Source: Aromatoleum aromaticum EbN1
GTDB taxonomy: Bacteria; Pseudomonadota; Gammaproteobacteria; Burkholderiales; Rhodocyclaceae
Assembly (NCBI RefSeq): GCF_000025965.1
Contig: NC_006513.1
Location: 2,666,001-2,730,000, forward strand
Length of the DNA: 64,000 nt
Direction: 5' to 3'
Part shown: in pieces, positions 1-64,000 of the stretch
Position numbering within the stretch: the first letter of the stretch is position 1
How the letters are laid out: every line of letters starts with the position of its first letter
The notes under the pieces: model-generated
The model's database searches: none
Seen by the model: the letters and a program-made list of their open reading frames with translations, nothing else
Told to the model about the DNA's origin: nothing
Program-made: the position numbers and the translations under genes

Positions 1-2
1 GC

Positions 3-836
3 GAACAGCAGGATCGCGTCGCGGTGTTCGGGCACTCGTCGTGGCGTGGCACGATGATGGCCATTCTTGCCGATGGCATGGGCGGACACGCTGGAGGCGA
101 ACTTGCGGCTGAGCAGGTGGTGCTCCAGGCGAGGCGGAATTTCGAAGCTTGCGTTCCCGACTCCGGCTGTCTCGGGCAACTGCTGGAGAGGATCGTCGCC
201 GACGCCCACCGGGGTATCCGGCAGGTTCGGGCCAGCACCGGGACGGATCCGCACAGCACCGCTGTCGCGCTGATGCTGTGGAGCGGACAGGCGGGCTGGA
301 TTCACTGCGGTGATTCCCGCGTCTATCACTTTCGTGGAGGCGAGACGGTGCGCCGCAGCCAGGACCATTCGCTGGTCGCCGAACTGCAGCGCCGGGGCAG
401 GCTGGACGAGGTCGCGGCATCGTCTCATCCGCAGCGCGGAGTCCTGTTGTCGTGCCTCGGTGGTCACCGGCCGCCGCAGATCGCGTTCGGCGAAGCTCCC
501 GCACGGGCCGGCGACAATTTCCTGCTGTGTTCCGATGGTCTGTGGCGCCATTTTCCCGACGCCGAACTGGCCGCGGTAATCGCGGCAAACCCGGCGCGGG
601 AGGCAGCCGAGACGCTCGTCCGACTTGCGCGCCGGCGGGCCGCCGGAAGCGGCGACAACATCTCGCTCGCCATCATGAAGGTGTGCAGCGGTGCGGGCGA
701 GGCAGGCACTGCAAAGCCCGAGACTATAGCCGCAGCCAGTTGCGCCGCCAGAAAATCGCCGCCATGCCCAAGGCCACCGATCCCATCATCCCCATTGCCA
801 CATAGAAGCCCCAGTCCTCGCCGAGCAGCGGCATGA
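3..836 (+). CDS. PP2C-type protein serine/threonine phosphatase, 5' end outside window
   Basis: Metal-dependent phosphoserine/phosphothreonine phosphatase of the PPM/PP2C family, cytoplasmic. The reading frame is open from base 3 (E-Q-Q-D-R-V-A-V-F), so the true start lies upstream; the internal GTG at 24 is not the likely start. Visible family motifs are ADGMGGHAGGE (metal-binding Asp), HCGDSRVYHF, CSDGLWRHF and the final SGDNISLAIM, in the order expected for the catalytic core. The gene ends at a TGA at 834-836, inside the 3' part of convergent corA, giving a 113-bp tail-to-tail overlap. The last 40 or so residues (Pro/Ser/Arg-rich) lie in this overlap and look like low-constraint extension. 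Such phosphatases usually pair with a Hanks-type kinase, which is not visible here. Confidence 0.85.
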   Translation, partial: EQQDRVAVFGHSSWRGTMMAILADGMGGHAGGELAAEQVVLQARRNFEACVPDSGCLGQLLERIVADAHRGIRQVRASTGTDPHSTAVALMLWSGQAGWIHCGDSRVYHFRGGETVRRSQDHSLVAELQRRGRLDEVAASSHPQRGVLLSCLGGHRPPQIAFGEAPARAGDNFLLCSDGLWRHFPDAELAAVIAANPAREAAETLVRLARRRAAGSGDNISLAIMKVCSGAGEAGTAKPETIAAASCAARKSPPCPRPPIPSSPLPHRSPSPRRAAA

Positions 837-1821
837 CCTGGAAGTTCATGCCGAAGATGCCGGTGATGAGCGTCGCCGGCAGGAACAGCGTCGTCAGCAC
901 GGTGAGAATGCGCACCTCAACGTTGAGGCGGTTGCTGACCGACGACAAATAGATATCCATCAGGTCGCCGAGCAGTTCGCGCACGGCGTCGAGCGTCTCG
1001 ACGACGTGGACCAGATGGTCGTAGATATCGCGCAGGTACAGGCGGGTGTCGGCGCTGAAGAATCTGCTCTCGCCCCGGATCAGGCCGTTCAGCACCTCCC
1101 GCAACGGCCAGATCGCCCGTCGCAGCAGGTGCGTGTCGTGCTTGACGAGGTTGATCGTTTTCAGCAGCGCGGGCGTCGGACTGGCGAGCGCATCGTCTTC
1201 GAGATCCTCGGCGGTGTCTCCGAGGCGATCGACGATGACGAAATACTGGTCGACGATCGCGTCGAGCAGCGTGTAGGCGAGATAGTCGGTGCCGTGCTGC
1301 AGGAACGGTGAGTCGGGGATGCGCATTCGCTCGCGGATCGGCTCGAAAGTGCCGCTGCGCCGTTCCTGGAACGTCAGCACGAAATTTTCGCCGAGCACGA
1401 GGCTGACCTGATCCGAGCCGAGCGTCCGCGTTGCGCCGTCGTATTCGAACACCCTCGCCACGCAGTATAGGTACGTGCCGTAGTCTTCGATCTTCGGGCG
1501 CTGGTGAGTGTTCAGGATGTCTTCGAGCACCAGCGGATGGAGCCCGAAGCGGCGTCCGATCTCGGCGAGGATTTCAGCGTCCTGCAGGCCATAGACGTTC
1601 AGCCACAGCCGCTTGTGCTGCGGCCGGTAGGCGCGCGATTCGTCAATTCCCTGGAAGCGATGCTCCTCGATTCCGTCGTCGTCGTAGGCGAGCAGCGAGA
1701 TCAGCGGGCGGTCCGTCTTGACTGCGCCGACATGCACCAGCGTGCCCGGCGGCAGGCCCGCCTTGACCGCCGTCAGCGACTTCGATTTGCGACGTTTCGT
1801 GTTCGCTCGTGTCGTGTTCAT
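724..1821 (-). CDS. corA: CorA family magnesium/cobalt transporter
   Basis: Inner-membrane Mg2+/Co2+ channel. About 365 residues: a long cytoplasmic N-terminal domain, then two C-terminal membrane segments separated by the family signature GMNF and a short periplasmic loop (MPLLGEDWG). The C-terminus is basic (WRRNWLRL), as usual. I chose the ATG at 1821; a GTG nine bases earlier (1830) is in frame, and neither has a clear Shine-Dalgarno sequence. The gene is convergent with and overlaps the phosphatase on the other strand, and diverges from the pnt operon. A Mg2+-regulated leader would be possible for the family, but I see none on this strand. Confidence 0.93.
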   Translation of the reverse strand: MNTTRANTKRRKSKSLTAVKAGLPPGTLVHVGAVKTDRPLISLLAYDDDGIEEHRFQGIDESRAYRPQHKRLWLNVYGLQDAEILAEIGRRFGLHPLVLEDILNTHQRPKIEDYGTYLYCVARVFEYDGATRTLGSDQVSLVLGENFVLTFQERRSGTFEPIRERMRIPDSPFLQHGTDYLAYTLLDAIVDQYFVIVDRLGDTAEDLEDDALASPTPALLKTINLVKHDTHLLRRAIWPLREVLNGLIRGESRFFSADTRLYLRDIYDHLVHVVETLDAVRELLGDLMDIYLSSVSNRLNVEVRILTVLTTLFLPATLITGIFGMNFQVMPLLGEDWGFYVAMGMMGSVALGMAAIFWRRNWLRL

Positions 1822-1845
1822 CTGTCGCACTGCAAAAAAACGGTA

Positions 1846-1873
1846 TTGCGTTGAGGTAGGGTATCAGTATTAT
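1846..1873 (+). promoter_or_regulatory. candidate sigma70 promoter upstream of pntAA
   Basis: TTGCGT (1846-1851) and TATTAT (1868-1873) are spaced by 16 bp, a plausible -35/-10 pair. It reads toward the pnt operon and would start a transcript near 1880, about 150 nt before the terminator at 1999-2032. Promoter calls by eye are weak. Confidence 0.4.
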
Positions 1874-1998
1874 CCCGTATGCGCCGCTCATGCATCGGCC
1901 TTGATGCAGAGCATGAAATTCATAAAAGCAACAGGGTGACGGCGCGTTCACTCGCGAATACTCGCGGATCACGGGGGAGGGCGGGCGATGGACCCGAT

Positions 1999-2032
1999 CG
2001 GGTGGCAGCGGTTGCTGCCTCCCGGTTTTTTT
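1999..2032 (+). terminator. Rho-independent terminator inside the pnt leader
   Basis: Stem CGGG-t-GGCAGC (1999-2009) pairs with GCTGCC-t-CCCG (2014-2024) around a short GGTT loop, followed at once by seven T. It points toward pntAA but lies about 67 bp before its start codon, so it would end a short upstream transcript (leader attenuator or small RNA) rather than the operon. Confidence 0.75.
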
Positions 2033-2099
2033 GTCTGTCGCCGGCCGTGGCTGGGTCTGCGCAAGGTTCATCACACAAACCTTTCAGGGAGAATGGCCT

Positions 2100-3224
2100 A
2101 TGGCTCTGTTGATCGGAGTGCCTGCGGAAACCGTCCCGGGAGAGCGACGTTTGTCGGTCGTCCCGGACGTGGTCAAGAAGTACCTGGACCTCGGGGCGCA
2201 AGTCATGGTGGAGTCTGGCGCCGGCCAGCCTGCCCACTATCGCGACGAGACCTTTATCGACGTGAGGTTCGCCGCCTCGGCGGACGAAGTGTGCGCGGCC
2301 GCCGACGTGGTGTTCTGCGTCCAGCCGCCCTCGCCCGAGCGTATCTCGACGTTGCGTGAAGGGACGGTGCTGATCGGCCTGCTGCAGCCGTGGTCGGATG
2401 CCGGGCGCGTGAAGTTGCTCGCTGAAAAGCGCATCACCGCCTTTGCGATGGAACTGCTGCCGCGGATCTCGCGGGCGCAGAGCATGGACGTGCTGTCGAG
2501 CCAGGCTGCGGTCGCGGGCTACGAATGCGCGCTGATCGCGGCTGACCACAGCCCGAAGTTCTTCCCGATGCTGACCTACGCGGCCGGCACGATCCGTCCC
2601 GCCAAGGTGCTCGTCATCGGGGCCGGGGTCGCAGGCCTGCAGGCGATCGCCACCGCGCGGCGCATCGGCGCGATGGTCGAGGCGTACGACGTGCGCCCCG
2701 AGACGCGCGAGCAGATCGAGTCGCTCGGCGCGAAATTCGTCGACACCGGCGTCGCGGCCGCCGGCACGGGCGGCTACGCGCGCGAGCTCACTGACGAGGA
2801 GAAGGCGAAACAGGCCGAGCGCCTCGCGAAAGCGGTCGCGCAGTGCGACGCGCTGATCACGACCGCGGCGATCCCCGGCAAGCGCGCGCCGCGCATCATC
2901 ACCGCCGCGATGGTCGCGCGGATGAAGGCCGGTGCGGTGGTCGTCGACATGGCCGCCGAATCGGGCGGCAACGTCGAGGGCACGGTCGCCGGCGAGAAGA
3001 CCTGGATCAACGACGTGCTCGTCATCGGGCCGGCCAACATCGCCAGCCGCATGCCGGTCCATGCCTCTGAAATGTATGCCAAGAACCTGTTCAACTTCAT
3101 TTCCCCGTTCATCAAGGAGGGCGCGCTCGCGCTCGACTGGGAAGACGAAGTGTTGGCCGGCACCTGCCTCACCCACGCGGGCGAGATCAGGCACGCGGGC
3201 GTCAAACAGGTACTCGGGCTCTAA
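2100..3224 (+). CDS. pntAA: NAD(P) transhydrogenase subunit alpha part 1
   Basis: NAD(H)-binding peripheral domain (domain I) of the proton-translocating transhydrogenase, which uses proton motive force to move hydride from NADH to NADP+. It has 374 residues beginning MALLIGVPAETVPGERR. The start at 2100 follows an AGGGAGA ribosome site; the frame is open further upstream but that part has no family similarity. The dinucleotide-binding motif GAGVAGLQAIATARRIGA sits near residue 180, as in alanine-dehydrogenase-like transhydrogenase domains. It is the first gene of a three-gene pntAA-pntAB-pntB operon, the split-alpha arrangement found in many alpha- and betaproteobacteria. A terminator in the leader suggests attenuation. 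Confidence 0.95.
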   Translation: MALLIGVPAETVPGERRLSVVPDVVKKYLDLGAQVMVESGAGQPAHYRDETFIDVRFAASADEVCAAADVVFCVQPPSPERISTLREGTVLIGLLQPWSDAGRVKLLAEKRITAFAMELLPRISRAQSMDVLSSQAAVAGYECALIAADHSPKFFPMLTYAAGTIRPAKVLVIGAGVAGLQAIATARRIGAMVEAYDVRPETREQIESLGAKFVDTGVAAAGTGGYARELTDEEKAKQAERLAKAVAQCDALITTAAIPGKRAPRIITAAMVARMKAGAVVVDMAAESGGNVEGTVAGEKTWINDVLVIGPANIASRMPVHASEMYAKNLFNFISPFIKEGALALDWEDEVLAGTCLTHAGEIRHAGVKQVLGL

Positions 3225-3239
3225 TCGGAGGACGCAATC

Positions 3240-3542
3240 ATGGATGGCATAACTGCTCTGTACGTTTTCATGCTGGCCGCGTTCACCGGTTACGAGGTGA
3301 TTTCGCGCGTGCCGGTGATCCTGCACACGCCGCTGATGAGCGGCTCGAACTTCATCCACGGCGTCGTGCTCGTGGGCGCGATGGTGGTGCTCGGCCACGC
3401 CGATCCGGAAGAACCGGTGCAGCTGGCGATCGGTTTCGTCGCGGTGTTCCTCGGCGCGGCGAACGCCGCGGGCGGCTACGTCGTCACCGAACGGATGCTC
3501 GCGATGTTCAAGTCCGACCGCAAGCCGGGAGGTGCGAAATGA
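3240..3542 (+). CDS. pntAB: NAD(P) transhydrogenase subunit alpha part 2
   Basis: Small membrane subunit of 100 residues that carries the domain II helices which in E. coli are the C-terminus of PntA. Three hydrophobic segments are visible (about residues 5-25, 35-55 and 62-85). The start at 3240 follows a GGAGG-like site (TCGGAGGACGCAATC) 15 bp after pntAA. Its stop overlaps the start of pntB by four bases (ATGA at 3539-3542), so translation is probably coupled. Confidence 0.95.
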   Translation: MDGITALYVFMLAAFTGYEVISRVPVILHTPLMSGSNFIHGVVLVGAMVVLGHADPEEPVQLAIGFVAVFLGAANAAGGYVVTERMLAMFKSDRKPGGAK

Positions 3543-4912
3543 ACACGCTGATCCAGCTGGCGTATTTCGGCGTGGCGGTCGTCTTCATCCTCGGCCTCAA
3601 GGCGATGAGCTCGCCGGTGACCGCCCGCAAGGGCATCGTCTGGGCCGGCTACGCGATGATCGCGGCGACCCTCGTCACCTTCTACACCCCGGGCATGCAG
3701 AACTATGGCCTGATGATCACTGCGATCGTGCTCGGCGGCGGTGTCGCGTGGTGGAGCGGCCGCGTCGTCAAGATGACCGACATGCCGCAGATGGTCGCGA
3801 TCTACAACGGCATGGGCGGCGGTGCGGCGGCGGCGATCGCGGCGCTCGAGTTCGCCCGCGGCGGCGTCCATAGTCCGGGCGTCGCGACGCTCGCGGTGCT
3901 GGGCGCGCTGATCGGCTCCGTGGCGTTCTCGGGCTCGTGCATCGCGTTCGCGAAACTGCAGGGCATCATGACGAAGACGTGGCGCCTGCCGCAGCAGAAC
4001 CTCGTGAACATCGGGCTCGCTGCGCTCACCGTGCTGCTCGGACTCGCGATCGTCATCAGCGGCGCGCCGGTGCCTGCGCTCATCATCGCGTTCTTCATCG
4101 TCGCGCTCGCGCTCGGCGTGATCCTCACCAGCCCGATCGGCGGCGCCGACATGCCGGTGGTGATCTCGTTGCTGAACGCCTTCACCGGTCTCGCGGTCGG
4201 CTTCGAAGGCTTTGTCCTCGGCAACCCGGCGCTGATCGTCGCGGGCATCGTCGTCGGCGCGTCCGGCACCTTGCTCACGCAGCTGATGGCGAAAGCGATG
4301 AACCGTCCGATCAGGAACGTCATCTTCACGCCGATCACCGGCGAAGCGGCCGGCGGCGGCGAGGCGATCGAAGGTTCGATGAAGGAGTTCTCGGCGCTCG
4401 ACGCGGCGTCCGTCATGCGCTACGCCTCCAAAGTCATCATCGTGCCGGGCTACGGCATGGCAGTCGCCGGGGCGCAGCACAAAGTGTGGGAGATGGCGCA
4501 GCTGCTGGAAGAAGGCGGCGTCGAGGTGGTGTTCGCGATCCATCCGGTCGCGGGCCGCATGCCCGGCCACATGAACGTGCTCTTGGCCGAAGCGGGCGTG
4601 CCGTACGACAAGATCTTCGATCTCGAGGAGATCAACGCCGACTTCCCGCAGGCGGACGTCGCACTGGTGATCGGCGCCAACGACGTCGTGAACCCGGTCG
4701 CGCGCACCGACAAGTCGAGCCCGATCTACGGCATGCCGATCCTCAACGCAGACATGGCGCAGAACGTCATCGTCGTCAAGCGCGGCAAGGGGGCGGGCTA
4801 CTCCGGCATCGAGAACGCGCTGTTCTACAAGGACAACTGCCGAATGTTGTACGGCAGCGCGCAACAGGCGATCGGCGAGGTGATCACGCACGTCAAGGCG
4901 CTCGAAGCCTGA
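3539..4912 (+). CDS. pntB: NAD(P) transhydrogenase subunit beta
   Basis: Membrane (domain II) and NADP(H)-binding (domain III) subunit, 457 residues. The N-terminal 260 or so residues are strongly hydrophobic. The C-terminal domain contains the NADP-site region IVPGYGMAVAGAQHKV and HPVAGRMPGHMNVLLAEA, the hallmark domain III sequences, and ends with the conserved KRGKGAGYSGIENALFY region. Length matches the family (about 460). The gene overlaps pntAB by four bases and is followed by a strong hairpin. The complex supplies NADPH, relevant for an organism with NADP-linked 2-oxoglutarate oxidoreductase (korCAB) further along. Confidence 0.96.
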   Translation: MNTLIQLAYFGVAVVFILGLKAMSSPVTARKGIVWAGYAMIAATLVTFYTPGMQNYGLMITAIVLGGGVAWWSGRVVKMTDMPQMVAIYNGMGGGAAAAIAALEFARGGVHSPGVATLAVLGALIGSVAFSGSCIAFAKLQGIMTKTWRLPQQNLVNIGLAALTVLLGLAIVISGAPVPALIIAFFIVALALGVILTSPIGGADMPVVISLLNAFTGLAVGFEGFVLGNPALIVAGIVVGASGTLLTQLMAKAMNRPIRNVIFTPITGEAAGGGEAIEGSMKEFSALDAASVMRYASKVIIVPGYGMAVAGAQHKVWEMAQLLEEGGVEVVFAIHPVAGRMPGHMNVLLAEAGVPYDKIFDLEEINADFPQADVALVIGANDVVNPVARTDKSSPIYGMPILNADMAQNVIVVKRGKGAGYSGIENALFYKDNCRMLYGSAQQAIGEVITHVKALEA

Positions 4913-4930
4913 GCATGTCGTGAAAAGCTG

Positions 4931-4962
4931 CCCGCCGGCCCTCCTTCGGGAGGGCCGGCGGG
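4931..4962 (+). terminator. perfect 14-bp hairpin with TTCG tetraloop after pntB
   Basis: CCCGCCGGCCCTCC (4931-4944) and its exact complement (4949-4962) flank a TTCG loop, an unusually stable hairpin, followed by a weak T-containing stretch. It sits between the convergent pntB and PAS-protein genes and could act on both strands. Confidence 0.75.
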
Positions 4963-5018
4963 TGACGTTTACGCGTTTGGTCCTCGCGCCGGAACGGGAG
5001 GCGTCGGCGCTGCGATGT

Positions 5019-5435
5019 TCACGGCGCTGCTGCAGGATCACCATGCATCACGACCATCGCGTCCGGGTGGCCTGCGGCGTCGATCCGGTAGGCGACGATG
5101 ACGGCGTCGAAAGTCGTGCCATTCGCGCGGCGGTGCCGCCAGCTGCCGGACTCGGCGAGGCTGCGGCCGTTTTCCGGCTCACTGCGCAGGTCGGCAAGGC
5201 GCATCTGGCACAGGCGCTCATACGGATAGCCATACGCTTTCACCGCGCTGGCGCTGGCGGCAAAGATACGTAGCTCAGGGTCTTCGCACAGCAGCGTCCG
5301 CAATGGGCAGTCGGCGAACATCCGCTCGACCGACGCATCGTGGTTTGGTGCGGTGCGTTGCGTCAGAGCATCGGGAGGGCGCGTCGTCGCGGGCGCACTC
5401 GTTGCCTTCACCCGGCTTGCCGGGGGAAGTATCAA
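5019..5435 (-). CDS. small PAS-domain protein
   Basis: A single PAS-like sensory domain with no output domain. The recognisable part is ED-P-ELRIFAASASAVKAYGYP, then a YERLCQMRLADL segment and a RRANGTTFDAVIVAYRI strand, matching the order of PAS core elements. The longest frame gives 138 residues from 5435; an ATG at 5321 would give about 100 residues that still hold the whole PAS core. The first 38 residues are low-complexity and overlap a hairpin, so the shorter start is quite possible. It lies downstream of rhlE on the same strand, separated by GC hairpins, so it may be transcribed separately. Ligand and partner are unknown. Confidence 0.6.
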   Translation of the reverse strand: MILPPASRVKATSAPATTRPPDALTQRTAPNHDASVERMFADCPLRTLLCEDPELRIFAASASAVKAYGYPYERLCQMRLADLRSEPENGRSLAESGSWRHRRANGTTFDAVIVAYRIDAAGHPDAMVVMHGDPAAAP

Positions 5436-5462
5436 GAGCTGCCACCCGGGTTTCGGCCCGGG
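5411..5462. other. two GC-rich hairpins between rhlE and the PAS gene
   Basis: CCCGGC-TT-GCCGGG (5411-5424) and CCCGGG-N6-CCCGGG (5445-5462) lie just after the rhlE stop. They lack T tracts, so they could be Rho-dependent end structures or mRNA 3'-end stabilisers for rhlE. The first falls inside the longest possible PAS-protein frame. Confidence 0.4.
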
Positions 5463-5501
5463 CAGGATGCGCCGGACCCGGAGTAGGCAGGTGTGCCGGG
5501 T

Positions 5502-6977
<1,476 letters not shown>

Positions 6978-7196
6978 AGGCGCCTTTCTTCGATATGGGC
7001 CTGCCGCGCGAGATGCGGTGCCAGGAGAGGCGATTGCATGAACGGTATCCGGAACGGAACGGTTCCGGGAGGGCTCGTGCCATCCGGCAGGCCGGGTGCT
7101 TTAAACCGGCCATTATACATACCCATACAACTCGACGGCTTCCGACGGCGCATGTGATTTCCTGCCAGCAGACCGGGCCGGAGAGAGGCAGGCGGA

Positions 7197-8303
7197 TCAG
7201 ACGGCTGCGGCGCGCAACGCGAGGTAGCCTGTGATCTCTTCGCGATCGTGGTACAGGTGCTTGAAGCGCAGCTCGAACGGGCCTGCCTGGGCGAGGCGCT
7301 TGGTGATCAGCGCGCGGCACTGTTCGACGGCCTCGAGGCGTTTTTTCATCGGCAGCTTGAGGTTGAAGATCGTCCTGCGGCAGCGGCCGGTCGCGATCCA
7401 GTCGGCGACCAGCGCCGCGATCCGTGTCGGCTGCTCGACCATGTCGCAGACCATCCACTCGACCGGCCGCTGCGGGCGCCACGTGAAACCGTCGGCGCGT
7501 ACGTGTTCGACCATCTCGGTCGCCATCACCGAAGGCGCCATCGGGCCGTTGTCGACCGCCGTCACCCGCAGGCCGCGATGCGCGAGCTGCCACGTCCAGC
7601 CACCGGGCGCGGCGCCGAGATCGACGGCGCGCAGCCCGGCCCGCAGGCTCGCGTTGCGCTCGGTTTCGCTCAGCAGCGTGAAGATCGCTTCGGCGAGCTT
7701 GAGCGTCGAACGGCTGGCGGCCTCGCGCAGCATGCGCAGACGCGGAATCCCCATCGGCCACAGCGCGGCCTGTCCGGGGAGGGCGGCGCACAGCCACGCC
7801 GTGGAGGTGTCGGGGAAGAGGATGTGCAGTTCGGGAAGACCTTTCGCGCCTTCGCGAAATGCGCCGATCCTTTCGAGTTCATGCTGCAGCGGCACCGTGA
7901 AGCGGCGGCAGAAGCCGGATTGCTGCTTGGCCTCGTCGGTGTCGGGAGTTTCCAGCATCAGCTGGGCGAAGCGCTGGCCGGCATTGCGCGTCGCCGTGGC
8001 GATCGGCGTCGCCCGGTCGCGTTCGGGCAGGTCGTCGACCCGGGCGAACCACGGCAGCAGCTGGCGTGCGAAAATCAGCGTGCGCCAGTCGCAGCGTTCA
8101 GCAAGGTCCGCAAATGCAACCGGCTCGTGAGTTTCGAAAGTCACGAACGCGCTGCCCGGACGGGTGCGGACGAAGCCCGTCAGCCCGATCCCGGCGGCGA
8201 AATCGTCCAGTTCGGCGGCGACTTCCTTTTCGAACCCGGCGCGGCACAGTGCGAGCAGGCCGGAGGCGGTCAGGCCGAGGCGATTCGGTGGAGTGGCAGG
8301 CAT
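7197..8303 (-). CDS. rlmM: 23S rRNA (cytidine-2498 2'-O)-methyltransferase
   Basis: SAM-dependent methyltransferase that modifies C2498 of 23S rRNA. The protein starts near MPATPPNRLGLTASG, followed by the N-terminal THUMP-like segment LCRAGFEKEVAAEL and the LIFARQLLPW motif shared with E. coli RlmM. The methyltransferase core has the SAM motif VDLGAAPGGWTWQL and the conserved VCDMVEQP and FNLKLPMKKR segments. With the start at 8303 it has 368 residues, against 366 in E. coli. The frame is open 26 codons further upstream, but that region does not resemble the family. Confidence 0.93.
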   Translation of the reverse strand: MPATPPNRLGLTASGLLALCRAGFEKEVAAELDDFAAGIGLTGFVRTRPGSAFVTFETHEPVAFADLAERCDWRTLIFARQLLPWFARVDDLPERDRATPIATATRNAGQRFAQLMLETPDTDEAKQQSGFCRRFTVPLQHELERIGAFREGAKGLPELHILFPDTSTAWLCAALPGQAALWPMGIPRLRMLREAASRSTLKLAEAIFTLLSETERNASLRAGLRAVDLGAAPGGWTWQLAHRGLRVTAVDNGPMAPSVMATEMVEHVRADGFTWRPQRPVEWMVCDMVEQPTRIAALVADWIATGRCRRTIFNLKLPMKKRLEAVEQCRALITKRLAQAGPFELRFKHLYHDREEITGYLALRAAAV

Positions 8304-8499
8304 GGGGGTCCGTTGTGCGGCAAGCGTGTTGTTTCGGGTCGCCGCGGATGATAAGGCAAGTCGGCTCCCGGGCGAGGGCAAGTTTCCTTTTCCCCCAGGC
8401 AGTTTCAGATGTGGTGGGCCTGCAGCGGACTCCGGGCGACCTCGCGGAACTCTATACTGTGAAGGCTCGAAGTGCAGGTGTCACGTGAAGGATTGGAAA

Positions 8500-9834
8500 A
8501 TGAGAGTGCTGACCGGAATCGCAACGAAATGGGCCGCGCTGCTGCTGTGCGGAGGAGGTTTGCTGGGGATGGGGATGGGGATGGGGGTGGGTGTCGCCCA
8601 TGCGGCCAAGGCGGTTGTGCGTCCGCCGGCTGCGGTGGCGAGCGAGCCGAAGGAAATCCAGCTCGTCCACCAGCTCGGCCCGCAGCGGGAAGAGGCGTTG
8701 AAGCAGCTCGTCGAGCGTTTCAACGAGCGCAGCAAGGACTATCGGCTCAGTGTCAGGACGGGCACCTGGAGCGATGACGGCTCCCCTCACCTGATGATCC
8801 TGCCGGACGAGGACATGGAACGCTTTCTCGCCGGTAAGCCGCGCTACAAGGCGCTGTCGGCAGTCATGCGCGAAGGCGGGGTGCCGCTGCCGGCACTCAA
8901 GCCGCCGGCGATCATGGCGCGCGCGTTGGTCGATGCGAAGGGCCGGCTGCTGGCGTTGCCGGTCGGCTTGTCGACGCCCGTGCTGTACATCAATCGCGGC
9001 GAATTCCGCCGTGTCGGCCTGGATCCCGATGCGCCGCTGAAAACCTGGTTCGAACTGCAACAGGCACTCGGGCGACTGTTCGATTCGGGTTCGACGTGTC
9101 CCTACACGGTCTCGCAGCCCGGTCGGGTGATGATCGAGAACACCAGCGCCTGGCACAACGAGCCGGTGTCGGCGCGCCAGGGCAAGAGCGAGCGCCCGTC
9201 GTTCAACGGCATGCTCCAGGTCAAGCACGTGGCAATGATGGCGAGCTGGCACCGTGCCCGCTACCTGCGCATTTTCGGTGCCGAGAGCGAGGCCGAGCAG
9301 CGGTTCGCGAGCGGGGAATGCGCGGTGGTCGCCGCGCCGTCGGCGAGCTGGACCGATTTCCGCCGGACAGCGGAGTTCGAAGTCGGCATCGCGCCTTTGC
9401 CGTACCACGAGGATTTCCCCGGTGCTCCGCAGAACACCCTCGCTGACGGTGCCGCAATGTGGGTCGCCGCCGGCAAGCGACCCGCCGAATACAAGGCGAT
9501 CGCGCGCTTCGTCGGCTTCTGGCTGCAGCCCGAGAACCAGGTCGTGTGGCAGCGTGAATCGGGCTATCTGCCGCTGAACCGCGCCGGCGTGTTCGCCGCT
9601 CAGAGCGAGGTGCTGGGGCCGGAACTGGAGAACATCAAGGTCGCCGTCTCCCAGCTGAACAACAAGCCGGCCACGGTCGAGTCGAGTGCGTCGCCGATTG
9701 CCGGTCATGCACGCATGCTCGACATCCTCGACGAAGAACTCAGCGCAGTGTGGGCGGATCGCAAACCGGCGAAGGAGGCGCTCGACAACGCAACGACGCG
9801 GGTTCAGGCTGCAGTTGCGCCGGTCGTGCGCTGA
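8500..9834 (+). CDS. ugpB: extracellular solute-binding protein, UgpB-like
   Basis: Periplasmic binding protein of the sn-glycerol-3-phosphate/glycerophosphodiester ABC transporter family, 444 residues (E. coli UgpB 438). The start at 8500 follows a GAAGGAT site and opens a signal peptide ending near AHA-A (about residue 35). Family segments include the early HQLGPQREEALKQLVERFN, TWFELQQALGRL, TSAWHNEPVSARQG and the GFWLQPENQVVWQRESGYLP hinge. The signal peptide carries a hexanucleotide repeat giving Gly-Met/Gly-Val pairs. The gene overlaps ugpQ by one base (TGATG). No ugpA, ugpE or ugpC permease/ATPase genes are in the window, so the membrane part must be elsewhere. Confidence 0.88.
   Translation: MRVLTGIATKWAALLLCGGGLLGMGMGMGVGVAHAAKAVVRPPAAVASEPKEIQLVHQLGPQREEALKQLVERFNERSKDYRLSVRTGTWSDDGSPHLMILPDEDMERFLAGKPRYKALSAVMREGGVPLPALKPPAIMARALVDAKGRLLALPVGLSTPVLYINRGEFRRVGLDPDAPLKTWFELQQALGRLFDSGSTCPYTVSQPGRVMIENTSAWHNEPVSARQGKSERPSFNGMLQVKHVAMMASWHRARYLRIFGAESEAEQRFASGECAVVAAPSASWTDFRRTAEFEVGIAPLPYHEDFPGAPQNTLADGAAMWVAAGKRPAEYKAIARFVGFWLQPENQVVWQRESGYLPLNRAGVFAAQSEVLGPELENIKVAVSQLNNKPATVESSASPIAGHARMLDILDEELSAVWADRKPAKEALDNATTRVQAAVAPVVR
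8565..8594 (+). repeat. GGGGAT hexanucleotide repeat in the ugpB signal peptide
   Basis: Three perfect GGGGAT copies (8565-8582) are followed by two degenerate units (GGGGGT, GGGTGT). They code for Gly-Met three times and Gly-Val twice. Unit changes would keep the frame but change the hydrophobic core length of the signal peptide. Confidence 0.85.
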
Positions 9835-10652
9835 TGGGTTTGACGACAGCGATGACGCCTCCGCGCTCCTGGCCTCTCGCCCGGGTGCTGGCCCACCGCT
9901 GCGGCGGCCTGCTCGCGCCCGAAAATACGCTGGCGGGTCTCGCGGCGGCGGCCGAAGCCGGATGCGGCGGCGTGGAATTCGACGTGATGCTCAGCGGCAG
10001 CGGCTCGCCGGTGCTGATCCACGACGAAACCCTGGAGCGCACGACCGACGGCCACGGACACGTCGCCCTGACCCGGGATGAAAACCTCCGCGCGCTCGAC
10101 GCGGGAACATGGTTCGATGCGCGTTTCGCCGGCGAACGGGTGCCGACGCTCGAGGAGGCCGCTGCGCGATGCATTTCGCTCGGGCTGTCCGTAAATCTCG
10201 AGATCAAGCCGGCGGCGGGGCAGGACGAAGAGACTGCCCGCGTCGTCGCTTGCCGTGCGGACCACCTATGGGCCGGCGCTGCGGTTGCGCCGCTGCTGTC
10301 ATCGTTTTCCGAGCTCGCGCTGGAAGTTGCCGCGCAGCTTGCCCCGCATCTTCCTCGCGGGCTGCTCGTCGACCGGGTGCCGCCGGACTGGCTGCAGCGC
10401 TGCCGCCGGGTCGGTGCGGCAGCCTTGCATGCGGACGCCCGATACCTCGATCGGCCAACTGTGATCGAGGCTCGTGAGGCAGGCCTGTGGGTGGCGACCT
10501 ACACGGTGAACGACCCCGCCCGTGCGCAAACCTTGTTCGACTGGGGCGTCGATTGCGTCATCACCGATTGGCCCGGTGTCGTACGCCCAGCTGTGACGCA
10601 ACACAGGAGCAGCGCACGATATCCTGCGGGGTCCGGCGCGCAGTCGTGTTGA
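9834..10652 (+). CDS. ugpQ: glycerophosphodiester phosphodiesterase
   Basis: Cytoplasmic GDPD-family enzyme releasing sn-glycerol-3-phosphate from glycerophosphodiesters. The catalytic region is clear: AHRCGGLLAPENTLAGL (His and ENT motif, near residues 17-33), GVEFDVML (metal-binding Glu/Asp), IHDETLERTTDG and LEIKPA. The C-terminal ATYTVNDP and VDCVITDWP segments are also typical. The start at 9834 overlaps the ugpB stop, so the two are translationally coupled, giving uptake-plus-hydrolysis logic. It has 272 residues, normal for the family; the last 20 or so residues are low-complexity. Confidence 0.92.
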   Translation: MGLTTAMTPPRSWPLARVLAHRCGGLLAPENTLAGLAAAAEAGCGGVEFDVMLSGSGSPVLIHDETLERTTDGHGHVALTRDENLRALDAGTWFDARFAGERVPTLEEAAARCISLGLSVNLEIKPAAGQDEETARVVACRADHLWAGAAVAPLLSSFSELALEVAAQLAPHLPRGLLVDRVPPDWLQRCRRVGAAALHADARYLDRPTVIEAREAGLWVATYTVNDPARAQTLFDWGVDCVITDWPGVVRPAVTQHRSSARYPAGSGAQSC

Positions 10653-10705
10653 CGCCACGCCGGCCACCCCCATAACATCCGCCTTTTTCCCGCGAGTGCC
10701 CCGCC

Positions 10706-11674
10706 TTGTCGACTCAGCAGCTCTACGCGCCGATTGCCACCGACATGCAGGCGGTCGACGCGGTCATTCGTGAACGCCTTCACTCGGACGTCGTCCTCAT
10801 CCGGCAGGTCGCGGAATACATCATCCATAGCGGAGGCAAGCGACTGCGGCCCGCACTGGTGCTTTTTTCCGCGGGCGCGATGGGTTACCGGGGTCAGTCG
10901 CATCACCAGCTCGCGGCGGTCGTCGAGTTCATCCATACCGCCACGCTCCTGCACGACGACGTCGTCGATGAGTCCGAGCTTCGTCGCGGCAACAAGACTG
11001 CCAACGCCCTGTTCGGCAACGCCGCGTCGGTGCTGGTCGGCGATTTCCTGTACACGCGTGCGTTCCAGATGATGGTCGGCGTGGGCGACATGCGCGTGAT
11101 GCAGGTGCTCGCCGACGCGACGAACATCATCGCCGAGGGCGAGGTCCTGCAACTGCTCAATTGTCACAACGCGGATGTCGACATCGAGGATTATCTGCGC
11201 GTGATCCGCTACAAGACCGCGAAGCTCTTCGAGGCGGCGACACGCCTCGGCGCCATCCTCGGGGGCGCGAACGAAGAACAGGAACGAAAAGTGGCAGCGT
11301 TCGGCATGCATCTGGGCACCGCATTCCAGATCATTGACGACGTGCTCGACTATTCTTCCGACGAAGCGGCCACAGGCAAGCATCTCGGCGACGACCTGGC
11401 CGAAGGCAAGCCCACGCTGCCGCTGATCCACGCGATGAAACATGGTACTGCGGAGCAGTCCGCGCGGGTACGCAACGCCATCGAAAGTGGCGGCCGCGAC
11501 GATTTCGAGGCAGTCCTGGCCGCAATCCGCGAAACCGGCGCGCTGGAGGAGGCGCGCCGTTGGGCGCGTGCCGAGGGGCAGTTCGCGATCGACGCTCTCG
11601 AGGTACTTCCCCCTTCCATTTTCAAAGATGCACTGCTACAATTATCGGACTTTGCAGTTGTCAGGAATTACTGA
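10706..11674 (+). CDS. ispB: octaprenyl diphosphate synthase (polyprenyl synthetase)
   Basis: Trans-prenyltransferase that builds the ubiquinone side chain from farnesyl diphosphate and IPP. It has 322 residues with both aspartate-rich motifs, DDVVD (84-88) and DDVLD (211-215), and the GGKRLRP substrate motif (about 43-49). The start is a TTG at 10706 (M-S-T-Q-Q-L-Y); no better ATG exists before the conserved region. tRNA-Pro follows 14 bp after the stop and may share its transcript, ending at the terminator at 11777-11806. Confidence 0.93.
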   Translation: MSTQQLYAPIATDMQAVDAVIRERLHSDVVLIRQVAEYIIHSGGKRLRPALVLFSAGAMGYRGQSHHQLAAVVEFIHTATLLHDDVVDESELRRGNKTANALFGNAASVLVGDFLYTRAFQMMVGVGDMRVMQVLADATNIIAEGEVLQLLNCHNADVDIEDYLRVIRYKTAKLFEAATRLGAILGGANEEQERKVAAFGMHLGTAFQIIDDVLDYSSDEAATGKHLGDDLAEGKPTLPLIHAMKHGTAEQSARVRNAIESGGRDDFEAVLAAIRETGALEEARRWARAEGQFAIDALEVLPPSIFKDALLQLSDFAVVRNY

Positions 11675-11688
11675 TCGCTAAAGAACGT

Positions 11689-11765
11689 CGGGGAATAGCT
11701 CAGCCTGGTAGAGCACTGCGTTCGGGACGCAGGGGCCGGAGGTTCGAATCCTCTTTCCCCGACCA
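11689..11765 (+). tRNA. tRNA-Pro (anticodon CGG)
   Basis: Full cloverleaf of 77 nt with encoded CCA: acceptor CGGGGAA pairs with TTCCCCG, anticodon stem CTGCG/CGCAG with loop TTCGGGA (anticodon CGG, reads CCG), and TψC arm with GGTTCGAATCC. Confidence 0.97.
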
Positions 11766-11776
11766 ACAATTCCCGC

Positions 11777-11806
11777 AAAAAAGCCACTCGAAAGAGTGGC
11801 TTTTTT
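11777..11806 (+). terminator. Rho-independent terminator after tRNA-Pro
   Basis: GCCACTC (11783-11789), GAAA loop, GAGTGGC (11794-11800), then six T; six A precede the stem, so it could also work in reverse. Confidence 0.95.
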
Positions 11807-11901
11807 GTTTCTGCATGAAGACTCTTTCCCGTGAAGACCGCATCGGGAACGATCTCTCGGGGAGCCACGCCCGCCCTCGTCAGTGCTGTAAATCCTTCCC
11901 C

Positions 11902-12360
11902 TTACCGCCCGTGCAGATCTTCCAGCAGTGACGGCTTGTCCGGCTGCGCGAGCAGCAGTTGCGCGAGACGGACGCGCTGCGCTTCGTCGAGGATCTCGCG
12001 TTCGGCAAGCAGCTGCTCGATCATCAGCCGCTGCTGCTCGTGCTGCAGGGTGGCGATGGCGAGGCGCTCGGCTTCGATCGCGTTGCGATCCACGTTTCCG
12101 GCGAAAATTGTACGGATCATTTCGGCACGATGAGCTTCGATGCGCGCCGCGGCGTCGCTGAACTGGCGCAGGAAAGGCTGCTCGGCCGCGTGCCAGCGTT
12201 CGAGCTGGCGCGCGTCGAGGCCGAGGTGGACGGGCAGGGACGGGGTTGCCCCGGCGTTTGTCGAAGCCGGGCGCAGGACGTGGACGCCCGCCGCGGCCAC
12301 GACGCCAAGGTTGACCAGGACCGAACACATCAAGGCGAAACGCAGCGTGGAAGGTTTCAT
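11902..12360 (-). CDS. periplasmic heavy-metal sensor-like protein (CnrX/ZraP type)
   Basis: A 152-residue protein with one N-terminal membrane anchor (about residues 7-27) and a helical periplasmic domain rich in Gln/Glu/Arg (LDARQLERWHAAEQPFLRQF, then HRAEMIRTIFAGNVD). This pattern fits the heavy-metal-resistance family that includes CnrX, ZraP and Spy. It is the last gene of an operon with an ECF sigma factor and zinc-finger anti-sigma factor, and its ATG overlaps the anti-sigma stop by four bases. By analogy with CnrYXH it may sense a periplasmic metal or envelope stress and control the anti-sigma factor; the inducer is not evident. Few His/Met residues are visible, so metal sensing is unproven. 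Confidence 0.7.
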   Translation of the reverse strand: MKPSTLRFALMCSVLVNLGVVAAAGVHVLRPASTNAGATPSLPVHLGLDARQLERWHAAEQPFLRQFSDAAARIEAHRAEMIRTIFAGNVDRNAIEAERLAIATLQHEQQRLMIEQLLAEREILDEAQRVRLAQLLLAQPDKPSLLEDLHGR

Positions 12361-12812
12361 CTGAAGCCATTTTCGGAAAGGTCCGATTTCAGGACGGGAA
12401 AAAGATTGCCGGGCGGAATCGGATCGAACACCGCCATCGTCAGCATTGCCGGGCCCTCGGGCATGTCGCCGGCAGCGGACCGCAGCAGCGTGCTCCCGAG
12501 GTGGAGACCCAGCGTCAGGGCTGCGGCGCCGCCCAGCGGAAACAGGAGCCAGCGCAGCCCGGGTCGTCGTGCGGTTCGGGACGGGCGGGATGGGGCCCGG
12601 ATGCGGGCTTCGATCACGGCGCCGAGATCGAAGCCGAGCCGCTCCTGCGGCAGCACCTGGAGCCGACTGCGCAGCATTTCCAGTTCGCGCAACATTTCCT
12701 CGCAAGCTGCGCAATGGTCGATATGTGCGCGCAGAGCCCGGAGCCGGCGCGGCGGGAGCTGGCCATCGGACAACGCCGACAGCGCGAGCGTTCTCGGACA
12801 CTGCTCAGCCAC
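12357..12812 (-). CDS. zinc-finger anti-sigma factor
   Basis: A 151-residue anti-sigma factor with the N-terminal zinc-binding motif H-x3-C-x2-C (HIDHCAACEE, about residues 30-39), a basic linker, one membrane segment (about 87-106) and a periplasmic tail. It is expected to hold the ECF sigma factor at the membrane until a signal releases it. It overlaps the sigma gene by eight bases upstream and the sensor gene by four bases downstream, a tightly coupled operon. Confidence 0.82.
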   Translation of the reverse strand: MAEQCPRTLALSALSDGQLPPRRLRALRAHIDHCAACEEMLRELEMLRSRLQVLPQERLGFDLGAVIEARIRAPSRPSRTARRPGLRWLLFPLGGAAALTLGLHLGSTLLRSAAGDMPEGPAMLTMAVFDPIPPGNLFPVLKSDLSENGFR

Positions 12813-13374
12813 GATCCTCTCCTGTCTTGCACCCGAGCCGTTCCAGCAGGGCCGCGCGTGCCCGCGCGAGGCGCGACTTCACCGTGCCGGGGCGGATGCC
12901 GAGCGTCTGCGCGATATCGCTGTAGGTGAGGTCCTCGACTTCGCGCAGCAGCAGGATTTCCCGGTGCTCGGTCGGGATTCGTTGCAGTGCCCGGGCAAGC
13001 TGTGCGTCGTGCTGGCGCGCGGCGTAGCAGGCTTCCGGACCCATCGCGGCGTCGGCGATGTCCAGTTCGTCGTCGAGCGGCGCGAACTGGACAGCCTGCC
13101 GGCGGCGCAGCATGTCGATGCTGAGGTTGCGGGCGATCTGCAGCAGCCATGTGGAAAAACGCGCCTCCGGACGCCACTCGGGCAGCGCCTGCCACGCTTT
13201 CATGAACACTTCCTGGGTCAGGTCCATGGCTTCGTCGCGCGTTCCGGTAAGACGCAGGATGAAGCTGAACACGCGATCCTGATGGCGTCGCACGATCTCG
13301 CCGAACGCACGCGTATCGCCGGCGCGCGCAAGGACGATGAAGGCGTTGTCCCGCTCCGCGTCCGCATCCTCCAT
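12805..13374 (-). CDS. RNA polymerase ECF-type sigma factor
   Basis: A 189-residue group IV sigma factor. Region 2 is visible at about residues 20-88 (FGEIVRRHQDRVFSFILRLT, DLTQEVFMKAW, ARFSTWLLQIARNLSID) and region 4 at about 128-180 (LPTEHREILLLREVEDLTY-like helix, then GTVKSRLARARAALLERL). It has no region 3 or 1.1. Cognate regulators follow directly: zinc-finger anti-sigma factor and CnrX-like protein. Targets may include the periplasmic protein gene 21 bp upstream and the divergent PRC-barrel gene, but no ECF promoter pair was identified. Confidence 0.92.
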   Translation of the reverse strand: MEDADAERDNAFIVLARAGDTRAFGEIVRRHQDRVFSFILRLTGTRDEAMDLTQEVFMKAWQALPEWRPEARFSTWLLQIARNLSIDMLRRRQAVQFAPLDDELDIADAAMGPEACYAARQHDAQLARALQRIPTEHREILLLREVEDLTYSDIAQTLGIRPGTVKSRLARARAALLERLGCKTGEDRG

Positions 13375-13395
13375 GCCTCTGTCCGGCGTTGCAGC

Positions 13396-13887
13396 TCAGT
13401 GCCCGGTAGCCACCGGCATCCACGCCGGGTGGTCGAAGTAGGTACCGTAGTTGTCGAGTGCCCCAATCAGATGCACGACGCCCTTGCTGCGGTCGTCCAC
13501 GGCCTTCTTGCCCGTGACCACTTCGACTCCGTCGGCAAGCTCGGCGATGATGCCGTGCAACACCGTATCCGCTTCGGGCGCAAGCTTGCAGTTCTGCACG
13601 ATGTAGGCGATCTCCTTTTCGACCGTATGGCCCAGGGACCGGTACTGGTCGTCGGTGAATGTGCCGCCGTGAACGGCGGGGAGGCTGTGTTCGACGGCAG
13701 TGCGGATTTTCAGCATGCCCTGTTGCAGGGCGGCGTCAGTATGCCATTTGCTGCCGGCATTGAGCTTGAGGACGGCTGTGCCGCTGTCGTGATCATGGCT
13801 GCCGGCCCCAATGGCTGGGGTGATTCCGGCCAGCGTCGCGGTGAGCAGACAGGTTGCAAGCAAGGTCGTGACAGTGCGTGTTTTCAT
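13396..13887 (-). CDS. hypothetical exported protein with N-terminal His/Asp cluster
   Basis: A 163-residue secreted protein: signal peptide MKTRTVTTLLATCLLTATLA to about residue 26, then a short SHDHDSG cluster and a helical domain with KWHTDAALQQGMLKIRTAVE and TVEKEIAYIVQNCKLAPEAD. It ends with an aromatic segment (DNYGTYFDHPAWMP). The start at 13887 was chosen because it opens the signal peptide. It lies 21 bp ahead of the sigma factor on the same strand and may be the first gene of that operon. Single conserved-looking Cys and several His residues could bind metal; I do not recognise the family with confidence. Confidence 0.6.
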   Translation of the reverse strand: MKTRTVTTLLATCLLTATLAGITPAIGAGSHDHDSGTAVLKLNAGSKWHTDAALQQGMLKIRTAVEHSLPAVHGGTFTDDQYRSLGHTVEKEIAYIVQNCKLAPEADTVLHGIIAELADGVEVVTGKKAVDDRSKGVVHLIGALDNYGTYFDHPAWMPVATGH

Positions 13888-14562
13888 TTTCCGTATTCCA
13901 TTCGAGTTGGTTGAAGAGCCAGCCGGCCGGCCGCAGCTACGGCAGTTTCCTGCTGTCCTGTTCAATGAAACGAATGGGGACGGAGAATGTTCCATCAAAA
14001 TGGCGTCGGTGACGTTGTCGATCTTCTGGATCTGTCGTGTCACGACGACAGCCATCACTCCAGGCACAATTCAAGTTGTTGAAAAATAATGAAAAAACAG
14101 GATGGAACGGGTGTCATGCGGTTCGCGGCATGAGCGTAAGCGGCTGAAAATACTGAGCGTGAGTTGTCGCCCATCAACGACGGCAGGCATGGAATCGTCT
14201 TCGTCGAAAGATTGCGAAAGCGCGGAGCGGCTCACTGAAGAATGCAAGAATGCTTCTTATTCATAAGGTTGTGCGCGTTACGCCGGATCTTTCAGGGCAG
14301 TCTCCGCACTGTTCCCGTTGCGTCCCGGAAAAGGCCCAGCAGCTTTGCCCGACGGCCTTCGTCCGCACGGAAAAGCCCGTAGCTGAAGTCGCTAAAAACG
14401 AAATAAAATCAAATGGATGGATGAGTTATGGAATACTGTTGAACGTGTTTGCTCTCATGGCGCACTTCTTGCATAAGATGCTGGCGGTCGGACATTCCGA
14501 CGCCCCGCCGCACTTCGCGGAGGGGAAACTGCTCAACCAGAGCCGCAAGGCAGGAGGACGAG
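13888..14562. other. 675-bp divergent intergenic region
   Basis: It separates the sigma-factor operon (minus) from the PRC-barrel gene (plus). No credible gene is visible; open frames here lack protein-like composition. It contains a tandem AAGAATGC repeat (14238-14253) followed by CTTAT-TC-ATAAG, and AT-rich tracts near 14090 and 14400, so it probably holds promoters and operators for both sides. Confidence 0.6.
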
Positions 14563-15171
14563 ATGAAGATCAGCTATCGCAAGTCGTTGCTCGCCGGCGC
14601 AGTTGCCGTATTGGTCGCGACCCCGGCATGGGCCGGCACCGAGGCCTCGAAGACGAATGACAACATGCCGCGGGCCGAGGGCACCCAGAGCACGAATCCC
14701 CGGATGGACACTTCGCGGGCGAATCCCGGCAGCGTGGTCTACACCATGACGCCTCGCGAACTACGCGGGAAAGACGTGATTGGCCCCGGAGGCGATGAAA
14801 TCGGTTCGGTGAAGGCGGTCGTGCATAGCCGCCAGGAGAAGAATATCCAGGCCGTGATTTCGGCTGGCGGTTTCCTCGGGATCGGCGACAAGGAAATCAC
14901 TCTTCCCCTCGACCAGTTGCAGTTTGTCGATGGCAAGCTTCGCGTCAGCGCGAGCGAGGAGGAGTTGAAGGCGAGGCCCGAGTATCAACCCGAGCAGTTC
15001 GTGGAGCTGGAGCCTGCCGATCAGCCGATCACCGAGTTCTCGGCGTTCGAACTGGAGGAGTCGAGCCGTGACGCTGCGCCGCGCTCGCAAGACCAGTCGC
15101 CTCGCTTGCAGGACTCCGAGCGGGGAGACTGGACGCCGGGCAGCGATACGAACAGGGAGCCGCTTCCCTGA
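14563..15171 (+). CDS. secreted PRC-barrel domain protein
   Basis: A 202-residue exported protein. The start at 14563 follows a strong AGGAGG site, and the signal peptide ends at PAWA-G (about residue 23). The PRC-barrel region spans roughly residues 60-135: MTPRELRGKDVIGPGGDEIG, SVKAVVHSRQEKNIQAVIS, FLGIGDKEITLPLDQLQF. The C-terminus is acidic and low-complexity. PRC-barrel proteins of this exported type are common near stress-response genes, but the function is unknown. It ends 10 bp from the convergent protease gene. Confidence 0.75.
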   Translation: MKISYRKSLLAGAVAVLVATPAWAGTEASKTNDNMPRAEGTQSTNPRMDTSRANPGSVVYTMTPRELRGKDVIGPGGDEIGSVKAVVHSRQEKNIQAVISAGGFLGIGDKEITLPLDQLQFVDGKLRVSASEEELKARPEYQPEQFVELEPADQPITEFSAFELEESSRDAAPRSQDQSPRLQDSERGDWTPGSDTNREPLP

Positions 15172-15181
15172 AAGTGATGTC

Positions 15182-15694
15182 TCAGCGCTCGAAGGCTGCG
15201 AGGTCGGCAGCCTTCGTCCGGGCGGCAGTGGTCGTTCCGCAATTGCTCAGGACGAGGCGCGGCGGGTCGAACGAGAAGATGAACGGGGCCGCCCGCTGCA
15301 GGGCATTGAGCCCGAGGATGGCCCGGGTCTTCCCGGGGAACACCGCCGCCTCGACGTTGTTGAGCCAGCATCCGTCGCCGATGCTCACGGCCTTGATCGC
15401 ATAGACCGGCACGTCCAGCTCGCTGCCGTTCGCAAGCCGGCCGCGCAGTTGCCTGATGTATTGTGCCTGGCCTGCCCCCTGAAGCGTGGCCAGCATTTCC
15501 TCGTTGATGGTCATGTAGCCGGAACCGGTATCGACCATCAGGTCGACAGTTCCCAGCCCGCCAATCTTTCCCTGCACGTAGAAAGTCGTCGCGCTGTTCG
15601 CGCGCATGGCCACAGTGGTGTCGAATTCCCCGGCACCGGCAAGGGAAGAGGTGCCCGCCCAAAGTGTGAGTAGCAGGCACAGGAACTTCTGCAT
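15182..15694 (-). CDS. retropepsin-like aspartic protease, exported
   Basis: A 170-residue protein of the single-domain clan AA type. A signal peptide (to about residue 20) is followed by VDLMVDTGSGYMTINEEML, which contains the catalytic D-T-G motif, and by the second conserved hydrophobic-Gly segment AILGLNALQRA. Such proteins act as dimers, like retroviral proteases. The chosen ATG at 15694 opens the signal peptide; the frame continues upstream without similarity. Substrate unknown. Confidence 0.72.
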   Translation of the reverse strand: MQKFLCLLLTLWAGTSSLAGAGEFDTTVAMRANSATTFYVQGKIGGLGTVDLMVDTGSGYMTINEEMLATLQGAGQAQYIRQLRGRLANGSELDVPVYAIKAVSIGDGCWLNNVEAAVFPGKTRAILGLNALQRAAPFIFSFDPPRLVLSNCGTTTAARTKAADLAAFER

Positions 15695-15926
15695 CGGATC
15701 GTCCTCGTCAAATCGCGTCGCGTGGTGAGCGTCCAGCGGATCGGACGCAGGACGAAAGGCAATAATGAAAGCAACAGATTGCAAGAAAGTCAAACATTCC
15801 GCGTGTAACAGTGTCGAGCAATCCCTGCTCGCCTCGGACTACCGTGCCAATGGTATCCCAAGAGGGGTGAGCAGAATCGCTGAAAGCAAGAGGCGTGGAG
15901 CCCGTGCGGCGGGGTGGCCGGCGGAG

Positions 15927-16854
15927 TCAGGCGCTACCGAGATGGCGTCCGCTGCTGTGCGGGCGCGTCAGGCCTGTGGCGTTGTAGAGCTGGGGTTGGC
16001 CGGCCGCCGTCAGCAGGACCGAGAGCGCCGACTGGTTGTGCTGCATCCGTTCGACGATCAGCTTGCCGTTGATTTCGTTGCAGCGCTGCGCGCTGCGTGC
16101 GAGTTCGCGGATCTCGCCCCAGCAGCTCAGGGTATGGGGCAGCGGCCGGCGTCGACGCAGACTGCCGGTCAGCAGGAAGCCGATCAGCCGCCCGGTCGCG
16201 CTGAGCCTCGGGCGGGTGGCGGCGTCCGCGCAAGTATGGACGGTCGTGGCGCTCGCGAGCTGCGCAAACACCGCTTTCGGCGTGTTCTGCGTTGCGACCA
16301 GTTCGAGCGTGTCGCCGGATTTCGCCGCATGGTTCAGCGCCAGCGTGTAGTGCTTGCCAGCGACGATCGCCCGGAACGTTCCGTCCGGCAGGGCGCGTTC
16401 CTGCGCCGACCTGGAAGTCCTGGTTCTCGAAGCTGCTGTCGATAAGCTTCGTGCCGTTGAACGACGTGTGGTTCGCGGCGCGGTCGATTTGGCTCTTGAG
16501 CTGCGCGACTTCCTTCTGCAGCGCTTCGCGATCTTCCGCCGAGTTCGTTCCGTTACGCGACTGAACCGCAAGTTCCCTAATTCGCTGCAGCTTATTACCA
16601 ATCTCACCAAGCGCGCCTTCGGCAGTCTGGGCAAGGGAAATGCCGTCGTTCGCATTACGCGCCGCCTGGTTGAGGCCGCGCACCTGAGCCGTCATCCGCT
16701 CCGAAATCGCCAACCCCGCCGCATCATCCTTCGCGCTGTTGATCCGAAGCCCGGACGACAGGCGTTGCAGCGAAGTTGCCAGCGAACCTTGCGAAGCGGT
16801 CAGGTTGCGTTGCGCGTTCAGCGACGCAAAGTCGGTGTTGATCATCTGGGCCAT
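15927..16854 (-). pseudogene. flagellar mosaic pseudogene: flagellin N-terminus, FliK piece, FlgN C-terminus
   Basis: The first 150 residues are a normal flagellin N-terminus ([20 protein letters not shown], the [20 protein letters not shown] region, and ENQDFQVGA at the end). Near 16403 similarity jumps to another frame: about 16400-16164 reads [39 protein letters not shown] and [12 protein letters not shown], resembling the N-terminal part of hook-length protein FliK. About 16124-15930 reads [20 protein letters not shown] and ends GRHLGSA, resembling the C-terminus of chaperone FlgN. Middle and C-terminal flagellin are absent. Deletions seem to have joined three flagellar genes; an IS630 remnant lies just upstream. 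The flagellin part is certain; FliK and FlgN assignments are from pattern recognition. Confidence 0.75.
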
Positions 16855-16946
16855 GATGAGACTCCTGAGAGAGGGCTTCGGCTATCCCGCCGTCGTGCCC
16901 TGATTGCATTCCGGTCGGGGCGGTTTGTGTGCCGTTGAAGCCATTA

Positions 16947-17015
16947 CTCAGAAGGCGGAAAGTAAGACGGCGCGAAAACTGGATCACCGAACGCTTGAAG
17001 AAATCCGCAAGATGG
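16947..17015 (+). mobile_element. IS630-family remnant (left end and transposase N-terminus)
   Basis: After a TA dinucleotide the sequence CTCAGAAGGCGG-AAGTAAG matches the left terminal repeat of the intact IS630 element at 55569. It then codes for ARKLDHRTLEEIRKM, equivalent to GRKLDHGTLETIRRM in that element's transposase. Similarity ends after about 70 bp; nothing of the rest of the element is visible. The following 175 bp up to the ZIP gene hold no recognisable gene. Confidence 0.75.
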
Positions 17016-17192
17016 GAAAACGCTTGCCGGAGGGGTTGTCCTTCGATGGCCCGGAATGTCGTGCTGCTCGCGAGCAGGTCGCGAACGACGTGCTCTCGCT
17101 GTCAATTCCCGACGAACAAATCGTCGAGCGTCCGTGCATCGAGCACGCGTTCGGCGTCGCCCACCACCCACCTGGCGCAGATTCTTACTTTC

Positions 17193-18056
17193 TCACCCCA
17201 ATGACGTATCAAGCACCATCATCAGCACAAAACCCAGCATGAGCCCCGTAGTGGCGAAAGCTTCGTGGCCCTGGCGGTGCGATTCGGGGATGATCTCGTG
17301 GCTTATCACGAACAGCATCGCGCCGGCGGCAGCGGCGAGGCCCCAGGGCAGCAAGTCGGCCGACACTCCGACAACCGCTGCGCCGAGCACGGCGAAAAGC
17401 GGCTCGACGAGGCCCGAGGCGATGCCGAGCATCGCGGAGAACGTGCGCGTGCAGCCCACCCTGCGCAGCGCAAGCGCGACGACGAGGCCTTCCGGCACGT
17501 CCTGGATCGAAATGCCGGTCGCGAGGGCTTGGGCAGCCAGCGCATCGGGTCCGGCAAAGGCGACGCCGATTGCCAGGCCTTCGGGGAGGTTGTGCAGTGA
17601 AATGGCCAGCACGAACAGCCACACACGCCGGATCGCATGGACGCGAGGCCCTTCGACGCCTTTGAGGAAATGTTCGTGAGGTGTCAGGCGGTCGATCACG
17701 AGCAGGACCAGGCCGCCGAGCAGGACGGCCGAGCCCACCATCAGCCCGGCGTCCCAGGCGCCGGCGCCTAGCGCGCGCGCCGCGTGCAGCGCCGGGATCA
17801 CGAGCGAAAATGTGCACGCGGCGAGCATGACGCCTGCGCCGAACCCGAGCATTGCGTCATTGGCGCGCTGGGAAAACTGCTGCGACAGCATGACCGGGAG
17901 CGTGCCGAGCGCCGTCGCGCCGGCCGCCATCAGTCCCCCCATCAAGGCGGCCGCAATGCGGGGGTCGCTCGCGGCGAGCTGGGCGTGCATGTCGGCGATG
18001 AGCAGGTACGCGCCGCCCAGCGCGATCAGCAGCCCGATGCCGTGCCGCAGCGTCAT
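17193..18056 (-). CDS. ZIP-family metal transporter
   Basis: Inner-membrane divalent metal (probably zinc) permease, 287 residues from the ATG at 18056. The metal-site motifs are visible: SLHNLPEGLAIG in one helix, SIQDVPEGLVVAL in the next repeat and SHEIIPESHR in the C-terminal third. About eight hydrophobic segments occur. A GTG at 18119 is in frame and overlaps the stop of the upstream small gene (GTGA), so a coupled longer form is possible. The gene sits between the flagellar pseudogene and an IS1182 remnant but appears intact. Confidence 0.85.
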   Translation of the reverse strand: MTLRHGIGLLIALGGAYLLIADMHAQLAASDPRIAAALMGGLMAAGATALGTLPVMLSQQFSQRANDAMLGFGAGVMLAACTFSLVIPALHAARALGAGAWDAGLMVGSAVLLGGLVLLVIDRLTPHEHFLKGVEGPRVHAIRRVWLFVLAISLHNLPEGLAIGVAFAGPDALAAQALATGISIQDVPEGLVVALALRRVGCTRTFSAMLGIASGLVEPLFAVLGAAVVGVSADLLPWGLAAAAGAMLFVISHEIIPESHRQGHEAFATTGLMLGFVLMMVLDTSLG

Positions 18057-18115
18057 CCGAAGCGGCACTCCGCCTTTCGCAACGTCCAGCACTGCGGGCT
18101 GCGGACCGGGGGTGT

Positions 18116-18457
18116 TCACGGCTTGGACTTCGATCCGCGCCCGGGTGCCCCGGACGAACCGGTCTTGGGAGCAGGGGACGAAGTCTTCGCCGCATCGCCG
18201 CCCGCGCCTGACGCCGAGTCCATGCCGAGTTCGGCGCGGGTGCAGGGATCGCTCTGCGGGTCGGAACGGGTCCGGATTGCCAGCTGATCGATCGCCGACT
18301 TTTCGCTTTTCATCAGCCCGACTTCGGCCATCCCCGAGCCGCCGTCCACCGCCGGTTGTGCCTCGCGGTAGTCGAATCCGGGCTCGCTGTTCCACGGGCC
18401 TCGCTCGCCGGCTTCGCCATCCGACATGTTGTAGTAAACGCTGGCGAACTCCTTCAT
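18116..18457 (-). CDS. hypothetical protein, possibly truncated
   Basis: A 113-residue polar protein beginning MKEFASVYYNMSDGEAGERG and ending in a Ser/Gly/Pro/Lys-rich tail. No domain is recognised. Its stop overlaps a possible GTG start of the ZIP gene, hinting at an operon. The frame continues upstream to 18523, where it meets the IS1182 remnant, so the true N-terminus may have been lost. No convincing ribosome site precedes the ATG at 18457. Confidence 0.4.
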   Translation of the reverse strand: MKEFASVYYNMSDGEAGERGPWNSEPGFDYREAQPAVDGGSGMAEVGLMKSEKSAIDQLAIRTRSDPQSDPCTRAELGMDSASGAGGDAAKTSSPAPKTGSSGAPGRGSKSKP

Positions 18458-18536
18458 GCCGGGCAGCTTGCCGGGCGGAAACGCTTCATCCCCGCTACGC
18501 AGGCCTCCTATTTGCCACCGCAATTGAAACGCTTCG

Positions 18537-19145
18537 ATGACGGCGCGCGCCTCGATGACCGATGCCGACGCGACGGTGATGAAGATGGGCGACGGCGGCT
18601 TCCGGCCCGCCTACAACCCGCAACTGGCCTCGGATGCCGATAGCCTGGTGATCGTCGGCGTCGAGGTGGCCACGGTCGGCAGCGACCAGGGGCAGATGGT
18701 GCCGATGATCGAGCAGGTCACGGAGCGCTGCGGCCAGGCGCCCGAAGCATGGCTGGTCGACGGGGGGTTCGTCGGCCACGCGCAGATCGAGCAGGCCGCC
18801 GAGCACACCGTTGTGTATGGTCCGGTACCCGCGCCCAAGGACAAGGCAGTCGATGCGCACCAGGCCAAGGCTGGCGACAGCGCCGCAGTAGCGGCGTGGC
18901 GGCAGCGCATGGGCACGGACGAAGCGAAGACCATCTACAAGCGGCGCGCAGCCACCGCCGAATGCGTCAATGCGCAGGCCCGCAACCGCGGCCTGCAGCA
19001 GTTTCGGGTGCGCGGGCTCGGCAAGGTCAAATGCGTGATGCTGATGTTTGCCCTGGCGCACAACCTGATGCGCATGGTCAGCCTCACGCCGGAATTGCTC
19101 GGGATAGGGACAGGTGCGTCTGCAATCCCCGGAATCGGGGCTTGA
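18537..19145 (+). pseudogene. IS1182-type transposase, C-terminal remnant
   Basis: About 200 residues of the C-terminal half of an IS1182-like transposase: MTDADATVMKMGDGGFRPAY, WLVDGGFVGHAQIE, AAVAAWRQRMGTDEAKTIYK, RAATAECVNAQARNRGLQQF and VMLMFALAHNLMRM. The N-terminal DNA-binding half is missing, so it cannot be active. The right end of the element probably lies between 19146 and 19270, where it abuts a truncated reductase gene. Confidence 0.85.
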
Positions 19146-19290
19146 AGGCGTAAAACAGACGGAAATTCCTCGAATGAACGGATTGTAGCGACACAAGCGA
19201 TGAAAACAACATATTTCGCCCCTTGCGGAGGCGCCATCCCCGCTCACGCGATCAACCGGTCGCGCGAACGAAAGATTCACAAGCTCTGAG

Positions 19291-20337
19291 TTGATCCGCG
19301 CGCATGCGCGCTTCAAGGGCAAGGACGGCGACCACTTCAGGCTCGAGGTCGGCGCACGGGAGGTTCTCGCCCGCGAAGTCGTGCTCGACACCGGGACGCG
19401 CAGCGCCGTGCCGCCGATCGAGAACTTGCACGAGCAGGACTTCATCAACAGCGAGAACTGGCTCGACCGCCCGCAGCTGCCGGACCGCCTGGTCGTCGTC
19501 GGGGGCGGCTACATCGGGCTCGAAATGGGACAGTTCTACCGCCGCCTGGGCAGTGAGGTCACGATCGTGCAGCACGGCGCGCAGATTGCCGGGCACGAGG
19601 ACCGTGACGTCGCTGACGCCCTGCAGCAGCTCCTCGAGGACGAGCGCATCGGTTTTCGCATCGGCGCGAAAGCGACGCGCGTGCGAAAGCTCGCCGCAGG
19701 CCTTGCGCTGACGCTCGATACTGACGCCGGCTGCGAGGAGCTCGAGGCCTCGGATCTGTTCGTCGCCGTCGGTCGCCAGCCGAACACCGATGAGCAGGGA
19801 CTCGAGACGATCGGCCTCGCACCCGATGACGAGGGGATCATCGACGTCGACTCGCGGCTGCGCACCGAGGTGGCGGGCGTGTGGGCAGTCGGCGACATCC
19901 GCGGCGGCGCGATGTTCACCCACACTTCGTGGGACGACTACCGCATTGTCGCCTCGCAGGTGCTGGGCGACGGTTCGCGCACGCTCGATCGCGTCGTGCC
20001 GTATGCGATCTTCACCGAGCCGCAGCTCGGCCGGGTCGGCATGACCGAGGACGAGGCGCGGCGCGCGGGGCGCAACATCCGGGTAGGGCGCTTCGACATG
20101 GCGGGCAACGGCAAGGCGCGGGAACTGGGCGAGACGCGCGGCTTCATCAAAGTCGTCGTCGATGCTGACAGCTGCAAGCTGCTCGGCACTGCAGTGCTCG
20201 CTGAAGACGCGGCCGAGCTGGTGCAGCTGTACGTGATCTTGATGAACGTGGATGCGCCTTACACCGTCATCGAGAACGCGGTGCTGATCCACCCGACGCT
20301 CGCCGAAGCCGCGCAAAGCGTGTTCTTGACGCTGTAG
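19291..20337 (+). pseudogene. pyridine nucleotide-disulfide oxidoreductase lacking its N-terminal third
   Basis: About 348 residues similar to dihydrolipoamide dehydrogenase/mercuric reductase-like flavoproteins. The NAD(P)-binding motif VVVGGGYIGLEMGQFYRRLG, the second FAD segment VWAVGDIRGGAMFTH and the dimer-interface end ENAVLIHPTLAEAAQSV are intact. The first 100 or so residues, with the FAD GxGxxG motif and the redox-active Cys pair, are absent. The frame is open upstream of the TTG at 19291 into the IS1182 end, so the insertion probably removed the 5' part. It cannot carry out the disulfide chemistry of the family. Confidence 0.8.
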
Positions 20338-20365
20338 CGCCGCGTCGGCTGCTGCGGAACGCCGC

Positions 20366-20524
20366 TTGCTGGTCGGCCGGCGTGACGGCAGCACCTGCGG
20401 CGGTCACCTGCTGTCGGCCGAGGTGCGTCCGACGCTCGAGATCGTGCTCACCGACGCGCCGACCTACCTCAAACGCGTATTCGACGCGGCCAGCGGGCTG
20501 GCGCTGATCGGCCCCGGCGAGTGA
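20366..20524 (+). pseudogene. remnant of a PPC (DUF296)-domain protein
   Basis: The frame reads DGSTCGGHLLSAEVRPTLEI then VLTDAPTYLKRVFDAASGLALIGPGE and stops. This resembles the C-terminal part of bacterial PPC/DUF296 proteins, whose GGH motif is conserved. The N-terminal 90 or so residues are absent. It lies directly after the broken reductase. Confidence 0.6.
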
Positions 20525-20577
20525 GTGAGTATCCGCCCGCGCCGACTCGCAATTGCACGGCCCGCGGGGCCGGGGCG

Positions 20578-21411
20578 CTATTTCAGCGTCGCGAGGTAGG
20601 CGGCGATGTCGTGTGCGTCGCGCTCGTCGACACCGAGATCCGGCATCGCGCTGTCCGGCGTGACCTCCTGCGGCGAGCGCAGCCAGCGCACCATGTGCGC
20701 CGGCTCGTTGCGCAGTGCACCGGCGATGAACGCGCGCGTGCCGATGCCATCGAGCGGTGGACCGACCGGCGCGTCCGGGCCGACGACGCCGGGAATCCGG
20801 TGGCAGGTGGCACAGGCGTACTGCTGGATGATCCGCCGGCCGCGCTCGGCATCGGGCCGCTGTGGTGCCGGCTCACCGCGGTGGTCCTGGGTGTGGTCGT
20901 GGGGCGGGAGATCGGCGACCAGCCTGCGGTAGTCCGGCGGCGAGAGCTCGGGCAGCCTCTTGACGAACGCGGTCACCGCCCACAGTTCGCTTTCGGTCAG
21001 GCGCTGCTCCCAGGCCGGCATGCCGGTCATCTTGAGGCCGTGCCGGACCACCCAGTAGATCTCCTCGGGCGGCCATGCCCGGCCGGTGTGTGCGAGGTTG
21101 GCCGCGGCGGGCGTGAGGCCGAGCGCGAAAGGCTCGGGAGCGACACCCGGCGCACCGTGACACTGCGCGCAGTGGTCCCGGTAGAGCGGCGCGCCGTGTT
21201 CCAGGGCGCCGATCGTGTCGAGCGACGGGACCGTGACCGATGCGGCGCGCAGCTTGATCGAGCGGCGCATCGCGATGTCGAGCAGCTGGTAAGTCGGCGC
21301 GAGGTGCTGGTCGGTCGCGGAAATGTCGTAAAAGCCGCCGTAGACCACGGCCGCGCCGGCGAGCCCGGCCGCAGTCGCCAGCGCGACGACGGTGAGGAGA
21401 ATCTTTTTCAC
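20578..21411 (-). CDS. diheme cytochrome c
   Basis: An exported, membrane-anchored c-type cytochrome of 277 residues with two heme sites, CAQCH (81-85) and CATCH (200-204), in two cytochrome c domains. Possible Met ligands are in MTGMPAW and AMPDLGV. It is the last gene of the caa3-oxidase operon, starting one base after the neighbouring cytochrome gene ends, and may donate electrons to the oxidase. The second domain strongly resembles the single domain of the neighbouring lipoprotein cytochrome (CHRIPGV, GPPLDG, MVRW), suggesting duplication. Confidence 0.88.
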   Translation of the reverse strand: MKKILLTVVALATAAGLAGAAVVYGGFYDISATDQHLAPTYQLLDIAMRRSIKLRAASVTVPSLDTIGALEHGAPLYRDHCAQCHGAPGVAPEPFALGLTPAAANLAHTGRAWPPEEIYWVVRHGLKMTGMPAWEQRLTESELWAVTAFVKRLPELSPPDYRRLVADLPPHDHTQDHRGEPAPQRPDAERGRRIIQQYACATCHRIPGVVGPDAPVGPPLDGIGTRAFIAGALRNEPAHMVRWLRSPQEVTPDSAMPDLGVDERDAHDIAAYLATLK

Positions 21412-21412
21412 T

Positions 21413-21772
21413 TCACTTCAGCTCCTGGAGATAAGCGACCATGTCGCGAGCCTGGCTTTCGGTGACCTGCAGGTCGGGCATCGCGGTGTCGAAGCCGAAG
21501 GACTGCGGATCGCGGATCCAGCGCACCATGTTGGCCGGCGAATTCGGCAGTACGCCGGCCAGATACACTCGGCGGCCGACACCGTCCAGCGGCGGGCCGA
21601 CGTTGCCGGTCGCGCCCGCGACGCCGGGGATGCGGTGGCAGCCGATGCAGCCGAACTGGCGCAGCAGCAGTCGCCCGTTTTCCGCATCGCCGCCGAGCGC
21701 GGGGGGTGGCGCTTCGCTGCAGCCGGCGAGCAGCGCCAGCCAGGCGAGCGCGAGGAGGGCGGTCACACGCAT
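21413..21772 (-). CDS. lipoprotein cytochrome c
   Basis: A 119-residue monoheme cytochrome c with a lipobox (LLAGC, Cys18) and heme site CIGCH (42-46); AMPDLQV holds the likely Met ligand. The start at 21772 overlaps the upstream 99-residue membrane protein gene. It would be anchored in the periplasmic face as an electron carrier for the oxidase encoded upstream. Confidence 0.88.
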   Translation of the reverse strand: MRVTALLALAWLALLAGCSEAPPPALGGDAENGRLLLRQFGCIGCHRIPGVAGATGNVGPPLDGVGRRVYLAGVLPNSPANMVRWIRDPQSFGFDTAMPDLQVTESQARDMVAYLQELK

Positions 21773-22062
21773 GGCGGCACCATCAGAACCGGCAGCGTTT
21801 CCCACAGAATCGCCAGCAGCGCCAGCACCGTAAGCCCGGCAGTGAGCCACGGCTCGAAGCCTGCGCCCCGGCCGAGTTCGCGAGCAATGATCGCGACGCA
21901 GGCGCCGCTCGCGACGACAGTCGCGATGCCGATCACCCACGGCACGGCTTGCGGCGCCCCGCGCGCGCAGGCTAGCGCGGTCAGGCCGTAGATCACGGAA
22001 AAATGCAGCGCCCAGACGATGACCCCGGCGGACAGGCGCAGGCTGGTCGCAACGAAGTTCAT
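21763..22062 (-). CDS. small membrane protein of the caa3 oxidase operon
   Basis: A 99-residue protein with three hydrophobic segments (about 8-30, 40-62, 75-95) beginning MNFVATSLRLSAGVIVWALH. It overlaps the subunit III gene by four bases and the cytochrome lipoprotein gene by ten. Position and size suggest an oxidase accessory protein; no precise family name can be given. Confidence 0.65.
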   Translation of the reverse strand: MNFVATSLRLSAGVIVWALHFSVIYGLTALACARGAPQAVPWVIGIATVVASGACVAIIARELGRGAGFEPWLTAGLTVLALLAILWETLPVLMVPPCV

Positions 22063-22838
22063 CCCGCGAACCTCGGAAAGCCGTGCACCAGCACGACGCC
22101 GACGAGGCTCTGGCCGACGGTGTAGTGCCAGAAGAGGCGCATGTTGTCGAAAGTCACGCGGCGCACCGGGCCGACCTTGCCGGTCGCAGCGCGGGCCAGC
22201 GCGAACAGTGCCATCACGAGCACGACCAGCGTGAAGAAGCCGGCGATCGATGCGAGCAGATAAACGGCGGCGCCGTAGCTCGACGCGCTCGGCGACAGCT
22301 CGCCCTGCGCGAAAAACTCCAGCCCGACCGCCGCGACCAGCAGGACCAGGCCGGCCGCGACCGCGAGCGCCATCGCTCGGCGCCGGCCGGCGCCGAGCTG
22401 TCGGTTCGCGAGCCTCAGCGCGAGGCTGCTGGCGACGAGTAGGGCCGCTTCGGCGAGCGGATAGCCGATGCCGGCGACCTGCGCGGGTTCGGGCCAGACT
22501 TCGGGCGACACGGTCCACAGGTAGAGATACGAAAACACCGCACAGCCGTAGAGCGAGCCCGACACCAGAATCAGCACGCCGATCGCCCACCACGCCTGCG
22601 AGCGCGGGCCGCTCATGTAGCTGGGCAACACGATGCCGCCGCCGATGTCGACCGGTTCGTCGAGCGGTTCGGGGTCGAGGCTCCAGCCCCAGTGCAGCAG
22701 CGCGCCGACCGCGACAACGCCCGACATCAGGGCCGGCACGACGAGCTTGACCGTCAGCAGCAGGAAGAAGCCGGCGGTGAACCACGCTGCGACGACCGGC
22801 GCCCAGCCGGGCATCGGCATGCGCAGCACGAACTCGGG
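22059..22838 (-). pseudogene. cytochrome c oxidase subunit III domain, cut off from subunit I by an in-frame TAG
   Basis: About 258 residues of membrane protein. The matching protein sequence begins before any ATG: from the TAG at 22938-22940 the same frame reads PDLARDVEAGHYYLPGAPTG, GRETIVTGPLDARPEF, VLRMPMPGW with no further stop. Such text is the linker of fused subunit I/III oxidases. Restart is possible at GTG 22838 or ATG 22829, but neither has a ribosome site. Read through, subunits I and III would form one protein of 838 residues, the usual size of fused oxidases. The C-terminal HYTVGQSLVGVVLVHGFPRF segment is intact. Confidence 0.7.
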
Positions 22839-22937
22839 CCGCGCGTCGAGCGGACCCGTGACGATCGTCTCGCGCCCGCCGGTCGGCGCGCCCGGCAGGT
22901 AGTAGTGACCCGCTTCGACGTCGCGCGCCAGGTCCGG

Positions 22938-22940
22938 CTA
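22938..22940 (-). other. in-frame TAG between oxidase subunit I and III domains
   Basis: The codon after EPLWD is TAG; the frame before (24575 to here) and after (to 22059) is the same and open. CAG (Gln) is one base away. Either a nonsense mutation, a sequencing error, or a genuine split of the gene. Confidence 0.85.
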
Positions 22941-24575
22941 GTCCCACAGCGGCTCGCGGCTGGTGACGACGGGAATGCTGCGGTTCGAGTAATTGCCGTT
23001 CGGCAGCCATTCGAGCGTGCCGGCCTGCCAGACGTTGCCTGCGTTGTCCTCAGCGGACATGCGAAAGCGCCGCGCGACGTCGATGATGAAGATCAGCACG
23101 CCGGCGGCGATCATGAACGCGCCGACCGTCGAGACGAAGTTCAGGCTCTCCCAGCCGTAGCCGGCCGCGTAGGTGTAGACGCGGCGTGGCATGCCGGCGA
23201 GCCCGGTGAAATGCATCGGGAAGAACGTGATGTTGAAGCCGACGAACATCAGCCCGAACACCCAGCGCCCGAGCCGCTCGGACAGCGCCTGCCGGCTGGT
23301 GTAGGGCATCCAGTAGTAGAACGCGGCGAACAGCGGAAACACCATGCCGCCGACGAGCACGTAATGCAGGTGGGCGACGATGAAGTAGCTGTCGTGGGCC
23401 TGCCAGTCGAACGGGATCACCGCGACCATCACGCCGGTGAGCCCGCCGAGCACGAAGATGAACAGGAAGCCGAGGATGAACAGCGTCGGCGTCGCGATCC
23501 GCACCCGCCCCGTCGCGCGACCGCGCGCGAAAGTCGCGATCCACGCGAAGACCTGCATGCCCGACGGGATCGCGACCGCGGTGCTCGCGGCCTGGAAGAA
23601 CGACAGCGACAGCTGCGGGATGCCGGTCGTGAACATGTGATGCACCCACAGCCCGAAGCTCAGGAACGCGGTGCCGACGAGCGCCAGGACGACGAAGCGG
23701 TAGCCGACGAGCGGCGTGCGCGCCATCGTCGGCACGATCATCGACACCATGCCCGCGGCGGGCAGGAAAATGATGTACACCTCGGGGTGGCCGAAGAACC
23801 AGAACAGGTGCTGCCACAGCAGCGGGTCGCCGCCGAGATGCGCGGCGAAGAACGGCCAGTGGAAGGCGCGCTCGAGTTCGAGCAGCGCGGTCGCGAGGAT
23901 CACTGCCGGAAACGCGAAGACGATCATCAGCGCGAACACCAGCATCGCCCACGCGAACACCGGCATGCGCCCGAGCGTCATTCCCGGCGAGCGGGTGCGC
24001 AATATGCCGACGATGATTTCGATCGCGCCGGCGATCGCCGAGATTTCGATGAAGCCGATGCCGAGCAGCCAGAAGTCGGCGTTGTAGCCCGGCGAGTAAG
24101 TCTCGGTGGTCAGCGGCGGGTTCATGAACCAGCCGCCGTCAGGCGCCCAGCCGACGAAAATGCTCGCAAAGAACACCAGCCCGCCGACCAGGTAGGCCCA
24201 GAACGCATACGCCGACAGGCGCGGAAACGGCAGATCGCGCGCGCCGAGCATGTTCGGCAGCAGCAGGATGCCCATCGCCTCGACCGCCGGCACCGCGAAC
24301 AGGAACATCATGACGGTGCCGTGCATCGTGAACAGCTGGTTGTACAGTGCCGGGCCGATGAAGTCGTTCTCGGCCACCGCCAGCTGCGTGCGCATCATCA
24401 GCGCGACGATGCCCGCGAGCACGAAGAACAGGAAAGCGGCGCCGACGTAGAACACGCCGATGTAGTTGTTGTTGATGACCGTGACCGCGCGCAGCCCCTG
24501 CGGCCGCCGCCACAGCCGGCGCAGTTCGTCGACTTCACCCTCGGGGCGAACGCCCGGGTTCGGCAGCGCGCTCAT
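22938..24575 (-). CDS. ctaD: cytochrome c oxidase subunit I
   Basis: Catalytic heme-copper subunit, 545 residues before the TAG. Conserved features: MHGTVMMFLFAVP (low-spin heme His), WFFGHPEVYIIFLPAAGM (CuB His and Tyr), WVHHMFTTG (CuB His pair) and VAHLHYVLVGG (heme a/a3 His ligands). Twelve membrane segments fit. The start at 24575 overlaps the preceding small gene by four bases. The region after EPLWD continues in frame into a subunit III domain after one stop codon. All catalytic residues are in the intact part. Confidence 0.93.
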   Translation of the reverse strand: MSALPNPGVRPEGEVDELRRLWRRPQGLRAVTVINNNYIGVFYVGAAFLFFVLAGIVALMMRTQLAVAENDFIGPALYNQLFTMHGTVMMFLFAVPAVEAMGILLLPNMLGARDLPFPRLSAYAFWAYLVGGLVFFASIFVGWAPDGGWFMNPPLTTETYSPGYNADFWLLGIGFIEISAIAGAIEIIVGILRTRSPGMTLGRMPVFAWAMLVFALMIVFAFPAVILATALLELERAFHWPFFAAHLGGDPLLWQHLFWFFGHPEVYIIFLPAAGMVSMIVPTMARTPLVGYRFVVLALVGTAFLSFGLWVHHMFTTGIPQLSLSFFQAASTAVAIPSGMQVFAWIATFARGRATGRVRIATPTLFILGFLFIFVLGGLTGVMVAVIPFDWQAHDSYFIVAHLHYVLVGGMVFPLFAAFYYWMPYTSRQALSERLGRWVFGLMFVGFNITFFPMHFTGLAGMPRRVYTYAAGYGWESLNFVSTVGAFMIAAGVLIFIIDVARRFRMSAEDNAGNVWQAGTLEWLPNGNYSNRSIPVVTSREPLWD

Positions 24576-24823
24576 CGCAGCGTGTAGAGCACCGTGAGCC
24601 CCGCCGCGTAAGTCGCGAGGGCGAGCAGCGAGTCGCCGCCCATGCGCAGGATCATGACGTGGCGCCGCTCGAGCAGGCCGGCGATGAACAGCGCGGTCAC
24701 GGCGATCGCGAGGATCGCGGCGAAAGTCGCCAAGTGCGCCACCCGCGTGCCGGCCACCCACACAACGACCCCGGCGGCCAGGAACACGGCGACGTTGATC
24801 CCCAGCGGCAGGTCCTTGAACAT
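24572..24823 (-). pseudogene. internally deleted membrane protein, Na+/Ca2+-exchanger-like ends
   Basis: An 83-residue open frame. The start (LPLGINVAVFLAAGVVVWVA then GTRVA) resembles the N-terminus, and the end (LLERRHVMILRMGGDSLLAL then ATYAAGLTVLYTLR) resembles the C-terminus, of sodium/calcium-exchanger family proteins that I recall from similar oxidase operons. The middle 200-plus residues seem to be missing in frame. It starts directly after the ctaC stop and overlaps ctaD by four bases, so frame and coupling have survived. It could instead be a genuine small oxidase subunit IV-like protein. Confidence 0.5.
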
Positions 24824-25756
24824 TTATTCGAGCGTCTCCAGCCAATGCGCGAGCGCGCGCAGTTCGTCGCTGTCGAAACGGAACTCGGGCATCAGGTTGT
24901 CCGGTTTCAGGTGCTGGTTGCCGGCGATCCAGCCGGCGACGGTCGCCCGGTTGTTCGGCAGGATGCCGGCGCCGAGCGACAGCCGGCTCGCGAAATGGGT
25001 CAGGTCGGGCCCGAGCTCGCCTTCGGCCCGGATGCCGCGCACCGTATGGCAGGTCGTGCAGTGCGACAGGAACAGCCGCCGGCCGCTCGCCGCTTCGCGG
25101 TCGGCCGCGTCCTCGGCCGCGATGGCGGCCGGCCGGCGCTGCGCGGCGCGCCACGCCTCGAAGCGCTCCGGCGCCTCGGCGACGACGAACAGCGCCATCT
25201 GCGCGTGCGGGCCGCCGCAGTACTCGGCGCACTGGCCGCGCAGCACTGCGGGCTCGGTGGCGGCCAGACGCAGCCGGTTGTCCTTGCCCGGGATCAGGTC
25301 GAGCTTGCCGGCAAGCGACGGCACCCAGAAGCTGTGCAGCACGTCGGCCGAGCGCAGCCGTAGTTCGACCGTCCGGCCGACCGGCAGGTGGATTTCGTTC
25401 GCGGTCGCAAAATCCACTTCACCGCGCGCATCGAGATAATTCACCCGCCACCACCACTGATGCCCGACCACTTCGATCGTCACGTCGGCCGGCGCGGCGG
25501 CCGATAGCCGCGGTGCAGCGAGCAGCGTGTAGACCAGCAAAGCTGCGAGCGTGATCACCGGGAAAACGATGCCGGCGCCGACGATCAGCCCCTTGCCCGC
25601 AAGCCAGCGCGGGGGGGCGAAAAAGGCCAGCGCGGTCAGCGTCAGGACCAGCGCGAATATCAGCGCACCGCCGACGATCAGCACTCCCGTGATCTCGAGG
25701 ATTCCGGCCGCTTCCAGTCCGCGCGGGGCGAGAGCCGACTGGATGTTGTCGAGCAT
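24824..25756 (-). CDS. ctaC: cytochrome c oxidase subunit II with fused cytochrome c (caa3 type)
   Basis: Membrane-anchored CuA subunit of 310 residues: two N-terminal helices (about 22-48, 57-80), the VVGHQWWWRVNY segment, CuA ligands H141, C176, C180, H184 and M187 (QCAEYCGGPHAQM), then a cytochrome c domain with CTTCH (233-237) and NLMPEF as likely Met ligand. The fused heme domain defines the caa3 class. First gene of the oxidase operon. The 200 bp upstream, to the SPW fragment, hold no gene and probably the promoter. Confidence 0.94.
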   Translation of the reverse strand: MLDNIQSALAPRGLEAAGILEITGVLIVGGALIFALVLTLTALAFFAPPRWLAGKGLIVGAGIVFPVITLAALLVYTLLAAPRLSAAAPADVTIEVVGHQWWWRVNYLDARGEVDFATANEIHLPVGRTVELRLRSADVLHSFWVPSLAGKLDLIPGKDNRLRLAATEPAVLRGQCAEYCGGPHAQMALFVVAEAPERFEAWRAAQRRPAAIAAEDAADREAASGRRLFLSHCTTCHTVRGIRAEGELGPDLTHFASRLSLGAGILPNNRATVAGWIAGNQHLKPDNLMPEFRFDSDELRALAHWLETLE

Positions 25757-25958
25757 GGGGGCGCCGCCGATCAGGGCTCGCGCAGAGCCGGTGGCGCAGG
25801 AGATCGACGGAAGGACCGACCGGGAATCGACGGATGTGCCCTTGCCATATTGCTGCCTCCCCGGAGGAATCGGATCGCATCGGCTGCGAAAGCAATCGGA
25901 GTGCCCTGACGGACGATACAGATGGGCGATTGCTCCGGGCGCCAGCGCCCATGCCGCC

Positions 25959-26180
25959 TCACCACACGAGGTAGCGGTCCCAGCCGGCGTACGAGCGCAC
26001 GATCGGCCCGCGCGGGATCGCGAGCACGATCAGCCAGGCACCGAACACCATGTTCAGCGCCCGCAGCGGCCGGGCGGTTTCGGCGTACGCGGTGATCGAC
26101 ACGGTGAACACCAGCGCGCCGACCAGGTGGTCGCTGTCGGCCATCGCCCCGTCCGTACCAAAAATCGTGCGGGTAAACAT
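25959..26180 (-). pseudogene. SPW-repeat tail separated from the VKOR gene by TGA
   Basis: A 73-residue frame (MFTRTIFGTDGAMADSDHLV ... GAWLIVLAIPRGPIVRS) that follows the VKOR-family gene in the same frame: ALGV, stop TGA, then L-M-F-T-R. In longer VKOR/SPW proteins as I remember them the equivalent is GVWLMFTR, so TGG to TGA would explain the stop. The fragment also looks shortened between GAWL and the IPRG segment, where a further membrane pair is expected. It is probably not translated by itself. Confidence 0.6.
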
Positions 26181-26183
26181 CAG

Positions 26184-27242
26184 TCAGACGCCGAGCGCGG
26201 TGGCGAGGATCAGCGCCTTCGGCAGCACGCGGGCCTGGTTGCGCAGCCGGTCGAGCCCGGCCGCATCGATTGCGAGCGGCGGGCGCTCGTCGCGGCCCGC
26301 GCCGTCGATGACCCCGCCGTGCCAGAAAACGCTCGACAGCGGCTGCCCGGCGCGTTTTGCGCCGATCAGGAACTGGATCATCGCGACGACTTCGTCGATC
26401 GCATACGGCAGCATGAACACCATCGCCGCGGCCGACGCGAGGCACAGCGTGCACCAGGTGCCGATAACGATCGGCTGGATGATGATGAAGAAGATGCTCA
26501 CCGCGCCGAGCGGGATCACCAGCACGCCGAACATCGCCACCATCCACGGCATCGTGCGCCAGCGCTGCCGCCCGCCCATCATTCCGGACAGCGCTTCGAG
26601 CAGATAGCTCATCGCGCCCAGCCCCGCGTCAGGAATCGGCCACGCGCGCGAGACGTCGGAAGTGATGATGCGGGCGGTGCCGTCGTCGAAGAACGGGTCC
26701 CACACTGCGGAGACATGGCCCATCTGGTAGGCGGTGAGATAGCGGGCGATGAAAAAGCCGACGAACGCCAGCGCGATCATCGGCAGGCGCTGTGACCACG
26801 CCGACGGCGAGTAGCTCCAGCCGGGCGGGATGTCGCGCTCGTCGTGCATCGCATCCATGCTCATGCCCGGCATCATCGGCACGAGGATCGAAAACGCGAT
26901 CGCGAGCGCGTCTACCAGCGTGTCGTTGGCGTAGGACGCGGGCTCGGGCGACCAGAACAGCAGCGGCGCGGCGAGCAGCCAGATGCCGGTGAAACAGCTG
27001 CCCCACTGCGCCCAGCGGTGGCGCCAGGACAGCGACAGCGTGCCGAACACGACGAGCAGCGCGCGCTCGGCCGTCACCTGCTCGGCGCCCGCACCCCAGT
27101 TGCCGGGCTCGGTGTAGCCGAGGATCGCCGGCGCGGTCAGGCACCAGAGGCCGAGTGTGATGATTGCGAAATGCGTCCACAGCATCCTGCCATGCATCTC
27201 GCGCATCTGCGCCATGTGTCCATCGTGTTCGTCCGGGGACAT
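26184..27242 (-). CDS. vitamin K epoxide reductase (VKOR)-family membrane protein with SPW domain, truncated
   Basis: A 352-residue polytopic membrane protein. The N-terminal 110 residues (GLWCLTAPAILGY, FTGIWLLAAPLLFW) are SPW-like; the following four-helix region has the VKOR redox motif WCTLCL in IIQPIVIGTWCTLCLASAAA. VKOR homologues in bacteria reoxidise DsbA-type thiol oxidases using quinone. The protein ends at a TGA, after which the same frame continues as an SPW tail, so it may be C-terminally truncated. The catalytic region is intact. Confidence 0.72.
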   Translation of the reverse strand: MSPDEHDGHMAQMREMHGRMLWTHFAIITLGLWCLTAPAILGYTEPGNWGAGAEQVTAERALLVVFGTLSLSWRHRWAQWGSCFTGIWLLAAPLLFWSPEPASYANDTLVDALAIAFSILVPMMPGMSMDAMHDERDIPPGWSYSPSAWSQRLPMIALAFVGFFIARYLTAYQMGHVSAVWDPFFDDGTARIITSDVSRAWPIPDAGLGAMSYLLEALSGMMGGRQRWRTMPWMVAMFGVLVIPLGAVSIFFIIIQPIVIGTWCTLCLASAAAMVFMLPYAIDEVVAMIQFLIGAKRAGQPLSSVFWHGGVIDGAGRDERPPLAIDAAGLDRLRNQARVLPKALILATALGV

Positions 27243-27252
27243 TGCCGGCGCG

Positions 27253-27624
27253 CTAATCGGCGTATGCGATTGTCGTTAGCAGCGCGAGCGCCGCCTGGCG
27301 CGAGTCGAGCCGGGTGTGCTGTACGACGACCGGCACCGTCGATTCGATGACGCTCGAATAGGGGGTGTTGACCGGGATCGGCTCCGGGTTGTCGAGTTCG
27401 TCGAAGCGCAGATGGCAGGTGCGCCGCGGCGGCACCGTCAGCAGGTAAGGGCCGGCCGGTTCCCGGTCGGTGAAGAAGATCGTGATCTTGATCTGCGCGA
27501 GCCGGTCGCCCGCGTTCAGGATGCACGCAGCCTCGTGGCTTTTCAGCTCGTAGCTCGCGTCGGGGCTCGACGGCGGGATATAGCCTTCGGCGATCGCCCA
27601 GCGACGTTTTCCGATCGGGTCCAT
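27253..27624 (-). CDS. sensory rhodopsin transducer-like protein (ASRT family)
   Basis: A 123-residue soluble protein matching the Anabaena sensory rhodopsin transducer family: MDPIGKRRWAIAEGYIP, SHEAACILNAGD, ITIFFTDREPAGPYLLTVPP, RRTCHLRFDEL, PVVVQHTRLDSRQAALALL. A good ribosome site (AAGGAG) precedes the ATG at 27624. ASRT-like proteins are often found without any rhodopsin and may bind sugars or DNA. No rhodopsin gene is in the window. It is the only apparently undamaged gene among several remnants. Confidence 0.85.
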   Translation of the reverse strand: MDPIGKRRWAIAEGYIPPSSPDASYELKSHEAACILNAGDRLAQIKITIFFTDREPAGPYLLTVPPRRTCHLRFDELDNPEPIPVNTPYSSVIESTVPVVVQHTRLDSRQAALALLTTIAYAD

Positions 27625-27900
27625 GTCATTCTCCTTGGAGGGCCAGTCGCAGCCCGCGAACGGCTCGGTGCGCGAGAAGAAGTTCGCGACGCCCGGCGCG
27701 TGGGACGCGGCGCGCGACCACACGTCGATGAGCCCGAACGCATAGGCCGAGACCGGGCACATCACGTCTTTCTTGCTGCGGCAGGCGCCGACCCCGACGC
27801 AACGCAGCATCGTGCGCGCAAAGTCGCTGTTGTCCAGGGTGTAGGCGAAGCGGGTTTCGACCGGGCGCGGATCGTGGCCGGTCAGGGGTTTTCGAAGCAT
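27625..27900 (-). pseudogene. remnant resembling an FAD-linked oxidase Fe-S region
   Basis: The frame leading into the ASRT gene reads FAYTLDNSDFARTMLRCVG, VGACRSKKDVMCPVS and LIDVWSRAASHAPGVANFF. The first part resembles the Cys-rich C.G.G.CR...MCP region of FAD-linked (D-lactate/glycolate-type) oxidases with fused iron-sulfur domains. The rest of the 1000-residue protein is absent and the segments look joined by deletion. Weak evidence. Confidence 0.4.
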
Positions 27901-28397
27901 CGGGCGTCCTGTTCCTTGAACACCAGGCCGAAGCCGGGGCGGTCGTCGGCCGGAGCGAGGCGGCCGTCGACCGGGTCGGGCGCGCCGTCGAACAGAAGGT
28001 GCTCGATGCGCACGTGGTCGTGGAACCATTCGAGATGGATCGCGGGCCGGGCAGCGCAGCACAGCGGCAGGTGCAGGCTGGGGGCGCAGTGGCTCGACAG
28101 CGGCACGAGAAACGCTTCGCACAATGCGGCGGCGCCGAGAAAGCCGGTGACGCCGCCGCAGCGCGTCGCGTCGGCCTGCAGGATGTCGACCGCTCCCGCT
28201 TCGAGCATGCGGCGGAAGTAGGGCAGGTCGTAGCCGTATTCGCCGGCGCTGATCGCCATGCCGGCCGGGGCGCGGTCGCGCAGCAGCCGCAGGCCGGCCA
28301 GATCGTCGGACGACACCGGCTCCTCGAACCACGCGACCTGCAGCTCGGCAAGGCGCTCGGCGAACCACAGCGCCTGCTTGCACGTGTAGGCGCCGTT
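27882..28397 (-). pseudogene. mandelate racemase/enolase-superfamily protein, C-terminal fragment
   Basis: About 170 residues beginning NGAYTCKQALWFAERLAEL and continuing VAWFEEPVSSDDLAGL, AISAGEYGYDLPYF, AVDILQADATRCGGVTGFL and LPLSSHCAPSLHLPL. These are the barrel strands with the metal-binding Glu/Asp and the C-terminal His region of the MR/MLE group. The capping domain and first barrel strands, about 190 residues, are missing; the frame upstream has no similarity to the family. Confidence 0.75.
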
Positions 28398-28529
28398 GAT
28401 CGTTCTCCGTCCCGGCCGTGTTGGGTGCGGGCCTGCAATGCGGGTGCCGGGACGAGCTGGCCAAGTGTCGGCAGCGCGCGCTGTAAAAGCTACTGAACGA
28501 CCCCCGTCCCGTGTAAAAACTGACGCGGC

Positions 28530-28803
28530 CATGCCGGCAGCGAGAACTTTTTCGCCGTGTGCGGCTTCTGGACCGTCGACTGCCTTGCCCGCGCTGGCCC
28601 GCTCGACGCGGCCATTGACCAGTTCGAACGCCTGCTCCGACTGCGCCAACGACCTCGGGCTCTACGCCGAGCAGCTCGGCCCCGAAAGCCTCGAAACGCT
28701 CGGCAACTTTCCGCAGGCGTTCTCGCATTCGGGCCCGATCACCGCTGCCCTTGCGATCGAGCAGGGACTCAGGAGCCGCCGCGGGCAGCAAATCTCGATT
28801 TGA
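28530..28803 (+). pseudogene. glycoside hydrolase family 15-like C-terminal remnant, frameshifted
   Basis: In one frame (from about 28530) the DNA reads GSENFFAVCGFWTVDCLARA and GPLDAAIDQFERLL; in the next frame it continues DLGLYAEQLGPESLETLGNF, PQAFSHSGPITAAL. Together these match the end of GH15 glucoamylase/trehalase-like enzymes (LCSFW..., LGNFPQAFSH). A frameshift near 28650 separates them and everything upstream of the last 90 residues is gone. Confidence 0.7.
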
Positions 28804-28860
28804 GGGGGTTTTTGGGCGCCGGCTTCCGTCTCGCGGCGTTCGGCGCGGATCCGCAGCAAG

Positions 28861-28907
28861 AAAAAAGCCATATTCATTAAATCGTTGTTCCGATTCACGA
28901 ATATGGC
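28861..28907 (-). terminator. Rho-independent terminator of tRNA-Ser
   Basis: Read on the minus strand, GCCATATTC...GAATATGGC (outer 9-bp stem) encloses an inner AATCG/CGATT stem and is followed by six T. It lies just past the tRNA 3' end. Confidence 0.9.
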
Positions 28908-28920
28908 CAATTCAAGTGTC

Positions 28921-29011
28921 TGGCGGAGAGGGCGGGATTCGAACCCGCGTTGGGATATTATCCCAAACACGCTTTCCAGGCGTGCGACTTAAACCACTCA
29001 TCCACCTCTCC
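28921..29011 (-). tRNA. tRNA-Ser (anticodon GGA)
   Basis: A 91-nt class II tRNA with CCA encoded: acceptor GGAGAGG/CCTCTCC, anticodon stem CACGC/GCGTG with loop CTGGAAA (anticodon GGA), a long variable arm (TTGGGATAATATCCCAA) and a GGTTCGAATCC TψC arm. It borders the decayed region at its 3' side. Confidence 0.97.
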
Positions 29012-29334
29012 GTGGAAGGCGCGCATTGTAGCAGAAAGCGATGCGCCCGAAAGCCCCGCTTTTTGCGATTCGCGCCGCTGTCCCGCAGGGGCTTACCGTC
29101 CTTCGGCGGTCCGTTTTGCGCGTCGCACGAGACCTCTTTGGCGTCGGCCGGCAGCGCTTTCTGCTGGCCGGTCGGGGCCCGCATGCATACTTGCTAACGG
29201 GTGCCTCGAGTACACCGGGATATCTCGTGCGGGAGCGTTGGTTTAGGATGGCAGCAGGAAATGTCACGTTCGTGCGCTTCCGTTGCCTTACGCGGCGAGA
29301 ATTCGTCGATCCCGAACCAAGACTGGAGGTATTC
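29012..29334. other. 323-bp region between tRNA-Ser and gltI
   Basis: No gene is recognised. It must contain the tRNA-Ser promoter (minus) and the gltI promoter (plus). The frame of gltI is open through this region, but the protein family starts at 29335. Confidence 0.5.
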
Positions 29335-30231
29335 ATGCACAAGTCCCTCACCGTCATTGCGCTATGTCTGTCCGCGGCCGGCATGGTCGCGCCCGCTCAC
29401 GCACAGTCGAGCGGCACGCTGCAGAAGATCAAGGATACGGGCACCATCACTGTCGGACACCGCGAGTCGTCGGTGCCGTTTTCCTACCTCGATGCGAACC
29501 AGAAGCCGGTCGGCTATGCGATGGACCTGTGTGCAAAGGTCGTCGACGCCGTCAAGACCGAACTGAAGATGCCCAACCTGCAGGTCAAATACCAACCGGT
29601 GACGTCGCAGAACCGCATTCCGCTGATGCAGAACGGCACGATCGACCTCGAGTGCGGCTCGACGACGAACAGCGTCGCGCGTCAGCAGCAGGTGGGCTTC
29701 AGCGTTGCGTACTTCATCACCAGCGTGCGCATGGGCGTGCGCAAGGATTCGGGCATCGACGACATCGGCGATCTCGACGGCAAGCCGGTCGTGACGACGA
29801 CGGGCACGACGTCGGACGAGCTGATCAAGCAGAACGAGAAAGGCAGGACGATCAACGTGAAGAACATCTACGGCAAGGACCACGCCGACTCGTTCCTGAT
29901 GGTCGATAGCGGGCGCGCCGCGGCGTTCGTCATGGACGACATCCTGCTTGCCGGCCTGATCGCGAATTCGAAGAATCCGTCCGCGTTCGAGATCGTCGGT
30001 CCGTCGCTGCGCGATGAGCCGTACGGCGTGATGGTGCGCAAGGACGATGCGCCGTTCAAGGCGATCGTCGACAAGACTCTCGTCGGGCTGATGAAGTCCG
30101 GCGAGGCGGAAAAGCTTTACGACAAGTGGTTCATGAAACCGATTCCGCCGCGCAACGTGAACCTGAACTTCCCGATGAGCCCCGCGCTCAAGGCCGCGTT
30201 CGAGAACCCGACCGACAAAGGCGTCGAATAA
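29335..30231 (+). CDS. gltI: glutamate/aspartate ABC transporter, periplasmic binding protein
   Basis: A 298-residue periplasmic binding protein of the polar amino acid family. GGAGGT (29324-29329) precedes the ATG; the signal peptide ends near AHAQ (about residue 23). Family segments: TITVGHRESSVPFSYLDANQ, PVGYAMDLCAKVVDAVK, GTIDLECGSTTNSVARQQQV (substrate site) and DEPYGVMVRKDDAPFKAIVD. First gene of gltIJKL. Confidence 0.95.
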   Translation: MHKSLTVIALCLSAAGMVAPAHAQSSGTLQKIKDTGTITVGHRESSVPFSYLDANQKPVGYAMDLCAKVVDAVKTELKMPNLQVKYQPVTSQNRIPLMQNGTIDLECGSTTNSVARQQQVGFSVAYFITSVRMGVRKDSGIDDIGDLDGKPVVTTTGTTSDELIKQNEKGRTINVKNIYGKDHADSFLMVDSGRAAAFVMDDILLAGLIANSKNPSAFEIVGPSLRDEPYGVMVRKDDAPFKAIVDKTLVGLMKSGEAEKLYDKWFMKPIPPRNVNLNFPMSPALKAAFENPTDKGVE

Positions 30232-30327
30232 GCCGCCTGGCAGCCGGGGGACGTCGCACCCGGCTGTTTCCATTTTCCTTTTCGCCGGGCTTCACTGCCT
30301 GCCGTCGCGGCACATCGGGGAACTGCG

Positions 30328-31071
30328 ATGGACTATCACTGGGACTGGCTGTTTTTCTTTCGCGAGACCGACGACGGTCTCAAGTACTACGACTGGGTAC
30401 TGTCCGGACTGGGCTGGACGACGCTCGTTTCGCTGGCTTCGCTCGCGGTCGCGCTGGCACTCGGCTCGGCCCTCGGGGTCATGCGCACGACACCGAAGCG
30501 CTGGCTCGTCGCGATCGGCGACGCGTACGTCGATGTGTTCCGCAACATTCCGCTGATCGTCCAGCTTTTCATGTGGTTCTTCGTCGTCCCCGAACTCGTG
30601 CCGGACAGGCTCGGGATGTGGATGAAGCAGGATCTGCCGTATGTCGTGATCGCCGTCGTCGGCCTCGGTTTGTATACCGCGGCGCGCATCGCCGAGCAGG
30701 TCAAGGCGGGCATCAACTCGCTGTCGCGCGGGCAGCGCGACGCCGGGCTCGCGCTCGGCCTGACCGAATGGCAGACCTACCGCCACGTGCGCCTGCCGAT
30801 GGCCTACCGCATCGTGTTGCCGGCGATGACTTCGGAGGCGATGAACATCTTCAAGAATTCCGCCGTGACCTACGCCGTCGGCATCCTGGAGCTGTACTTC
30901 CAGTACAAGCAGATCATCGAGAAGACCTCGCAGGTGTTCGAGATCACGATCGTCGTGACGTTGGCGTATTTCGCGCTCGCGTTCCTGATGAACCGCCTCC
31001 TCGCATTCATCGAGCGGCGCACCCGCGTGCCCGGCCTGATCGTCGGCGGCAAGGGGGGGGACGTGCCATGA
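30328..31071 (+). CDS. gltJ: glutamate/aspartate ABC transporter permease
   Basis: Inner-membrane permease of 247 residues, HisM/GltJ family. It has the usual five helices and the cytoplasmic EAA loop (VKAGINSLSRGQRDAGLALG). It lies 96 bp after gltI and its stop overlaps gltK by four bases (ATGA at 31068-31071). Confidence 0.95.
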   Translation: MDYHWDWLFFFRETDDGLKYYDWVLSGLGWTTLVSLASLAVALALGSALGVMRTTPKRWLVAIGDAYVDVFRNIPLIVQLFMWFFVVPELVPDRLGMWMKQDLPYVVIAVVGLGLYTAARIAEQVKAGINSLSRGQRDAGLALGLTEWQTYRHVRLPMAYRIVLPAMTSEAMNIFKNSAVTYAVGILELYFQYKQIIEKTSQVFEITIVVTLAYFALAFLMNRLLAFIERRTRVPGLIVGGKGGDVP

Positions 31072-31748
31072 GCGATTTCGACTTTTCGGTCATCCTCGAG
31101 AACTGGGAATTTCTCGCCCAGGGACTGCGCTATACCGTACAGGTCACCCTCATGGCGATGCTCGGCGGCATCCTGATCGGCACGGTGCTGGCGCTGATGC
31201 GCCTGTCGTCGATCGCGCCGTTGCAGTGGTTCGCCGCCGGCTATGTGAACATCTTCCGCAGCGTGCCGCTGGTACAGGTGATCCTCGCGTTCTACCTGAT
31301 CCTGCCGATGGTGCTGCAGATGATCACCGGACAACAGATGCCGATCGGAGCGGCGAATTCGGCCTATTTCACCTTCACCGTGTTCGAGGCCGCCTATTAC
31401 TCCGAGATCATGCGTTCGGGCATCCAGTCGGTGCCGCGCGGGCAGGTTGCGGCGGGCTATGCGATGGGCTTCACGTACGGCCAGACGATGCGGCTGGTGG
31501 TGCTGCCGCAGGCTTTCCGCAACATGCTGCCGGTGCTGCTGACGCAGACGATCATCCTGTTCCAGGACGTGTCGCTCGTGTATGCGATCGGCGCGACCGA
31601 TTTCTTCGGCGCGGCCGACAAGATCACGCAGCGCGACCTGCGTCCGGTGGAGATGTACACCACCGTCGCGGTGGTCTATTTCGTCATCTGCTTCACCCTT
31701 TCGCGGCTCGTGAAGCTGCTGCAGTCGCGCATCGCCATCATCCGTTGA
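31068..31748 (+). CDS. gltK: glutamate/aspartate ABC transporter permease
   Basis: Second permease, 226 residues, starting [20 protein letters not shown]. The EAA loop is [20 protein letters not shown]. The four-base overlap with gltJ indicates coupled synthesis, as expected for a heterodimeric channel. Confidence 0.95.
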
Positions 31749-31767
31749 CCCCTCTGGAGTTTCGAAC

Positions 31768-32496
31768 GTGATCGAGATCAGGAACGTCTCAAAATGGTAC
31801 GGCAGCTTCCAGGTGCTGACGGACTGCACGACGAACGTGAACAAGAGCGAAGTGGTGGTCGTGTGCGGACCGTCGGGCTCGGGCAAGTCGACGCTGATCA
31901 AGTGCGTGAACGCGCTCGAACCGTTCCAGAAAGGCAGCATCGTCGTCAATGGCGTCGCCGTCGAGAATCCGAAGACGAATCTGCCGAAGCTGCGCGCGCA
32001 GGTCGGCATGGTGTTCCAGAACTTCGAGCTGTTCCCGCACATGACGATCACCGACAACCTGACGATCGCGCAGATCAAGGTGCTCGGCCGCAGTCGCGAT
32101 GAGGCCGTCGACAAGGGGCTGAGGCTGCTCGATCGGGTCGGCCTGAAGGCGCAGGCGACGAAGTATCCCGGCCAGCTCTCGGGCGGCCAGCAGCAGCGCG
32201 TCGCGATCGCGCGCGCGCTCGCGATGGATCCGATCTGCATGCTGTTCGACGAGCCGACGTCGGCGCTCGACCCGGAAATGATCAACGAGGTGCTCGACGT
32301 GATGGTCCAGCTCGCGCACGAAGGCATGACGATGATGTGCGTCACGCACGAGATGGGTTTCGCGCGCAAGGTCGCGCACCGCGTGATCTTCATGGATCGC
32401 GGCGCGATCGTCGAGGACGCGGCCAAGGAGGACTTCTTCGGCCAGCCGCGCTCCGAGCGCGCGCAGAGCTTCCTCGCGAAGATCCTGCAACACTGA
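31768..32496 (+). CDS. gltL: glutamate/aspartate ABC transporter ATP-binding protein
   Basis: ATPase of 242 residues with Walker [11 protein letters not shown]-loop [10 protein letters not shown], signature [15 protein letters not shown], Walker [12 protein letters not shown] and switch His in VTHEMGF. GTG start at 31768, after a GGAG site. It completes the transporter; the four genes form one operon. Confidence 0.96.
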
Positions 32497-32520
32497 CCGA
32501 CGGCGGCGCGGGGAGCGCGT

Positions 32521-33660
32521 TCAGGCGGCCATCGCCAGATCGGTCTTCTCGGGCTCGTCGAGGCGGGTCCTGACGAGTGCGGCGACGAGATCGGACTGCG
32601 TCAACATGCCGACCACATTGCGGTGCTCATCGACCACCGGCACGTGATGCAGGCCGTCGTCGGAAAAGAGCTTTGCCAGTTCGAGGATCGGCTGGTCCGG
32701 GCGGGCCGTGACGACGTCGCGCGACATCAGCTCGCCAATGAACATGGTGCCGACCAGGTCGCGGCGAATGAAGAAATCGTGCAGCGAGACGATGCCGACC
32801 AGCAGCCGCTGCTCGCCGGCGACGACCGGAATCGCCTTGATCTTGTGTCTCGCCAGCAGCGCCCAGGTCTCGCCGATCGATGCCTGCGTCCCGACAGTGA
32901 CGACGTCCTCCGACATGATGTCGCCACAGCGGACTTCGCCGAAGCGGCGGCGGAAAGCCCGTGCTTCGGCTGCAGCGAGGATTTCACCGAGATCCTTGCT
33001 GCTGATATCGAGCAGTTCGCCGCGCGCATCGAGCGCTTCGTTCAGGTCCGCGAGGGTGACGCCGACCCGGGCGCTCGGCAGCGGGTCCGCCGTGCGGTGA
33101 GGGTTCGCCTGCTCCTGCGAGCGATGTGGGTAACGGCGTCCGAGGGCGACGTTGAACGCGACCGCGAACAGCGCGAGGCACAGCGAATCCACCGCGACCG
33201 GCCAGAATGCGAATTGGTAGCCCAGGTCCACGACCGCCGGGCCGCCGAGCACCGCGGTGAGCGCAACTGCGCCGCCGGGCGGGTGCAGGCACCGCAACTG
33301 GAACATGATGACCAGCGACAGCCCGACGGCGACCGCCGCGGCGAGTCCGGGGTTGCCGATCAATTTGGCGCAGGTGATGCCGATGAGCGCCGAGACCACA
33401 TTTCCGCCGATCACCGACCACGGCTGCGCGAGCGGACTCGACGGCATTGCGAACAGCAGCACTGCCGATGCCCCCATCGGGGCGATGAACCAGGGGGTCG
33501 ATTCGCCGATCATCTGCCGGCTGATCCACTCCGCACATATCAGGCCAAGCAGGGCACCGATGCAGCCGAAAATCCTCTCGCGCCTGCTGACATGATGCGC
33601 GTCAGGAATGAAGGCGCGCAGCCATGAGCGCAGCCGGCCCAGCTGCTTGAAACCGAAAGT
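32521..33660 (-). CDS. HPP-family membrane protein with two CBS domains
   Basis: An N-terminal HPP membrane domain (about residues 20-165) with FIAPMGASAVLLFAMPSSPL, QPWSVIGGNVVSALIGI and the name-giving LHPPGGAVALTAVL, followed by a CBS pair (DIMSEDVVTVGTQASIGETW and ELMSRDVVTARPDQPILELA). HPP proteins of this kind are implicated in nitrite transport in plants and cyanobacteria; CBS domains usually bind adenylates. I prefer the TTG start at 33660 after AAAAGGGG, because the upstream ATG at 33774 lies right at a TATAAT box and would precede the transcript. Length from the TTG is 379 residues. Confidence 0.85.
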   Translation of the reverse strand, partial: TFGFKQLGRLRSWLRAFIPDAHHVSRRERIFGCIGALLGLICAEWISRQMIGESTPWFIAPMGASAVLLFAMPSSPLAQPWSVIGGNVVSALIGITCAKLIGNPGLAAAVAVGLSLVIMFQLRCLHPPGGAVALTAVLGGPAVVDLGYQFAFWPVAVDSLCLALFAVAFNVALGRRYPHRSQEQANPHRTADPLPSARVGVTLADLNEALDARGELLDISSKDLGEILAAAEARAFRRRFGEVRCGDIMSEDVVTVGTQASIGETWALLARHKIKAIPVVAGEQRLLVGIVSLHDFFIRRDLVGTMFIGELMSRDVVTARPDQPILELAKLFSDDGLHHVPVVDEHRNVVGMLTQSDLVAALVRTRLDEPEKTDLAMAA

Positions 33661-33776
33661 CAAGATGTGTCCCCTTTTGTTCCCGCCCGTTCTGGGCTGT
33701 TTTTCGGCCGGCTGGCGCGGCTTGGTGCGACCTGCCCGGGAGCACCCGCCCACCTCGGGTGACTGGTGCGGCATTC

Positions 33777-33782
33777 ATTATA
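33777..33782 (-). promoter_or_regulatory. candidate -10 box (TATAAT) of the HPP-CBS gene
   Basis: A perfect TATAAT on the minus strand ends three bases before the ATG at 33774, so transcription would start near 33770. This argues for the downstream TTG start. No clear -35 box. Confidence 0.5.
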
Positions 33783-33998
33783 GGGAAAGAGCGGCTAAAG
33801 ATGCATGTTTGTTGACTCTTTAAAACCAGGGCCTACTATTCCTTGTAACCGTGCGCATTTGCGCTGCATTTCGTGGAGGCGGAGGTCTCGCGCAACCGAA
33901 TGCGGCGCCCGTGGTCTGTATCTGAGCGCTCGGGTCATGGAACACACGCGTCCCGGACAGGGGGACGTTCCGACGGCAACGGATGGAGGGTTTCGACG

Positions 33999-34334
33999 AT
34001 GGACCAGTCTTTGTACCCGCAGTGGAATATCGAAGCCGCGCGCAAGCGCAAGGAACTCGCGCCCGGTCCCCTTGCTGCGTTCAAGGCGTTCAGCGACGCC
34101 GTTTTTGCCGACGGCGCCTTGCCGAAGAAGACGAAGCAGCTGATCGCGGTCGCGGTCGCGCATGTCACCCAGTGTCCATACTGCATCCACGGGCATACTT
34201 CCGAGGCGCTCAAGAGCGGCGCGACGGAGGAAGAGATCATGGAGGCCATCTGGGTCGCCGCGGAAATGCGCGCCGGTGCCGCTTATGCACACTCGATGCT
34301 TGCGATCGAAACGATGAAGCACTCACAGGACTGA
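33999..34334 (+). CDS. AhpD-like / carboxymuconolactone decarboxylase-family protein
   Basis: A 111-residue single-domain alkylhydroperoxidase-like protein with the redox motif CPYC in THVTQCPYCIHGHTSEAL-like context (seen as VTQCPYCIHGHTSEALKSG) and the EEIMEAIWVAAEMRAGAAYA helix. A GGAGGG site precedes the ATG at 33999. It may act in peroxide defence. It leads a likely operon with hemerythrin and sdhCDB, and the stop is 10 bp from the next start. Confidence 0.85.
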   Translation: MDQSLYPQWNIEAARKRKELAPGPLAAFKAFSDAVFADGALPKKTKQLIAVAVAHVTQCPYCIHGHTSEALKSGATEEEIMEAIWVAAEMRAGAAYAHSMLAIETMKHSQD

Positions 34335-34344
34335 GGGATACGTC

Positions 34345-34920
34345 ATGCCGAACGCGATCGTCCGACTGCGGGCCGACCACGGGAACCTTGAAGCGCTCGT
34401 GCAACTGCTCGCCAGCCGGCCGGCTGCGGGGGTCGAGCCGGGGACGGCCGACATCGAACTGCTGGTCGATGCCCTTTATTACCTGACCAATTTTCCGGAC
34501 GTATCCCACCACCCGCTCGAAGACCGCATCGTCGAGCGACTGCGGAAAAAGGACGCATTGCCGCCGGGTTTCGGTGACGAGATCGAAGCGCAGCACGCGA
34601 CGCTTGCACGGCAGGGCGCGGACCTGATGCGTGACCTCGAGTCGGCCGCGCGCGGAGAAACGATGTCGTGGGAACTGGTCGGCGCCAACGTCCGTCTCTA
34701 TGCGGAGCGCCTGCGCCACAACATGGCAGTCGAGGAGCTGGTGCTGTTTCCGGCGGCTGTCCGCTTTCTGGATGATGGCGACTGGCGGACGATCGACCGT
34801 GCGTCGGAGCCCAGGCAGCAGGATCCGCTGTTTCCCGCTCCTGCACAGGATCGTTTCGTCCAGCTCCACCGGGTTATCGTCGCCGAAGCGAACTGCGGTT
34901 GCGGGGACGAGTCCACCTAG
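34345..34920 (+). CDS. hemerythrin-domain (HHE) protein
   Basis: A 191-residue soluble protein with a hemerythrin-like four-helix fold. Likely iron ligands are in RADHGNLEALV (His), DVSHHPLEDRIVERL (His, Glu), EIEAQHATLARQG (His) and RHNMAVEELVLFP (His, Glu). Such proteins bind O2 or NO or act in oxidative/nitrosative stress. The C-terminus ends in a NCGCGDES motif. A paralogue is at 39585. The position before sdhC suggests joint expression. Confidence 0.85.
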   Translation: MPNAIVRLRADHGNLEALVQLLASRPAAGVEPGTADIELLVDALYYLTNFPDVSHHPLEDRIVERLRKKDALPPGFGDEIEAQHATLARQGADLMRDLESAARGETMSWELVGANVRLYAERLRHNMAVEELVLFPAAVRFLDDGDWRTIDRASEPRQQDPLFPAPAQDRFVQLHRVIVAEANCGCGDEST

Positions 34921-34938
34921 CCATCCGAGGAGGCGAAC

Positions 34939-35325
34939 ATGCGAGCACCGCCCGAAAGCGCGCCGAAGTTCCTGAACCTGTCGCAGATACGCTTTCCGAT
35001 CGGTGCGATCGCCTCGATCGGACACCGCATCTCGGGCGTGCTGCTGCTCATCACGCTGCCGTTTCTCGCGCTCGCGCTCGACCGGTCGCTGCGCGGCGAA
35101 GCCGAATTCGAAGCGCTGCGCGATCTCGTGTCAGCGCCGGGGCGCGCACTGCTTCTCATCGTGGTCGTGTGGGCCGCGTCGCATCACGTGCTCGCCGGCC
35201 TGCGCCACCTGCTGATGGATCTCGGCGTCGGCAGCCGGCTCGACCAGGCGCGGACAAGCGCGTGGGCGGCGCTCGTCGCGGCGGCGGTGATTGCGCTCGC
35301 TGTCGCCGCGAGGTGGCTGTCATGA
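34939..35325 (+). CDS. sdhC: succinate dehydrogenase cytochrome b556 subunit
   Basis: Membrane anchor of 128 residues with three helices. RFPIGAIASIGHRISGVLLL is the quinone/heme-site start of the family and SHHVLAGLRHLLMDLG contains the heme-ligating His. The stop overlaps sdhD by four bases. Confidence 0.92.
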   Translation: MRAPPESAPKFLNLSQIRFPIGAIASIGHRISGVLLLITLPFLALALDRSLRGEAEFEALRDLVSAPGRALLLIVVVWAASHHVLAGLRHLLMDLGVGSRLDQARTSAWAALVAAAVIALAVAARWLS

Positions 35326-35666
35326 GACTGTTCCTTGGGCAAAGGGCGTGGATGCTGCAGCGCGTGACAGCGGTCGTGCTGCTGATCTTTCTGGCGGCGG
35401 CTGCGGCGATGCTGCTGGCTGGCTTGCCGCTCACTTATGAACGCTGGTATGAGCTGGCGACGAGTCCGCACGGCGCAGTGCTGATCGTCGTGCTTTTCGC
35501 GGCGCTGGCCCTGCATGGCTGGATCGGCATTCGCGACATCGTGCTCGACTACATTCACCCGCCCGCCGTGCGGTTGCCGCTGCTGGGGCTGATCGCACTG
35601 GTCCTGATCGCGATCGTGATCCGCGTCGCGCTGACGATGGCCGCGCATTTCACCACCGCCGGATGA
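35322..35666 (+). CDS. sdhD: succinate dehydrogenase hydrophobic anchor subunit
   Basis: A 114-residue three-helix protein beginning MRLFLGQRAWMLQRVTAVVL; HGWIGIRDIVLDYI carries the conserved Asp-Tyr quinone-site region. In a standard operon sdhA would follow; here sdhB follows directly. Confidence 0.9.
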   Translation: MRLFLGQRAWMLQRVTAVVLLIFLAAAAAMLLAGLPLTYERWYELATSPHGAVLIVVLFAALALHGWIGIRDIVLDYIHPPAVRLPLLGLIALVLIAIVIRVALTMAAHFTTAG

Positions 35667-35689
35667 ACGCCGGCGGCGAGGAGGAAAAC

Positions 35690-36385
35690 ATGCGAATCAG
35701 CATCTACCGCTTCAACCCCGAAACCGACGCGAAGCCGCGCATGCAGGACTACGACATCACGCCGGAGGCAGGGGACAAGAAGCTGCTCGATGCGCTGATG
35801 CGGCTCAAGACGATCGACGACAGCCTGTCGTTCCGGCGTTCGTGCCGTGAAGGCGTGTGTGGTTCGGACGCGATGAACATCAACGGGCGCAACGGCCTGG
35901 CGTGCGTGACGTCGCTGGCCGGATTGAAGGAGCCGGTGGTGCTGCGCCCGCTGCCCGGTTTTCCGGTGATTCGCGACCTGATCGTCGATATGACGCAGTT
36001 CTTCGCGCACTACCACGCGATCAAACCGTACCTGATCAACGACGAGGTGGCGCCCGAGCGCGAGCGCCTGCAGACGCCTGAAGAGCGCGACCGTCTGAAC
36101 GGGCTCTACGAATGCATCCTGTGCGCCTGCTGCAGCGCGTTCTGTCCGTCGTACTGGTGGAACCCGGACAAGTTCATCGGCCCCGCAGGACTGCTGCAGG
36201 CTTACCGCTTCATCTCCGACAGCCGCGACACGGCGACCGCCGAGCGGCTGGCCTATCTGGACGATGTTTACCGCCTGTACCGCTGCCGCACGATCATGAA
36301 TTGCACCGAAGTCTGCCCGAAAGGCCTCCGCCCGTCGCACGCGATCGAGCGCATCCGGCTCGCGCTGGTGCGCGAATCGTCCTGA
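35690..36385 (+). CDS. sdhB: succinate dehydrogenase iron-sulfur subunit
   Basis: A 231-residue subunit carrying all three clusters: [2Fe-2S] in SCREGVCGSDAMNINGRNGL, [4Fe-4S] in CILCACCSAFCPSYWWN and [3Fe-4S] in CRTIMNCTEVCPKGL. I chose the ATG at 35690 because GAGGAGGAAAAC precedes it; an ATG at 35663 overlaps the sdhD stop. The flavoprotein gene sdhA is missing between sdhD and sdhB, so this set needs an SdhA from elsewhere or is a second, partial copy. Confidence 0.93.
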   Translation: MRISIYRFNPETDAKPRMQDYDITPEAGDKKLLDALMRLKTIDDSLSFRRSCREGVCGSDAMNINGRNGLACVTSLAGLKEPVVLRPLPGFPVIRDLIVDMTQFFAHYHAIKPYLINDEVAPERERLQTPEERDRLNGLYECILCACCSAFCPSYWWNPDKFIGPAGLLQAYRFISDSRDTATAERLAYLDDVYRLYRCRTIMNCTEVCPKGLRPSHAIERIRLALVRESS

Positions 36386-36418
36386 ACCGACGCCCGTTCG
36401 TCGCTGTTTCGCAGGAGC

Positions 36419-37168
36419 ATGATGAGTCACGCACCGCCGCTGGCCATGCCACACTCGACATCCCTGCCGGAAGAGGCTCGTGCTGTGGCGGACCGGATGG
36501 CCGGGCTGGAGCTGTTTTCGACCTTGGGTTCGAGCGATCTCGCGTGCTTGGCCCGGGGCGCCCGCCATCGTCACCTCGGCCCGGGGAAGCCGCTGTGGCG
36601 CGCCGGAGAGCGCGCCGCGCACTTCGCCGTTATCGAATCCGGGATCATCGAGATCCGGCAGACGACGCTGACCGGGGACGGTGTGGTTGTCGGCCTGTTC
36701 CGTACGGGCGAGGCCGTCGGGCTCGCCGCGGTGCTCGAACACGGACTGTTTCCCGCCGACGCGATCGCGATCGGTGGCGCGGTCGATGTCCTGTCGATCC
36801 GCGCCGACGCGCTGCAGGAGGCTCTCGAGACGTCGGTCACCGTCGGCTTCGCCATCAACCGGGCGCTGCTCCAGCATACGGCCGCGTTGCGCGCGAAGAT
36901 CGACATCGTCAGCGCGGGCTCGGTGCCGCGGCGCCTGGCGGCATTGATGATCTACCTCATCGAGCGCTTCGGCCGGCCGACGGGCGCGGAGGCAGTCGTG
37001 GTCGAAGTGAATCTGAGCCGCGAGGAAATCAGCCAGCTCGTGAGCGCGCGGGCCGAGACCGTCATCCGCATTCTCAGCCGGTGGCAGAAAGCGGGCTGGC
37101 TGACGAGCCGGCCGGGGGGCATGGAGATCACGCGTGCCGACATGCTGCGGCGGATCCTCGACACCTGA
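36419..37168 (+). CDS. Crp/Fnr-family transcriptional regulator
   Basis: A 249-residue regulator: cyclic-nucleotide-like β-barrel (about 30-140), long dimer helix (SVTVGFAINRALLQHTAALR) and C-terminal winged helix with LSREEISQLVSARAETVIRI as recognition region. It lacks the N-terminal Cys cluster of true FNR, so it may sense NO, heme or another ligand (Dnr/NnrR-like). It sits downstream of the hemerythrin-sdh genes; the palindrome at 39463 is a possible target. Confidence 0.85.
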   Translation: MMSHAPPLAMPHSTSLPEEARAVADRMAGLELFSTLGSSDLACLARGARHRHLGPGKPLWRAGERAAHFAVIESGIIEIRQTTLTGDGVVVGLFRTGEAVGLAAVLEHGLFPADAIAIGGAVDVLSIRADALQEALETSVTVGFAINRALLQHTAALRAKIDIVSAGSVPRRLAALMIYLIERFGRPTGAEAVVVEVNLSREEISQLVSARAETVIRILSRWQKAGWLTSRPGGMEITRADMLRRILDT

Positions 37169-37215
37169 CGGATCGTCGACACCTATCAATGCTGCAACCA
37201 GATACCGTTCGGGCT

Positions 37216-37254
37216 GAGCCTGTCGAAGCCCTGCGACCGCCCTTCGACGAGCTC
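37216..37254. repeat. REP-like imperfect inverted repeat
   Basis: GAGCCTGTCGAAG (37216-37228) and CTTCGACGAGCTC (37242-37254) pair at 11 of 13 positions. The motif resembles the dispersed TTCGACAGGCTCAG-type repeats found between genes in many proteobacteria. It may serve as the end structure for the Crp/Fnr gene. Confidence 0.65.
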
Positions 37255-37321
37255 TCAAGAAACAGTAATTTTCGCATCTTGATTCAATGGGTTAAAAATG
37301 TGCAGCGAGGAACGATCGGCA

Positions 37322-38701
37322 TTATGGTTGAGCGGGAACAGCCTGCGGCGAGAGGGTCAGGCCGAGCTCCTGGGCGCGCTTCTGCAGTGCTTTGATGGCG
37401 CGTTCGCGGTAGCGCGCTTCGTGCCTGGCCTGATCCTCCTTGACGTAGCTGGCCTGCCCGCTGAGCATCGCATGGACAATACGCGCGAGCTTATGCGCCA
37501 CGGCGGTAATGGCCTTGGGCGAGCCCATGCGCAGGGCAAGCTTTCGGTAATAGGCCCCCATGGCGCAGCGCGAGCGCGACAAGCCCAGCGCGGCGAGTTT
37601 CAACGCCCGCGCGACACGGTTGGGGATTCGTTTGCTGGCGCCGGAGAGCTTCTTGTTGCCAGAAATCCGCGTGCCGGGGCACAGTCCCAGCCACGAGCAG
37701 AAATGCTTTGCCGTGGCGAAGCGGGTGAGCGAGCTCCCCAACTCCGAGAGGATCTTCAGGGCGGTGCCCACGTCGATGCCGGGCACTTCGGTCAAATCCA
37801 CGCCGCACCAGTTCATCAGTGCCCGCCGTCCGTCGAAGGCCAGCGTGTTCTTGCGACGTCCCTTGTTCGCGTTCGCCTCCGGCCTCTTGTCGAAGACGCG
37901 CATCGCCTCAAGCCGCCCCTCGATCTCGGCGTCCAGCCGCGCAATCTGCTCGCTGGCAAAGTCATAGGCCTTGAGCTCGTGGGCAAGACTGAACAGATGC
38001 TCGCGGCTCCAACGCCCTTCGAGCGCCTTGGCAATCTGCTCGGTGCTGGCATGTACCCGGTAGTTCCTCAACTGCGCGAGGGCCATGCGGTCGCGCTCGC
38101 CGGCAACGATGGCGCGGATGATGTTCATGCCCGTCTCGCCGGTGATGTCGGTAATCACGTTGGTGAGTTGCACATTCATCTGGGTGAGCGCCTTTTGCAT
38201 GCGCTGGGTATGCCGGGCGCGCTCATCGATGGTGATGTCGCGCAGCCGCGACATCTCGCGCAGCGCGCAAACCTGCTCATCCGGCCGATGCGCCTGACTC
38301 AGCAGTCCGAAGCTGTGCAGTTGTTGCAACCACTGGCAATCAAGCACGTCGGATTTGCGCGCCTTGACGTGGCGTACGCTTTTGGCATCGACCAGCCACA
38401 CCTCAAAGCCACGCGCTTGCAGAAGCTCGTACAGCGCTATCCAATACACCCCCGTCGATTCGAGCGCGACGGTATCGATGCGGCACGCGCAAAGCCAATT
38501 GGCAACCGCGACCAGGTCTTCGGTGTGCGGTCCGAATTCGCGCACCGCGGGCTCGCCTTTGCCTACCCGATCAGGCGGCACCGCCACATAGTGGCTTGCC
38601 CCGCCGATGTCGATGCCGGCAGCGTTGGGATGCTTGATGCTCAACGGCTCGACCGGTGTGCCGTCAACTCCGCGTCGGGTCGGACCAACTCGTTGCGCCA
38701 T
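37322..38701 (-). CDS. IS110-family transposase
   Basis: A 459-residue RuvC-like DEDD transposase: D31 in AAGIDIGGASHYVAVP, E81 in VALESTGVYWIALYE, D118/D121 in ARKSDVLDCQWLQQL. The C-terminal transposase_20 region has the VPGIDVGTALKILSELG helix-hairpin and the conserved Ser area of SWLGLCPGTRISGNKKLSG. AAGGAGAGAAC precedes the ATG at 38701. The gene looks intact. IS110 elements have no terminal inverted repeats and use a structured bridge RNA; long non-coding stretches flank the gene (38702-39030 and 37169-37321). Confidence 0.92.
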   Translation of the reverse strand: MAQRVGPTRRGVDGTPVEPLSIKHPNAAGIDIGGASHYVAVPPDRVGKGEPAVREFGPHTEDLVAVANWLCACRIDTVALESTGVYWIALYELLQARGFEVWLVDAKSVRHVKARKSDVLDCQWLQQLHSFGLLSQAHRPDEQVCALREMSRLRDITIDERARHTQRMQKALTQMNVQLTNVITDITGETGMNIIRAIVAGERDRMALAQLRNYRVHASTEQIAKALEGRWSREHLFSLAHELKAYDFASEQIARLDAEIEGRLEAMRVFDKRPEANANKGRRKNTLAFDGRRALMNWCGVDLTEVPGIDVGTALKILSELGSSLTRFATAKHFCSWLGLCPGTRISGNKKLSGASKRIPNRVARALKLAALGLSRSRCAMGAYYRKLALRMGSPKAITAVAHKLARIVHAMLSGQASYVKEDQARHEARYRERAIKALQKRAQELGLTLSPQAVPAQP

Positions 38702-39030
38702 GTTCTCTCCTTGAGTCAAGGTCGCTCGCGGACGTGGGCATGTCGATACGCTCAATCTCTCAATCGGGATGTCGGACAGACCCGCCGGTGGCCAGCACCA
38801 ACGCGCCAGGGGACTCACCATACTCGCCGACGATGCCTCAACCATACTCAGAGGACGGGCTCCAGGGCACCAGTGCTCAGTCGGTCTTTGTCCACAAGCA
38901 ACTCCCCGAACACTACCACCGCCCTGTTTCTTGCCAACGCCTTTCGACCATCGGGCGAATATCCCACTCAGGGCGAACGGGTCGTATTCGGTTGCCGATT
39001 TGATAGCGGCAATCCACTGCGCCGCGCCGG
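38702..39030 (-). other. non-coding flank of the IS110 element, candidate bridge-RNA region
   Basis: 329 bp between the transposase start and fdxA contain no gene. In IS110-group elements the long non-coding end upstream of the transposase encodes the bridge RNA that guides target and donor recognition. No element boundaries or RNA loops were resolved by eye, so this is an inference from position. Confidence 0.45.
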
Positions 39031-39354
39031 TCAGCGTTCAAGGAACTTCAGCTTGTCCTTCACCGTCGCCCACATTCCCGCGTCCTCCGGCGCGGGCTTG
39101 ACTTCGACGATCGGCTTCCACTCCTTCGCCAGTTCTTCGTTCAGCGCGATGAACTGCCGCTGGTCGTCCGGCACGTCGTCGTCGGCATAGATCGCGTCCA
39201 CGGGGCATTCGGCAACGCACAGCGTGCAGTCGATGCATTCTTCCGGGTCGATGACGAGGAAATTGGGGCCTTCGCGGAAAGCGTCGGTCGGGCAGACGTC
39301 GACGCAATCGGTGTGTTTGCACTTGATGCACGCTTCGGTGACCACGTAAGTCAT
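39031..39354 (-). CDS. fdxA: seven-iron ferredoxin
   Basis: A 107-residue 3Fe-4S/4Fe-4S ferredoxin: CIKCKHTDCVDVCPTDAF and CIDCTLCVAECPVDAIY, followed by the extended C-terminus (LNEELAKEW...PAPEDA) typical of FdxA. GAGAGGAG precedes the ATG at 39354. It is a plausible electron carrier for the KorCAB enzyme, encoded on the opposite strand beyond a hemerythrin gene. Confidence 0.95.
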   Translation of the reverse strand: MTYVVTEACIKCKHTDCVDVCPTDAFREGPNFLVIDPEECIDCTLCVAECPVDAIYADDDVPDDQRQFIALNEELAKEWKPIVEVKPAPEDAGMWATVKDKLKFLER

Positions 39355-39462
39355 GATTTTTCTCCTCTCGCTGGGGGCCGGCGCGCCGCACTGCACGCGT
39401 GTGGCCGAAAGATGCCGAGGATTCGGCGCAGGCGCAGAGTAGGGCAGGGCAGCATTTGGCTG

Positions 39463-39478
39463 AATGACAAAAGTCATT
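39463..39478. promoter_or_regulatory. FNR/Dnr-like palindrome AATGAC-N4-GTCATT
   Basis: A perfect palindrome with a four-base spacer lies in the divergent promoter region of fdxA and the hemerythrin gene. The spacing fits Crp/Fnr-family operators (TTGAT-N4-ATCAA, TTGAC-N4-GTCAA), with an altered half-site. Confidence 0.55.
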
Positions 39479-39584
39479 TGCGCGGCCCGCATGCGTGCTT
39501 AGCATGGAATCGTGCAATGGAGTCCCGTCCCCGGCAGTGAGGGCAGGCGGGATGTCGAGAGCGAATCCAACCCCGGAGACTGTC

Positions 39585-40175
39585 ATGCCCGCACACATCA
39601 CGAAGTGGAAAACCGAGCACGCGAATTACCGCAAGCTGCTCGACCTCCTCGAAACCCGGACCGAACTGTTCGCCCGCGGTGAGCAGCCGGATTACGAACT
39701 CATGTCGGACGTCGTCTACTACCTCACCCAGTACCCCGACCGCTTCCATCACCCGCGCGAGGACGTCGCGTTCGGGACGCTCCTTGCCTACGATCCGTCC
39801 GCGCGGGATGTCGTTGACGAACTGGCCGGCCAGCACAGGCAAATCGAGGCAAGTGGCGCGACCCTGGCTGCGGATCTGGCTGCGGCGGCTGCCGGAACGA
39901 TGATGTCGCGCGCAACGATCATCGACGACGTGTGCCGCTACGTCGCGTTTCTGCGCGACCACATGGACAAGGAGGAGCGCGAGATCTTCCCCCGGCTCGG
40001 CGCTGCGTTGCAAAAGAAAGACTGGTTCCTCGTCGATTCGGCAATCCATCTCAGCGCCGATCCGCTCTTCGGCGACACCGTGCAGGCGCGTTTCAGGGGA
40101 ATCCAGCGGCAGATCGCTGACCAGGCGGGCTGCGGGTGCGCCGACCTCACCGAGAAGGCGTGCTGCCTCGAATGA
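39585..40175 (+). CDS. hemerythrin-domain (HHE) protein
   Basis: A 196-residue paralogue of the protein at 34345. Ligand-bearing segments: KWKTEHANYRKLLDLLE, RFHHPREDVAFGTLL, LAGQHRQIEASG and RDHMDKEEREIFPRLG. It ends with a Cys-rich tail (AGCGCADLTEKACCLE), like the NCGCG end of its paralogue. GGAG precedes the ATG at 39585. Divergent from fdxA and behind a Crp/Fnr-like palindrome, it may respond to NO or oxygen. Confidence 0.87.
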   Translation: MPAHITKWKTEHANYRKLLDLLETRTELFARGEQPDYELMSDVVYYLTQYPDRFHHPREDVAFGTLLAYDPSARDVVDELAGQHRQIEASGATLAADLAAAAAGTMMSRATIIDDVCRYVAFLRDHMDKEEREIFPRLGAALQKKDWFLVDSAIHLSADPLFGDTVQARFRGIQRQIADQAGCGCADLTEKACCLE

Positions 40176-40265
40176 AACTGCGACTCCGCCCGTCGACGGG
40201 ACGGCGGACGGAGGTCGTAAGGGTTCGAGCACGAAATGAACAAAATGAACAGCTTCTTGTATAAC

Positions 40266-40287
40266 AACATGCACCATAGTGCGCGTT
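40266..40287. promoter_or_regulatory. interrupted palindrome upstream of korC
   Basis: AAC-AT-GCAC-CATA-GTGC-GC-GTT forms a dyad 140 bp before the korC start. TATACT at about 40295 could be a -10 box right beside it, which would place the dyad at an operator position. TGCA/GTGC-containing operators are known for BzdR/BoxR regulators of benzoate genes; a link is only a guess. Confidence 0.4.
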
Positions 40288-40428
40288 CTGAATTATACTG
40301 CTCAACAATCACTGGCAGAGGCGGTCTCGCCGCCTCGCTGCGCCTCCACCGCCGCGGCGACCGGTGAGAAGAAGGAACTCCCGCACTCCCGGCGGGCGTC
40401 CGCAATTTTTCGGACAGGAAGGACAGAC

Positions 40429-42216
40429 TTGAAACCGACCGACATCAGCGCGCCCGACTACCTGCACAAGGTCGTCGACTGCCAGTGGGCCTGTCCGGCC
40501 CATACCCCCGTCCCCGAATACATTCGCCAGATCGCGGCGGGCGATTTCGCCGCCGCGTACATGCTCAACTGGCGCTCGAACGTGTTCCCCGGCATTCTCG
40601 GCCGTGTCTGCGACCGCCCCTGTGAGCCGGCGTGCCGGCGCGGGCGCGTCGACAAGGAACCGGTCGCGATCTGCCGCCTGAAGCGCGTCGCCGCCGATTT
40701 CAAGGAAGACATCCACGAGCTGCTGCCGAAAGCGCCGAGCGTGAAGAACGGCAAGCGCATCGCCTGTGTCGGCGCCGGCCCCGCTTCGCTGACGGTCGCG
40801 CGCGATCTGGCAGTGCTCGGCTACCAGGTCACCGTGTTCGACAGCGGCAAGTCGGCCGGCGGCATGATGCGCAGCCAGATCCCGAAATTCCGCCTGCCCG
40901 ACAGCGTCATCGACGAGGAGTGCGGCTATGTCGCGGGTCTCGACGTCGAGTTGCGCCAGGGTGAGTGGATCGGCAGTCTGCGCGACCTGCTCGCCGACAA
41001 CTGGGATGCCGTGTTCGTCGGCACCGGCGCGCCGCGCGGCCGCGACGCCGCTCTCCCCGGGCGCCAGGAAGCTGCGGCGAACATCCACGTCGGCATCGAC
41101 TGGCTCGCCAACGTCGCGTTCGGCCACGTGACGAAGATCGCCCGGCGCGTCATCGTGCTGGGCGGCGGCAACACCGCGATGGACTGCTGCCGTTCGGCGC
41201 GGCGCCTCGGCGGCGAGGAAGTGCATGTCGTCGTCCGAAGCGGCTTCGACGAGATGAAAGCCTCGCCGTGGGAGAAGGAGGACGCGATCCACGAAGGCAT
41301 CCCGATCCACAACTACCTTGTGCAGAAGGAATTCACGCACGACAACGGGCGCCTGACCGGAGTGCTGTTCGAGAAGGTGCAGGCCGAATACGACGCCGAC
41401 GGACGCCGTTCGCTGGTGCCGACCGGCGAGCCCGACGTGCATATGGAATGCGACGAAGTGCTGCTCGCGATCGGTCAGGAAAACGCCTTCACGTGGATCG
41501 AGCGCGACATCGGCGTCGAATTCGACCGCTGGGGCATGCCGGTCCTCGACGAGCGCACGCTGCAGTCGACGCTGCCGCGCGTGTTCTTCGGCGGCGATGC
41601 GGCGCTCGGACCCAAGAACATCATCACCGCGGTCGCGCAGGGCCATGACGCTGCGATCTCGATCGATCTCTTCTGCCGCAACGAGCCGCTGACGAAGCGC
41701 CCCGGGCCGCTCGTCAACCTCGTCAGCCAGAAAATGGGCATCCACGAGTGGAGCTACGACAACCACGTGTCCGAGGAAGCGCGGCGCAAAGTGCCGGTGA
41801 AGACGCTCGAGGAGGCGTTGAAGGACATCAAGCTCGAATTCGAACTCGGCTACGACCTCAAGCTCGCGTGCGGCGAGACCGAGCGCTGCCTCAACTGCGA
41901 CGTCGCGACGGTGTTCACGCCGAAGCTGTGCATCGAGTGCGACGCCTGTGTCGACATCTGCCCGACCGAATGCATCACGTTCACTGCCGACGGCGAAGAG
42001 GAAGAGCTGCGCGCACGGCTCAAGGTGCCGGCGAAGAACCTCGAGCAGTCGCTGTATCTCGCCGAAGGGCTCAAGACCGGGCGGGTGATGGTCAAGGACG
42101 AGAACGTCTGCCTGCACTGCGGCATGTGCGCCGAGCGCTGCCCGACCGGGGCGTGGGACATGCAGAAATTCACTATCGACGTAGCACAAGCCGGAGCGGA
42201 GGCGCCCAGGTCATGA
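40429..42216 (+). CDS. korC: 2-oxoglutarate:NADP+ oxidoreductase, FAD/NADP and Fe-S subunit
   Basis: A 595-residue GltD-like flavoprotein. Order: N-terminal Cys region (CQWACPAHTPVPEYIRQI, CDRPCEPACRRGRVDKEP), FAD motif GAGPASLTVARDLAVLG, NAD(P) motif LGGGNTAMDCCRSARRLGG, then a C-terminal two-cluster ferredoxin domain (CIECDACVDICPTECITF, CLHCGMCAERCPTGAWDM). The TTG start at 40429 has AGGAAGGA before it; the open frame upstream is not family-like. In Azoarcus evansii the third Kor subunit lets the enzyme reduce NADP+. The stop overlaps korA by four bases. Confidence 0.9.
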   Translation: MKPTDISAPDYLHKVVDCQWACPAHTPVPEYIRQIAAGDFAAAYMLNWRSNVFPGILGRVCDRPCEPACRRGRVDKEPVAICRLKRVAADFKEDIHELLPKAPSVKNGKRIACVGAGPASLTVARDLAVLGYQVTVFDSGKSAGGMMRSQIPKFRLPDSVIDEECGYVAGLDVELRQGEWIGSLRDLLADNWDAVFVGTGAPRGRDAALPGRQEAAANIHVGIDWLANVAFGHVTKIARRVIVLGGGNTAMDCCRSARRLGGEEVHVVVRSGFDEMKASPWEKEDAIHEGIPIHNYLVQKEFTHDNGRLTGVLFEKVQAEYDADGRRSLVPTGEPDVHMECDEVLLAIGQENAFTWIERDIGVEFDRWGMPVLDERTLQSTLPRVFFGGDAALGPKNIITAVAQGHDAAISIDLFCRNEPLTKRPGPLVNLVSQKMGIHEWSYDNHVSEEARRKVPVKTLEEALKDIKLEFELGYDLKLACGETERCLNCDVATVFTPKLCIECDACVDICPTECITFTADGEEEELRARLKVPAKNLEQSLYLAEGLKTGRVMVKDENVCLHCGMCAERCPTGAWDMQKFTIDVAQAGAEAPRS

Positions 42217-44060
42217 AAAGCGCACAATCGATCGCAAGCATCAACGACTTCGTCATCAAGTTCGCGAACGTCAACGGCTCGGGCTCGGCCTCGGCCAACG
42301 AACTGTTCGCGCGCGCAATCATGCGCATGGGCGTGCCGGTCGCGCCGCGCAACATCTTCCCGTCGAACATCCAGGGGTTGCCGACCTGGTACGAGGTGCG
42401 CGTGTCCGAAGCGGGCTGGCTCGGCGCGCGGGGCGGCTGCGACATGATAGTCGCGATGAACCCGCAGACCTGGGACCGCGACGTCGCGAGCGTCGATGCC
42501 GGCGGTTACCTCTTCTACGACTCGACGAAGCCGCTTCCCGCCTCGAAGTTCCGCGACGACATCACCGTGCTCGGCGTGCCGCTGACGGCGATGTGCAACC
42601 GCGAATACACCGATCCGCGCCAGCGCCAGCTGTTCAAGAACGTCATGTACGTCGGCGCATTGGTCGCGCTGCTCGATATGGAGTTCGCCGTCGTCGAAAA
42701 ACTGATCGTCGATCGCTATCGCGGCAAGGACGCGCTGATCCAGGCCAACGTGCATGCGCTGCGCCTCGGCTACGACTATGTGCGAGCGCATCTGCCGTGC
42801 CCGATCGGCCTCACCGTCAAGCGCGCCGACGCCGTGGGTGATCGCATCTTCATCGACGGCAACAGCGCGTGCGGCCTGGGCGCGGTGTATGGCGGAGCGA
42901 CGGTCGCCGGCTGGTACCCGATCACGCCGTCGACGTCGGTCATCGAAGCTTTCACGAGCTACTGCCGCAAGTACCGCACCGACCCCGACAGCGGCCACGC
43001 GCGCTACGCGGCAGTGCAGGCCGAAGACGAGCTCGCGTCGATCGGCATGGTCATCGGCGCGGCGTGGAACGGCGCGCGCGCTTTCACCGCGACCTCCGGC
43101 CCCGGCATCTCGCTGATGCAGGAATTCTTCGGCCTCGCATATTTCGCCGAGATTCCGGCGGTGATCTTCGACGTGCAGCGCGGCAGCCCCTCGACCGGCA
43201 TGCCGACGAAGACGCAGCAGTCGGATCTCCTCGCCTGCGCGTACGCGTCGCACGGCGACACCCGGCACGTCGTGCTGTTCCCGGAAAACCCGTACGAATG
43301 CTTCACGTTCGGCGCGCTCGCGTTCGATCTCGCCGACCGCCTGCAGACGCCGGTGTTCGTGCTGTCCGACCTCGACATGGGCATGAACGAATCGCTGTGC
43401 AAGCCGTTCGACTGGGACGACAGCCGCCGCTACGACCGCGGCAAGCTGATGACCTACGACGAGCTCGAAGCCGGCAAGGACTTCGGCCGCTATCTCGACG
43501 TCGATGGCGACGGTATTCCGTACCGCACGATTCCGGGCACGCATCCGACGAAAGGCGCGTTCTTCACGCGCGGCACGACGCGCAATCCCTATGCGAAGTA
43601 CAGCGAGTCGGGCGCGGACTACGTCTACAACATGGAGCGGCTGCGGCGAAAATTCGACACCGCGAAAAATCTCGTGCCGGCACCGGTGCTGCACGCCGCA
43701 TCGCAGCCGACGGCTTTCGGCGTGATCCACTTCGGCTCGACGAGCCCCGCGATGGCCGAGGCCAGCGCACTGCTCGAAGCCGACGGCATCCATGTCGACA
43801 CCTTGCGCGTATGCGGCTTCCCGTTCTGCGACGAGATCATGCAGTTCATCGCCGAGCACGAGCAGGTGTTCGTCGTCGAGCAGAACGAGAGCGGGCAGCT
43901 GCGTTCGCTCCTCATCAACGAAGGCGAGATCGATCCGAAGAAGCTCGTGCGCGTGCTGCATTACGACGGCTCGCCGATCACCGCGCGCTTCATCAGCGGC
44001 CGAATCGCCGATGCCCTGTCCGACCGCAAAATCAGCCCGATCCGCAAGGTGGCCTCATGA
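42213..44060 (+). CDS. korA: 2-oxoglutarate oxidoreductase, fused gamma-alpha subunit
   Basis: A 615-residue 2-oxoacid:acceptor oxidoreductase subunit. The N-terminal 190 residues are the gamma domain (GSGSASANELFARAIMRMG), followed by the alpha/pyrimidine-binding domain (DGNSACGLGAVYGGATVAGW, YPITPSTSVIEAF, ATSGPGISLMQEFFGLA). The C-terminal region has VVEQNESGQLRSLL. It decarboxylates 2-oxoglutarate to succinyl-CoA with KorB. Four-base overlaps with both neighbours. Confidence 0.93.
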   Translation: MKSAQSIASINDFVIKFANVNGSGSASANELFARAIMRMGVPVAPRNIFPSNIQGLPTWYEVRVSEAGWLGARGGCDMIVAMNPQTWDRDVASVDAGGYLFYDSTKPLPASKFRDDITVLGVPLTAMCNREYTDPRQRQLFKNVMYVGALVALLDMEFAVVEKLIVDRYRGKDALIQANVHALRLGYDYVRAHLPCPIGLTVKRADAVGDRIFIDGNSACGLGAVYGGATVAGWYPITPSTSVIEAFTSYCRKYRTDPDSGHARYAAVQAEDELASIGMVIGAAWNGARAFTATSGPGISLMQEFFGLAYFAEIPAVIFDVQRGSPSTGMPTKTQQSDLLACAYASHGDTRHVVLFPENPYECFTFGALAFDLADRLQTPVFVLSDLDMGMNESLCKPFDWDDSRRYDRGKLMTYDELEAGKDFGRYLDVDGDGIPYRTIPGTHPTKGAFFTRGTTRNPYAKYSESGADYVYNMERLRRKFDTAKNLVPAPVLHAASQPTAFGVIHFGSTSPAMAEASALLEADGIHVDTLRVCGFPFCDEIMQFIAEHEQVFVVEQNESGQLRSLLINEGEIDPKKLVRVLHYDGSPITARFISGRIADALSDRKISPIRKVAS

Positions 44061-45112
44061 CCTATCTCGCCAAACCGAAACTCCTCAGCGCCGACGCGCC
44101 GAAGAACGCGCTCGGCTACACGCGCCGCGACTACGAAGGCGCCATCTCGACGCTGTGCGCCGGCTGCGGCCACGACTCGATCAGCGCCTCGATCGTGCAG
44201 GCGTGTTTCGACCTCGACATCGAACCGCACAAAGTCGCCAAGCTCTCGGGCATCGGCTGCTCGTCGAAGACGCCCGACTACTTCCTCGGCAACTCGCACG
44301 GCTTCAACAGCGTGCACGGGCGCATGCCCTCGGTGCTCACGGGTGCCGCGCTCGCCAACCGCAACCTGCTGTACCTGGGCGTGTCGGGTGACGGCGACTC
44401 GGCGTCGATCGGCATCGGACAGTTCGCGCACGCGATGCGCCGCGGCGTGAACATGACCTATATCGTCGAGAACAACGGCGTGTATGGCCTCACCAAAGGC
44501 CAGTTCTCGGCGACCGCCGACAAGGGCTCGAAGAGCAAGAAAGGCGTCCTCAACAGCGACAGCCCGATCGACCTCGCCGCGCTCGCGCTGCAGCTCGGCG
44601 CCACGTACGTCGCGCGCAGCTTCTCCGGCGACAAGGAGCAGCTCGTGCCGCTGATCAAAGGGGCGCTGCGCCACAACGGTCCGGCGCTGATCGACGTGCT
44701 GAGCCCGTGCGTGACCTTCAACAACCACAGCGGTTCGACGCGCAGCTACGACTACGTGCGCCAGCACAACGAAGCGGTCAACCGCATTGAAGTGATCCTG
44801 CCGCGCGACCCGATCGAGACGTCGTATCCACCCGGTTCGCTGCGCCGCATCGTGCAGCACGACGGTTCGATCCTGCACCTGCGCAAGCTCGACGTCGACT
44901 ACGACCCGTCGGACCGCATCGGCGCGATCAACCACCTGCAGGAGCGCCAGGCGCTGGGCGAGATCGTCACCGGCCTCCTGTACGTCGACAGCAGCGCGCA
45001 GGACATGCACAGTCACCTCAACACGGTCGAAAAACCGCTGAACCAGCTCGGCGACGCGTATCTGTGCCCGGGCAGCAAGGCGCTCGAAGCGCTGAACGCG
45101 CTGCTCAGGTAA
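44057..45112 (+). CDS. korB: 2-oxoglutarate oxidoreductase, beta (TPP-binding) subunit
   Basis: A 351-residue subunit with the thiamine-diphosphate motif GDGDSASIG...ENNGVYGLTKGQ (GDG to N about 25 residues apart) and the Cys motif LCAGCGHDS with further Cys at GIGCSSKTP for the [4Fe-4S] cluster. Together with korA and korC it forms an oxidoreductase that in Azoarcus regenerates reductant for benzoyl-CoA reductase. Confidence 0.94.
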   Translation: MTYLAKPKLLSADAPKNALGYTRRDYEGAISTLCAGCGHDSISASIVQACFDLDIEPHKVAKLSGIGCSSKTPDYFLGNSHGFNSVHGRMPSVLTGAALANRNLLYLGVSGDGDSASIGIGQFAHAMRRGVNMTYIVENNGVYGLTKGQFSATADKGSKSKKGVLNSDSPIDLAALALQLGATYVARSFSGDKEQLVPLIKGALRHNGPALIDVLSPCVTFNNHSGSTRSYDYVRQHNEAVNRIEVILPRDPIETSYPPGSLRRIVQHDGSILHLRKLDVDYDPSDRIGAINHLQERQALGEIVTGLLYVDSSAQDMHSHLNTVEKPLNQLGDAYLCPGSKALEALNALLR

Positions 45113-45120
45113 GCCACCGG

Positions 45121-45148
45121 CCGCAGCACGCTCCCGGGCGTGCTGCGG
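45121..45148. terminator. 11-bp hairpin between convergent korB and hydrolase genes
   Basis: CCGCAGCACGC (45121-45131) pairs with GCGTGCTGCGG (45138-45148). No T tract follows, so it may work on both strands with Rho or as an mRNA end. Confidence 0.6.
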
Positions 45149-45170
45149 CGCCGCGCAACCCCTGATTCAT

Positions 45171-46277
45171 CTAATTCATCTCGATCCAGCGCCGGCTGCC
45201 GGTCACGAGCTCGTACAGGCGCCAGCCGGTGCCCTCTTCGCCGCCTTCCGCGCGGCCGCACAGGCCGTAGCGGAACGGCGTGTCGCCGCGCCCGGGAATT
45301 TCGAAGCGCAGGTCGCCAAAGCCGGCACAGCGGTTCACCGGCGGGGCGATTTCCGCATGATCGAACACCGGGAACATCGCGAACCAGCGGTAGAAGGCGA
45401 ACTCCTCGGCCGCCCACACTTCCCGCGCAAGTTCTTCGACGTCGCCGCCGCCGAACTTCGGCCGCGTCTCCCATTGCGCGAGCGTCACCGGCTTGTACGG
45501 CGCCGAGAGGCGGCGGATGAAGTGGTCATCCGGCCCCGCTTCCAGCACTTCGCTGCGCCGGGTGTTGAGATGCGCGTAGTGATAGCGCGCGCCATCGAAC
45601 ACGATCGCCGTCCAGTTGAACGGTGAGGCCGGACGTGGGGCCGCGTCGACGACCACCGGCTCGATTTCGTGCTCGGCCGCATAGGCGCGAGCCGCCTCGA
45701 TCGCTTCGCCGCGCCCGACCGCTCCGATGCCGATCCAGCCAGTGACGAGCGCCAGCGCGACTGCGGCAGGCACTTTGCTGCGGCGCCAGACTATGCTCGC
45801 AGCGAGGCCGGCCACGAGCAATCCGGTCAGCACCAGGTCGATGATGAAGGTCGTGCCCAAGCCGAAGCGGCGATCCGACAGCGGCGCGAAAATCATCGTG
45901 CCGAACTGGGTGATGAGATCGCCGGCGATGTGGATCAGGATCGCCACGCAGGCGATGCCGTAAAACGTGCGCCAGCCCGGCCGCGCGCGGTGATGACGGC
46001 CCGCGAGGGCGGCGAACACCCACGCGAGCAGCATTCCCCACAGCGGAAACAACAACAGCGAATGCGTGACTCCGCGGTGACCGCGCAGGTATGCGATGTC
46101 CGACACGTAGCCGAGGACGAAATCGAGATCCGGGAATGCCGCGGCGGCAGCGCCGGCAGCGACCGGCTGCCATATCGACGGAGCAGGCTTCGCAGCCGGC
46201 GTCGATCCAGGAGAAGGGCGCCGTGCGAGCAAGCGCCCGGCCAGTGCGCCTGACAGAGCGTGGGTCAGGGTATCCAT
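45171..46277 (-). CDS. membrane-bound metal-dependent hydrolase (YdjM/DUF457 family)
   Basis: A 368-residue protein whose first half has membrane helices and the family metal-site motifs: MDTLTHALSGALAGR, FPDLDFVLGY, LRGHRGVTHSLLLFPLWG and IHIAGDLITQFGT, all with His/Asp. The C-terminal 170 residues are soluble (FNWTAIVFDGARYHYAHLNT). Members include YdjM and YfhO-like proteins; the substrate is unknown. Confidence 0.85.
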   Translation of the reverse strand: MDTLTHALSGALAGRLLARRPSPGSTPAAKPAPSIWQPVAAGAAAAAFPDLDFVLGYVSDIAYLRGHRGVTHSLLLFPLWGMLLAWVFAALAGRHHRARPGWRTFYGIACVAILIHIAGDLITQFGTMIFAPLSDRRFGLGTTFIIDLVLTGLLVAGLAASIVWRRSKVPAAVALALVTGWIGIGAVGRGEAIEAARAYAAEHEIEPVVVDAAPRPASPFNWTAIVFDGARYHYAHLNTRRSEVLEAGPDDHFIRRLSAPYKPVTLAQWETRPKFGGGDVEELAREVWAAEEFAFYRWFAMFPVFDHAEIAPPVNRCAGFGDLRFEIPGRGDTPFRYGLCGRAEGGEEGTGWRLYELVTGSRRWIEMN

Positions 46278-46468
46278 ACGGATTCGAGAAGGCGGGGATG
46301 CAACGGTTCATTTTCGCACGGCTCTCCCTGTCGTCGCTCCGGCCTGGAGCCGATGCATCGACCGGGTTGACCTGCATCATCGTACGGTGCCGACGCGCTG
46401 TCTTCGCTGCCGTTGTCGACTACATTTGAAGTGAACCTAAAGCTATTTGTGACCGTGCGGAGGAAATC

Positions 46469-46885
46469 ATGACCAATCGTTGCCTTGACCTGATCGTGAA
46501 GGATCACACTCCTGTAACGCTCGCACCCGCCGATACCCTTCGGCGCGCCTGCGAGGCAATGCGGGAACGTAGCGTCGGTGCGGCGCTCGTCGTGGAGGAA
46601 GGGCGGCTCGCCGGCATTCTGACCGGCAGGGACGTGGTCAGAGCGCTCGCGGAAGGCCATGATCCGGGCACCCCGCTTGTGACGGTGATGACGCCCGACC
46701 CGGACACCATCGCGGGCGAGTGCACCGCGATCGATGCGTTGCGCATGATGAGCGACGGCGGCTATCGCCACCTGCCGATCGTCACTGACGGCACCGTCGT
46801 CGGCGTCGTCTCGCGCGGCGACTTCAAGGGCCTGGAACTGGATCGGCTCGAAGAAGAAACCTGCCTGTGGGAGCGGATCTGCTGA
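46469..46885 (+). CDS. CBS-domain-pair protein
   Basis: A 138-residue protein made only of two CBS motifs (LAPADTLRRACEAMRERSVG with LVVEEGRLAGILTGRDVVRA; then IAGECTAIDALRMMSDGGYR with VTDGTVVGVVSRGDFKGLEL). CGGAGGAAATC precedes the ATG. Probably an adenylate-sensing regulator; target unknown. Confidence 0.9.
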   Translation: MTNRCLDLIVKDHTPVTLAPADTLRRACEAMRERSVGAALVVEEGRLAGILTGRDVVRALAEGHDPGTPLVTVMTPDPDTIAGECTAIDALRMMSDGGYRHLPIVTDGTVVGVVSRGDFKGLELDRLEEETCLWERIC

Positions 46886-47088
46886 AGAATCGCAGCCGGG
46901 GGCCGAAGGGCGCGGCGTCCATTGCCGGCGCCGCTCTGGAGGCTGCGCTTGCGGGGCGGGAACGGAGAGGGTAAAAAGCCGCACGATCGGCGGAAGCATG
47001 CCGCTTCCGTTGTCTTGCGGCTGGCGGGGAGCACGAACGGCGCAGGTCGTACGTGCCCACGTCGTCCGGTTCTCCCCTTCGCGAGTTC

Positions 47089-48096
47089 ATGTCAATCTGG
47101 AAAGAGCGTCTTCTTCGCCTCGTCGGGCTGGTTCAGCGTCACCCGAGAACCCTCGCTCTATTCGGATTCGTCTCCGGCATCGCCAGCTTCGTGCTCGTCG
47201 ACCGGCAGGAGGAGTTTGCCCGCGTCATCCCGCTGCTGATGCTGCTGAGCTGGACGTGGCTGGTGCTGGAAAACACTCTGAGCCGCAGCCTGGCGCGCCG
47301 CTTCGGGCATGAGCTGCCGGCGGGTGTGCTGCGCTACGCGACGCAGATGATCCATCAGGAGAGCCTGTTCTTCGTTCTGCCGTTCTTTTTCGTGACGACC
47401 GCATGGAACAGCGGCCAGGCATTCTTTTCCGCGCTGCTGCTCGGCGCGGCGCTCGTCGCGATCATCGATCCCGTCTATTACAAATGGCTCGCGCCGCGGC
47501 GCTGGACCTACCTCGCGTACCACACGCTGACGTTGTTCGCCGTGCTGCTCACCGCGCTACCGATTCTCTTTCACCTGACGACTCCCGAAAGCTACAAGCT
47601 GGCGATCGTCGTCGCGGTGGTACTGTCATTACCCAGCCTCTCGCGCAACGTGCCGTTCGACGGGTGGGGGCGGTGGGCAGCGCTCGGCGCGTTGTCGCTG
47701 GCGCTGGGCGCGACCGGCTGGCTGGCGCGCTCGTGGATACCTCCGGCGACGTTGTGGCTCACCGATGTCGCCGTTACCGCGAGCCTCGACGACCGCACGC
47801 CGGCCGAGAGCCTGGGGACCGTGACGGACGCACAGCTACGATCGACGGGACTCTTTGCCTACACCGCGATCCGCGCCCCGCGCGGGCTGGACGAGCGGGT
47901 CTACCATGTGTGGCAGCACGATGGAATCGAGGTCGATCGCATCGCGCTCGACATCACGGGCGGTCGGAAAGGAGGCTACCGATCCTGGACGCATAAACGG
48001 AATTTTCCCGATAATGCGGTCGGCCGCTGGCAGGTGCGGGTATTGACGGAGGCGGGCCAGATGATCGGCGCGCTGCGGTTCCGGGTCGTGGACTGA
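47089..48096 (+). CDS. membrane protein with C-terminal DUF2914-like domain
   Basis: About 335 residues with six or seven hydrophobic segments in the first 220, then a periplasmic β-rich domain (RAPRGLDERVYHVWQHDGIE, WTHKRNFPDNAVGRWQVRVL) resembling DUF2914. The ATG at 47089 is preferred; a GTG at 47053 is also in frame. Function unknown. Confidence 0.7.
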   Translation: MSIWKERLLRLVGLVQRHPRTLALFGFVSGIASFVLVDRQEEFARVIPLLMLLSWTWLVLENTLSRSLARRFGHELPAGVLRYATQMIHQESLFFVLPFFFVTTAWNSGQAFFSALLLGAALVAIIDPVYYKWLAPRRWTYLAYHTLTLFAVLLTALPILFHLTTPESYKLAIVVAVVLSLPSLSRNVPFDGWGRWAALGALSLALGATGWLARSWIPPATLWLTDVAVTASLDDRTPAESLGTVTDAQLRSTGLFAYTAIRAPRGLDERVYHVWQHDGIEVDRIALDITGGRKGGYRSWTHKRNFPDNAVGRWQVRVLTEAGQMIGALRFRVVD

Positions 48097-48147
48097 GCCG
48101 GCCGCGTGCCTTTCGCCGCACGCAACAAACTTTCAGGGAGATCGGCG

Positions 48148-48747
48148 ATGCAACAGGGGAGCAGGCGCAGGAGCAGTTTACTGATGGGCGTTGCACTGAT
48201 CGCGACGTTTGCAGCCGGCGCGGCGTTCGCCGACAAGCCGGAATGGGCGGGCGGCGGCAAGCCGGACAAGCAGCAGAACGAGCGGCGCGGCGGCGATGAT
48301 GCACGCGAGCGCCGCAGCGATGATCGGCCGCGGCGCGCTGACGAGCACGAGCGGCGCGGCGACAACGACTACCGCGAGCGGCGCGGCGACGACCGGGTTT
48401 CCCGCCATCGCGACAGCGACCGGCCGCGCGTGGACATCCGTTTCGGCGACCGGGAACGCGTCGTCGTCCGTGAATATTATTCAGAGCGGGTTCGCACCGG
48501 CTCCTGCCCGCCCGGTCTGGCGAAGAAAGGTAACGGCTGCATGCCGCCCGGGCAGGCGAAAAAATGGTCGGTCGGAAGACCGCTGCCGCGAGACGTGGTG
48601 TTTTACGATCTCCCGCCGGCGATCGTCGTCGAACTCGGCGTGCCCCCGCGCGGCCACCGCTACGTGCGAGTGGCGGCCGACATCCTGCTGATTGCAGTTG
48701 GCACCGGCATGGTCGTCGATGCGATCGAGGACCTGGGCCGGATGTAA
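48148..48747 (+). CDS. exported Arg/Asp-rich protein with RcnB/CigR-like C-terminus
   Basis: A 199-residue secreted protein. AGGGAGA precedes the ATG at 48148, and a signal peptide ends near AFADK (about residue 29). The middle (about 40-95) is low complexity, with repeated ERRGD-type units and alternating charge. The C-terminus has CPPGLAKKGNGCMPPGQAKK and a final GHRYVRVAADILLIAVGTGM strand, as in RcnB/CigR-type periplasmic proteins. Role unknown. Confidence 0.75.
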   Translation: MQQGSRRRSSLLMGVALIATFAAGAAFADKPEWAGGGKPDKQQNERRGGDDARERRSDDRPRRADEHERRGDNDYRERRGDDRVSRHRDSDRPRVDIRFGDRERVVVREYYSERVRTGSCPPGLAKKGNGCMPPGQAKKWSVGRPLPRDVVFYDLPPAIVVELGVPPRGHRYVRVAADILLIAVGTGMVVDAIEDLGRM

Positions 48748-48804
48748 AGGCCGGCCGACAATCGACGAAACCCGCAGAGAAACCGCAGACCCACCAGGAC
48801 CGAC

Positions 48805-50013
48805 ATGACAAACACACCGACCAGAACGAACGATTCCGCCCATCCCGCGTGGCACGACGAGACGCGCGTGCTGCACGGCGACGCACATCTCTCCGACGAT
48901 GCCGCGATCGTCGCGCCGATCTACTACACTGCGACCTTCAGGGCGTCCGACGCCCGCGACTTCGCCGAGCGTGCGAACACGCCGCGCCACCCGGGCTTCT
49001 ACACGCGCTACGGCAACCCGACGCACCAGCGCGTCGAGGCCGTGCTGGCTGAGCTCGAAGGCACCGAGTCCGCGCTACTGACCGCCTCGGGCATGGGGGC
49101 GATCAGCACGACCGTGCTGGCGCTGGTCTCGGCGGGCGACCACGTGATCGCGCAGCAGCGCCACTACATGAGCACCGCGAAACTGTTCGACGAAGTGCTG
49201 CCCAAGTTCGGCGTCAGCGTCACGTTCGTCGAGCAGAGCGATCTTGCCGCGATCGAAGCCGCGATCCGGCCGAACACGCGCCTGATGATGTTCGAAACTC
49301 CGGCGAACCCGACGCTGGTGCTGACCGACCTCGAAGCCGTCGCCGCCCTCGGACGCAGCCGCGGCATCCTCACCGTCGCGGACAACACCTTCGCTTCGCC
49401 GCTGAACCAGAAGCCGCACGCACTGGGGATCGACATCGTCGTGCACAGCGCGACCAAGTATCTCGGCGGGCACCACGACCTGATGGCGGGCGCCGTGTGC
49501 TGCTCGGAAGCGCTCGCCGAGCGGATCTGGCGCATGCACGTCACGCTCGGCGCGGTGCTGTCGCCGATGGACGCGTGGCTGCTGTTGCGCGGCCTGCGGA
49601 CCTTGCCGGTGCGCATCGAGCGGATCAACGCGACGGCGCTCGCGTTTGCCGGCTGGCTGGAAGCGCAGCCGCAGGTCGAGCAGGTGTTCTACCCCGGCCT
49701 CGAGAGCCATCCGCAGCACGCGCTGGCAAAAAAGCAGATGAAAGGCTACGGCGCCGTGATTGCGTTCGCGGTCAAGGGCGGATTCGATGCGACCCGGCGA
49801 TTCGTTGCCGCGCTCGAACTCGCAACACACGGCGTGAGCCTCGGCGGCGTCGAGTCGCTGGTCGTGCACACCGCCGCGATGTGGTCCGGCACGATGAACG
49901 AAGCGCAGATGAAAGCCGCCGGCATCGCCCCGAACTTCGTCCGCCTGTCGATCGGCCTCGAGCACCTGGAAGACCTCAAGGCCGATTTCAGCCAGGCGTT
50001 CAATCGGGCGTGA
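48805..50013 (+). CDS. PLP-dependent trans-sulfuration enzyme (cystathionine gamma-synthase/lyase family)
   Basis: A 402-residue Cys/Met-metabolism enzyme with the PLP lysine K218 in VVHSATKYLGGHHD and family segments YTRYGNPTHQRVE, TASGMGAISTTVLAL, FETPANPTLVLTDL, VADNTFASPLNQKP and VHTAAMWSGT. It could be a cystathionine γ-synthase, γ-lyase or methionine γ-lyase; sequence alone does not decide. Stand-alone gene, the last before the low-GC block. Confidence 0.9.
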   Translation: MTNTPTRTNDSAHPAWHDETRVLHGDAHLSDDAAIVAPIYYTATFRASDARDFAERANTPRHPGFYTRYGNPTHQRVEAVLAELEGTESALLTASGMGAISTTVLALVSAGDHVIAQQRHYMSTAKLFDEVLPKFGVSVTFVEQSDLAAIEAAIRPNTRLMMFETPANPTLVLTDLEAVAALGRSRGILTVADNTFASPLNQKPHALGIDIVVHSATKYLGGHHDLMAGAVCCSEALAERIWRMHVTLGAVLSPMDAWLLLRGLRTLPVRIERINATALAFAGWLEAQPQVEQVFYPGLESHPQHALAKKQMKGYGAVIAFAVKGGFDATRRFVAALELATHGVSLGGVESLVVHTAAMWSGTMNEAQMKAAGIAPNFVRLSIGLEHLEDLKADFSQAFNRA

Positions 50014-50487
50014 AGCGGGCGTCGCCGGGCGGAGGTGCGAGTCTGTCGGCGGGGTTGGTTTTGCGGATGCTACTGGTTTCTTTGGTTTTTGGAGCCAGTA
50101 GTACAGAGATTTCCACCGCGTGCGAAAGGCCTTTTGATCGGTAAAGTGACGCAGGTAGGAACGCGAGGGTGATCGGGGCGGACTGGCTATTTGCGCCATG
50201 AGCAAGCCATTCATGAACGACGGCATCGACAGTCAGAATTTGATCCGATGGCGGTTTCTCCCCTAATTGCCAAGCGCACCCGCGCTAGAGCTGACACCGA
50301 GCTCCTGACCCCAAATGCATCGGTACTGCTGCTCCGCAAGGCCTGCAGACTTCGCAACCATCTTGCGGTAATCTCTTCGTTTGTCATAATAAAACCATCG
50401 CTGCGTAGCGGCTTCGTCCAACTAGTCGATGGACCCTACGCGCTACAGCGTGGAACTCAGGGCTAGAGGGAGGTGTTGAGCTAAAGC
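50014..50487. other. 474-bp region at the left edge of the low-GC block
   Basis: No gene is recognised. Base composition falls from GC-rich to AT-richer across this stretch, which marks the left boundary of foreign DNA. It ends with GGAGGT 13 bp before the ATG of the McrB-like gene. The TTTGTCATAATAAA segment near 50390 is a possible promoter. Confidence 0.5.
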
Positions 50488-52950
50488 ATGGATAAATACA
50501 GCGAACGTTGGAAGAAATGGTTCAGCAAGGGACAGTCTCCATCTACCGATGATGTCGGAAACCAACCTGACGCGTCTGCGGTTGCCGTTAATCACGACGA
50601 AAACGTGGCGCTTGAAGCTGAGCATGAAGCCAATCTTATGGGCGAAGAGTCATCCGATGAACTGAAGATGCCCCAATCTTATTCTGGTGAGAATGAATCG
50701 CCAAGGGCGACGTTGGTTGCAGCCGGCGTTTCGGCTACCGACTTGTCTCCAAAGCCCGGCTCAACAAAGCGTTATGAGCATCCGGAGCTGAAAGGTATGT
50801 CCGACGCCGAACTGCTACAGGTACTTAGACAGAGTTGGGGATGTTCGGGAAATAAACTAGAGGTTTGGGGACAATTAACGGTCGCGGGTTTCGCCGACAA
50901 ACAGTTCGTGAAATTGTCAGAAGTGCGCAGCGTGCGGGACAACGCTTTCCTGTCGTATCCCTGTGAGGTAGCACACCCACTCAAAGATCGTGGGATTTAC
51001 ATTCCCTCCACATATGGTTGGGATTTGGTCGAATCAGGGCATAAATTCATCCGCTGCGAACTTGAACTCTCTCCCCATAACCACCGAGAAAAACACGGGA
51101 ACCCCCTTGCGGTTACCGTCAAGCCAGGATCCGCAATCCCGCTGAAAAAGATCCCTGTTTCGATCAGCGAGCAACTGATTTCGACTGAAGATGCCACTCT
51201 AATCAGTGAATTGGTTTACGAACATTATCTGGGGTTGAAAAAGCGGGAACTCGGTGAACTGGAATCGAAGCTAAAAGCTGAAATTGAGACCAATGTCGAG
51301 ACGGCAAAACGGGCCTTAATAGAAGTCCTGAGCGCTCAAAAAGAGGCGCAGGCCGAGATGGCCAAGGCTCGAAATGATCATGTTCAGGTTGAGCAGGAAA
51401 ACGCACGCCTGAAAGAGGCAATCAGCCAACTTCAATATCGCCAGACCGAAGAAGCGGAAAAGCTAGTGTTATTGCAAGCAACACATGAAAAGGCAGAGAA
51501 AAAAATGTCACAATACCTTGAACGCCTGAAGCACTATATTGATGACAAAGCCACCATCCTCAAGCAACTCGAATTTATCGATGCTGAAGAGTTCGAGTTG
51601 CTGTTTGGCGATCGGCGGGACAGCAAGAGAGATGAAGGGCGACTGAGTTTTGGGCAAGACTTGGGAGGCGATTATGCCGTAGGGGTTTCGTATATTCAGG
51701 CCTACCTGCTGGAGCGCGACATCCTCTATCCGCGTCATGTGCTTGAAAATTTCTTTGCACTGCTGCGAACGCATGATCTGATCGTCTTGGCTGGCGACTC
51801 GGGATCAGGAAAAACCAATCTGGTGCAGTCGGTTGCAGCGGCGATTGGAGGGGTGGCCAAGATCATCCCGGTGAAGCCGAACTGGACCAGTTCGGAAGAT
51901 CTACTGGGCTACTACAATCCGCTGGAAAAGAAATATTTGGCCACGCCGTTTCTTGAAGCCCTTATTGAGGCCAATAAAAATCCGGATGTGCCATACCTCA
52001 TCTGCCTGGATGAAATGAATCTTGCCCGGGTGGAATATTACTTTGCTGACTTCCTGTCCAAGTTGGAGCAACGGAATGGTGCGCCCGAGGTTGAGTTGTT
52101 TTCAGACAATGAATCCGCCCATGTTCTGTCCGAACTGAGACAGGTAATGGAGATCATTCGCGGTGCAAAGGACAAGTACCAAAAGGAGGATGTGGTCACC
52201 TTCGTCAAACTGTTACAGGATGAAGAGATCAACGCCGAACTCCGCAGGGCTTTTGGCTTCAGCGATAAAGACTCTCTAATTAAATACCATTCCGATATCA
52301 GACGCATGCTAGCGGGAGTATTAAATACGCCTTCCTCTCTCCGGTTTCCGCCTAATGTGCGCATCATCGGCGCCATCAATATTGATGAAACTACACATTA
52401 CTTGTCGCCCAAGATCCTTGACCGGGCACATGTGATGAAATTCAAAAGCCCTCTATTGACGGATTGGCAGAGCATCATCGATCAGGTGACCAGCTATGGC
52501 TTTGGCGACGTCAGCAAACCGTTGCAAGTGGATTTGGACGATCTGGGGCAACGCGTGCCCTATCCAAAATTCGATCAGGACCATCCATTCTGCCGGCGTT
52601 TTGTTGAATTAAACCGAGAGTATTTTCATCCCATGGGGGTGGAGTTTGGCTTGCGCGCTATTCGGCAGGGGCTGAACTACCTCAACATCTTCTCTGAATT
52701 TAATGACGACGTTGATCTGGCCATCAACAACTTTGTACTGCACAAAGTATTGCCAAAGTTGACGTTTGATGGCAACAAGGAGGCGGCGGGGGTCACCAAG
52801 CTGGATCTCCTGTTTGGCTTGGCGGCGAACCTAAACAACGCCCTTGAACTCGATGAATCGTTGGATGACGAATTCTCAGTCAAAAAGGCATTGCCGTTGA
52901 TTGCCAATAAGGCAAAAGCGAACGATGGCATCGTTAACTACTGGGCGTGA
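50488..52950 (+). CDS. McrB-like AAA+ NTPase with coiled coil (defence motor)
   Basis: An 820-residue protein. Residues 1-95 are polar and disordered; about 96-240 form a β-rich domain of unknown type (KLEVWGQLTVAGFADKQFVK, RGIYIPSTYGWDLVE). Residues about 250-350 are a long charged coiled coil. The AAA+ domain has Walker A GDSGSGKTN (436-444), the McrB-type Walker B LICLDEMNLARVEYYFADFL (504-523), sensor GAINIDETTHYLS (628-640) and R646. McrB-family motors translocate on DNA with a McrC-like nuclease. The nuclease gene follows three bases later. Codon use and GC are unlike the surrounding genome, indicating transfer. Confidence 0.82.
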   Translation: MDKYSERWKKWFSKGQSPSTDDVGNQPDASAVAVNHDENVALEAEHEANLMGEESSDELKMPQSYSGENESPRATLVAAGVSATDLSPKPGSTKRYEHPELKGMSDAELLQVLRQSWGCSGNKLEVWGQLTVAGFADKQFVKLSEVRSVRDNAFLSYPCEVAHPLKDRGIYIPSTYGWDLVESGHKFIRCELELSPHNHREKHGNPLAVTVKPGSAIPLKKIPVSISEQLISTEDATLISELVYEHYLGLKKRELGELESKLKAEIETNVETAKRALIEVLSAQKEAQAEMAKARNDHVQVEQENARLKEAISQLQYRQTEEAEKLVLLQATHEKAEKKMSQYLERLKHYIDDKATILKQLEFIDAEEFELLFGDRRDSKRDEGRLSFGQDLGGDYAVGVSYIQAYLLERDILYPRHVLENFFALLRTHDLIVLAGDSGSGKTNLVQSVAAAIGGVAKIIPVKPNWTSSEDLLGYYNPLEKKYLATPFLEALIEANKNPDVPYLICLDEMNLARVEYYFADFLSKLEQRNGAPEVELFSDNESAHVLSELRQVMEIIRGAKDKYQKEDVVTFVKLLQDEEINAELRRAFGFSDKDSLIKYHSDIRRMLAGVLNTPSSLRFPPNVRIIGAINIDETTHYLSPKILDRAHVMKFKSPLLTDWQSIIDQVTSYGFGDVSKPLQVDLDDLGQRVPYPKFDQDHPFCRRFVELNREYFHPMGVEFGLRAIRQGLNYLNIFSEFNDDVDLAINNFVLHKVLPKLTFDGNKEAAGVTKLDLLFGLAANLNNALELDESLDDEFSVKKALPLIANKAKANDGIVNYWA

Positions 52951-52953
52951 TCC

Positions 52954-55557
52954 GTGGGCGACATTCAGGAAGCCAAATACATTCAGGTAATTTGGCAGGA
53001 TCAGGCGACCGCCAAGAAAATTGTGGAGTCGCATGAAGCTTTAGAGTTAGAGGCAGTTGACGAGAACACGGTTCAGGTTGAAATCGTCAACTATAGCCAG
53101 ATTGACAATGGCAGCCAGGGGCAATTTGCCATCCGGCTCGATAGTCAGTCAGACGATGTTCCTCGCTTTGTGCTGGAAAACGGTAGGTCAATAGAGTTGC
53201 TGCCGGTCACCGATCCGGTAACCGGTCTTTGCTGGTGGGTGGAGGGTAAGACTTGGGATAAGCAACGTGGCCGTTGGTTGTCGGACATCTACCGAGGCGC
53301 GGGCCAGGTCCGGATCCAAGTTGGAGCCCACACCTGTCGCGTTAACATCTCCTCTTCAACCTTTACTCATCAACAGTTGGAAGGCTACCTGCGTGACTTT
53401 CAAACTGACTTTTGGGAGCTTATCCTGGATGACACCAGCTACATCAGTGCCGCAGCAAAGCGAAGCCAGCATAACCTATTAGATGAGACGACGCTGCGTG
53501 CCATCAGAAAGTTCATTGAATGTGTGGACCGTGTCCTGCAAAAACCCAAAGTCGAGTTGCGGGAAGTGCAGCGCCTGAAACCCCGCAAGGATGTCAGGCC
53601 GGTGCCTCGAACCTTTATGGAGTTATCCACGCGAGGTACGAGCCGGACATTAACCAGCCGGGCCTATCAGGAAACTTCAGATATCCCGGATAATCGCTAC
53701 GCACACTATGCCCTGCGCAAGGTATATCAAATCACCAAGGCGCTGTGCACTGTCGCGGCCACTCAAGCGCGTTCCATTGAGCGAAGCTTGGTAACTCATC
53801 GACAACGCTTGTCCAAATTTTCCAATCAGAAAGTCATCAATAAAGATGCAGTTATGCATGACATGCAAGATAAGGAGCGAGCGCTGAGAGAGCTGGAAAG
53901 CCAGATGTCTACACAGAACAATTACTTTGCTCAGTTGATTTGCGAACAACCAGTAAATGGTCAGCCATGCTGCCAAGGTACGCATGTCCCTCGCATTCAA
54001 GTAGCCCAAGGTAAAAGGGCAGACTATATTCAAGGAGTTTTTCTTGCCGTCGTGCGTTCACGAGCCGGCAAGGATTGGTTTAAGCCACACGATGGGGGTT
54101 ATGTAACCGTCGACTTTGGTGTGTTCAGCGATCAGATTAGGCCAGAATTTGAATATGAAATATTTGGAGATATTGATTACAACATCATCCGCACCAAGAA
54201 TAAAAAACCAAGGCACAACTTTACACTGCTTGCTGTATCAGAATTTAGGATCGTATATTCGGAGAAATATGAAGATTTAACTGAGCGATTTAGAGTTTAT
54301 CAACAAAAGGTCGGCGATATGGAGAGTCGCAACTGGCGACGCCCATTGAGACCAGATGAAGCCGAGCAGCAGCAACGCGAGACCATTTCTATAGGGAGAA
54401 TTATCGGCTTAGTTGAGGCTAAACACGAGAATTTGGCCACTCTGAGTCGGGAGTTGGCACCAAAATTGCATGCCCTACGTGAAGCGTTAGCGGTCTTTGA
54501 AAAAAAGAAGGTCAAGTTGGATGCCAGATTCCCTAACTCCATGACCTACGTCCAGAATCCAGCTTACCAAGGTATTCATAGCGCCTTTTCGAAGATCAAA
54601 GAGCGGTCTGGCATCGACGATGATGAGATCCTGCTGGCTCTGGATCGCATCGAAGAAATCGGGCTCGTGAATATCTCCATGTTGTACGAACGCTGGTGCT
54701 TGCTTCAAATCATCAAGGTACTGGTGTTTAAGTACCGATACCGGCCGGAGGAGGGCTGGAAACGCAAATTGATCACGCAGGTATTGGATCAGGGACGCAA
54801 TGTAGCAATCGATTTTGAGCATTCGCAGTTGCACCGAAAAATCCGGTTGCACTACGAGATGGAGTTGGAGAATGGGAAGCGACCTGATTTTGTCCTGGAT
54901 GTCGTCCCCGGCTACAATGACAGTGACTCCTCGCGGATGAGGCGCTTTGTTATGGACGCCAAATTCTATCAAGAGATAGATAACAAACGGCACGGCGGTC
55001 TACAGCAAATCGTCTACGAACTCTATAACCAAAAAGATTACGCGGAAGGGGGGCAGAATGCAGTTTTCGTTATGCACCCCTCTTCCAGCGCTCTCCCGAT
55101 TCGAGCAACCCCACAGGAGTGGTCCCGTGACAACTACTATGGCGAAGTGCGGCTCTTTGACTGGGATGAATATCCGCCAAATCATCGATACGGAGGGATT
55201 TATCTTTCGCCGATTGGCAACGGGGCCTATCTCGATTCCTTGCAGCGCGCGATCGGTATGTTTTTGCAATATGGAATAGAGAACAACAATGCAACGTCCG
55301 GCAAGCATGGCGCGTTGCCAGAAAACCCGTTGTTCTGCTTGGTCTGCGGCTCGTCAGATGTGTCCTGCCGACAAAGCCCAAAAAATCAAAAAGCATGGTG
55401 GGTGACTTGCAATGACTGCAATCATTTCACCACGTTCAATTACTGCGGCGGTTGTGGTAACAGGCTGATAAAAAACGGGGAATATTGGTCGTATCATGCT
55501 ATGGAGCCGCTCAACCCATTCAATATAAAGTGCCCGTCATGTGGAGATTTGCTTTAG
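52954..55557 (+). CDS. DUF2357-like McrC-type nuclease with C-terminal zinc ribbons
   Basis: An 867-residue protein starting at a GTG. The N-terminal 440 residues are β-rich with a helical part (about 250-330). Residues about 575-720 look like a PD-(D/E)xK nuclease: YERWCLLQIIKVLVFKY, RPDFVLDVV (PD at 644-645) and RRFVMDAKFYQE (D668, K670), followed by QIVYELYNQKDYA, the usual DUF2357 arrangement. The C-terminus has CxxC pairs at 795/798, 819/822, 831/834 and 860/863, consistent with two zinc ribbons. It pairs with the McrB-like motor immediately upstream, forming a predicted restriction-like complex. Family name DUF2357 is from recognition, not a search. Confidence 0.78.
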   Translation: MGDIQEAKYIQVIWQDQATAKKIVESHEALELEAVDENTVQVEIVNYSQIDNGSQGQFAIRLDSQSDDVPRFVLENGRSIELLPVTDPVTGLCWWVEGKTWDKQRGRWLSDIYRGAGQVRIQVGAHTCRVNISSSTFTHQQLEGYLRDFQTDFWELILDDTSYISAAAKRSQHNLLDETTLRAIRKFIECVDRVLQKPKVELREVQRLKPRKDVRPVPRTFMELSTRGTSRTLTSRAYQETSDIPDNRYAHYALRKVYQITKALCTVAATQARSIERSLVTHRQRLSKFSNQKVINKDAVMHDMQDKERALRELESQMSTQNNYFAQLICEQPVNGQPCCQGTHVPRIQVAQGKRADYIQGVFLAVVRSRAGKDWFKPHDGGYVTVDFGVFSDQIRPEFEYEIFGDIDYNIIRTKNKKPRHNFTLLAVSEFRIVYSEKYEDLTERFRVYQQKVGDMESRNWRRPLRPDEAEQQQRETISIGRIIGLVEAKHENLATLSRELAPKLHALREALAVFEKKKVKLDARFPNSMTYVQNPAYQGIHSAFSKIKERSGIDDDEILLALDRIEEIGLVNISMLYERWCLLQIIKVLVFKYRYRPEEGWKRKLITQVLDQGRNVAIDFEHSQLHRKIRLHYEMELENGKRPDFVLDVVPGYNDSDSSRMRRFVMDAKFYQEIDNKRHGGLQQIVYELYNQKDYAEGGQNAVFVMHPSSSALPIRATPQEWSRDNYYGEVRLFDWDEYPPNHRYGGIYLSPIGNGAYLDSLQRAIGMFLQYGIENNNATSGKHGALPENPLFCLVCGSSDVSCRQSPKNQKAWWVTCNDCNHFTTFNYCGGCGNRLIKNGEYWSYHAMEPLNPFNIKCPSCGDLL

Positions 55558-55568
55558 CCGGTTGTTTA

Positions 55569-56668
55569 CTCAGAAGGCGGGAAGTAAGGCGACATGATGG
55601 GGAACTTTCGCCGTCCTGGCGATCCGATGAGGATGAAACGAGACGGACGAAAACTGGATCACGGGACGCTGGAGACGATTCGTAGGATGGCCATTGAGCG
55701 GGTGCGGGAAGGCGAAGCGCCGAGCCAGGTGATCGCCAGCTACGGATTTCATCGCAGCGTGATCTATCGCTGGCTGAAAGCGGCGGCGGGCCGCGGCCAT
55801 GGGCTGCGGGCGCTGGCGTCGCATCCGATCACTGGACGGCCCCCGAAACTCACCGCGCAGCAGGCGCGGCAGGTATTGCGCTGGATCGACGGGCACTCGC
55901 CGATGGAACATGGCTTCGACACCGGGCTGTGGACACGGGGTCTGGTGCGGGACTTGGTGCAGAGCAAATTTGGCATCACCCTGAGCCTGTCCTCGATTGG
56001 TGCGCTGCTGGCGCGACTGGGCCTGACGGTGCAAAAGCCGCTGCAGCGCGCTTACCAGCGTGATCCGGCGGCGATTGAGCGCTGGCAGCACGAGACCTAT
56101 CCGGCGCTGATGCAGCGTGCCAGGGAAGAGAAAGCCGAGATTCTGTTTTGGGACGAATCCGGCTTTCGCGCCGACGCCGTGCAGGGCAGGACTTGGGGCG
56201 CCAAGGGTCGCACACCGGTGGTCGCGGTGCCCGGGCAGCGGCAAAGTATCAGTGCGGCCTCGGCCGTCAGCATGAAGGGCGGCTTCTGGTTCGCCATCTA
56301 CCCTGGGGCATTGAACGGCGAACTGTTTGTGGACTTGCTCAGGAAGCTGATGCACCGCCGCAGGAAGCCCTTGCACCTGGTGCTCGACGGACTGCCCGCG
56401 CACAAGAAGGCGGGGGTCAAGACGTATGTCGCCAGCACGCAAGGCAAGCTGACGCTGCATTTCCTGCCGGGCTATGCCCCCGACCTGAATCCGGATGAAC
56501 TGGTGTGGAGCCACGCCAAGCGTACCGGCAACGCCCGCCGGCCCCTGCAAAAAGGCGAGACCCTGCAAGAACGTGTGCATGACCAGTTGGCCGATATCGG
56601 CAAGCATCCCGCCTTGGTGCGCTCTTTCTTCAAGCATCCCAGTGTCGCCTATATTTCCGCCTCATGAT
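55569..56668 (+). mobile_element. intact IS630-family insertion sequence
   Basis: 1100 bp bounded by TA dinucleotides (55567-55568 and 56669-56670), as expected for TA target duplication. Left end CTCAGAAGGCGGGAAGTAAG and the right end, read inward as ATCATGAGGCGGAAATATAG, form imperfect inverted repeats that both run on into GCGACA. It carries one transposase gene. It sits 11 bp after the nuclease stop codon. Confidence 0.9.
55594..56667 (+). CDS. IS630-family transposase
   Basis: A 357-residue protein with an N-terminal helix-turn-helix pair (SQVIASYGFHRSVIYRWLKA; RPPKLTAQQARQVLRWID) and the DDE catalytic domain: D187 in LFWDESGFRADA, D265 in HLVLDGLPAHKK and E302 in YAPDLNPDELVWSHAK. No frameshift; the stop codon lies in the right terminal repeat. 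Probably active. A remnant of a relative is at 16947. Confidence 0.95.
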   Translation: MMGNFRRPGDPMRMKRDGRKLDHGTLETIRRMAIERVREGEAPSQVIASYGFHRSVIYRWLKAAAGRGHGLRALASHPITGRPPKLTAQQARQVLRWIDGHSPMEHGFDTGLWTRGLVRDLVQSKFGITLSLSSIGALLARLGLTVQKPLQRAYQRDPAAIERWQHETYPALMQRAREEKAEILFWDESGFRADAVQGRTWGAKGRTPVVAVPGQRQSISAASAVSMKGGFWFAIYPGALNGELFVDLLRKLMHRRRKPLHLVLDGLPAHKKAGVKTYVASTQGKLTLHFLPGYAPDLNPDELVWSHAKRTGNARRPLQKGETLQERVHDQLADIGKHPALVRSFFKHPSVAYISAS

Positions 56669-56954
56669 TAAAACCACGACGAACCAATACGAATGATTGC
56701 TTTTGTCTCTGGAATAAACACGATACAAATTCGGGGGCTAACAAGTTTGCACCTGAGTGGGGCCAGCCGGGTCCCGACGGGAGCAGGGCGCCGGTTTCCG
56801 GCGCCTCGAAAACATCGCATGGCGGGTTCGCGAGCTTACCCGCTGCTGGCTATTCGCACAGGAGTTTCATCGGCCTTCAATGGCCAGCGCTTGATATCAA
56901 CTAAGCTTACTAATATTATCTTGCGACGATAACATTGGTAAGGTTGGTATAACC
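56669..56954. other. region between the IS630 element and the AAA ATPase gene
   Basis: No gene. It contains a perfect GGCGCCGG-TTT-CCGGCGCC hairpin (56787-56805) without a T tract and, close to the next gene, an AT-rich inverted repeat listed separately. Confidence 0.6.
56907..56941. promoter_or_regulatory. operator-like inverted repeat before the AAA ATPase gene
   Basis: TTACTAATATTATC (56907-56920) and GATAACATTGGTAA (56928-56941) are inverted repeats matching at 12 of 14 positions around a 7-bp spacer, 13 bp before the GTG start. A small GGTT-N5-AACC dyad follows directly. Probably a repressor site or a transcript-leader hairpin. Confidence 0.6.
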
Positions 56955-58154
56955 GTGGATCCCGTACGTAACCCATACGCCCCAGGAGCCGGCTCTCCGC
57001 CGCCAGAGCTGGCTGGCCGAGACGAGTTGCGCCGCATCGTGCGAATCGCGCTGCAGCGGATCCGGATCGGCAATCCGGCCAAGAGTGTCCTCTTGGTGGG
57101 GCTTCGGGGAGTCGGTAAAACCGTACTCCTCGAACGGATGCGTATCGATACCGAAGCCGACGGAATGCAGACCGTCCGCATGGAAGCCCCTGAGGGGCGA
57201 TCATTGCCGGCGCTCCTGGCCCCCCAGTTACGAGTCGCGCTGTTGCGTCTGAGCCGAGTCGAAGCAGCAAAGGACATGGCGAAGCGAGGGCTCAGCGCCC
57301 TGGCGGGTTTTGCCAAGGCTTTGCGGATCACATACCACGACATCGAAGTCGGCATCGATTACGAACCCGAACCCGGACTTGCCGATAACGGCGATCTGGA
57401 AACCGATCTGGCTACCCTTCTGGAACAGGTCGGGATCGCTGCGAAAGAGGCCGGCACGGCAGTGGTAATGTTCATCGATGAACTGCAGTACATCAACGAA
57501 GCGCAATTTGCGGCATTGATTTCTGCGCTGCATCGGTGTGCCCAACTGCGCTTGCCGGTCATGCTCGTCGGCGCCGGTCTCCCTCAGTTACGGGAACGGG
57601 CGGGCAGTGCCAAATCCTATGCCGAGCGGCTCTTCGATTACCTGGAGGTCGGCCCGCTTGCCAGCGCTGATGCACGCAAAGCCCTGGAAGCGCCAGCCGA
57701 GGCGCTGGGCGTCAAGTTCGACGACGACGCGGTCAAGGCGATCATTGCTCATACGCGCGGCTATCCCTACTTTCTTCAGGAATGGGGGAAGCACGCCTGG
57801 GATTTGGCCGATGCCAGCCCGATTACGCTGTCCAATGTAGAGCGAGCCAGCACTGTCGCGATCGCTGCCCTTGATGAGAGCTTCTTCCGGGTGCGATTCG
57901 ACCGCATGACCCTGCTGGAGCGCCGTTACCTCAGAGCGATGGCCGAACTGGGGCCGGGGCCGCACCGCTCCGGCGATATTGCTGCCGTCCTTGGCCGGGA
58001 GGTTTCGGCCCTTGCCCCCACACGAGGGAAGATCATCAGCAAGGGTATGGTCTGGAGCCCGTCGCATGGAGATACGGCCTTCACCGTCCCGCTCTTTGAT
58101 GAGTTCATGAAGCGGATCATGCCGGGGGACTCGTGGCGGAACGAATCGGCATGA
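56955..58154 (+). CDS. stand-alone AAA-family ATPase
   Basis: A 399-residue P-loop ATPase starting at GTG (MDPVRNPYAPGAGSPPPELA). Walker A GLRGVGKT (49-56), Walker B VMFIDELQ (171-178), arginine-rich sensor region PQLRERAGSAKSYAERLFDY, then a winged-helix-like C-terminus (GPHRSGDIAAVLGREVSALA). It resembles Orc1/Cdc6-like or STAND-type ATPases common in accessory DNA; role unknown. An operator-like inverted repeat precedes it. It may be part of the defence block, or independent. Its GC looks closer to the host than that of the McrB-like pair. Confidence 0.75.
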   Translation: MDPVRNPYAPGAGSPPPELAGRDELRRIVRIALQRIRIGNPAKSVLLVGLRGVGKTVLLERMRIDTEADGMQTVRMEAPEGRSLPALLAPQLRVALLRLSRVEAAKDMAKRGLSALAGFAKALRITYHDIEVGIDYEPEPGLADNGDLETDLATLLEQVGIAAKEAGTAVVMFIDELQYINEAQFAALISALHRCAQLRLPVMLVGAGLPQLRERAGSAKSYAERLFDYLEVGPLASADARKALEAPAEALGVKFDDDAVKAIIAHTRGYPYFLQEWGKHAWDLADASPITLSNVERASTVAIAALDESFFRVRFDRMTLLERRYLRAMAELGPGPHRSGDIAAVLGREVSALAPTRGKIISKGMVWSPSHGDTAFTVPLFDEFMKRIMPGDSWRNESA

Positions 58155-58178
58155 CCTGCTTCCTGCGACCATGGCCGC

Positions 58179-59381
58179 TCACCACGACGTTTCGCGCTCC
58201 GCGGTCGCCGAGATCCTGTGCAGCGACAGGTCGGCGCCGGCGAATTCCTGTTCGGGGTCGAGCCGCAGCCCCATCGTCGCCTTGATCGCGCCATAGACCA
58301 CCGTGCCGCCGGCGAGCGCGACGACGATGCCGGCGAGCGTTCCGATTGCCTGCGCCGCGAAGCTGACGCCGCCGAGGCCGCCGAGCGCGGTCGAACCGAA
58401 GATTCCGGCCGCGAGGCCGCCCCACGCGCCGCACAGACCGTGCAGCGGCCACACGCCGAGCACGTCGTCGATCTTCCAGCGGTTCTGCGCGACCGTGAAC
58501 AGGAACACGAACAGGCCGCCAGCGACCGCGCCGACTGCCAGCGCGCCGGCAGGGTGCATCAGGTCCGAGCCGGCGCACACTGCGACCAGTCCCGCGAGCG
58601 GGCCGTTATGCACGAAGCCCGGGTCGTTGCGCCCGGCGGCAAGCGCCGCAAGCGTGCCGCCGACCATCGCCATCAGCGAGTTGATCGCGACGAGCCCATT
58701 GACGGCGTCGAGCCGCTGCGCGCTCATGACGTTGAAGCCGAACCAGCCGACGGTCAGGATCCACGCGCCGAGCGCGAGGAACGGGATGCTCGACGGTGGA
58801 TGCGCCGAGATCGCGCCGTTCTTGTGGTAGCGTCCGCGACGCGCGCCGAGCAGCAGCACGGCCGGCAGCGCGACCCAGCCGCCGAAAGCGTGCACGACGA
58901 CGCTGCCGGCGAAGTCGTGGAACTTCGCGCCGAACGCGGCTTCGAGCCAGCTCTGGAAACCGAAGTTGCCGTTCCAGACGACACCTTCGAAGAACGGGTA
59001 GAGAAAGCCGACGATGACGAATGTCGCGATCAGCTGCGGCCCGAAGCGCGCGCGCTCCGCGATGCCGCCGGAGATGATCGCCGGAATGGCCGCGGCGAAA
59101 GTGAGCAGGAAGAAGAACTTGACCAGTTCATAACCCGAGTCGGCGACGAGCCGGTCGGCACCGACGAAAAAATCGCTGCCGTAGGCGAGCGAGTAGCCAA
59201 CGATGAAATACGCGATCGAGGACATCGCGAAATCGCTGATGATCTTCACCAGCGCGTTCACCTGGTTCTTCTTGCGCACCGTGCCGACTTCGAGGAAGGC
59301 GAATCCCGCATGCATCGCGAGCACCATGATGGCGCCGAGCAGCACGAAGAGGACGTCGGCCGGGGGGTTGAACTGCTCCAT
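58179..59381 (-). CDS. amt: ammonium transporter
   Basis: An Amt/Mep/Rh channel of 400 residues from the ATG at 59381, which follows a GGAG site; a TTG at 59414 is also in frame. Eleven hydrophobic segments; motifs FAGSVVVHAFGGWVALPAVL (pore His), GWFGFNVMSAQRLDAVNGL and WPLHGLCGAWGGLAAGIFG (second pore His). No glnK is adjacent, which is unusual for proteobacterial amt. Confidence 0.93.
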   Translation of the reverse strand: MEQFNPPADVLFVLLGAIMVLAMHAGFAFLEVGTVRKKNQVNALVKIISDFAMSSIAYFIVGYSLAYGSDFFVGADRLVADSGYELVKFFFLLTFAAAIPAIISGGIAERARFGPQLIATFVIVGFLYPFFEGVVWNGNFGFQSWLEAAFGAKFHDFAGSVVVHAFGGWVALPAVLLLGARRGRYHKNGAISAHPPSSIPFLALGAWILTVGWFGFNVMSAQRLDAVNGLVAINSLMAMVGGTLAALAAGRNDPGFVHNGPLAGLVAVCAGSDLMHPAGALAVGAVAGGLFVFLFTVAQNRWKIDDVLGVWPLHGLCGAWGGLAAGIFGSTALGGLGGVSFAAQAIGTLAGIVVALAGGTVVYGAIKATMGLRLDPEQEFAGADLSLHRISATAERETSW

Positions 59382-59628
59382 GAACAGGCTCCAATGCAAA
59401 ATCCGATCCACCAAGCAAAGAGCACGCCCAAAAAATCATTCGTTATCTTTCAATGTCTTGTAAATATCTTGCACTGCGGCGCACCGTCGGGATCCCGCTC
59501 GTGGTGCAGGTCGGCAAGTCGGATGCACAATTACGGTGCGACGCGCCTCGTCGCGGTGCCTCGATGTGCGATCGCGAGGCGCTCGTGCGCTCACGGGCCG
59601 GCGGGCGCAAGTTCCAACAGGGCGGACA

Positions 59629-60549
59629 ATGAAAAAGAATCTCGAACTCAAACTGGCGGCCGGGATCCTCGTGCTGCTGTCGCTGATCTGGGGCTACAAC
59701 TGGGTCGTCATGAAGAACGTCATGCGCTATGCCGATCCGTTCGACTTCTCGGCGGTCCGCACGCTGTTCGGTGCGCTGGCGCTGTTCGCGGTGCTCGCGT
59801 TGCGGCGCCAGCCGCTGCGGCCGGTTGCTCTCGGCCCGACGCTGCTGCTCGGCCTGCTGCAGACGACGGCATTCACGGCGCTGATCCAGTGGGCGCTCGT
59901 CAGCGGCGGTGCCGGCAAGACGGCAGTGCTCGTCTATGCGATGCCGTTCTGGTTGCTGCCGATGGCGTGGGTGTTTCTCGGCGAACGGGTGCGCGGCCTG
60001 CAGTGGGTCGCCGTCGCGCTGGCGCTGGTCGGCCTCGTCTTCATCCTCGACCCGTCCAAACCGCAAGGGGATCTCTTCAGCACGATGCTGGCGCTGCTCG
60101 GCAGCGTCGCCTGGGCAGCGAGCGCGATCGTGCTCAAGCGGCTGCGCGCAAGCACCCCGGTCGACCTGCTGTCGCTGACGGCGTGGCAGATGCTGCTGGG
60201 TTCGCTGGTGCTGTGCATCATCGCGTGGTGGCTGCCGTCCGAGCCGCCGCGCCTGACGCCGTATTTCATCGCCGCGCTGATCTACAACGGCCTGCTGGCG
60301 ACCGGGCTCGCGTGGCTGATGTGGCTCTTTATTCTCGACCGCATGCCGGCAGGTCTTGCCGGCCTGTCGTCGCTCGCGATTCCGGCCGTCGGCGTGCTGA
60401 GCGGCTGGATCGAACTCGGCGAGCGCCCGAGCGGACCCGAATCTTTCGGCATGCTGTGCATCGCCGTCGCGCTCGGCCTGATCAGCGCCATCGCGTTGCG
60501 GGGCCGGCAGCTGCAGGCGCGCGCCGCTAGCGCAGGTTCTCGGAGCTGA
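59629..60549 (+). CDS. EamA-family (DMT) transporter
   Basis: A 306-residue inner-membrane protein with ten helices in two EamA repeats: LLSLIWGYNWVVMKNVMRYA in the first and LALLGSVAWAASAIVLKRLR in the second. Possibly a metabolite or amino acid exporter. The ATG at 59629 gives the normal family start (MKKNLELKLAAG). Its 3' end overlaps the convergent lipoprotein gene by 23 bp. Confidence 0.9.
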   Translation: MKKNLELKLAAGILVLLSLIWGYNWVVMKNVMRYADPFDFSAVRTLFGALALFAVLALRRQPLRPVALGPTLLLGLLQTTAFTALIQWALVSGGAGKTAVLVYAMPFWLLPMAWVFLGERVRGLQWVAVALALVGLVFILDPSKPQGDLFSTMLALLGSVAWAASAIVLKRLRASTPVDLLSLTAWQMLLGSLVLCIIAWWLPSEPPRLTPYFIAALIYNGLLATGLAWLMWLFILDRMPAGLAGLSSLAIPAVGVLSGWIELGERPSGPESFGMLCIAVALGLISAIALRGRQLQARAASAGSRS

Positions 60550-60787
60550 ACAGCACCACCTGGTCGGCGACGAAGCTCACCTGCACGTGCCGCTTCTCGT
60601 CGCCCCACGTGCAGCTTTTCACCGTCATCACGTCGCTGCACCGATTCGGCGCGCCGAGCAGCTGCTTGACCTCGTCGTACGTCATCCCGACCCTGATCTT
60701 GTCGTAGTTTTCGACGGTGACCTTGCTGCACGCGGTCGCGGCGGCGCAGAGCGCGGCAAGGCAGAGCAGGCGGGTGAGAGTTTTCAT
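60527..60787 (-). CDS. small lipoprotein, SmpA/DUF3862-like
   Basis: An 86-residue lipoprotein: lipobox ATAC (Cys near residue 20) followed by KVTVENYDKIRVGMTYDEVK and QLLGAPNRCSDV, the typical GM-x-x-x-EV-x-x-LLG-P pattern of the SmpA/OmlA-like fold. Start at 60787 chosen for the signal peptide. Function unknown. Confidence 0.82.
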   Translation of the reverse strand: MKTLTRLLCLAALCAAATACSKVTVENYDKIRVGMTYDEVKQLLGAPNRCSDVMTVKSCTWGDEKRHVQVSFVADQVVLFSSENLR

Positions 60788-60857
60788 CGGCGAATCTCCG
60801 GAAGCGGGAAGGGGTTGGACGCATTGCCAGCGGTGTAACACAGGGTCCTGGCGAGCG

Positions 60858-61304
60858 TCACGCCTTTTGCACCCGCACTGCGCCGCGTGCCGGCTCCGCG
60901 AGATCCGCGGCGATCGCCGCAAGCCCCGCGCGGGCGACTTGCGCGTCCTCGCCGGCCTTGACGCCGGACACCCCGACTGCGCCGATCACGTTGCCGTCGA
61001 TGACGATCGGCTCGCCGCCTTCGAGCGGCACGACCGGCATCGCGAGCGCGGCGTAGCGGCCGCTGTTGACCATGTCTTCGAAAGCTTTGCTCGGCTTGCC
61101 GGTCATCACGCAGGTGCGGGCTTTTTCGGGAGCGACGACGGCGCTCATCAGCGGCGCGGCGTCCATGCGCTGCAGCCACAGCGGATGACCGCCCGCGTCG
61201 CACACGGCGATGCTCACCGCCCAGCCGTTCGCGACGGCTTCGGCTTCGGCCGCCGCGGCGATACGTTTGACGTCGTCGAGCGTCAGTGCCTTGATGTCCT
61301 TCAT
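60858..61304 (-). CDS. GlcG/HbpS-family heme-binding-like protein
   Basis: A 148-residue protein with the GlcG features LDDVKRIAAAAEAEAVANGW, VSIAVCDAGGHPLWLQRMD and GEPIVIDGNVIGAVGVSG. AGGAGA precedes the ATG. Members are often found with glycolate/glyoxylate genes; here it follows the glycerate kinase gene. HbpS relatives bind heme. Confidence 0.9.
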   Translation of the reverse strand: MKDIKALTLDDVKRIAAAAEAEAVANGWAVSIAVCDAGGHPLWLQRMDAAPLMSAVVAPEKARTCVMTGKPSKAFEDMVNSGRYAALAMPVVPLEGGEPIVIDGNVIGAVGVSGVKAGEDAQVARAGLAAIAADLAEPARGAVRVQKA

Positions 61305-61334
61305 TGGCTGTCTCCTTCGTTTCGAGTGTGCGGG

Positions 61335-62609
61335 TCAGAGCACCAGGATTGCACGGAAATCGTTGACGTTGGTCAGAGTGGGACCGGTCACGAGCGCGTC
61401 GCCGAGGGCCTCGAAGAAGCCGTGAGCGTCATTGTCATCGAGCCGGTCGCGCGGCGTGATGCCGAGCGACCGGGCGCGCGCCAGCGTGTCCGGCGAGACG
61501 AACGCGCCGGCAATCTCCTCCTGCCCGTCGACGCCGTCCGTGTCGCCGGCGAGCGCATGCACGCCGGGGTCGCCATCGAGCGCAAGCGCGAGTGCCAGCA
61601 GGAATTCGACATTGCGGCCGCCGCGACCGTTGCCGCGCACTGTCACCGTCGTCTCGCCGCCCGACAGCAGCACGCACGGCGGCGCGATCGGCTGGCCGTG
61701 GCGGCGCACCTGACGCGCGATGCCCGCCATGACCTTGCCGACGTCGCGCGCTTCGCCTTCGATGCTGTCGCCGAGCAGCACGGGCGTGTAGCCGGCGCCC
61801 AGGGCGATGCTTGCCGCAGCCTGCAGCGCGAGCTGCGGCGTCGCGACGAGCGTCGTCGAAACGCGCTCGAGTCGCACGTCGTCCGGCTTGACCGTCTCGC
61901 CCGCGCCGCTTTCGAGCAGCTCGCGTGCTGCACCCGGCAGCTCGATATGGTAGCGGCGCGTGATCCCGAGCGCGTCGGCGCAAGTCGTCGCATCGCCGAC
62001 CGTCGGGCCCGATGCGATGTTCGCCGGATCGTCGCCCGGGACATCCGAAATCAGCAGATTCACGACGCGCGCGGGATGGCAGGCGGCTGCGAGCCGTCCG
62101 CCCTTGATCGCCGAAAGGTGGCGGCGCACGCAATTCATCTCCGCGATCGTCGCGCCGGACCTGAGCAGCGCGCGGCTGATCGCCTGCTTGTCGTCGAGGC
62201 TGAGGCCGTGCGCCGGCAGCGGCAGCAGCGCCGAGCCGCCGCCCGAGATCAGGCAGATCACGAGGTCGTCCGCGTCGAGGCCGTGCACGAGTTCGAGCAT
62301 GCGAAGCGCGGCGGCGAGTCCTGCGCCGTCGGGCACCGGATGCGCGGCTTCGACGATCTCGATGCGCTCGCACGGTATCGCATGGCCGTAACGCGTGACG
62401 ACCAGCCCCGACAGCTCGCCCGGCCAGTGGCGCTCGAGCGCCTGCGCCATCGCCGCTGACGCCTTGCCGGCGCCGATGACGATCGTGCGCCCTTGCGGCG
62501 GCGCCGGCAGGTGGGGTGGAACGCAGCGCCCGGGCTGCGCGGAAGCGACAGCGGCGGCGAACATGTTCTGCAGGATTTCGCGAGCAGCAGTGTGCGCAGC
62601 GCAGGTCAT
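61335..62609 (-). CDS. ttuD: glycerate 2-kinase / hydroxypyruvate reductase-type protein (MOFRL family)
   Basis: A 424-residue enzyme of the GckA/TtuD family. N-terminal Rossmann segment GRTIVIGAGKASAAMAQALE, LISGGGSALLPLP, SDVPGDDPANIASGPTVGD and the MOFRL end LSGGETTVTVRGNGRGGRN. It phosphorylates glycerate at position 2 (some members were called hydroxypyruvate reductase). The ATG at 62609 overlaps hyi by four bases. Confidence 0.9.
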   Translation of the reverse strand: MTCAAHTAAREILQNMFAAAVASAQPGRCVPPHLPAPPQGRTIVIGAGKASAAMAQALERHWPGELSGLVVTRYGHAIPCERIEIVEAAHPVPDGAGLAAALRMLELVHGLDADDLVICLISGGGSALLPLPAHGLSLDDKQAISRALLRSGATIAEMNCVRRHLSAIKGGRLAAACHPARVVNLLISDVPGDDPANIASGPTVGDATTCADALGITRRYHIELPGAARELLESGAGETVKPDDVRLERVSTTLVATPQLALQAAASIALGAGYTPVLLGDSIEGEARDVGKVMAGIARQVRRHGQPIAPPCVLLSGGETTVTVRGNGRGGRNVEFLLALALALDGDPGVHALAGDTDGVDGQEEIAGAFVSPDTLARARSLGITPRDRLDDNDAHGFFEALGDALVTGPTLTNVNDFRAILVL

Positions 62610-63448
62610 CGTGCTTTCCTTGCCGGTCGGGAGAGGCCGGTTGTCGTCTTCATCGGTCTTGGACGTTCGCGGCCCACCAACGCGTCGATCCAGCCGAGTC
62701 CGTTCGTGGTGCCCGCGGCGGGGCGGTATTCGCAACCGATCCAGCCGTCGTAGCCGAGGCGGTCGATGTGGGCGAACAGCCAGGCGAAATTGATTTCGCC
62801 CGTGCCGGGCTCGTTGCGCCCCGGCGTATCCGCGAGCTGCATGTGCGCGATCTTCGGCAGAAAGCGCGCGATCGTGTTGCCGAGCTCGCCTTCCATGCGT
62901 TGCGCGTGGTAGATGTCGTACTGGATGAAGAGGTTGTCCGAGTCGACCGCTTCGATGAGTTCAGCCGCCTGCGCGGTACGGTTCAGATAGAAGCCCGGGA
63001 TGTCCCAGGTGTTGACCGGCTCGATCAGCAGGCGGATGCCGGCTTCGCCCAGCTTGCCTGCGGCAAAGCGCAGGTTGGCGACGAAAGTCTTGTGCAGCGT
63101 GTCGGGATCGACTCCGTGCGGCGCGATCCCGGCGAGGCAGTTGAGCTGCTTGGAACCGAGCGCCTGCGCGTACTCGATCGCGCATCCGACTCCGTCCTGG
63201 AACTCGCCGATGCGCTCGGGGTGACACGCGATGCCGCGCTCGCCGTGCTCCCAGTCGCCCGCAGGCAGGTTGTGCAGCACTTGCACGAGACCGGCGCGGT
63301 CGAGCCGCTCGGCGATCGCCTCCTTCGGCAGCGCATACGGAAATTGGAACTCGACGCCCCTGAAGCCAGCCTGCGCCGCCGCGCCGAAGCGGTCGAGGAA
63401 GTCGAGCTCGTCGAACAGCATCGTCAGGTTCGCAGCGAATCGGGGCAT
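62606..63448 (-). CDS. hyi: hydroxypyruvate isomerase
   Basis: A 280-residue TIM-barrel enzyme converting hydroxypyruvate and tartronate semialdehyde. Family motifs: RFAANLTMLFDELDFLDRFG, GFRGVEFQFPY, IEPVNTWDIPGFYLN (metal Glu), DIYHAQRMEGEL and GWIGCEYRPAAGT. First gene of the operon hyi-ttuD-glcG; the usual partner glxR and glyoxylate carboligase are not here. Confidence 0.93.
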   Translation of the reverse strand: MPRFAANLTMLFDELDFLDRFGAAAQAGFRGVEFQFPYALPKEAIAERLDRAGLVQVLHNLPAGDWEHGERGIACHPERIGEFQDGVGCAIEYAQALGSKQLNCLAGIAPHGVDPDTLHKTFVANLRFAAGKLGEAGIRLLIEPVNTWDIPGFYLNRTAQAAELIEAVDSDNLFIQYDIYHAQRMEGELGNTIARFLPKIAHMQLADTPGRNEPGTGEINFAWLFAHIDRLGYDGWIGCEYRPAAGTTNGLGWIDALVGRERPRPMKTTTGLSRPARKAR

Positions 63449-63620
63449 TCAGGTTTCTCCGTATCGTTTCAGCCCGCTTGCGGGCGGCAGCGGGTCAGCG
63501 CGGCGGCGATAAAGTGTATTCCCCCGCGCGCCGCGCCGCGATCACGGGTTATGATCCGCGCGGTTTCGCACTTTCCGTCCATTCCTGTCCGCACAAGCGC
63601 CACGCCACCAGACGCTGAGC

Positions 63621-64000
63621 ATGAAATTCTCCACGCACCCCGTATGGCTGGTCGGGTTCCGACCTTTCTTCATCCTCGCCTGCCTGTCCGGCATCGTGTT
63701 TCCGCTGGCATGGGCGGCGATCTTCGCCAATCACGCGGCGCTGCCGTCGCAGCGCTTTTCCGGGCTGCAATGGCACGCGCACGAGATGTTCTTCGGCTTC
63801 GGCTGGGCGGTCATCGGCGGCTTCCTGCTCACGGCGTCGAAAAATTGGGTCCAGATCCGCGGCCATCACGGACCGGCGCTGATGCTGCTGGTGGCGTTGT
63901 GGTTGTTTGAGCGGATCGGCATGTTTTTCGGCGGAAGCTGGCCGCCCGCGCTGTTCGCGCTGTCCAACGTCGCGTTCCTCGTCGCGATCGTCGCGATGCT
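63621..64000 (+). CDS. nnrS: NnrS-family protein, 3' end outside window
   Basis: The first 126 residues of a multi-helix heme- and copper-containing membrane protein: MKFSTHPVWLVGFRPFFILA, FSGLQWHAHEMFFGFGWAVI, GGFLLTASKNWV. NnrS relieves nitrosative stress in denitrifiers. The start at 63621 matches the family start; upstream 170 bp hold the promoter region shared with divergent hyi. Confidence 0.9.
   Translation, partial: MKFSTHPVWLVGFRPFFILACLSGIVFPLAWAAIFANHAALPSQRFSGLQWHAHEMFFGFGWAVIGGFLLTASKNWVQIRGHHGPALMLLVALWLFERIGMFFGGSWPPALFALSNVAFLVAIVAM

What the first reader, a model, noticed from the sequence alone, without database searches (positions are those of the whole stretch)
50488..55557. 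Two-gene McrB-like motor / DUF2357-like nuclease system with coiled coil and zinc ribbons
Seen: an AAA+ gene with McrB-type Walker B (LDEMNLARVEYY) and an upstream 100-residue coiled coil, followed after three bases by a gene with PDF...DAK nuclease spacing and four CxxC pairs at the C-terminus. The block has lower GC and different codon use from its flanks. Known: McrBC-type systems restrict modified DNA, and coiled-coil-rich relatives exist. Inference: this is a mobile defence module. The β-rich domain before the coiled coil and the double zinc ribbon could give a target specificity (nucleic acid type or modification) different from classic McrBC.
Basis: partly seen in the sequence, partly recalled or inferred. 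Interest (0 to 1): 0.85.

Follow-up and report, generated by a model that had tools for sequence, protein, structure and literature searches.

The report
Two-gene CoCoNuT (McrBC-like) defence module
A bacterial chromosome carries a two-gene immunity-type module, a nucleotide-driven motor with a long coiled coil plus a partner nuclease, that matches a type described in 2024 (Type I-A CoCoNuT); it looks like an ordinary, well-preserved member whose target is not yet known.

Summary
Two adjacent genes (50488-52950, 52954-55557) encode an McrB-like AAA+ protein with a 122-residue predicted helix and an McrC-like protein with an intact PD-(D/E)xK site and four CxxC pairs, in a low-GC block.

Both proteins match one PADLOC candidate system over nearly their full length (PDC-M26A 1.5e-295, PDC-M26B 2.9e-272). 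The pair fits the published Type I-A CoCoNuT (Bell et al. 2024, eLife): two genes, NxD instead of NxxD, and a helical insert between Walker B and NxD (119 residues apart here, 51-61 in seven insert-less relatives). Two published features, the cold-shock-like fold of CnuB and the Ig-like domain of CnuC, stayed inconclusive.

A CnuC-like gene directly follows in 68 of 80 related loci, and 173 plasmid records carry relatives. The same chromosomal slot in a sister species holds type III RM and Menshen matches: a defence hotspot.

So: real and intact, but already described as a kind. My searches found no test of Type I-A. Best guess: motor-driven nuclease restriction of invading nucleic acid; whether the target is modified DNA or RNA/ssDNA is open.

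The parts
50488..52950 (+). cnuB-like gene (McrB-family AAA+ motor, 820 aa; PDC-M26A)
   Evidence: PDC-M26A 1.5e-295 over residues 94-820
50488..50772 (+). N-terminal extension of CnuB (residues 1-95), mostly predicted disordered
   Evidence: pLDDT under 50 at 1-3 and 14-92; 95 residues before this column in the window, 3-42 in 40 of the 44 other rows, 74-108 in 4
50797..51162 (+). beta-rich N-terminal domain of CnuB (about residues 104-225), position of the published cold-shock-like OB fold; fold not confirmed here
   Evidence: DSSP; no sequence-profile match to cold-shock domains
51202..51567 (+). long helix / coiled-coil region of CnuB (residues 239-360)
   Evidence: pLDDT of the ten-residue blocks 58 at its start, 77-91 after
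51793..51816 (+). Walker A GDSGSGKT (436-443)
   Evidence: G436, G439, G441, K442 in 45 of 45 rows
52006..52020 (+). Walker B LDEMN (507-511)
   Evidence: LDEMN in 45 of 45 rows
52105..52326 (+). helical insert between Walker B and NxD (about residues 540-613), the published Type I-A hallmark
52378..52389 (+). NxD signature NIDE (631-634)
   Evidence: NxD in 45 of 45 rows
52954..55557 (+). cnuC-like gene (McrC-family nuclease, 867 aa, GTG start; PDC-M26B)
   Evidence: PDC-M26B 2.9e-272 over residues 6-865
52963..53352 (+). N-terminal beta domain of CnuC (residues 4-133), position of the published Ig-like sandwich
   Evidence: weak filamin and UNC119 matches, position inferred
53476..53784 (+). 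DUF2357 (McrC N-terminal) match, residues 175-277
   Evidence: E 0.004, below the curated cut-off; 38 of 47 rows match at E up to 0.1
53686..54504 (+). long helices (245-287, 297-331, 437-458, 467-517) carrying a beta/OB-like domain (347-436)
   Evidence: SSB OB folds are frequent among the weak matches (position in the model inferred)
54682..55077 (+). PD-(D/E)xK nuclease core with E579, P644-D645, D668-A-K670
55336..55542 (+). C-terminal zinc-ribbon region with four CxxC pairs
   Evidence: weak double-zinc-ribbon match and weak RNA polymerase subunit matches
55594..56667 (+). IS630-family transposase gene next to the module (not part of the mechanism)
   Evidence: the only match in its genome

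Best explanation
A Type I-A CoCoNuT (PADLOC PDC-M26): a two-component McrBC-like restriction module acquired horizontally into a defence hotspot. Inferred mechanism: CnuB assembles as an AAA+ ring that hydrolyses GTP (by homology; NxD variant). CnuC's DUF2357 region docks in the ring and stimulates hydrolysis. The long coiled coils hold or gate the assembly. OB-like domains and the C-terminal zinc ribbon bind the target nucleic acid. On recognition, the CnuC PD-(D/E)xK domain cuts invading nucleic acid. Shown here by sequence and prediction: family, architecture, intact catalytic and zinc residues, operon conservation, presence on plasmids, hotspot. Inferred: defence activity, GTP use, target type, cleavage.
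For: Near-full-length PADLOC matches. NxD motif and Walker B-NxD spacing of 119, against 51-61 in 7 of 7 insert-less McrB relatives compared; all 45 rows (window plus 44) keep LDEMN, NxD and a spacing of 119 (40) or 116 (5). Catalytic residues the same in 47 of 47 rows. AF2 models: CnuB pLDDT 79.2, pTM 0.58; CnuC pLDDT 86.6, pTM 0.83. Top CnuC match is chain G of the Thermococcus McrB-McrC assembly 6ut7, followed by many SSB OB folds, all weak. The CnuB profile matches E. coli McrB, E 0.0014. A CnuC-like ORF on the same strand in 74 of 80 loci, directly adjacent (28-nt overlap to 14-nt gap) in 68 of 80. In 398 phylum genomes the three full-length A hits and the three full-length B hits are the same three places. 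173 of 72,556 plasmid records carry a relative. One relative lies beside BREX, six of 80 beside type I RM genes. The same slot holds type III RM plus Menshen matches in a sister species.
Against: No activity was tested. The cold-shock-like fold of CnuB was not confirmed by sequence (HHalign probability 2.07) and the Ig-like domain of CnuC only weakly. DUF2357 in the window protein is under Pfam's cut-off. CnuC structural matches all have E above 0.001 (best TM-score on the query 0.18). Best sequence hit of the CnuB profile in the PDB was a coiled-coil protein, E 0.0012, just ahead of McrB. Only one of the four CxxC pairs has the CPxC form the paper mentions. Six of 80 loci have the CnuC-like ORF further off (382-3226 nt) and six have none, five of these at a contig end. 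The authors' reference sequences were not compared.
Confidence: 0.9

Rival explanations
1. A modified-DNA restriction enzyme that works like classic E. coli McrBC, only with a different reader domain.
For: [quoted passage not shown] intact catalytic residues; top structural match of CnuC is to a McrB-McrC complex; relatives next to BREX and type I RM.
Against: No DUF3578 (ADAM) or EVE match in the window CnuB at E up to 1 or among the 25 commonest of 74 Pfam families over 45 rows; NxD instead of NxxD; SSB-type OB matches hint at single-stranded nucleic acid.
Confidence: 0.4
2. An RNA-targeting or abortive-infection effector: OB-like domains sense RNA or RNA:DNA hybrids, and nuclease activity kills or arrests the infected cell.
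For: Published prediction for CoCoNuTs (PMC11090510 abstract, section 8, section 9 passages); OB-like and zinc-ribbon regions.
Against: By the paper Type I-A has only CnuB and CnuC, without the HEPN RNases and helicases on which the RNA argument mainly rests; none was found in the five flanking genes scanned. [quoted passage not shown]
Confidence: 0.35
3. A co-opted, non-defence McrB relative, as PcdA in Staphylococcus aureus cell division.
For: Such co-option exists (PMC10602043, passages read).
Against: By that paper PcdA lacks the McrC partner and has eroded motifs; here both proteins keep their catalytic motifs. The family is patchy in the genus: 2 of 17 genomes have it, at different sites with CnuB only 37% alike, which fits an accessory gene.
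Confidence: 0.04
4. A decayed or inactive remnant carried by an insertion sequence.
For: An IS630 gene lies 36 bases downstream.
Against: Both ORFs are full length with all motifs; the IS has one match in this genome and lies outside the operon.
Confidence: 0.03

Closest known systems
Type I-A CoCoNuT, CnuB + CnuC (Bell et al. 2024, PMC11090510)
   Same: Two genes; NxD motif; helical insert between Walker B and NxD; long helix before the GTPase domain; CnuC with N-terminal beta domain, long helices plus an OB-like domain, intact PD-(D/E)xK and zinc-ribbon region.
   Different: 95-residue, mostly disordered N-terminal extension on CnuB; four CxxC pairs, one of them CPxC; published reference sequences not compared directly.
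PADLOC candidate PDC-M26 (A and B)
   Same: Both proteins match over nearly full length, 1.5e-295 and 2.9e-272.
   Different: No difference found; it is a label only, and the name PDC-M26 occurs in no paper of the held library.
Classic McrBC (E. coli K-12, Thermococcus gammatolerans)
   Same: AAA+ motor of the McrB family and McrC-like partner.
   Different: NxD not NxxD; helical insert; coiled coils; no DUF3578 match; extra OB-like and zinc-ribbon regions.
Type II/III CoCoNuT (PMC11090510)
   Same: NxD GTPase with coiled coil; McrC-like partner.
   Different: No helicase, HEPN effector or TerY-P gene among the five flanking genes scanned; nuclease site intact, whereas the paper calls it inactivated in Type II and lost in Type III-A.

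Membership tests
Type I-A CoCoNuT | NxD instead of NxxD GTPase signature, usually followed by E or D | tested here: met
   NIDE at 631-634; NxD in 45 of 45 rows, followed by E or D in 43
Type I-A CoCoNuT | Helical insert between Walker B and NxD, stated to distinguish I-A from all other CoCoNuTs | tested here: met
   Spacing 119 in window, L004, L005 versus 51-61 in 7 other NxD McrBs; helices 540-613 predicted
Type I-A CoCoNuT | Coiled coil fused N-terminal to the CnuB GTPase domain | tested here: met
   Single helix 239-360 predicted; no dedicated coiled-coil program was run
Type I-A CoCoNuT | Cold-shock-like OB fold at the CnuB N-terminus | tested here: inconclusive
   Beta-rich domain predicted at about 121-211; no profile match to four cold-shock sequences of the same genome; Foldseek output is not resolved by domain
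Type I-A CoCoNuT | Ig-like beta-sandwich at the CnuC N-terminus | tested here: inconclusive
   All-beta region 4-133 predicted; only weak filamin and UNC119 matches
Type I-A CoCoNuT | Coiled coils and an OB domain inserted into DUF2357 of CnuC | tested here: inconclusive
   Long helices around a beta domain at 347-436 are predicted and SSB OB folds are frequent among weak matches, but aligned ranges are not shown and Pfam matches only the part of DUF2357 before the insert
Type I-A CoCoNuT | PD-(D/E)xK nuclease with catalytic residues kept | tested here: met
   PDDEXK_7 1.3e-6; P644, D645, D668, K670 in 47 of 47 rows; activity not tested
Type I-A CoCoNuT | C-terminal zinc ribbon (paper: three CPxC motifs) | tested here: inconclusive
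   Four CxxC pairs, one of form CPxC
Type I-A CoCoNuT | Only CnuB and CnuC, no other CoCoNuT gene | tested here: met
   Five flanking genes scanned: Cys/Met PLP enzyme, DUF5924 protein, IS630, AAA_16 protein, ammonium transporter
Type I-A CoCoNuT | Placement by GTPase phylogeny with the published sequences | tested here: inconclusive
   The window falls in the 44-row insert-bearing group (99/99), but the authors' sequences were not in hand, 3 of 54 rows were dropped by my motif filter, and the tool warned of long branches
Type I-A CoCoNuT | Targets RNA (authors' prediction) | not testable with these tools
   Needs biochemistry
PADLOC PDC-M26 | Adjacent A and B proteins matching the profiles over nearly full length | tested here: met
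   residues 94-820 and 6-865
Classic McrBC (NxxD branch) | NxxD signature | tested here: not met
   NIDE
Classic McrBC (NxxD branch) | DUF3578 (ADAM) methylcytosine reader fused to McrB, as in the E. coli prototype | tested here: not met
   No such Pfam match in the window protein at E up to 1, nor among the 25 of 74 families shown for 45 rows

The most novel reading that the evidence does not exclude
A minimal, self-contained CoCoNuT in which an McrC-type nuclease with an SSB-like OB domain mounted on coiled-coil stalks, driven by an NxD GTPase with a remodelled site, recognises single-stranded nucleic acid, RNA or RNA:DNA hybrids rather than a modified base. That would make it a Type IV-like restriction enzyme that senses a replication or transcription intermediate of the phage.
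Probability: 0.35. Interest if true: 0.6.

Novelty: new member of a known kind. Interest (0 to 1): 0.3.

Why it matters
With two proteins and an intact nuclease, Type I-A is among the simplest CoCoNuTs, so it is a convenient place to test whether this branch of McrBC-like systems cuts RNA or DNA. The 2024 paper states that no NxD McrB GTPase had been characterised. The window also reveals a chromosomal slot that holds defence genes in two sister species, useful for finding further systems in this genus.

Tried and rejected
Classic McrBC membership was rejected (NxD motif, no DUF3578 match), though it may still work like one. Type II/III CoCoNuT was rejected (no helicase, HEPN or TerY-P gene among five flanking genes; intact nuclease). 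A virus-borne origin was not supported: a pattern-based scan of viral contigs confirmed no relative, and 50,697 phage records gave one weak partial match at the 1e-20 limit. Attachment repeats at the ends were sought; only short imperfect repeats were found, none bracketing the module. A link to cold-shock domains by sequence profile found nothing: one search had three of four sequences on the wrong strand; repeated correctly, probability 2.07 (CnuB) and 0.12 (CnuC insert). The IS630 gene as carrier was considered: one match in the genome, no second boundary seen.

Whether CnuC's inserts lie inside DUF2357 was lowered from met to inconclusive.

Limits: 44 of 80 loci were used with the window for the CnuB alignment and 46 of 80 for the CnuC alignment, chosen by me, mainly for long ORFs and spread. 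L092-L098 (distant) and L038 (broken frames) were among those left out. The tree dropped L046, L067 and L087 because a Walker A pattern missed them. One search summed BLAST bit scores over pieces.

Full report
1. Observation. Genes at 50488-52950 (820 aa) and 52954-55557 (867 aa, GTG start) are intact and three bases apart. Their GC is 49.6% and 49.3%, against 66.0% for 40000-50013 and 67.4% for 58174-64000 (profile). GC3 is 0.56 in both, against 0.82-0.89 in six neighbouring genes, 0.77 in the IS630 gene and 0.70 in the AAA_16 gene.

2. Family. Pfam gives AAA_5 for the first protein, and PDDEXK_7 (1.3e-6), a sub-threshold DUF2357 (0.004) and a weak double zinc ribbon for the second. NCBIfam has no match above its cut-offs for either. 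PADLOC matches both over nearly their full length: PDC-M26A 1.5e-295 (residues 94-820) and PDC-M26B 2.9e-272 (6-865). That 'PDC' stands for a defence candidate is recalled, not read in a call.

3. Type. The CoCoNuT paper (PMC11090510: outline and abstract, sections 7 and 8 whole, part 1 of 2 of section 11, and passages of sections 4, 6, 9, 10 and 14) gives Type I-A as CnuB and CnuC only, with an NxD GTPase motif and a helical insert between Walker B and NxD that sets it apart from all other CoCoNuTs. In the window the motif is NIDE and the Walker B-NxD spacing is 119 residues. It is also 119 in two relatives found by profile (L004, L005), but 51-61 in seven other NxD McrB proteins. Across 45 rows (window plus 44 relatives) the spacing is 119 in 40 and 116 in 5; LDEMN and NxD are present in all 45.

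4. Nuclease and zinc site. In 47 rows (window plus 46 relatives) E579, P644, D645, D668 and K670 are invariant. Cysteines 795, 798, 819, 822 and 863 are invariant; 831 and 860 are Cys in 46 and 834 in 40. The nuclease is therefore intact by sequence, unlike Type II CnuC as the paper describes it. The window has four CxxC pairs, only one of CPxC form, whereas the paper speaks of three CPxC motifs.

5. Structure. AF2 models were made from those two alignments. CnuB: pLDDT 79.2, pTM 0.58; residues 14-92 below 50; beta-rich domain about 121-211; helix 239-360; helices 540-613 in the insert. CnuC: pLDDT 86.6, pTM 0.83; all-beta 4-133; helices 245-331 and 437-517 around a beta domain at 347-436; nuclease; zinc region. 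Foldseek for CnuC puts chain G of the Thermococcus McrB-McrC assembly first (E 5.3e-3, TM-score on the query 0.18), then many SSB OB folds. No match has E below 0.001 and aligned ranges are not shown, so that chain G is McrC and that the OB fold lies at 347-436 are inferences. CnuB's best matches are MCM helicases, with magnesium chelatase, dynein and NorQ also listed. By profile CnuB matches E. coli McrB (E 0.0014), just behind a coiled-coil protein (E 0.0012). The cold-shock-like fold of CnuB was not confirmed by sequence.

6. Distribution and linkage. Of 260 confirmed relatives in genome contigs the best 80 were kept. A CnuC-like ORF on the same strand is present in 74 of 80, directly adjacent (28-nt overlap to 14-nt gap) in 68; in six it starts 382-3226 nt further on, and six have none. 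Five of these last six lie within 465 bases of a contig end; the sixth (L095, a distant Clostridium relative) has 7562 bases of room. In 398 genomes of the phylum three had a full-length A match and the same three a full-length B match next to it; a fourth B match is a fragment at a contig start. Five further genomes, and a second place in G592, match A only partly; these are insert-less McrBs. In 199 genomes of the family one (the window's) had a full-length A match and one a partial match; that sample held 6 genomes of the genus. In all 17 held genomes of the genus there are 2: the window's and G595, whose copy lies elsewhere. That copy is the same locus as L059 (12 kb identical), named Aromatoleum anaerobium, so the window's genus is that of this species; its CnuB is 37% and its CnuC 27% identical to the window's, with 1267 nt between the two genes. 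Plasmids: 173 of 72,556 records, 160 of them over at least 80% of the query. Phages: one weak partial match. Viral contigs: none confirmed. In the tree (51 rows) the window groups with Shewanella, Undibacterium, Vibrio and other proteins (21 rows, 95/93; the nearer fork has only 84/71), not with the Aromatoleum or Comamonas ones, which fits horizontal transfer.

7. Neighbourhood. Of 17 same-genus genomes, five including the window's have the left flank at 92-100% identity. Homology on the left ends at 50013-50232 and resumes on the right at 56757 (G100), 56857 (G595) or 58174 (G599); in G596 a 77-bp piece at 56757 is followed at once by homology from 59611. Between the flanks: G100 has about 9.5 kb with a type III RM pair enclosing NsnA (1.3e-112), NsnB (2.1e-108) and NsnC (1.5e-10) matches; G595 has about 4 kb with a 503-aa protein with a weak AAA_16 match and a MUG113-domain protein, neither in PADLOC; G599 has 1.6 kb with two small proteins, neither in PADLOC; G596 has 1.2 kb, whose ORFs were not scanned. 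So the slot is variable and holds defence-type genes in two species, the window's and G100. Elsewhere one relative lies beside BREX on an E. coli plasmid, another near tellurium-resistance genes on a Klebsiella plasmid, and relatives of the type I RM genes of L063 lie near 6 of 80 loci, L063 included (all three subunits).

8. Literature. Searches showed me no paper that names PDC-M26 or reports a test of a Type I-A CoCoNuT; they cover only the held open-licence library, and most listed papers were seen as listings only. A Type II CoCoNuT cloned in Pseudomonas aeruginosa PAO1 was among the systems reported to resist at least one phage (PMC12735699, section 3.4 read and passages). A Staphylococcus aureus paper assigns a Type I-B CoCoNuT and says that RNA targeting remains to be established (PMC12554148, passages). 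A 2025 preprint calls Druantia types I and II a fourth group of CoCoNuTs (PMC12458937, passages). A 2025 review cites the CoCoNuT paper only in its reference list (PMC12707154, one passage).

9. Mechanism. Shown by sequence and prediction: architecture, conservation, presence on plasmids, context. Inferred from McrBC: ring-shaped GTPase activated by CnuC, nuclease triggered on recognition. Open: target. I put the DNA and RNA/ssNA readings close to even because the nuclease fold favours DNA and the OB-like domain favours single-stranded nucleic acid.

10. Verdict. Real, intact, and an ordinary new member of a published type. Interest is moderate because the type's target is an open question that this two-gene version would make testable.

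Noticed in passing
window 50013-56857; L129, L130, L131, L132: The slot between a Cys/Met-metabolism PLP enzyme gene and an AAA_16/ammonium-transporter pair is variable in this genus; one sister species carries type III RM plus Menshen NsnABC matches there.
   Followed up: partly
L130:4650-5438 and 5893-7404: In the same slot of another sister species, a MUG113-domain protein and a 503-aa protein with a weak AAA_16 match; no PADLOC match at E up to 0.01. Possibly an undescribed defence pair.
   Followed up: partly
window 50488-50772: CnuB has a 95-residue, mostly disordered N-terminal extension that begins with a short predicted helix; 40 of 44 relatives have 3-42 residues there. Either a real addition or a misplaced start.
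   Followed up: partly
L018:7474-8736 (own genome, about 3.91 Mb): A gene with a McrBC component match (PF10117, 4.7e-19) next to a partial PDC-M26A match, suggesting a separate McrBC system in the same genome.
   Followed up: partly
L013:2370-17453: In genome G592 an insert-less NxD McrB with a DUF2357/PDDEXK_7 partner sits next to HmaA and HmaB matches, about 6 kb from that genome's own Type I-A-like pair.
   Followed up: partly
L147:7048-12955 (same as L059): The Aromatoleum anaerobium genome (G595) carries its own, distant copy of this family at another site, with 1267 nt between the two genes; what lies in that gap was not looked at.
   Followed up: partly
window 56955-58154: AAA_16 protein with lower GC3 (0.70) than its chromosomal neighbours, conserved beside the slot in two sister species and matched on another contig in a third (G192, 91%); function unknown.
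   Followed up: no
L038: The Enterovibrio relative with the highest identity of the 80 (64-66%) appears to have broken reading frames in both genes; not mended or used.
   Followed up: no
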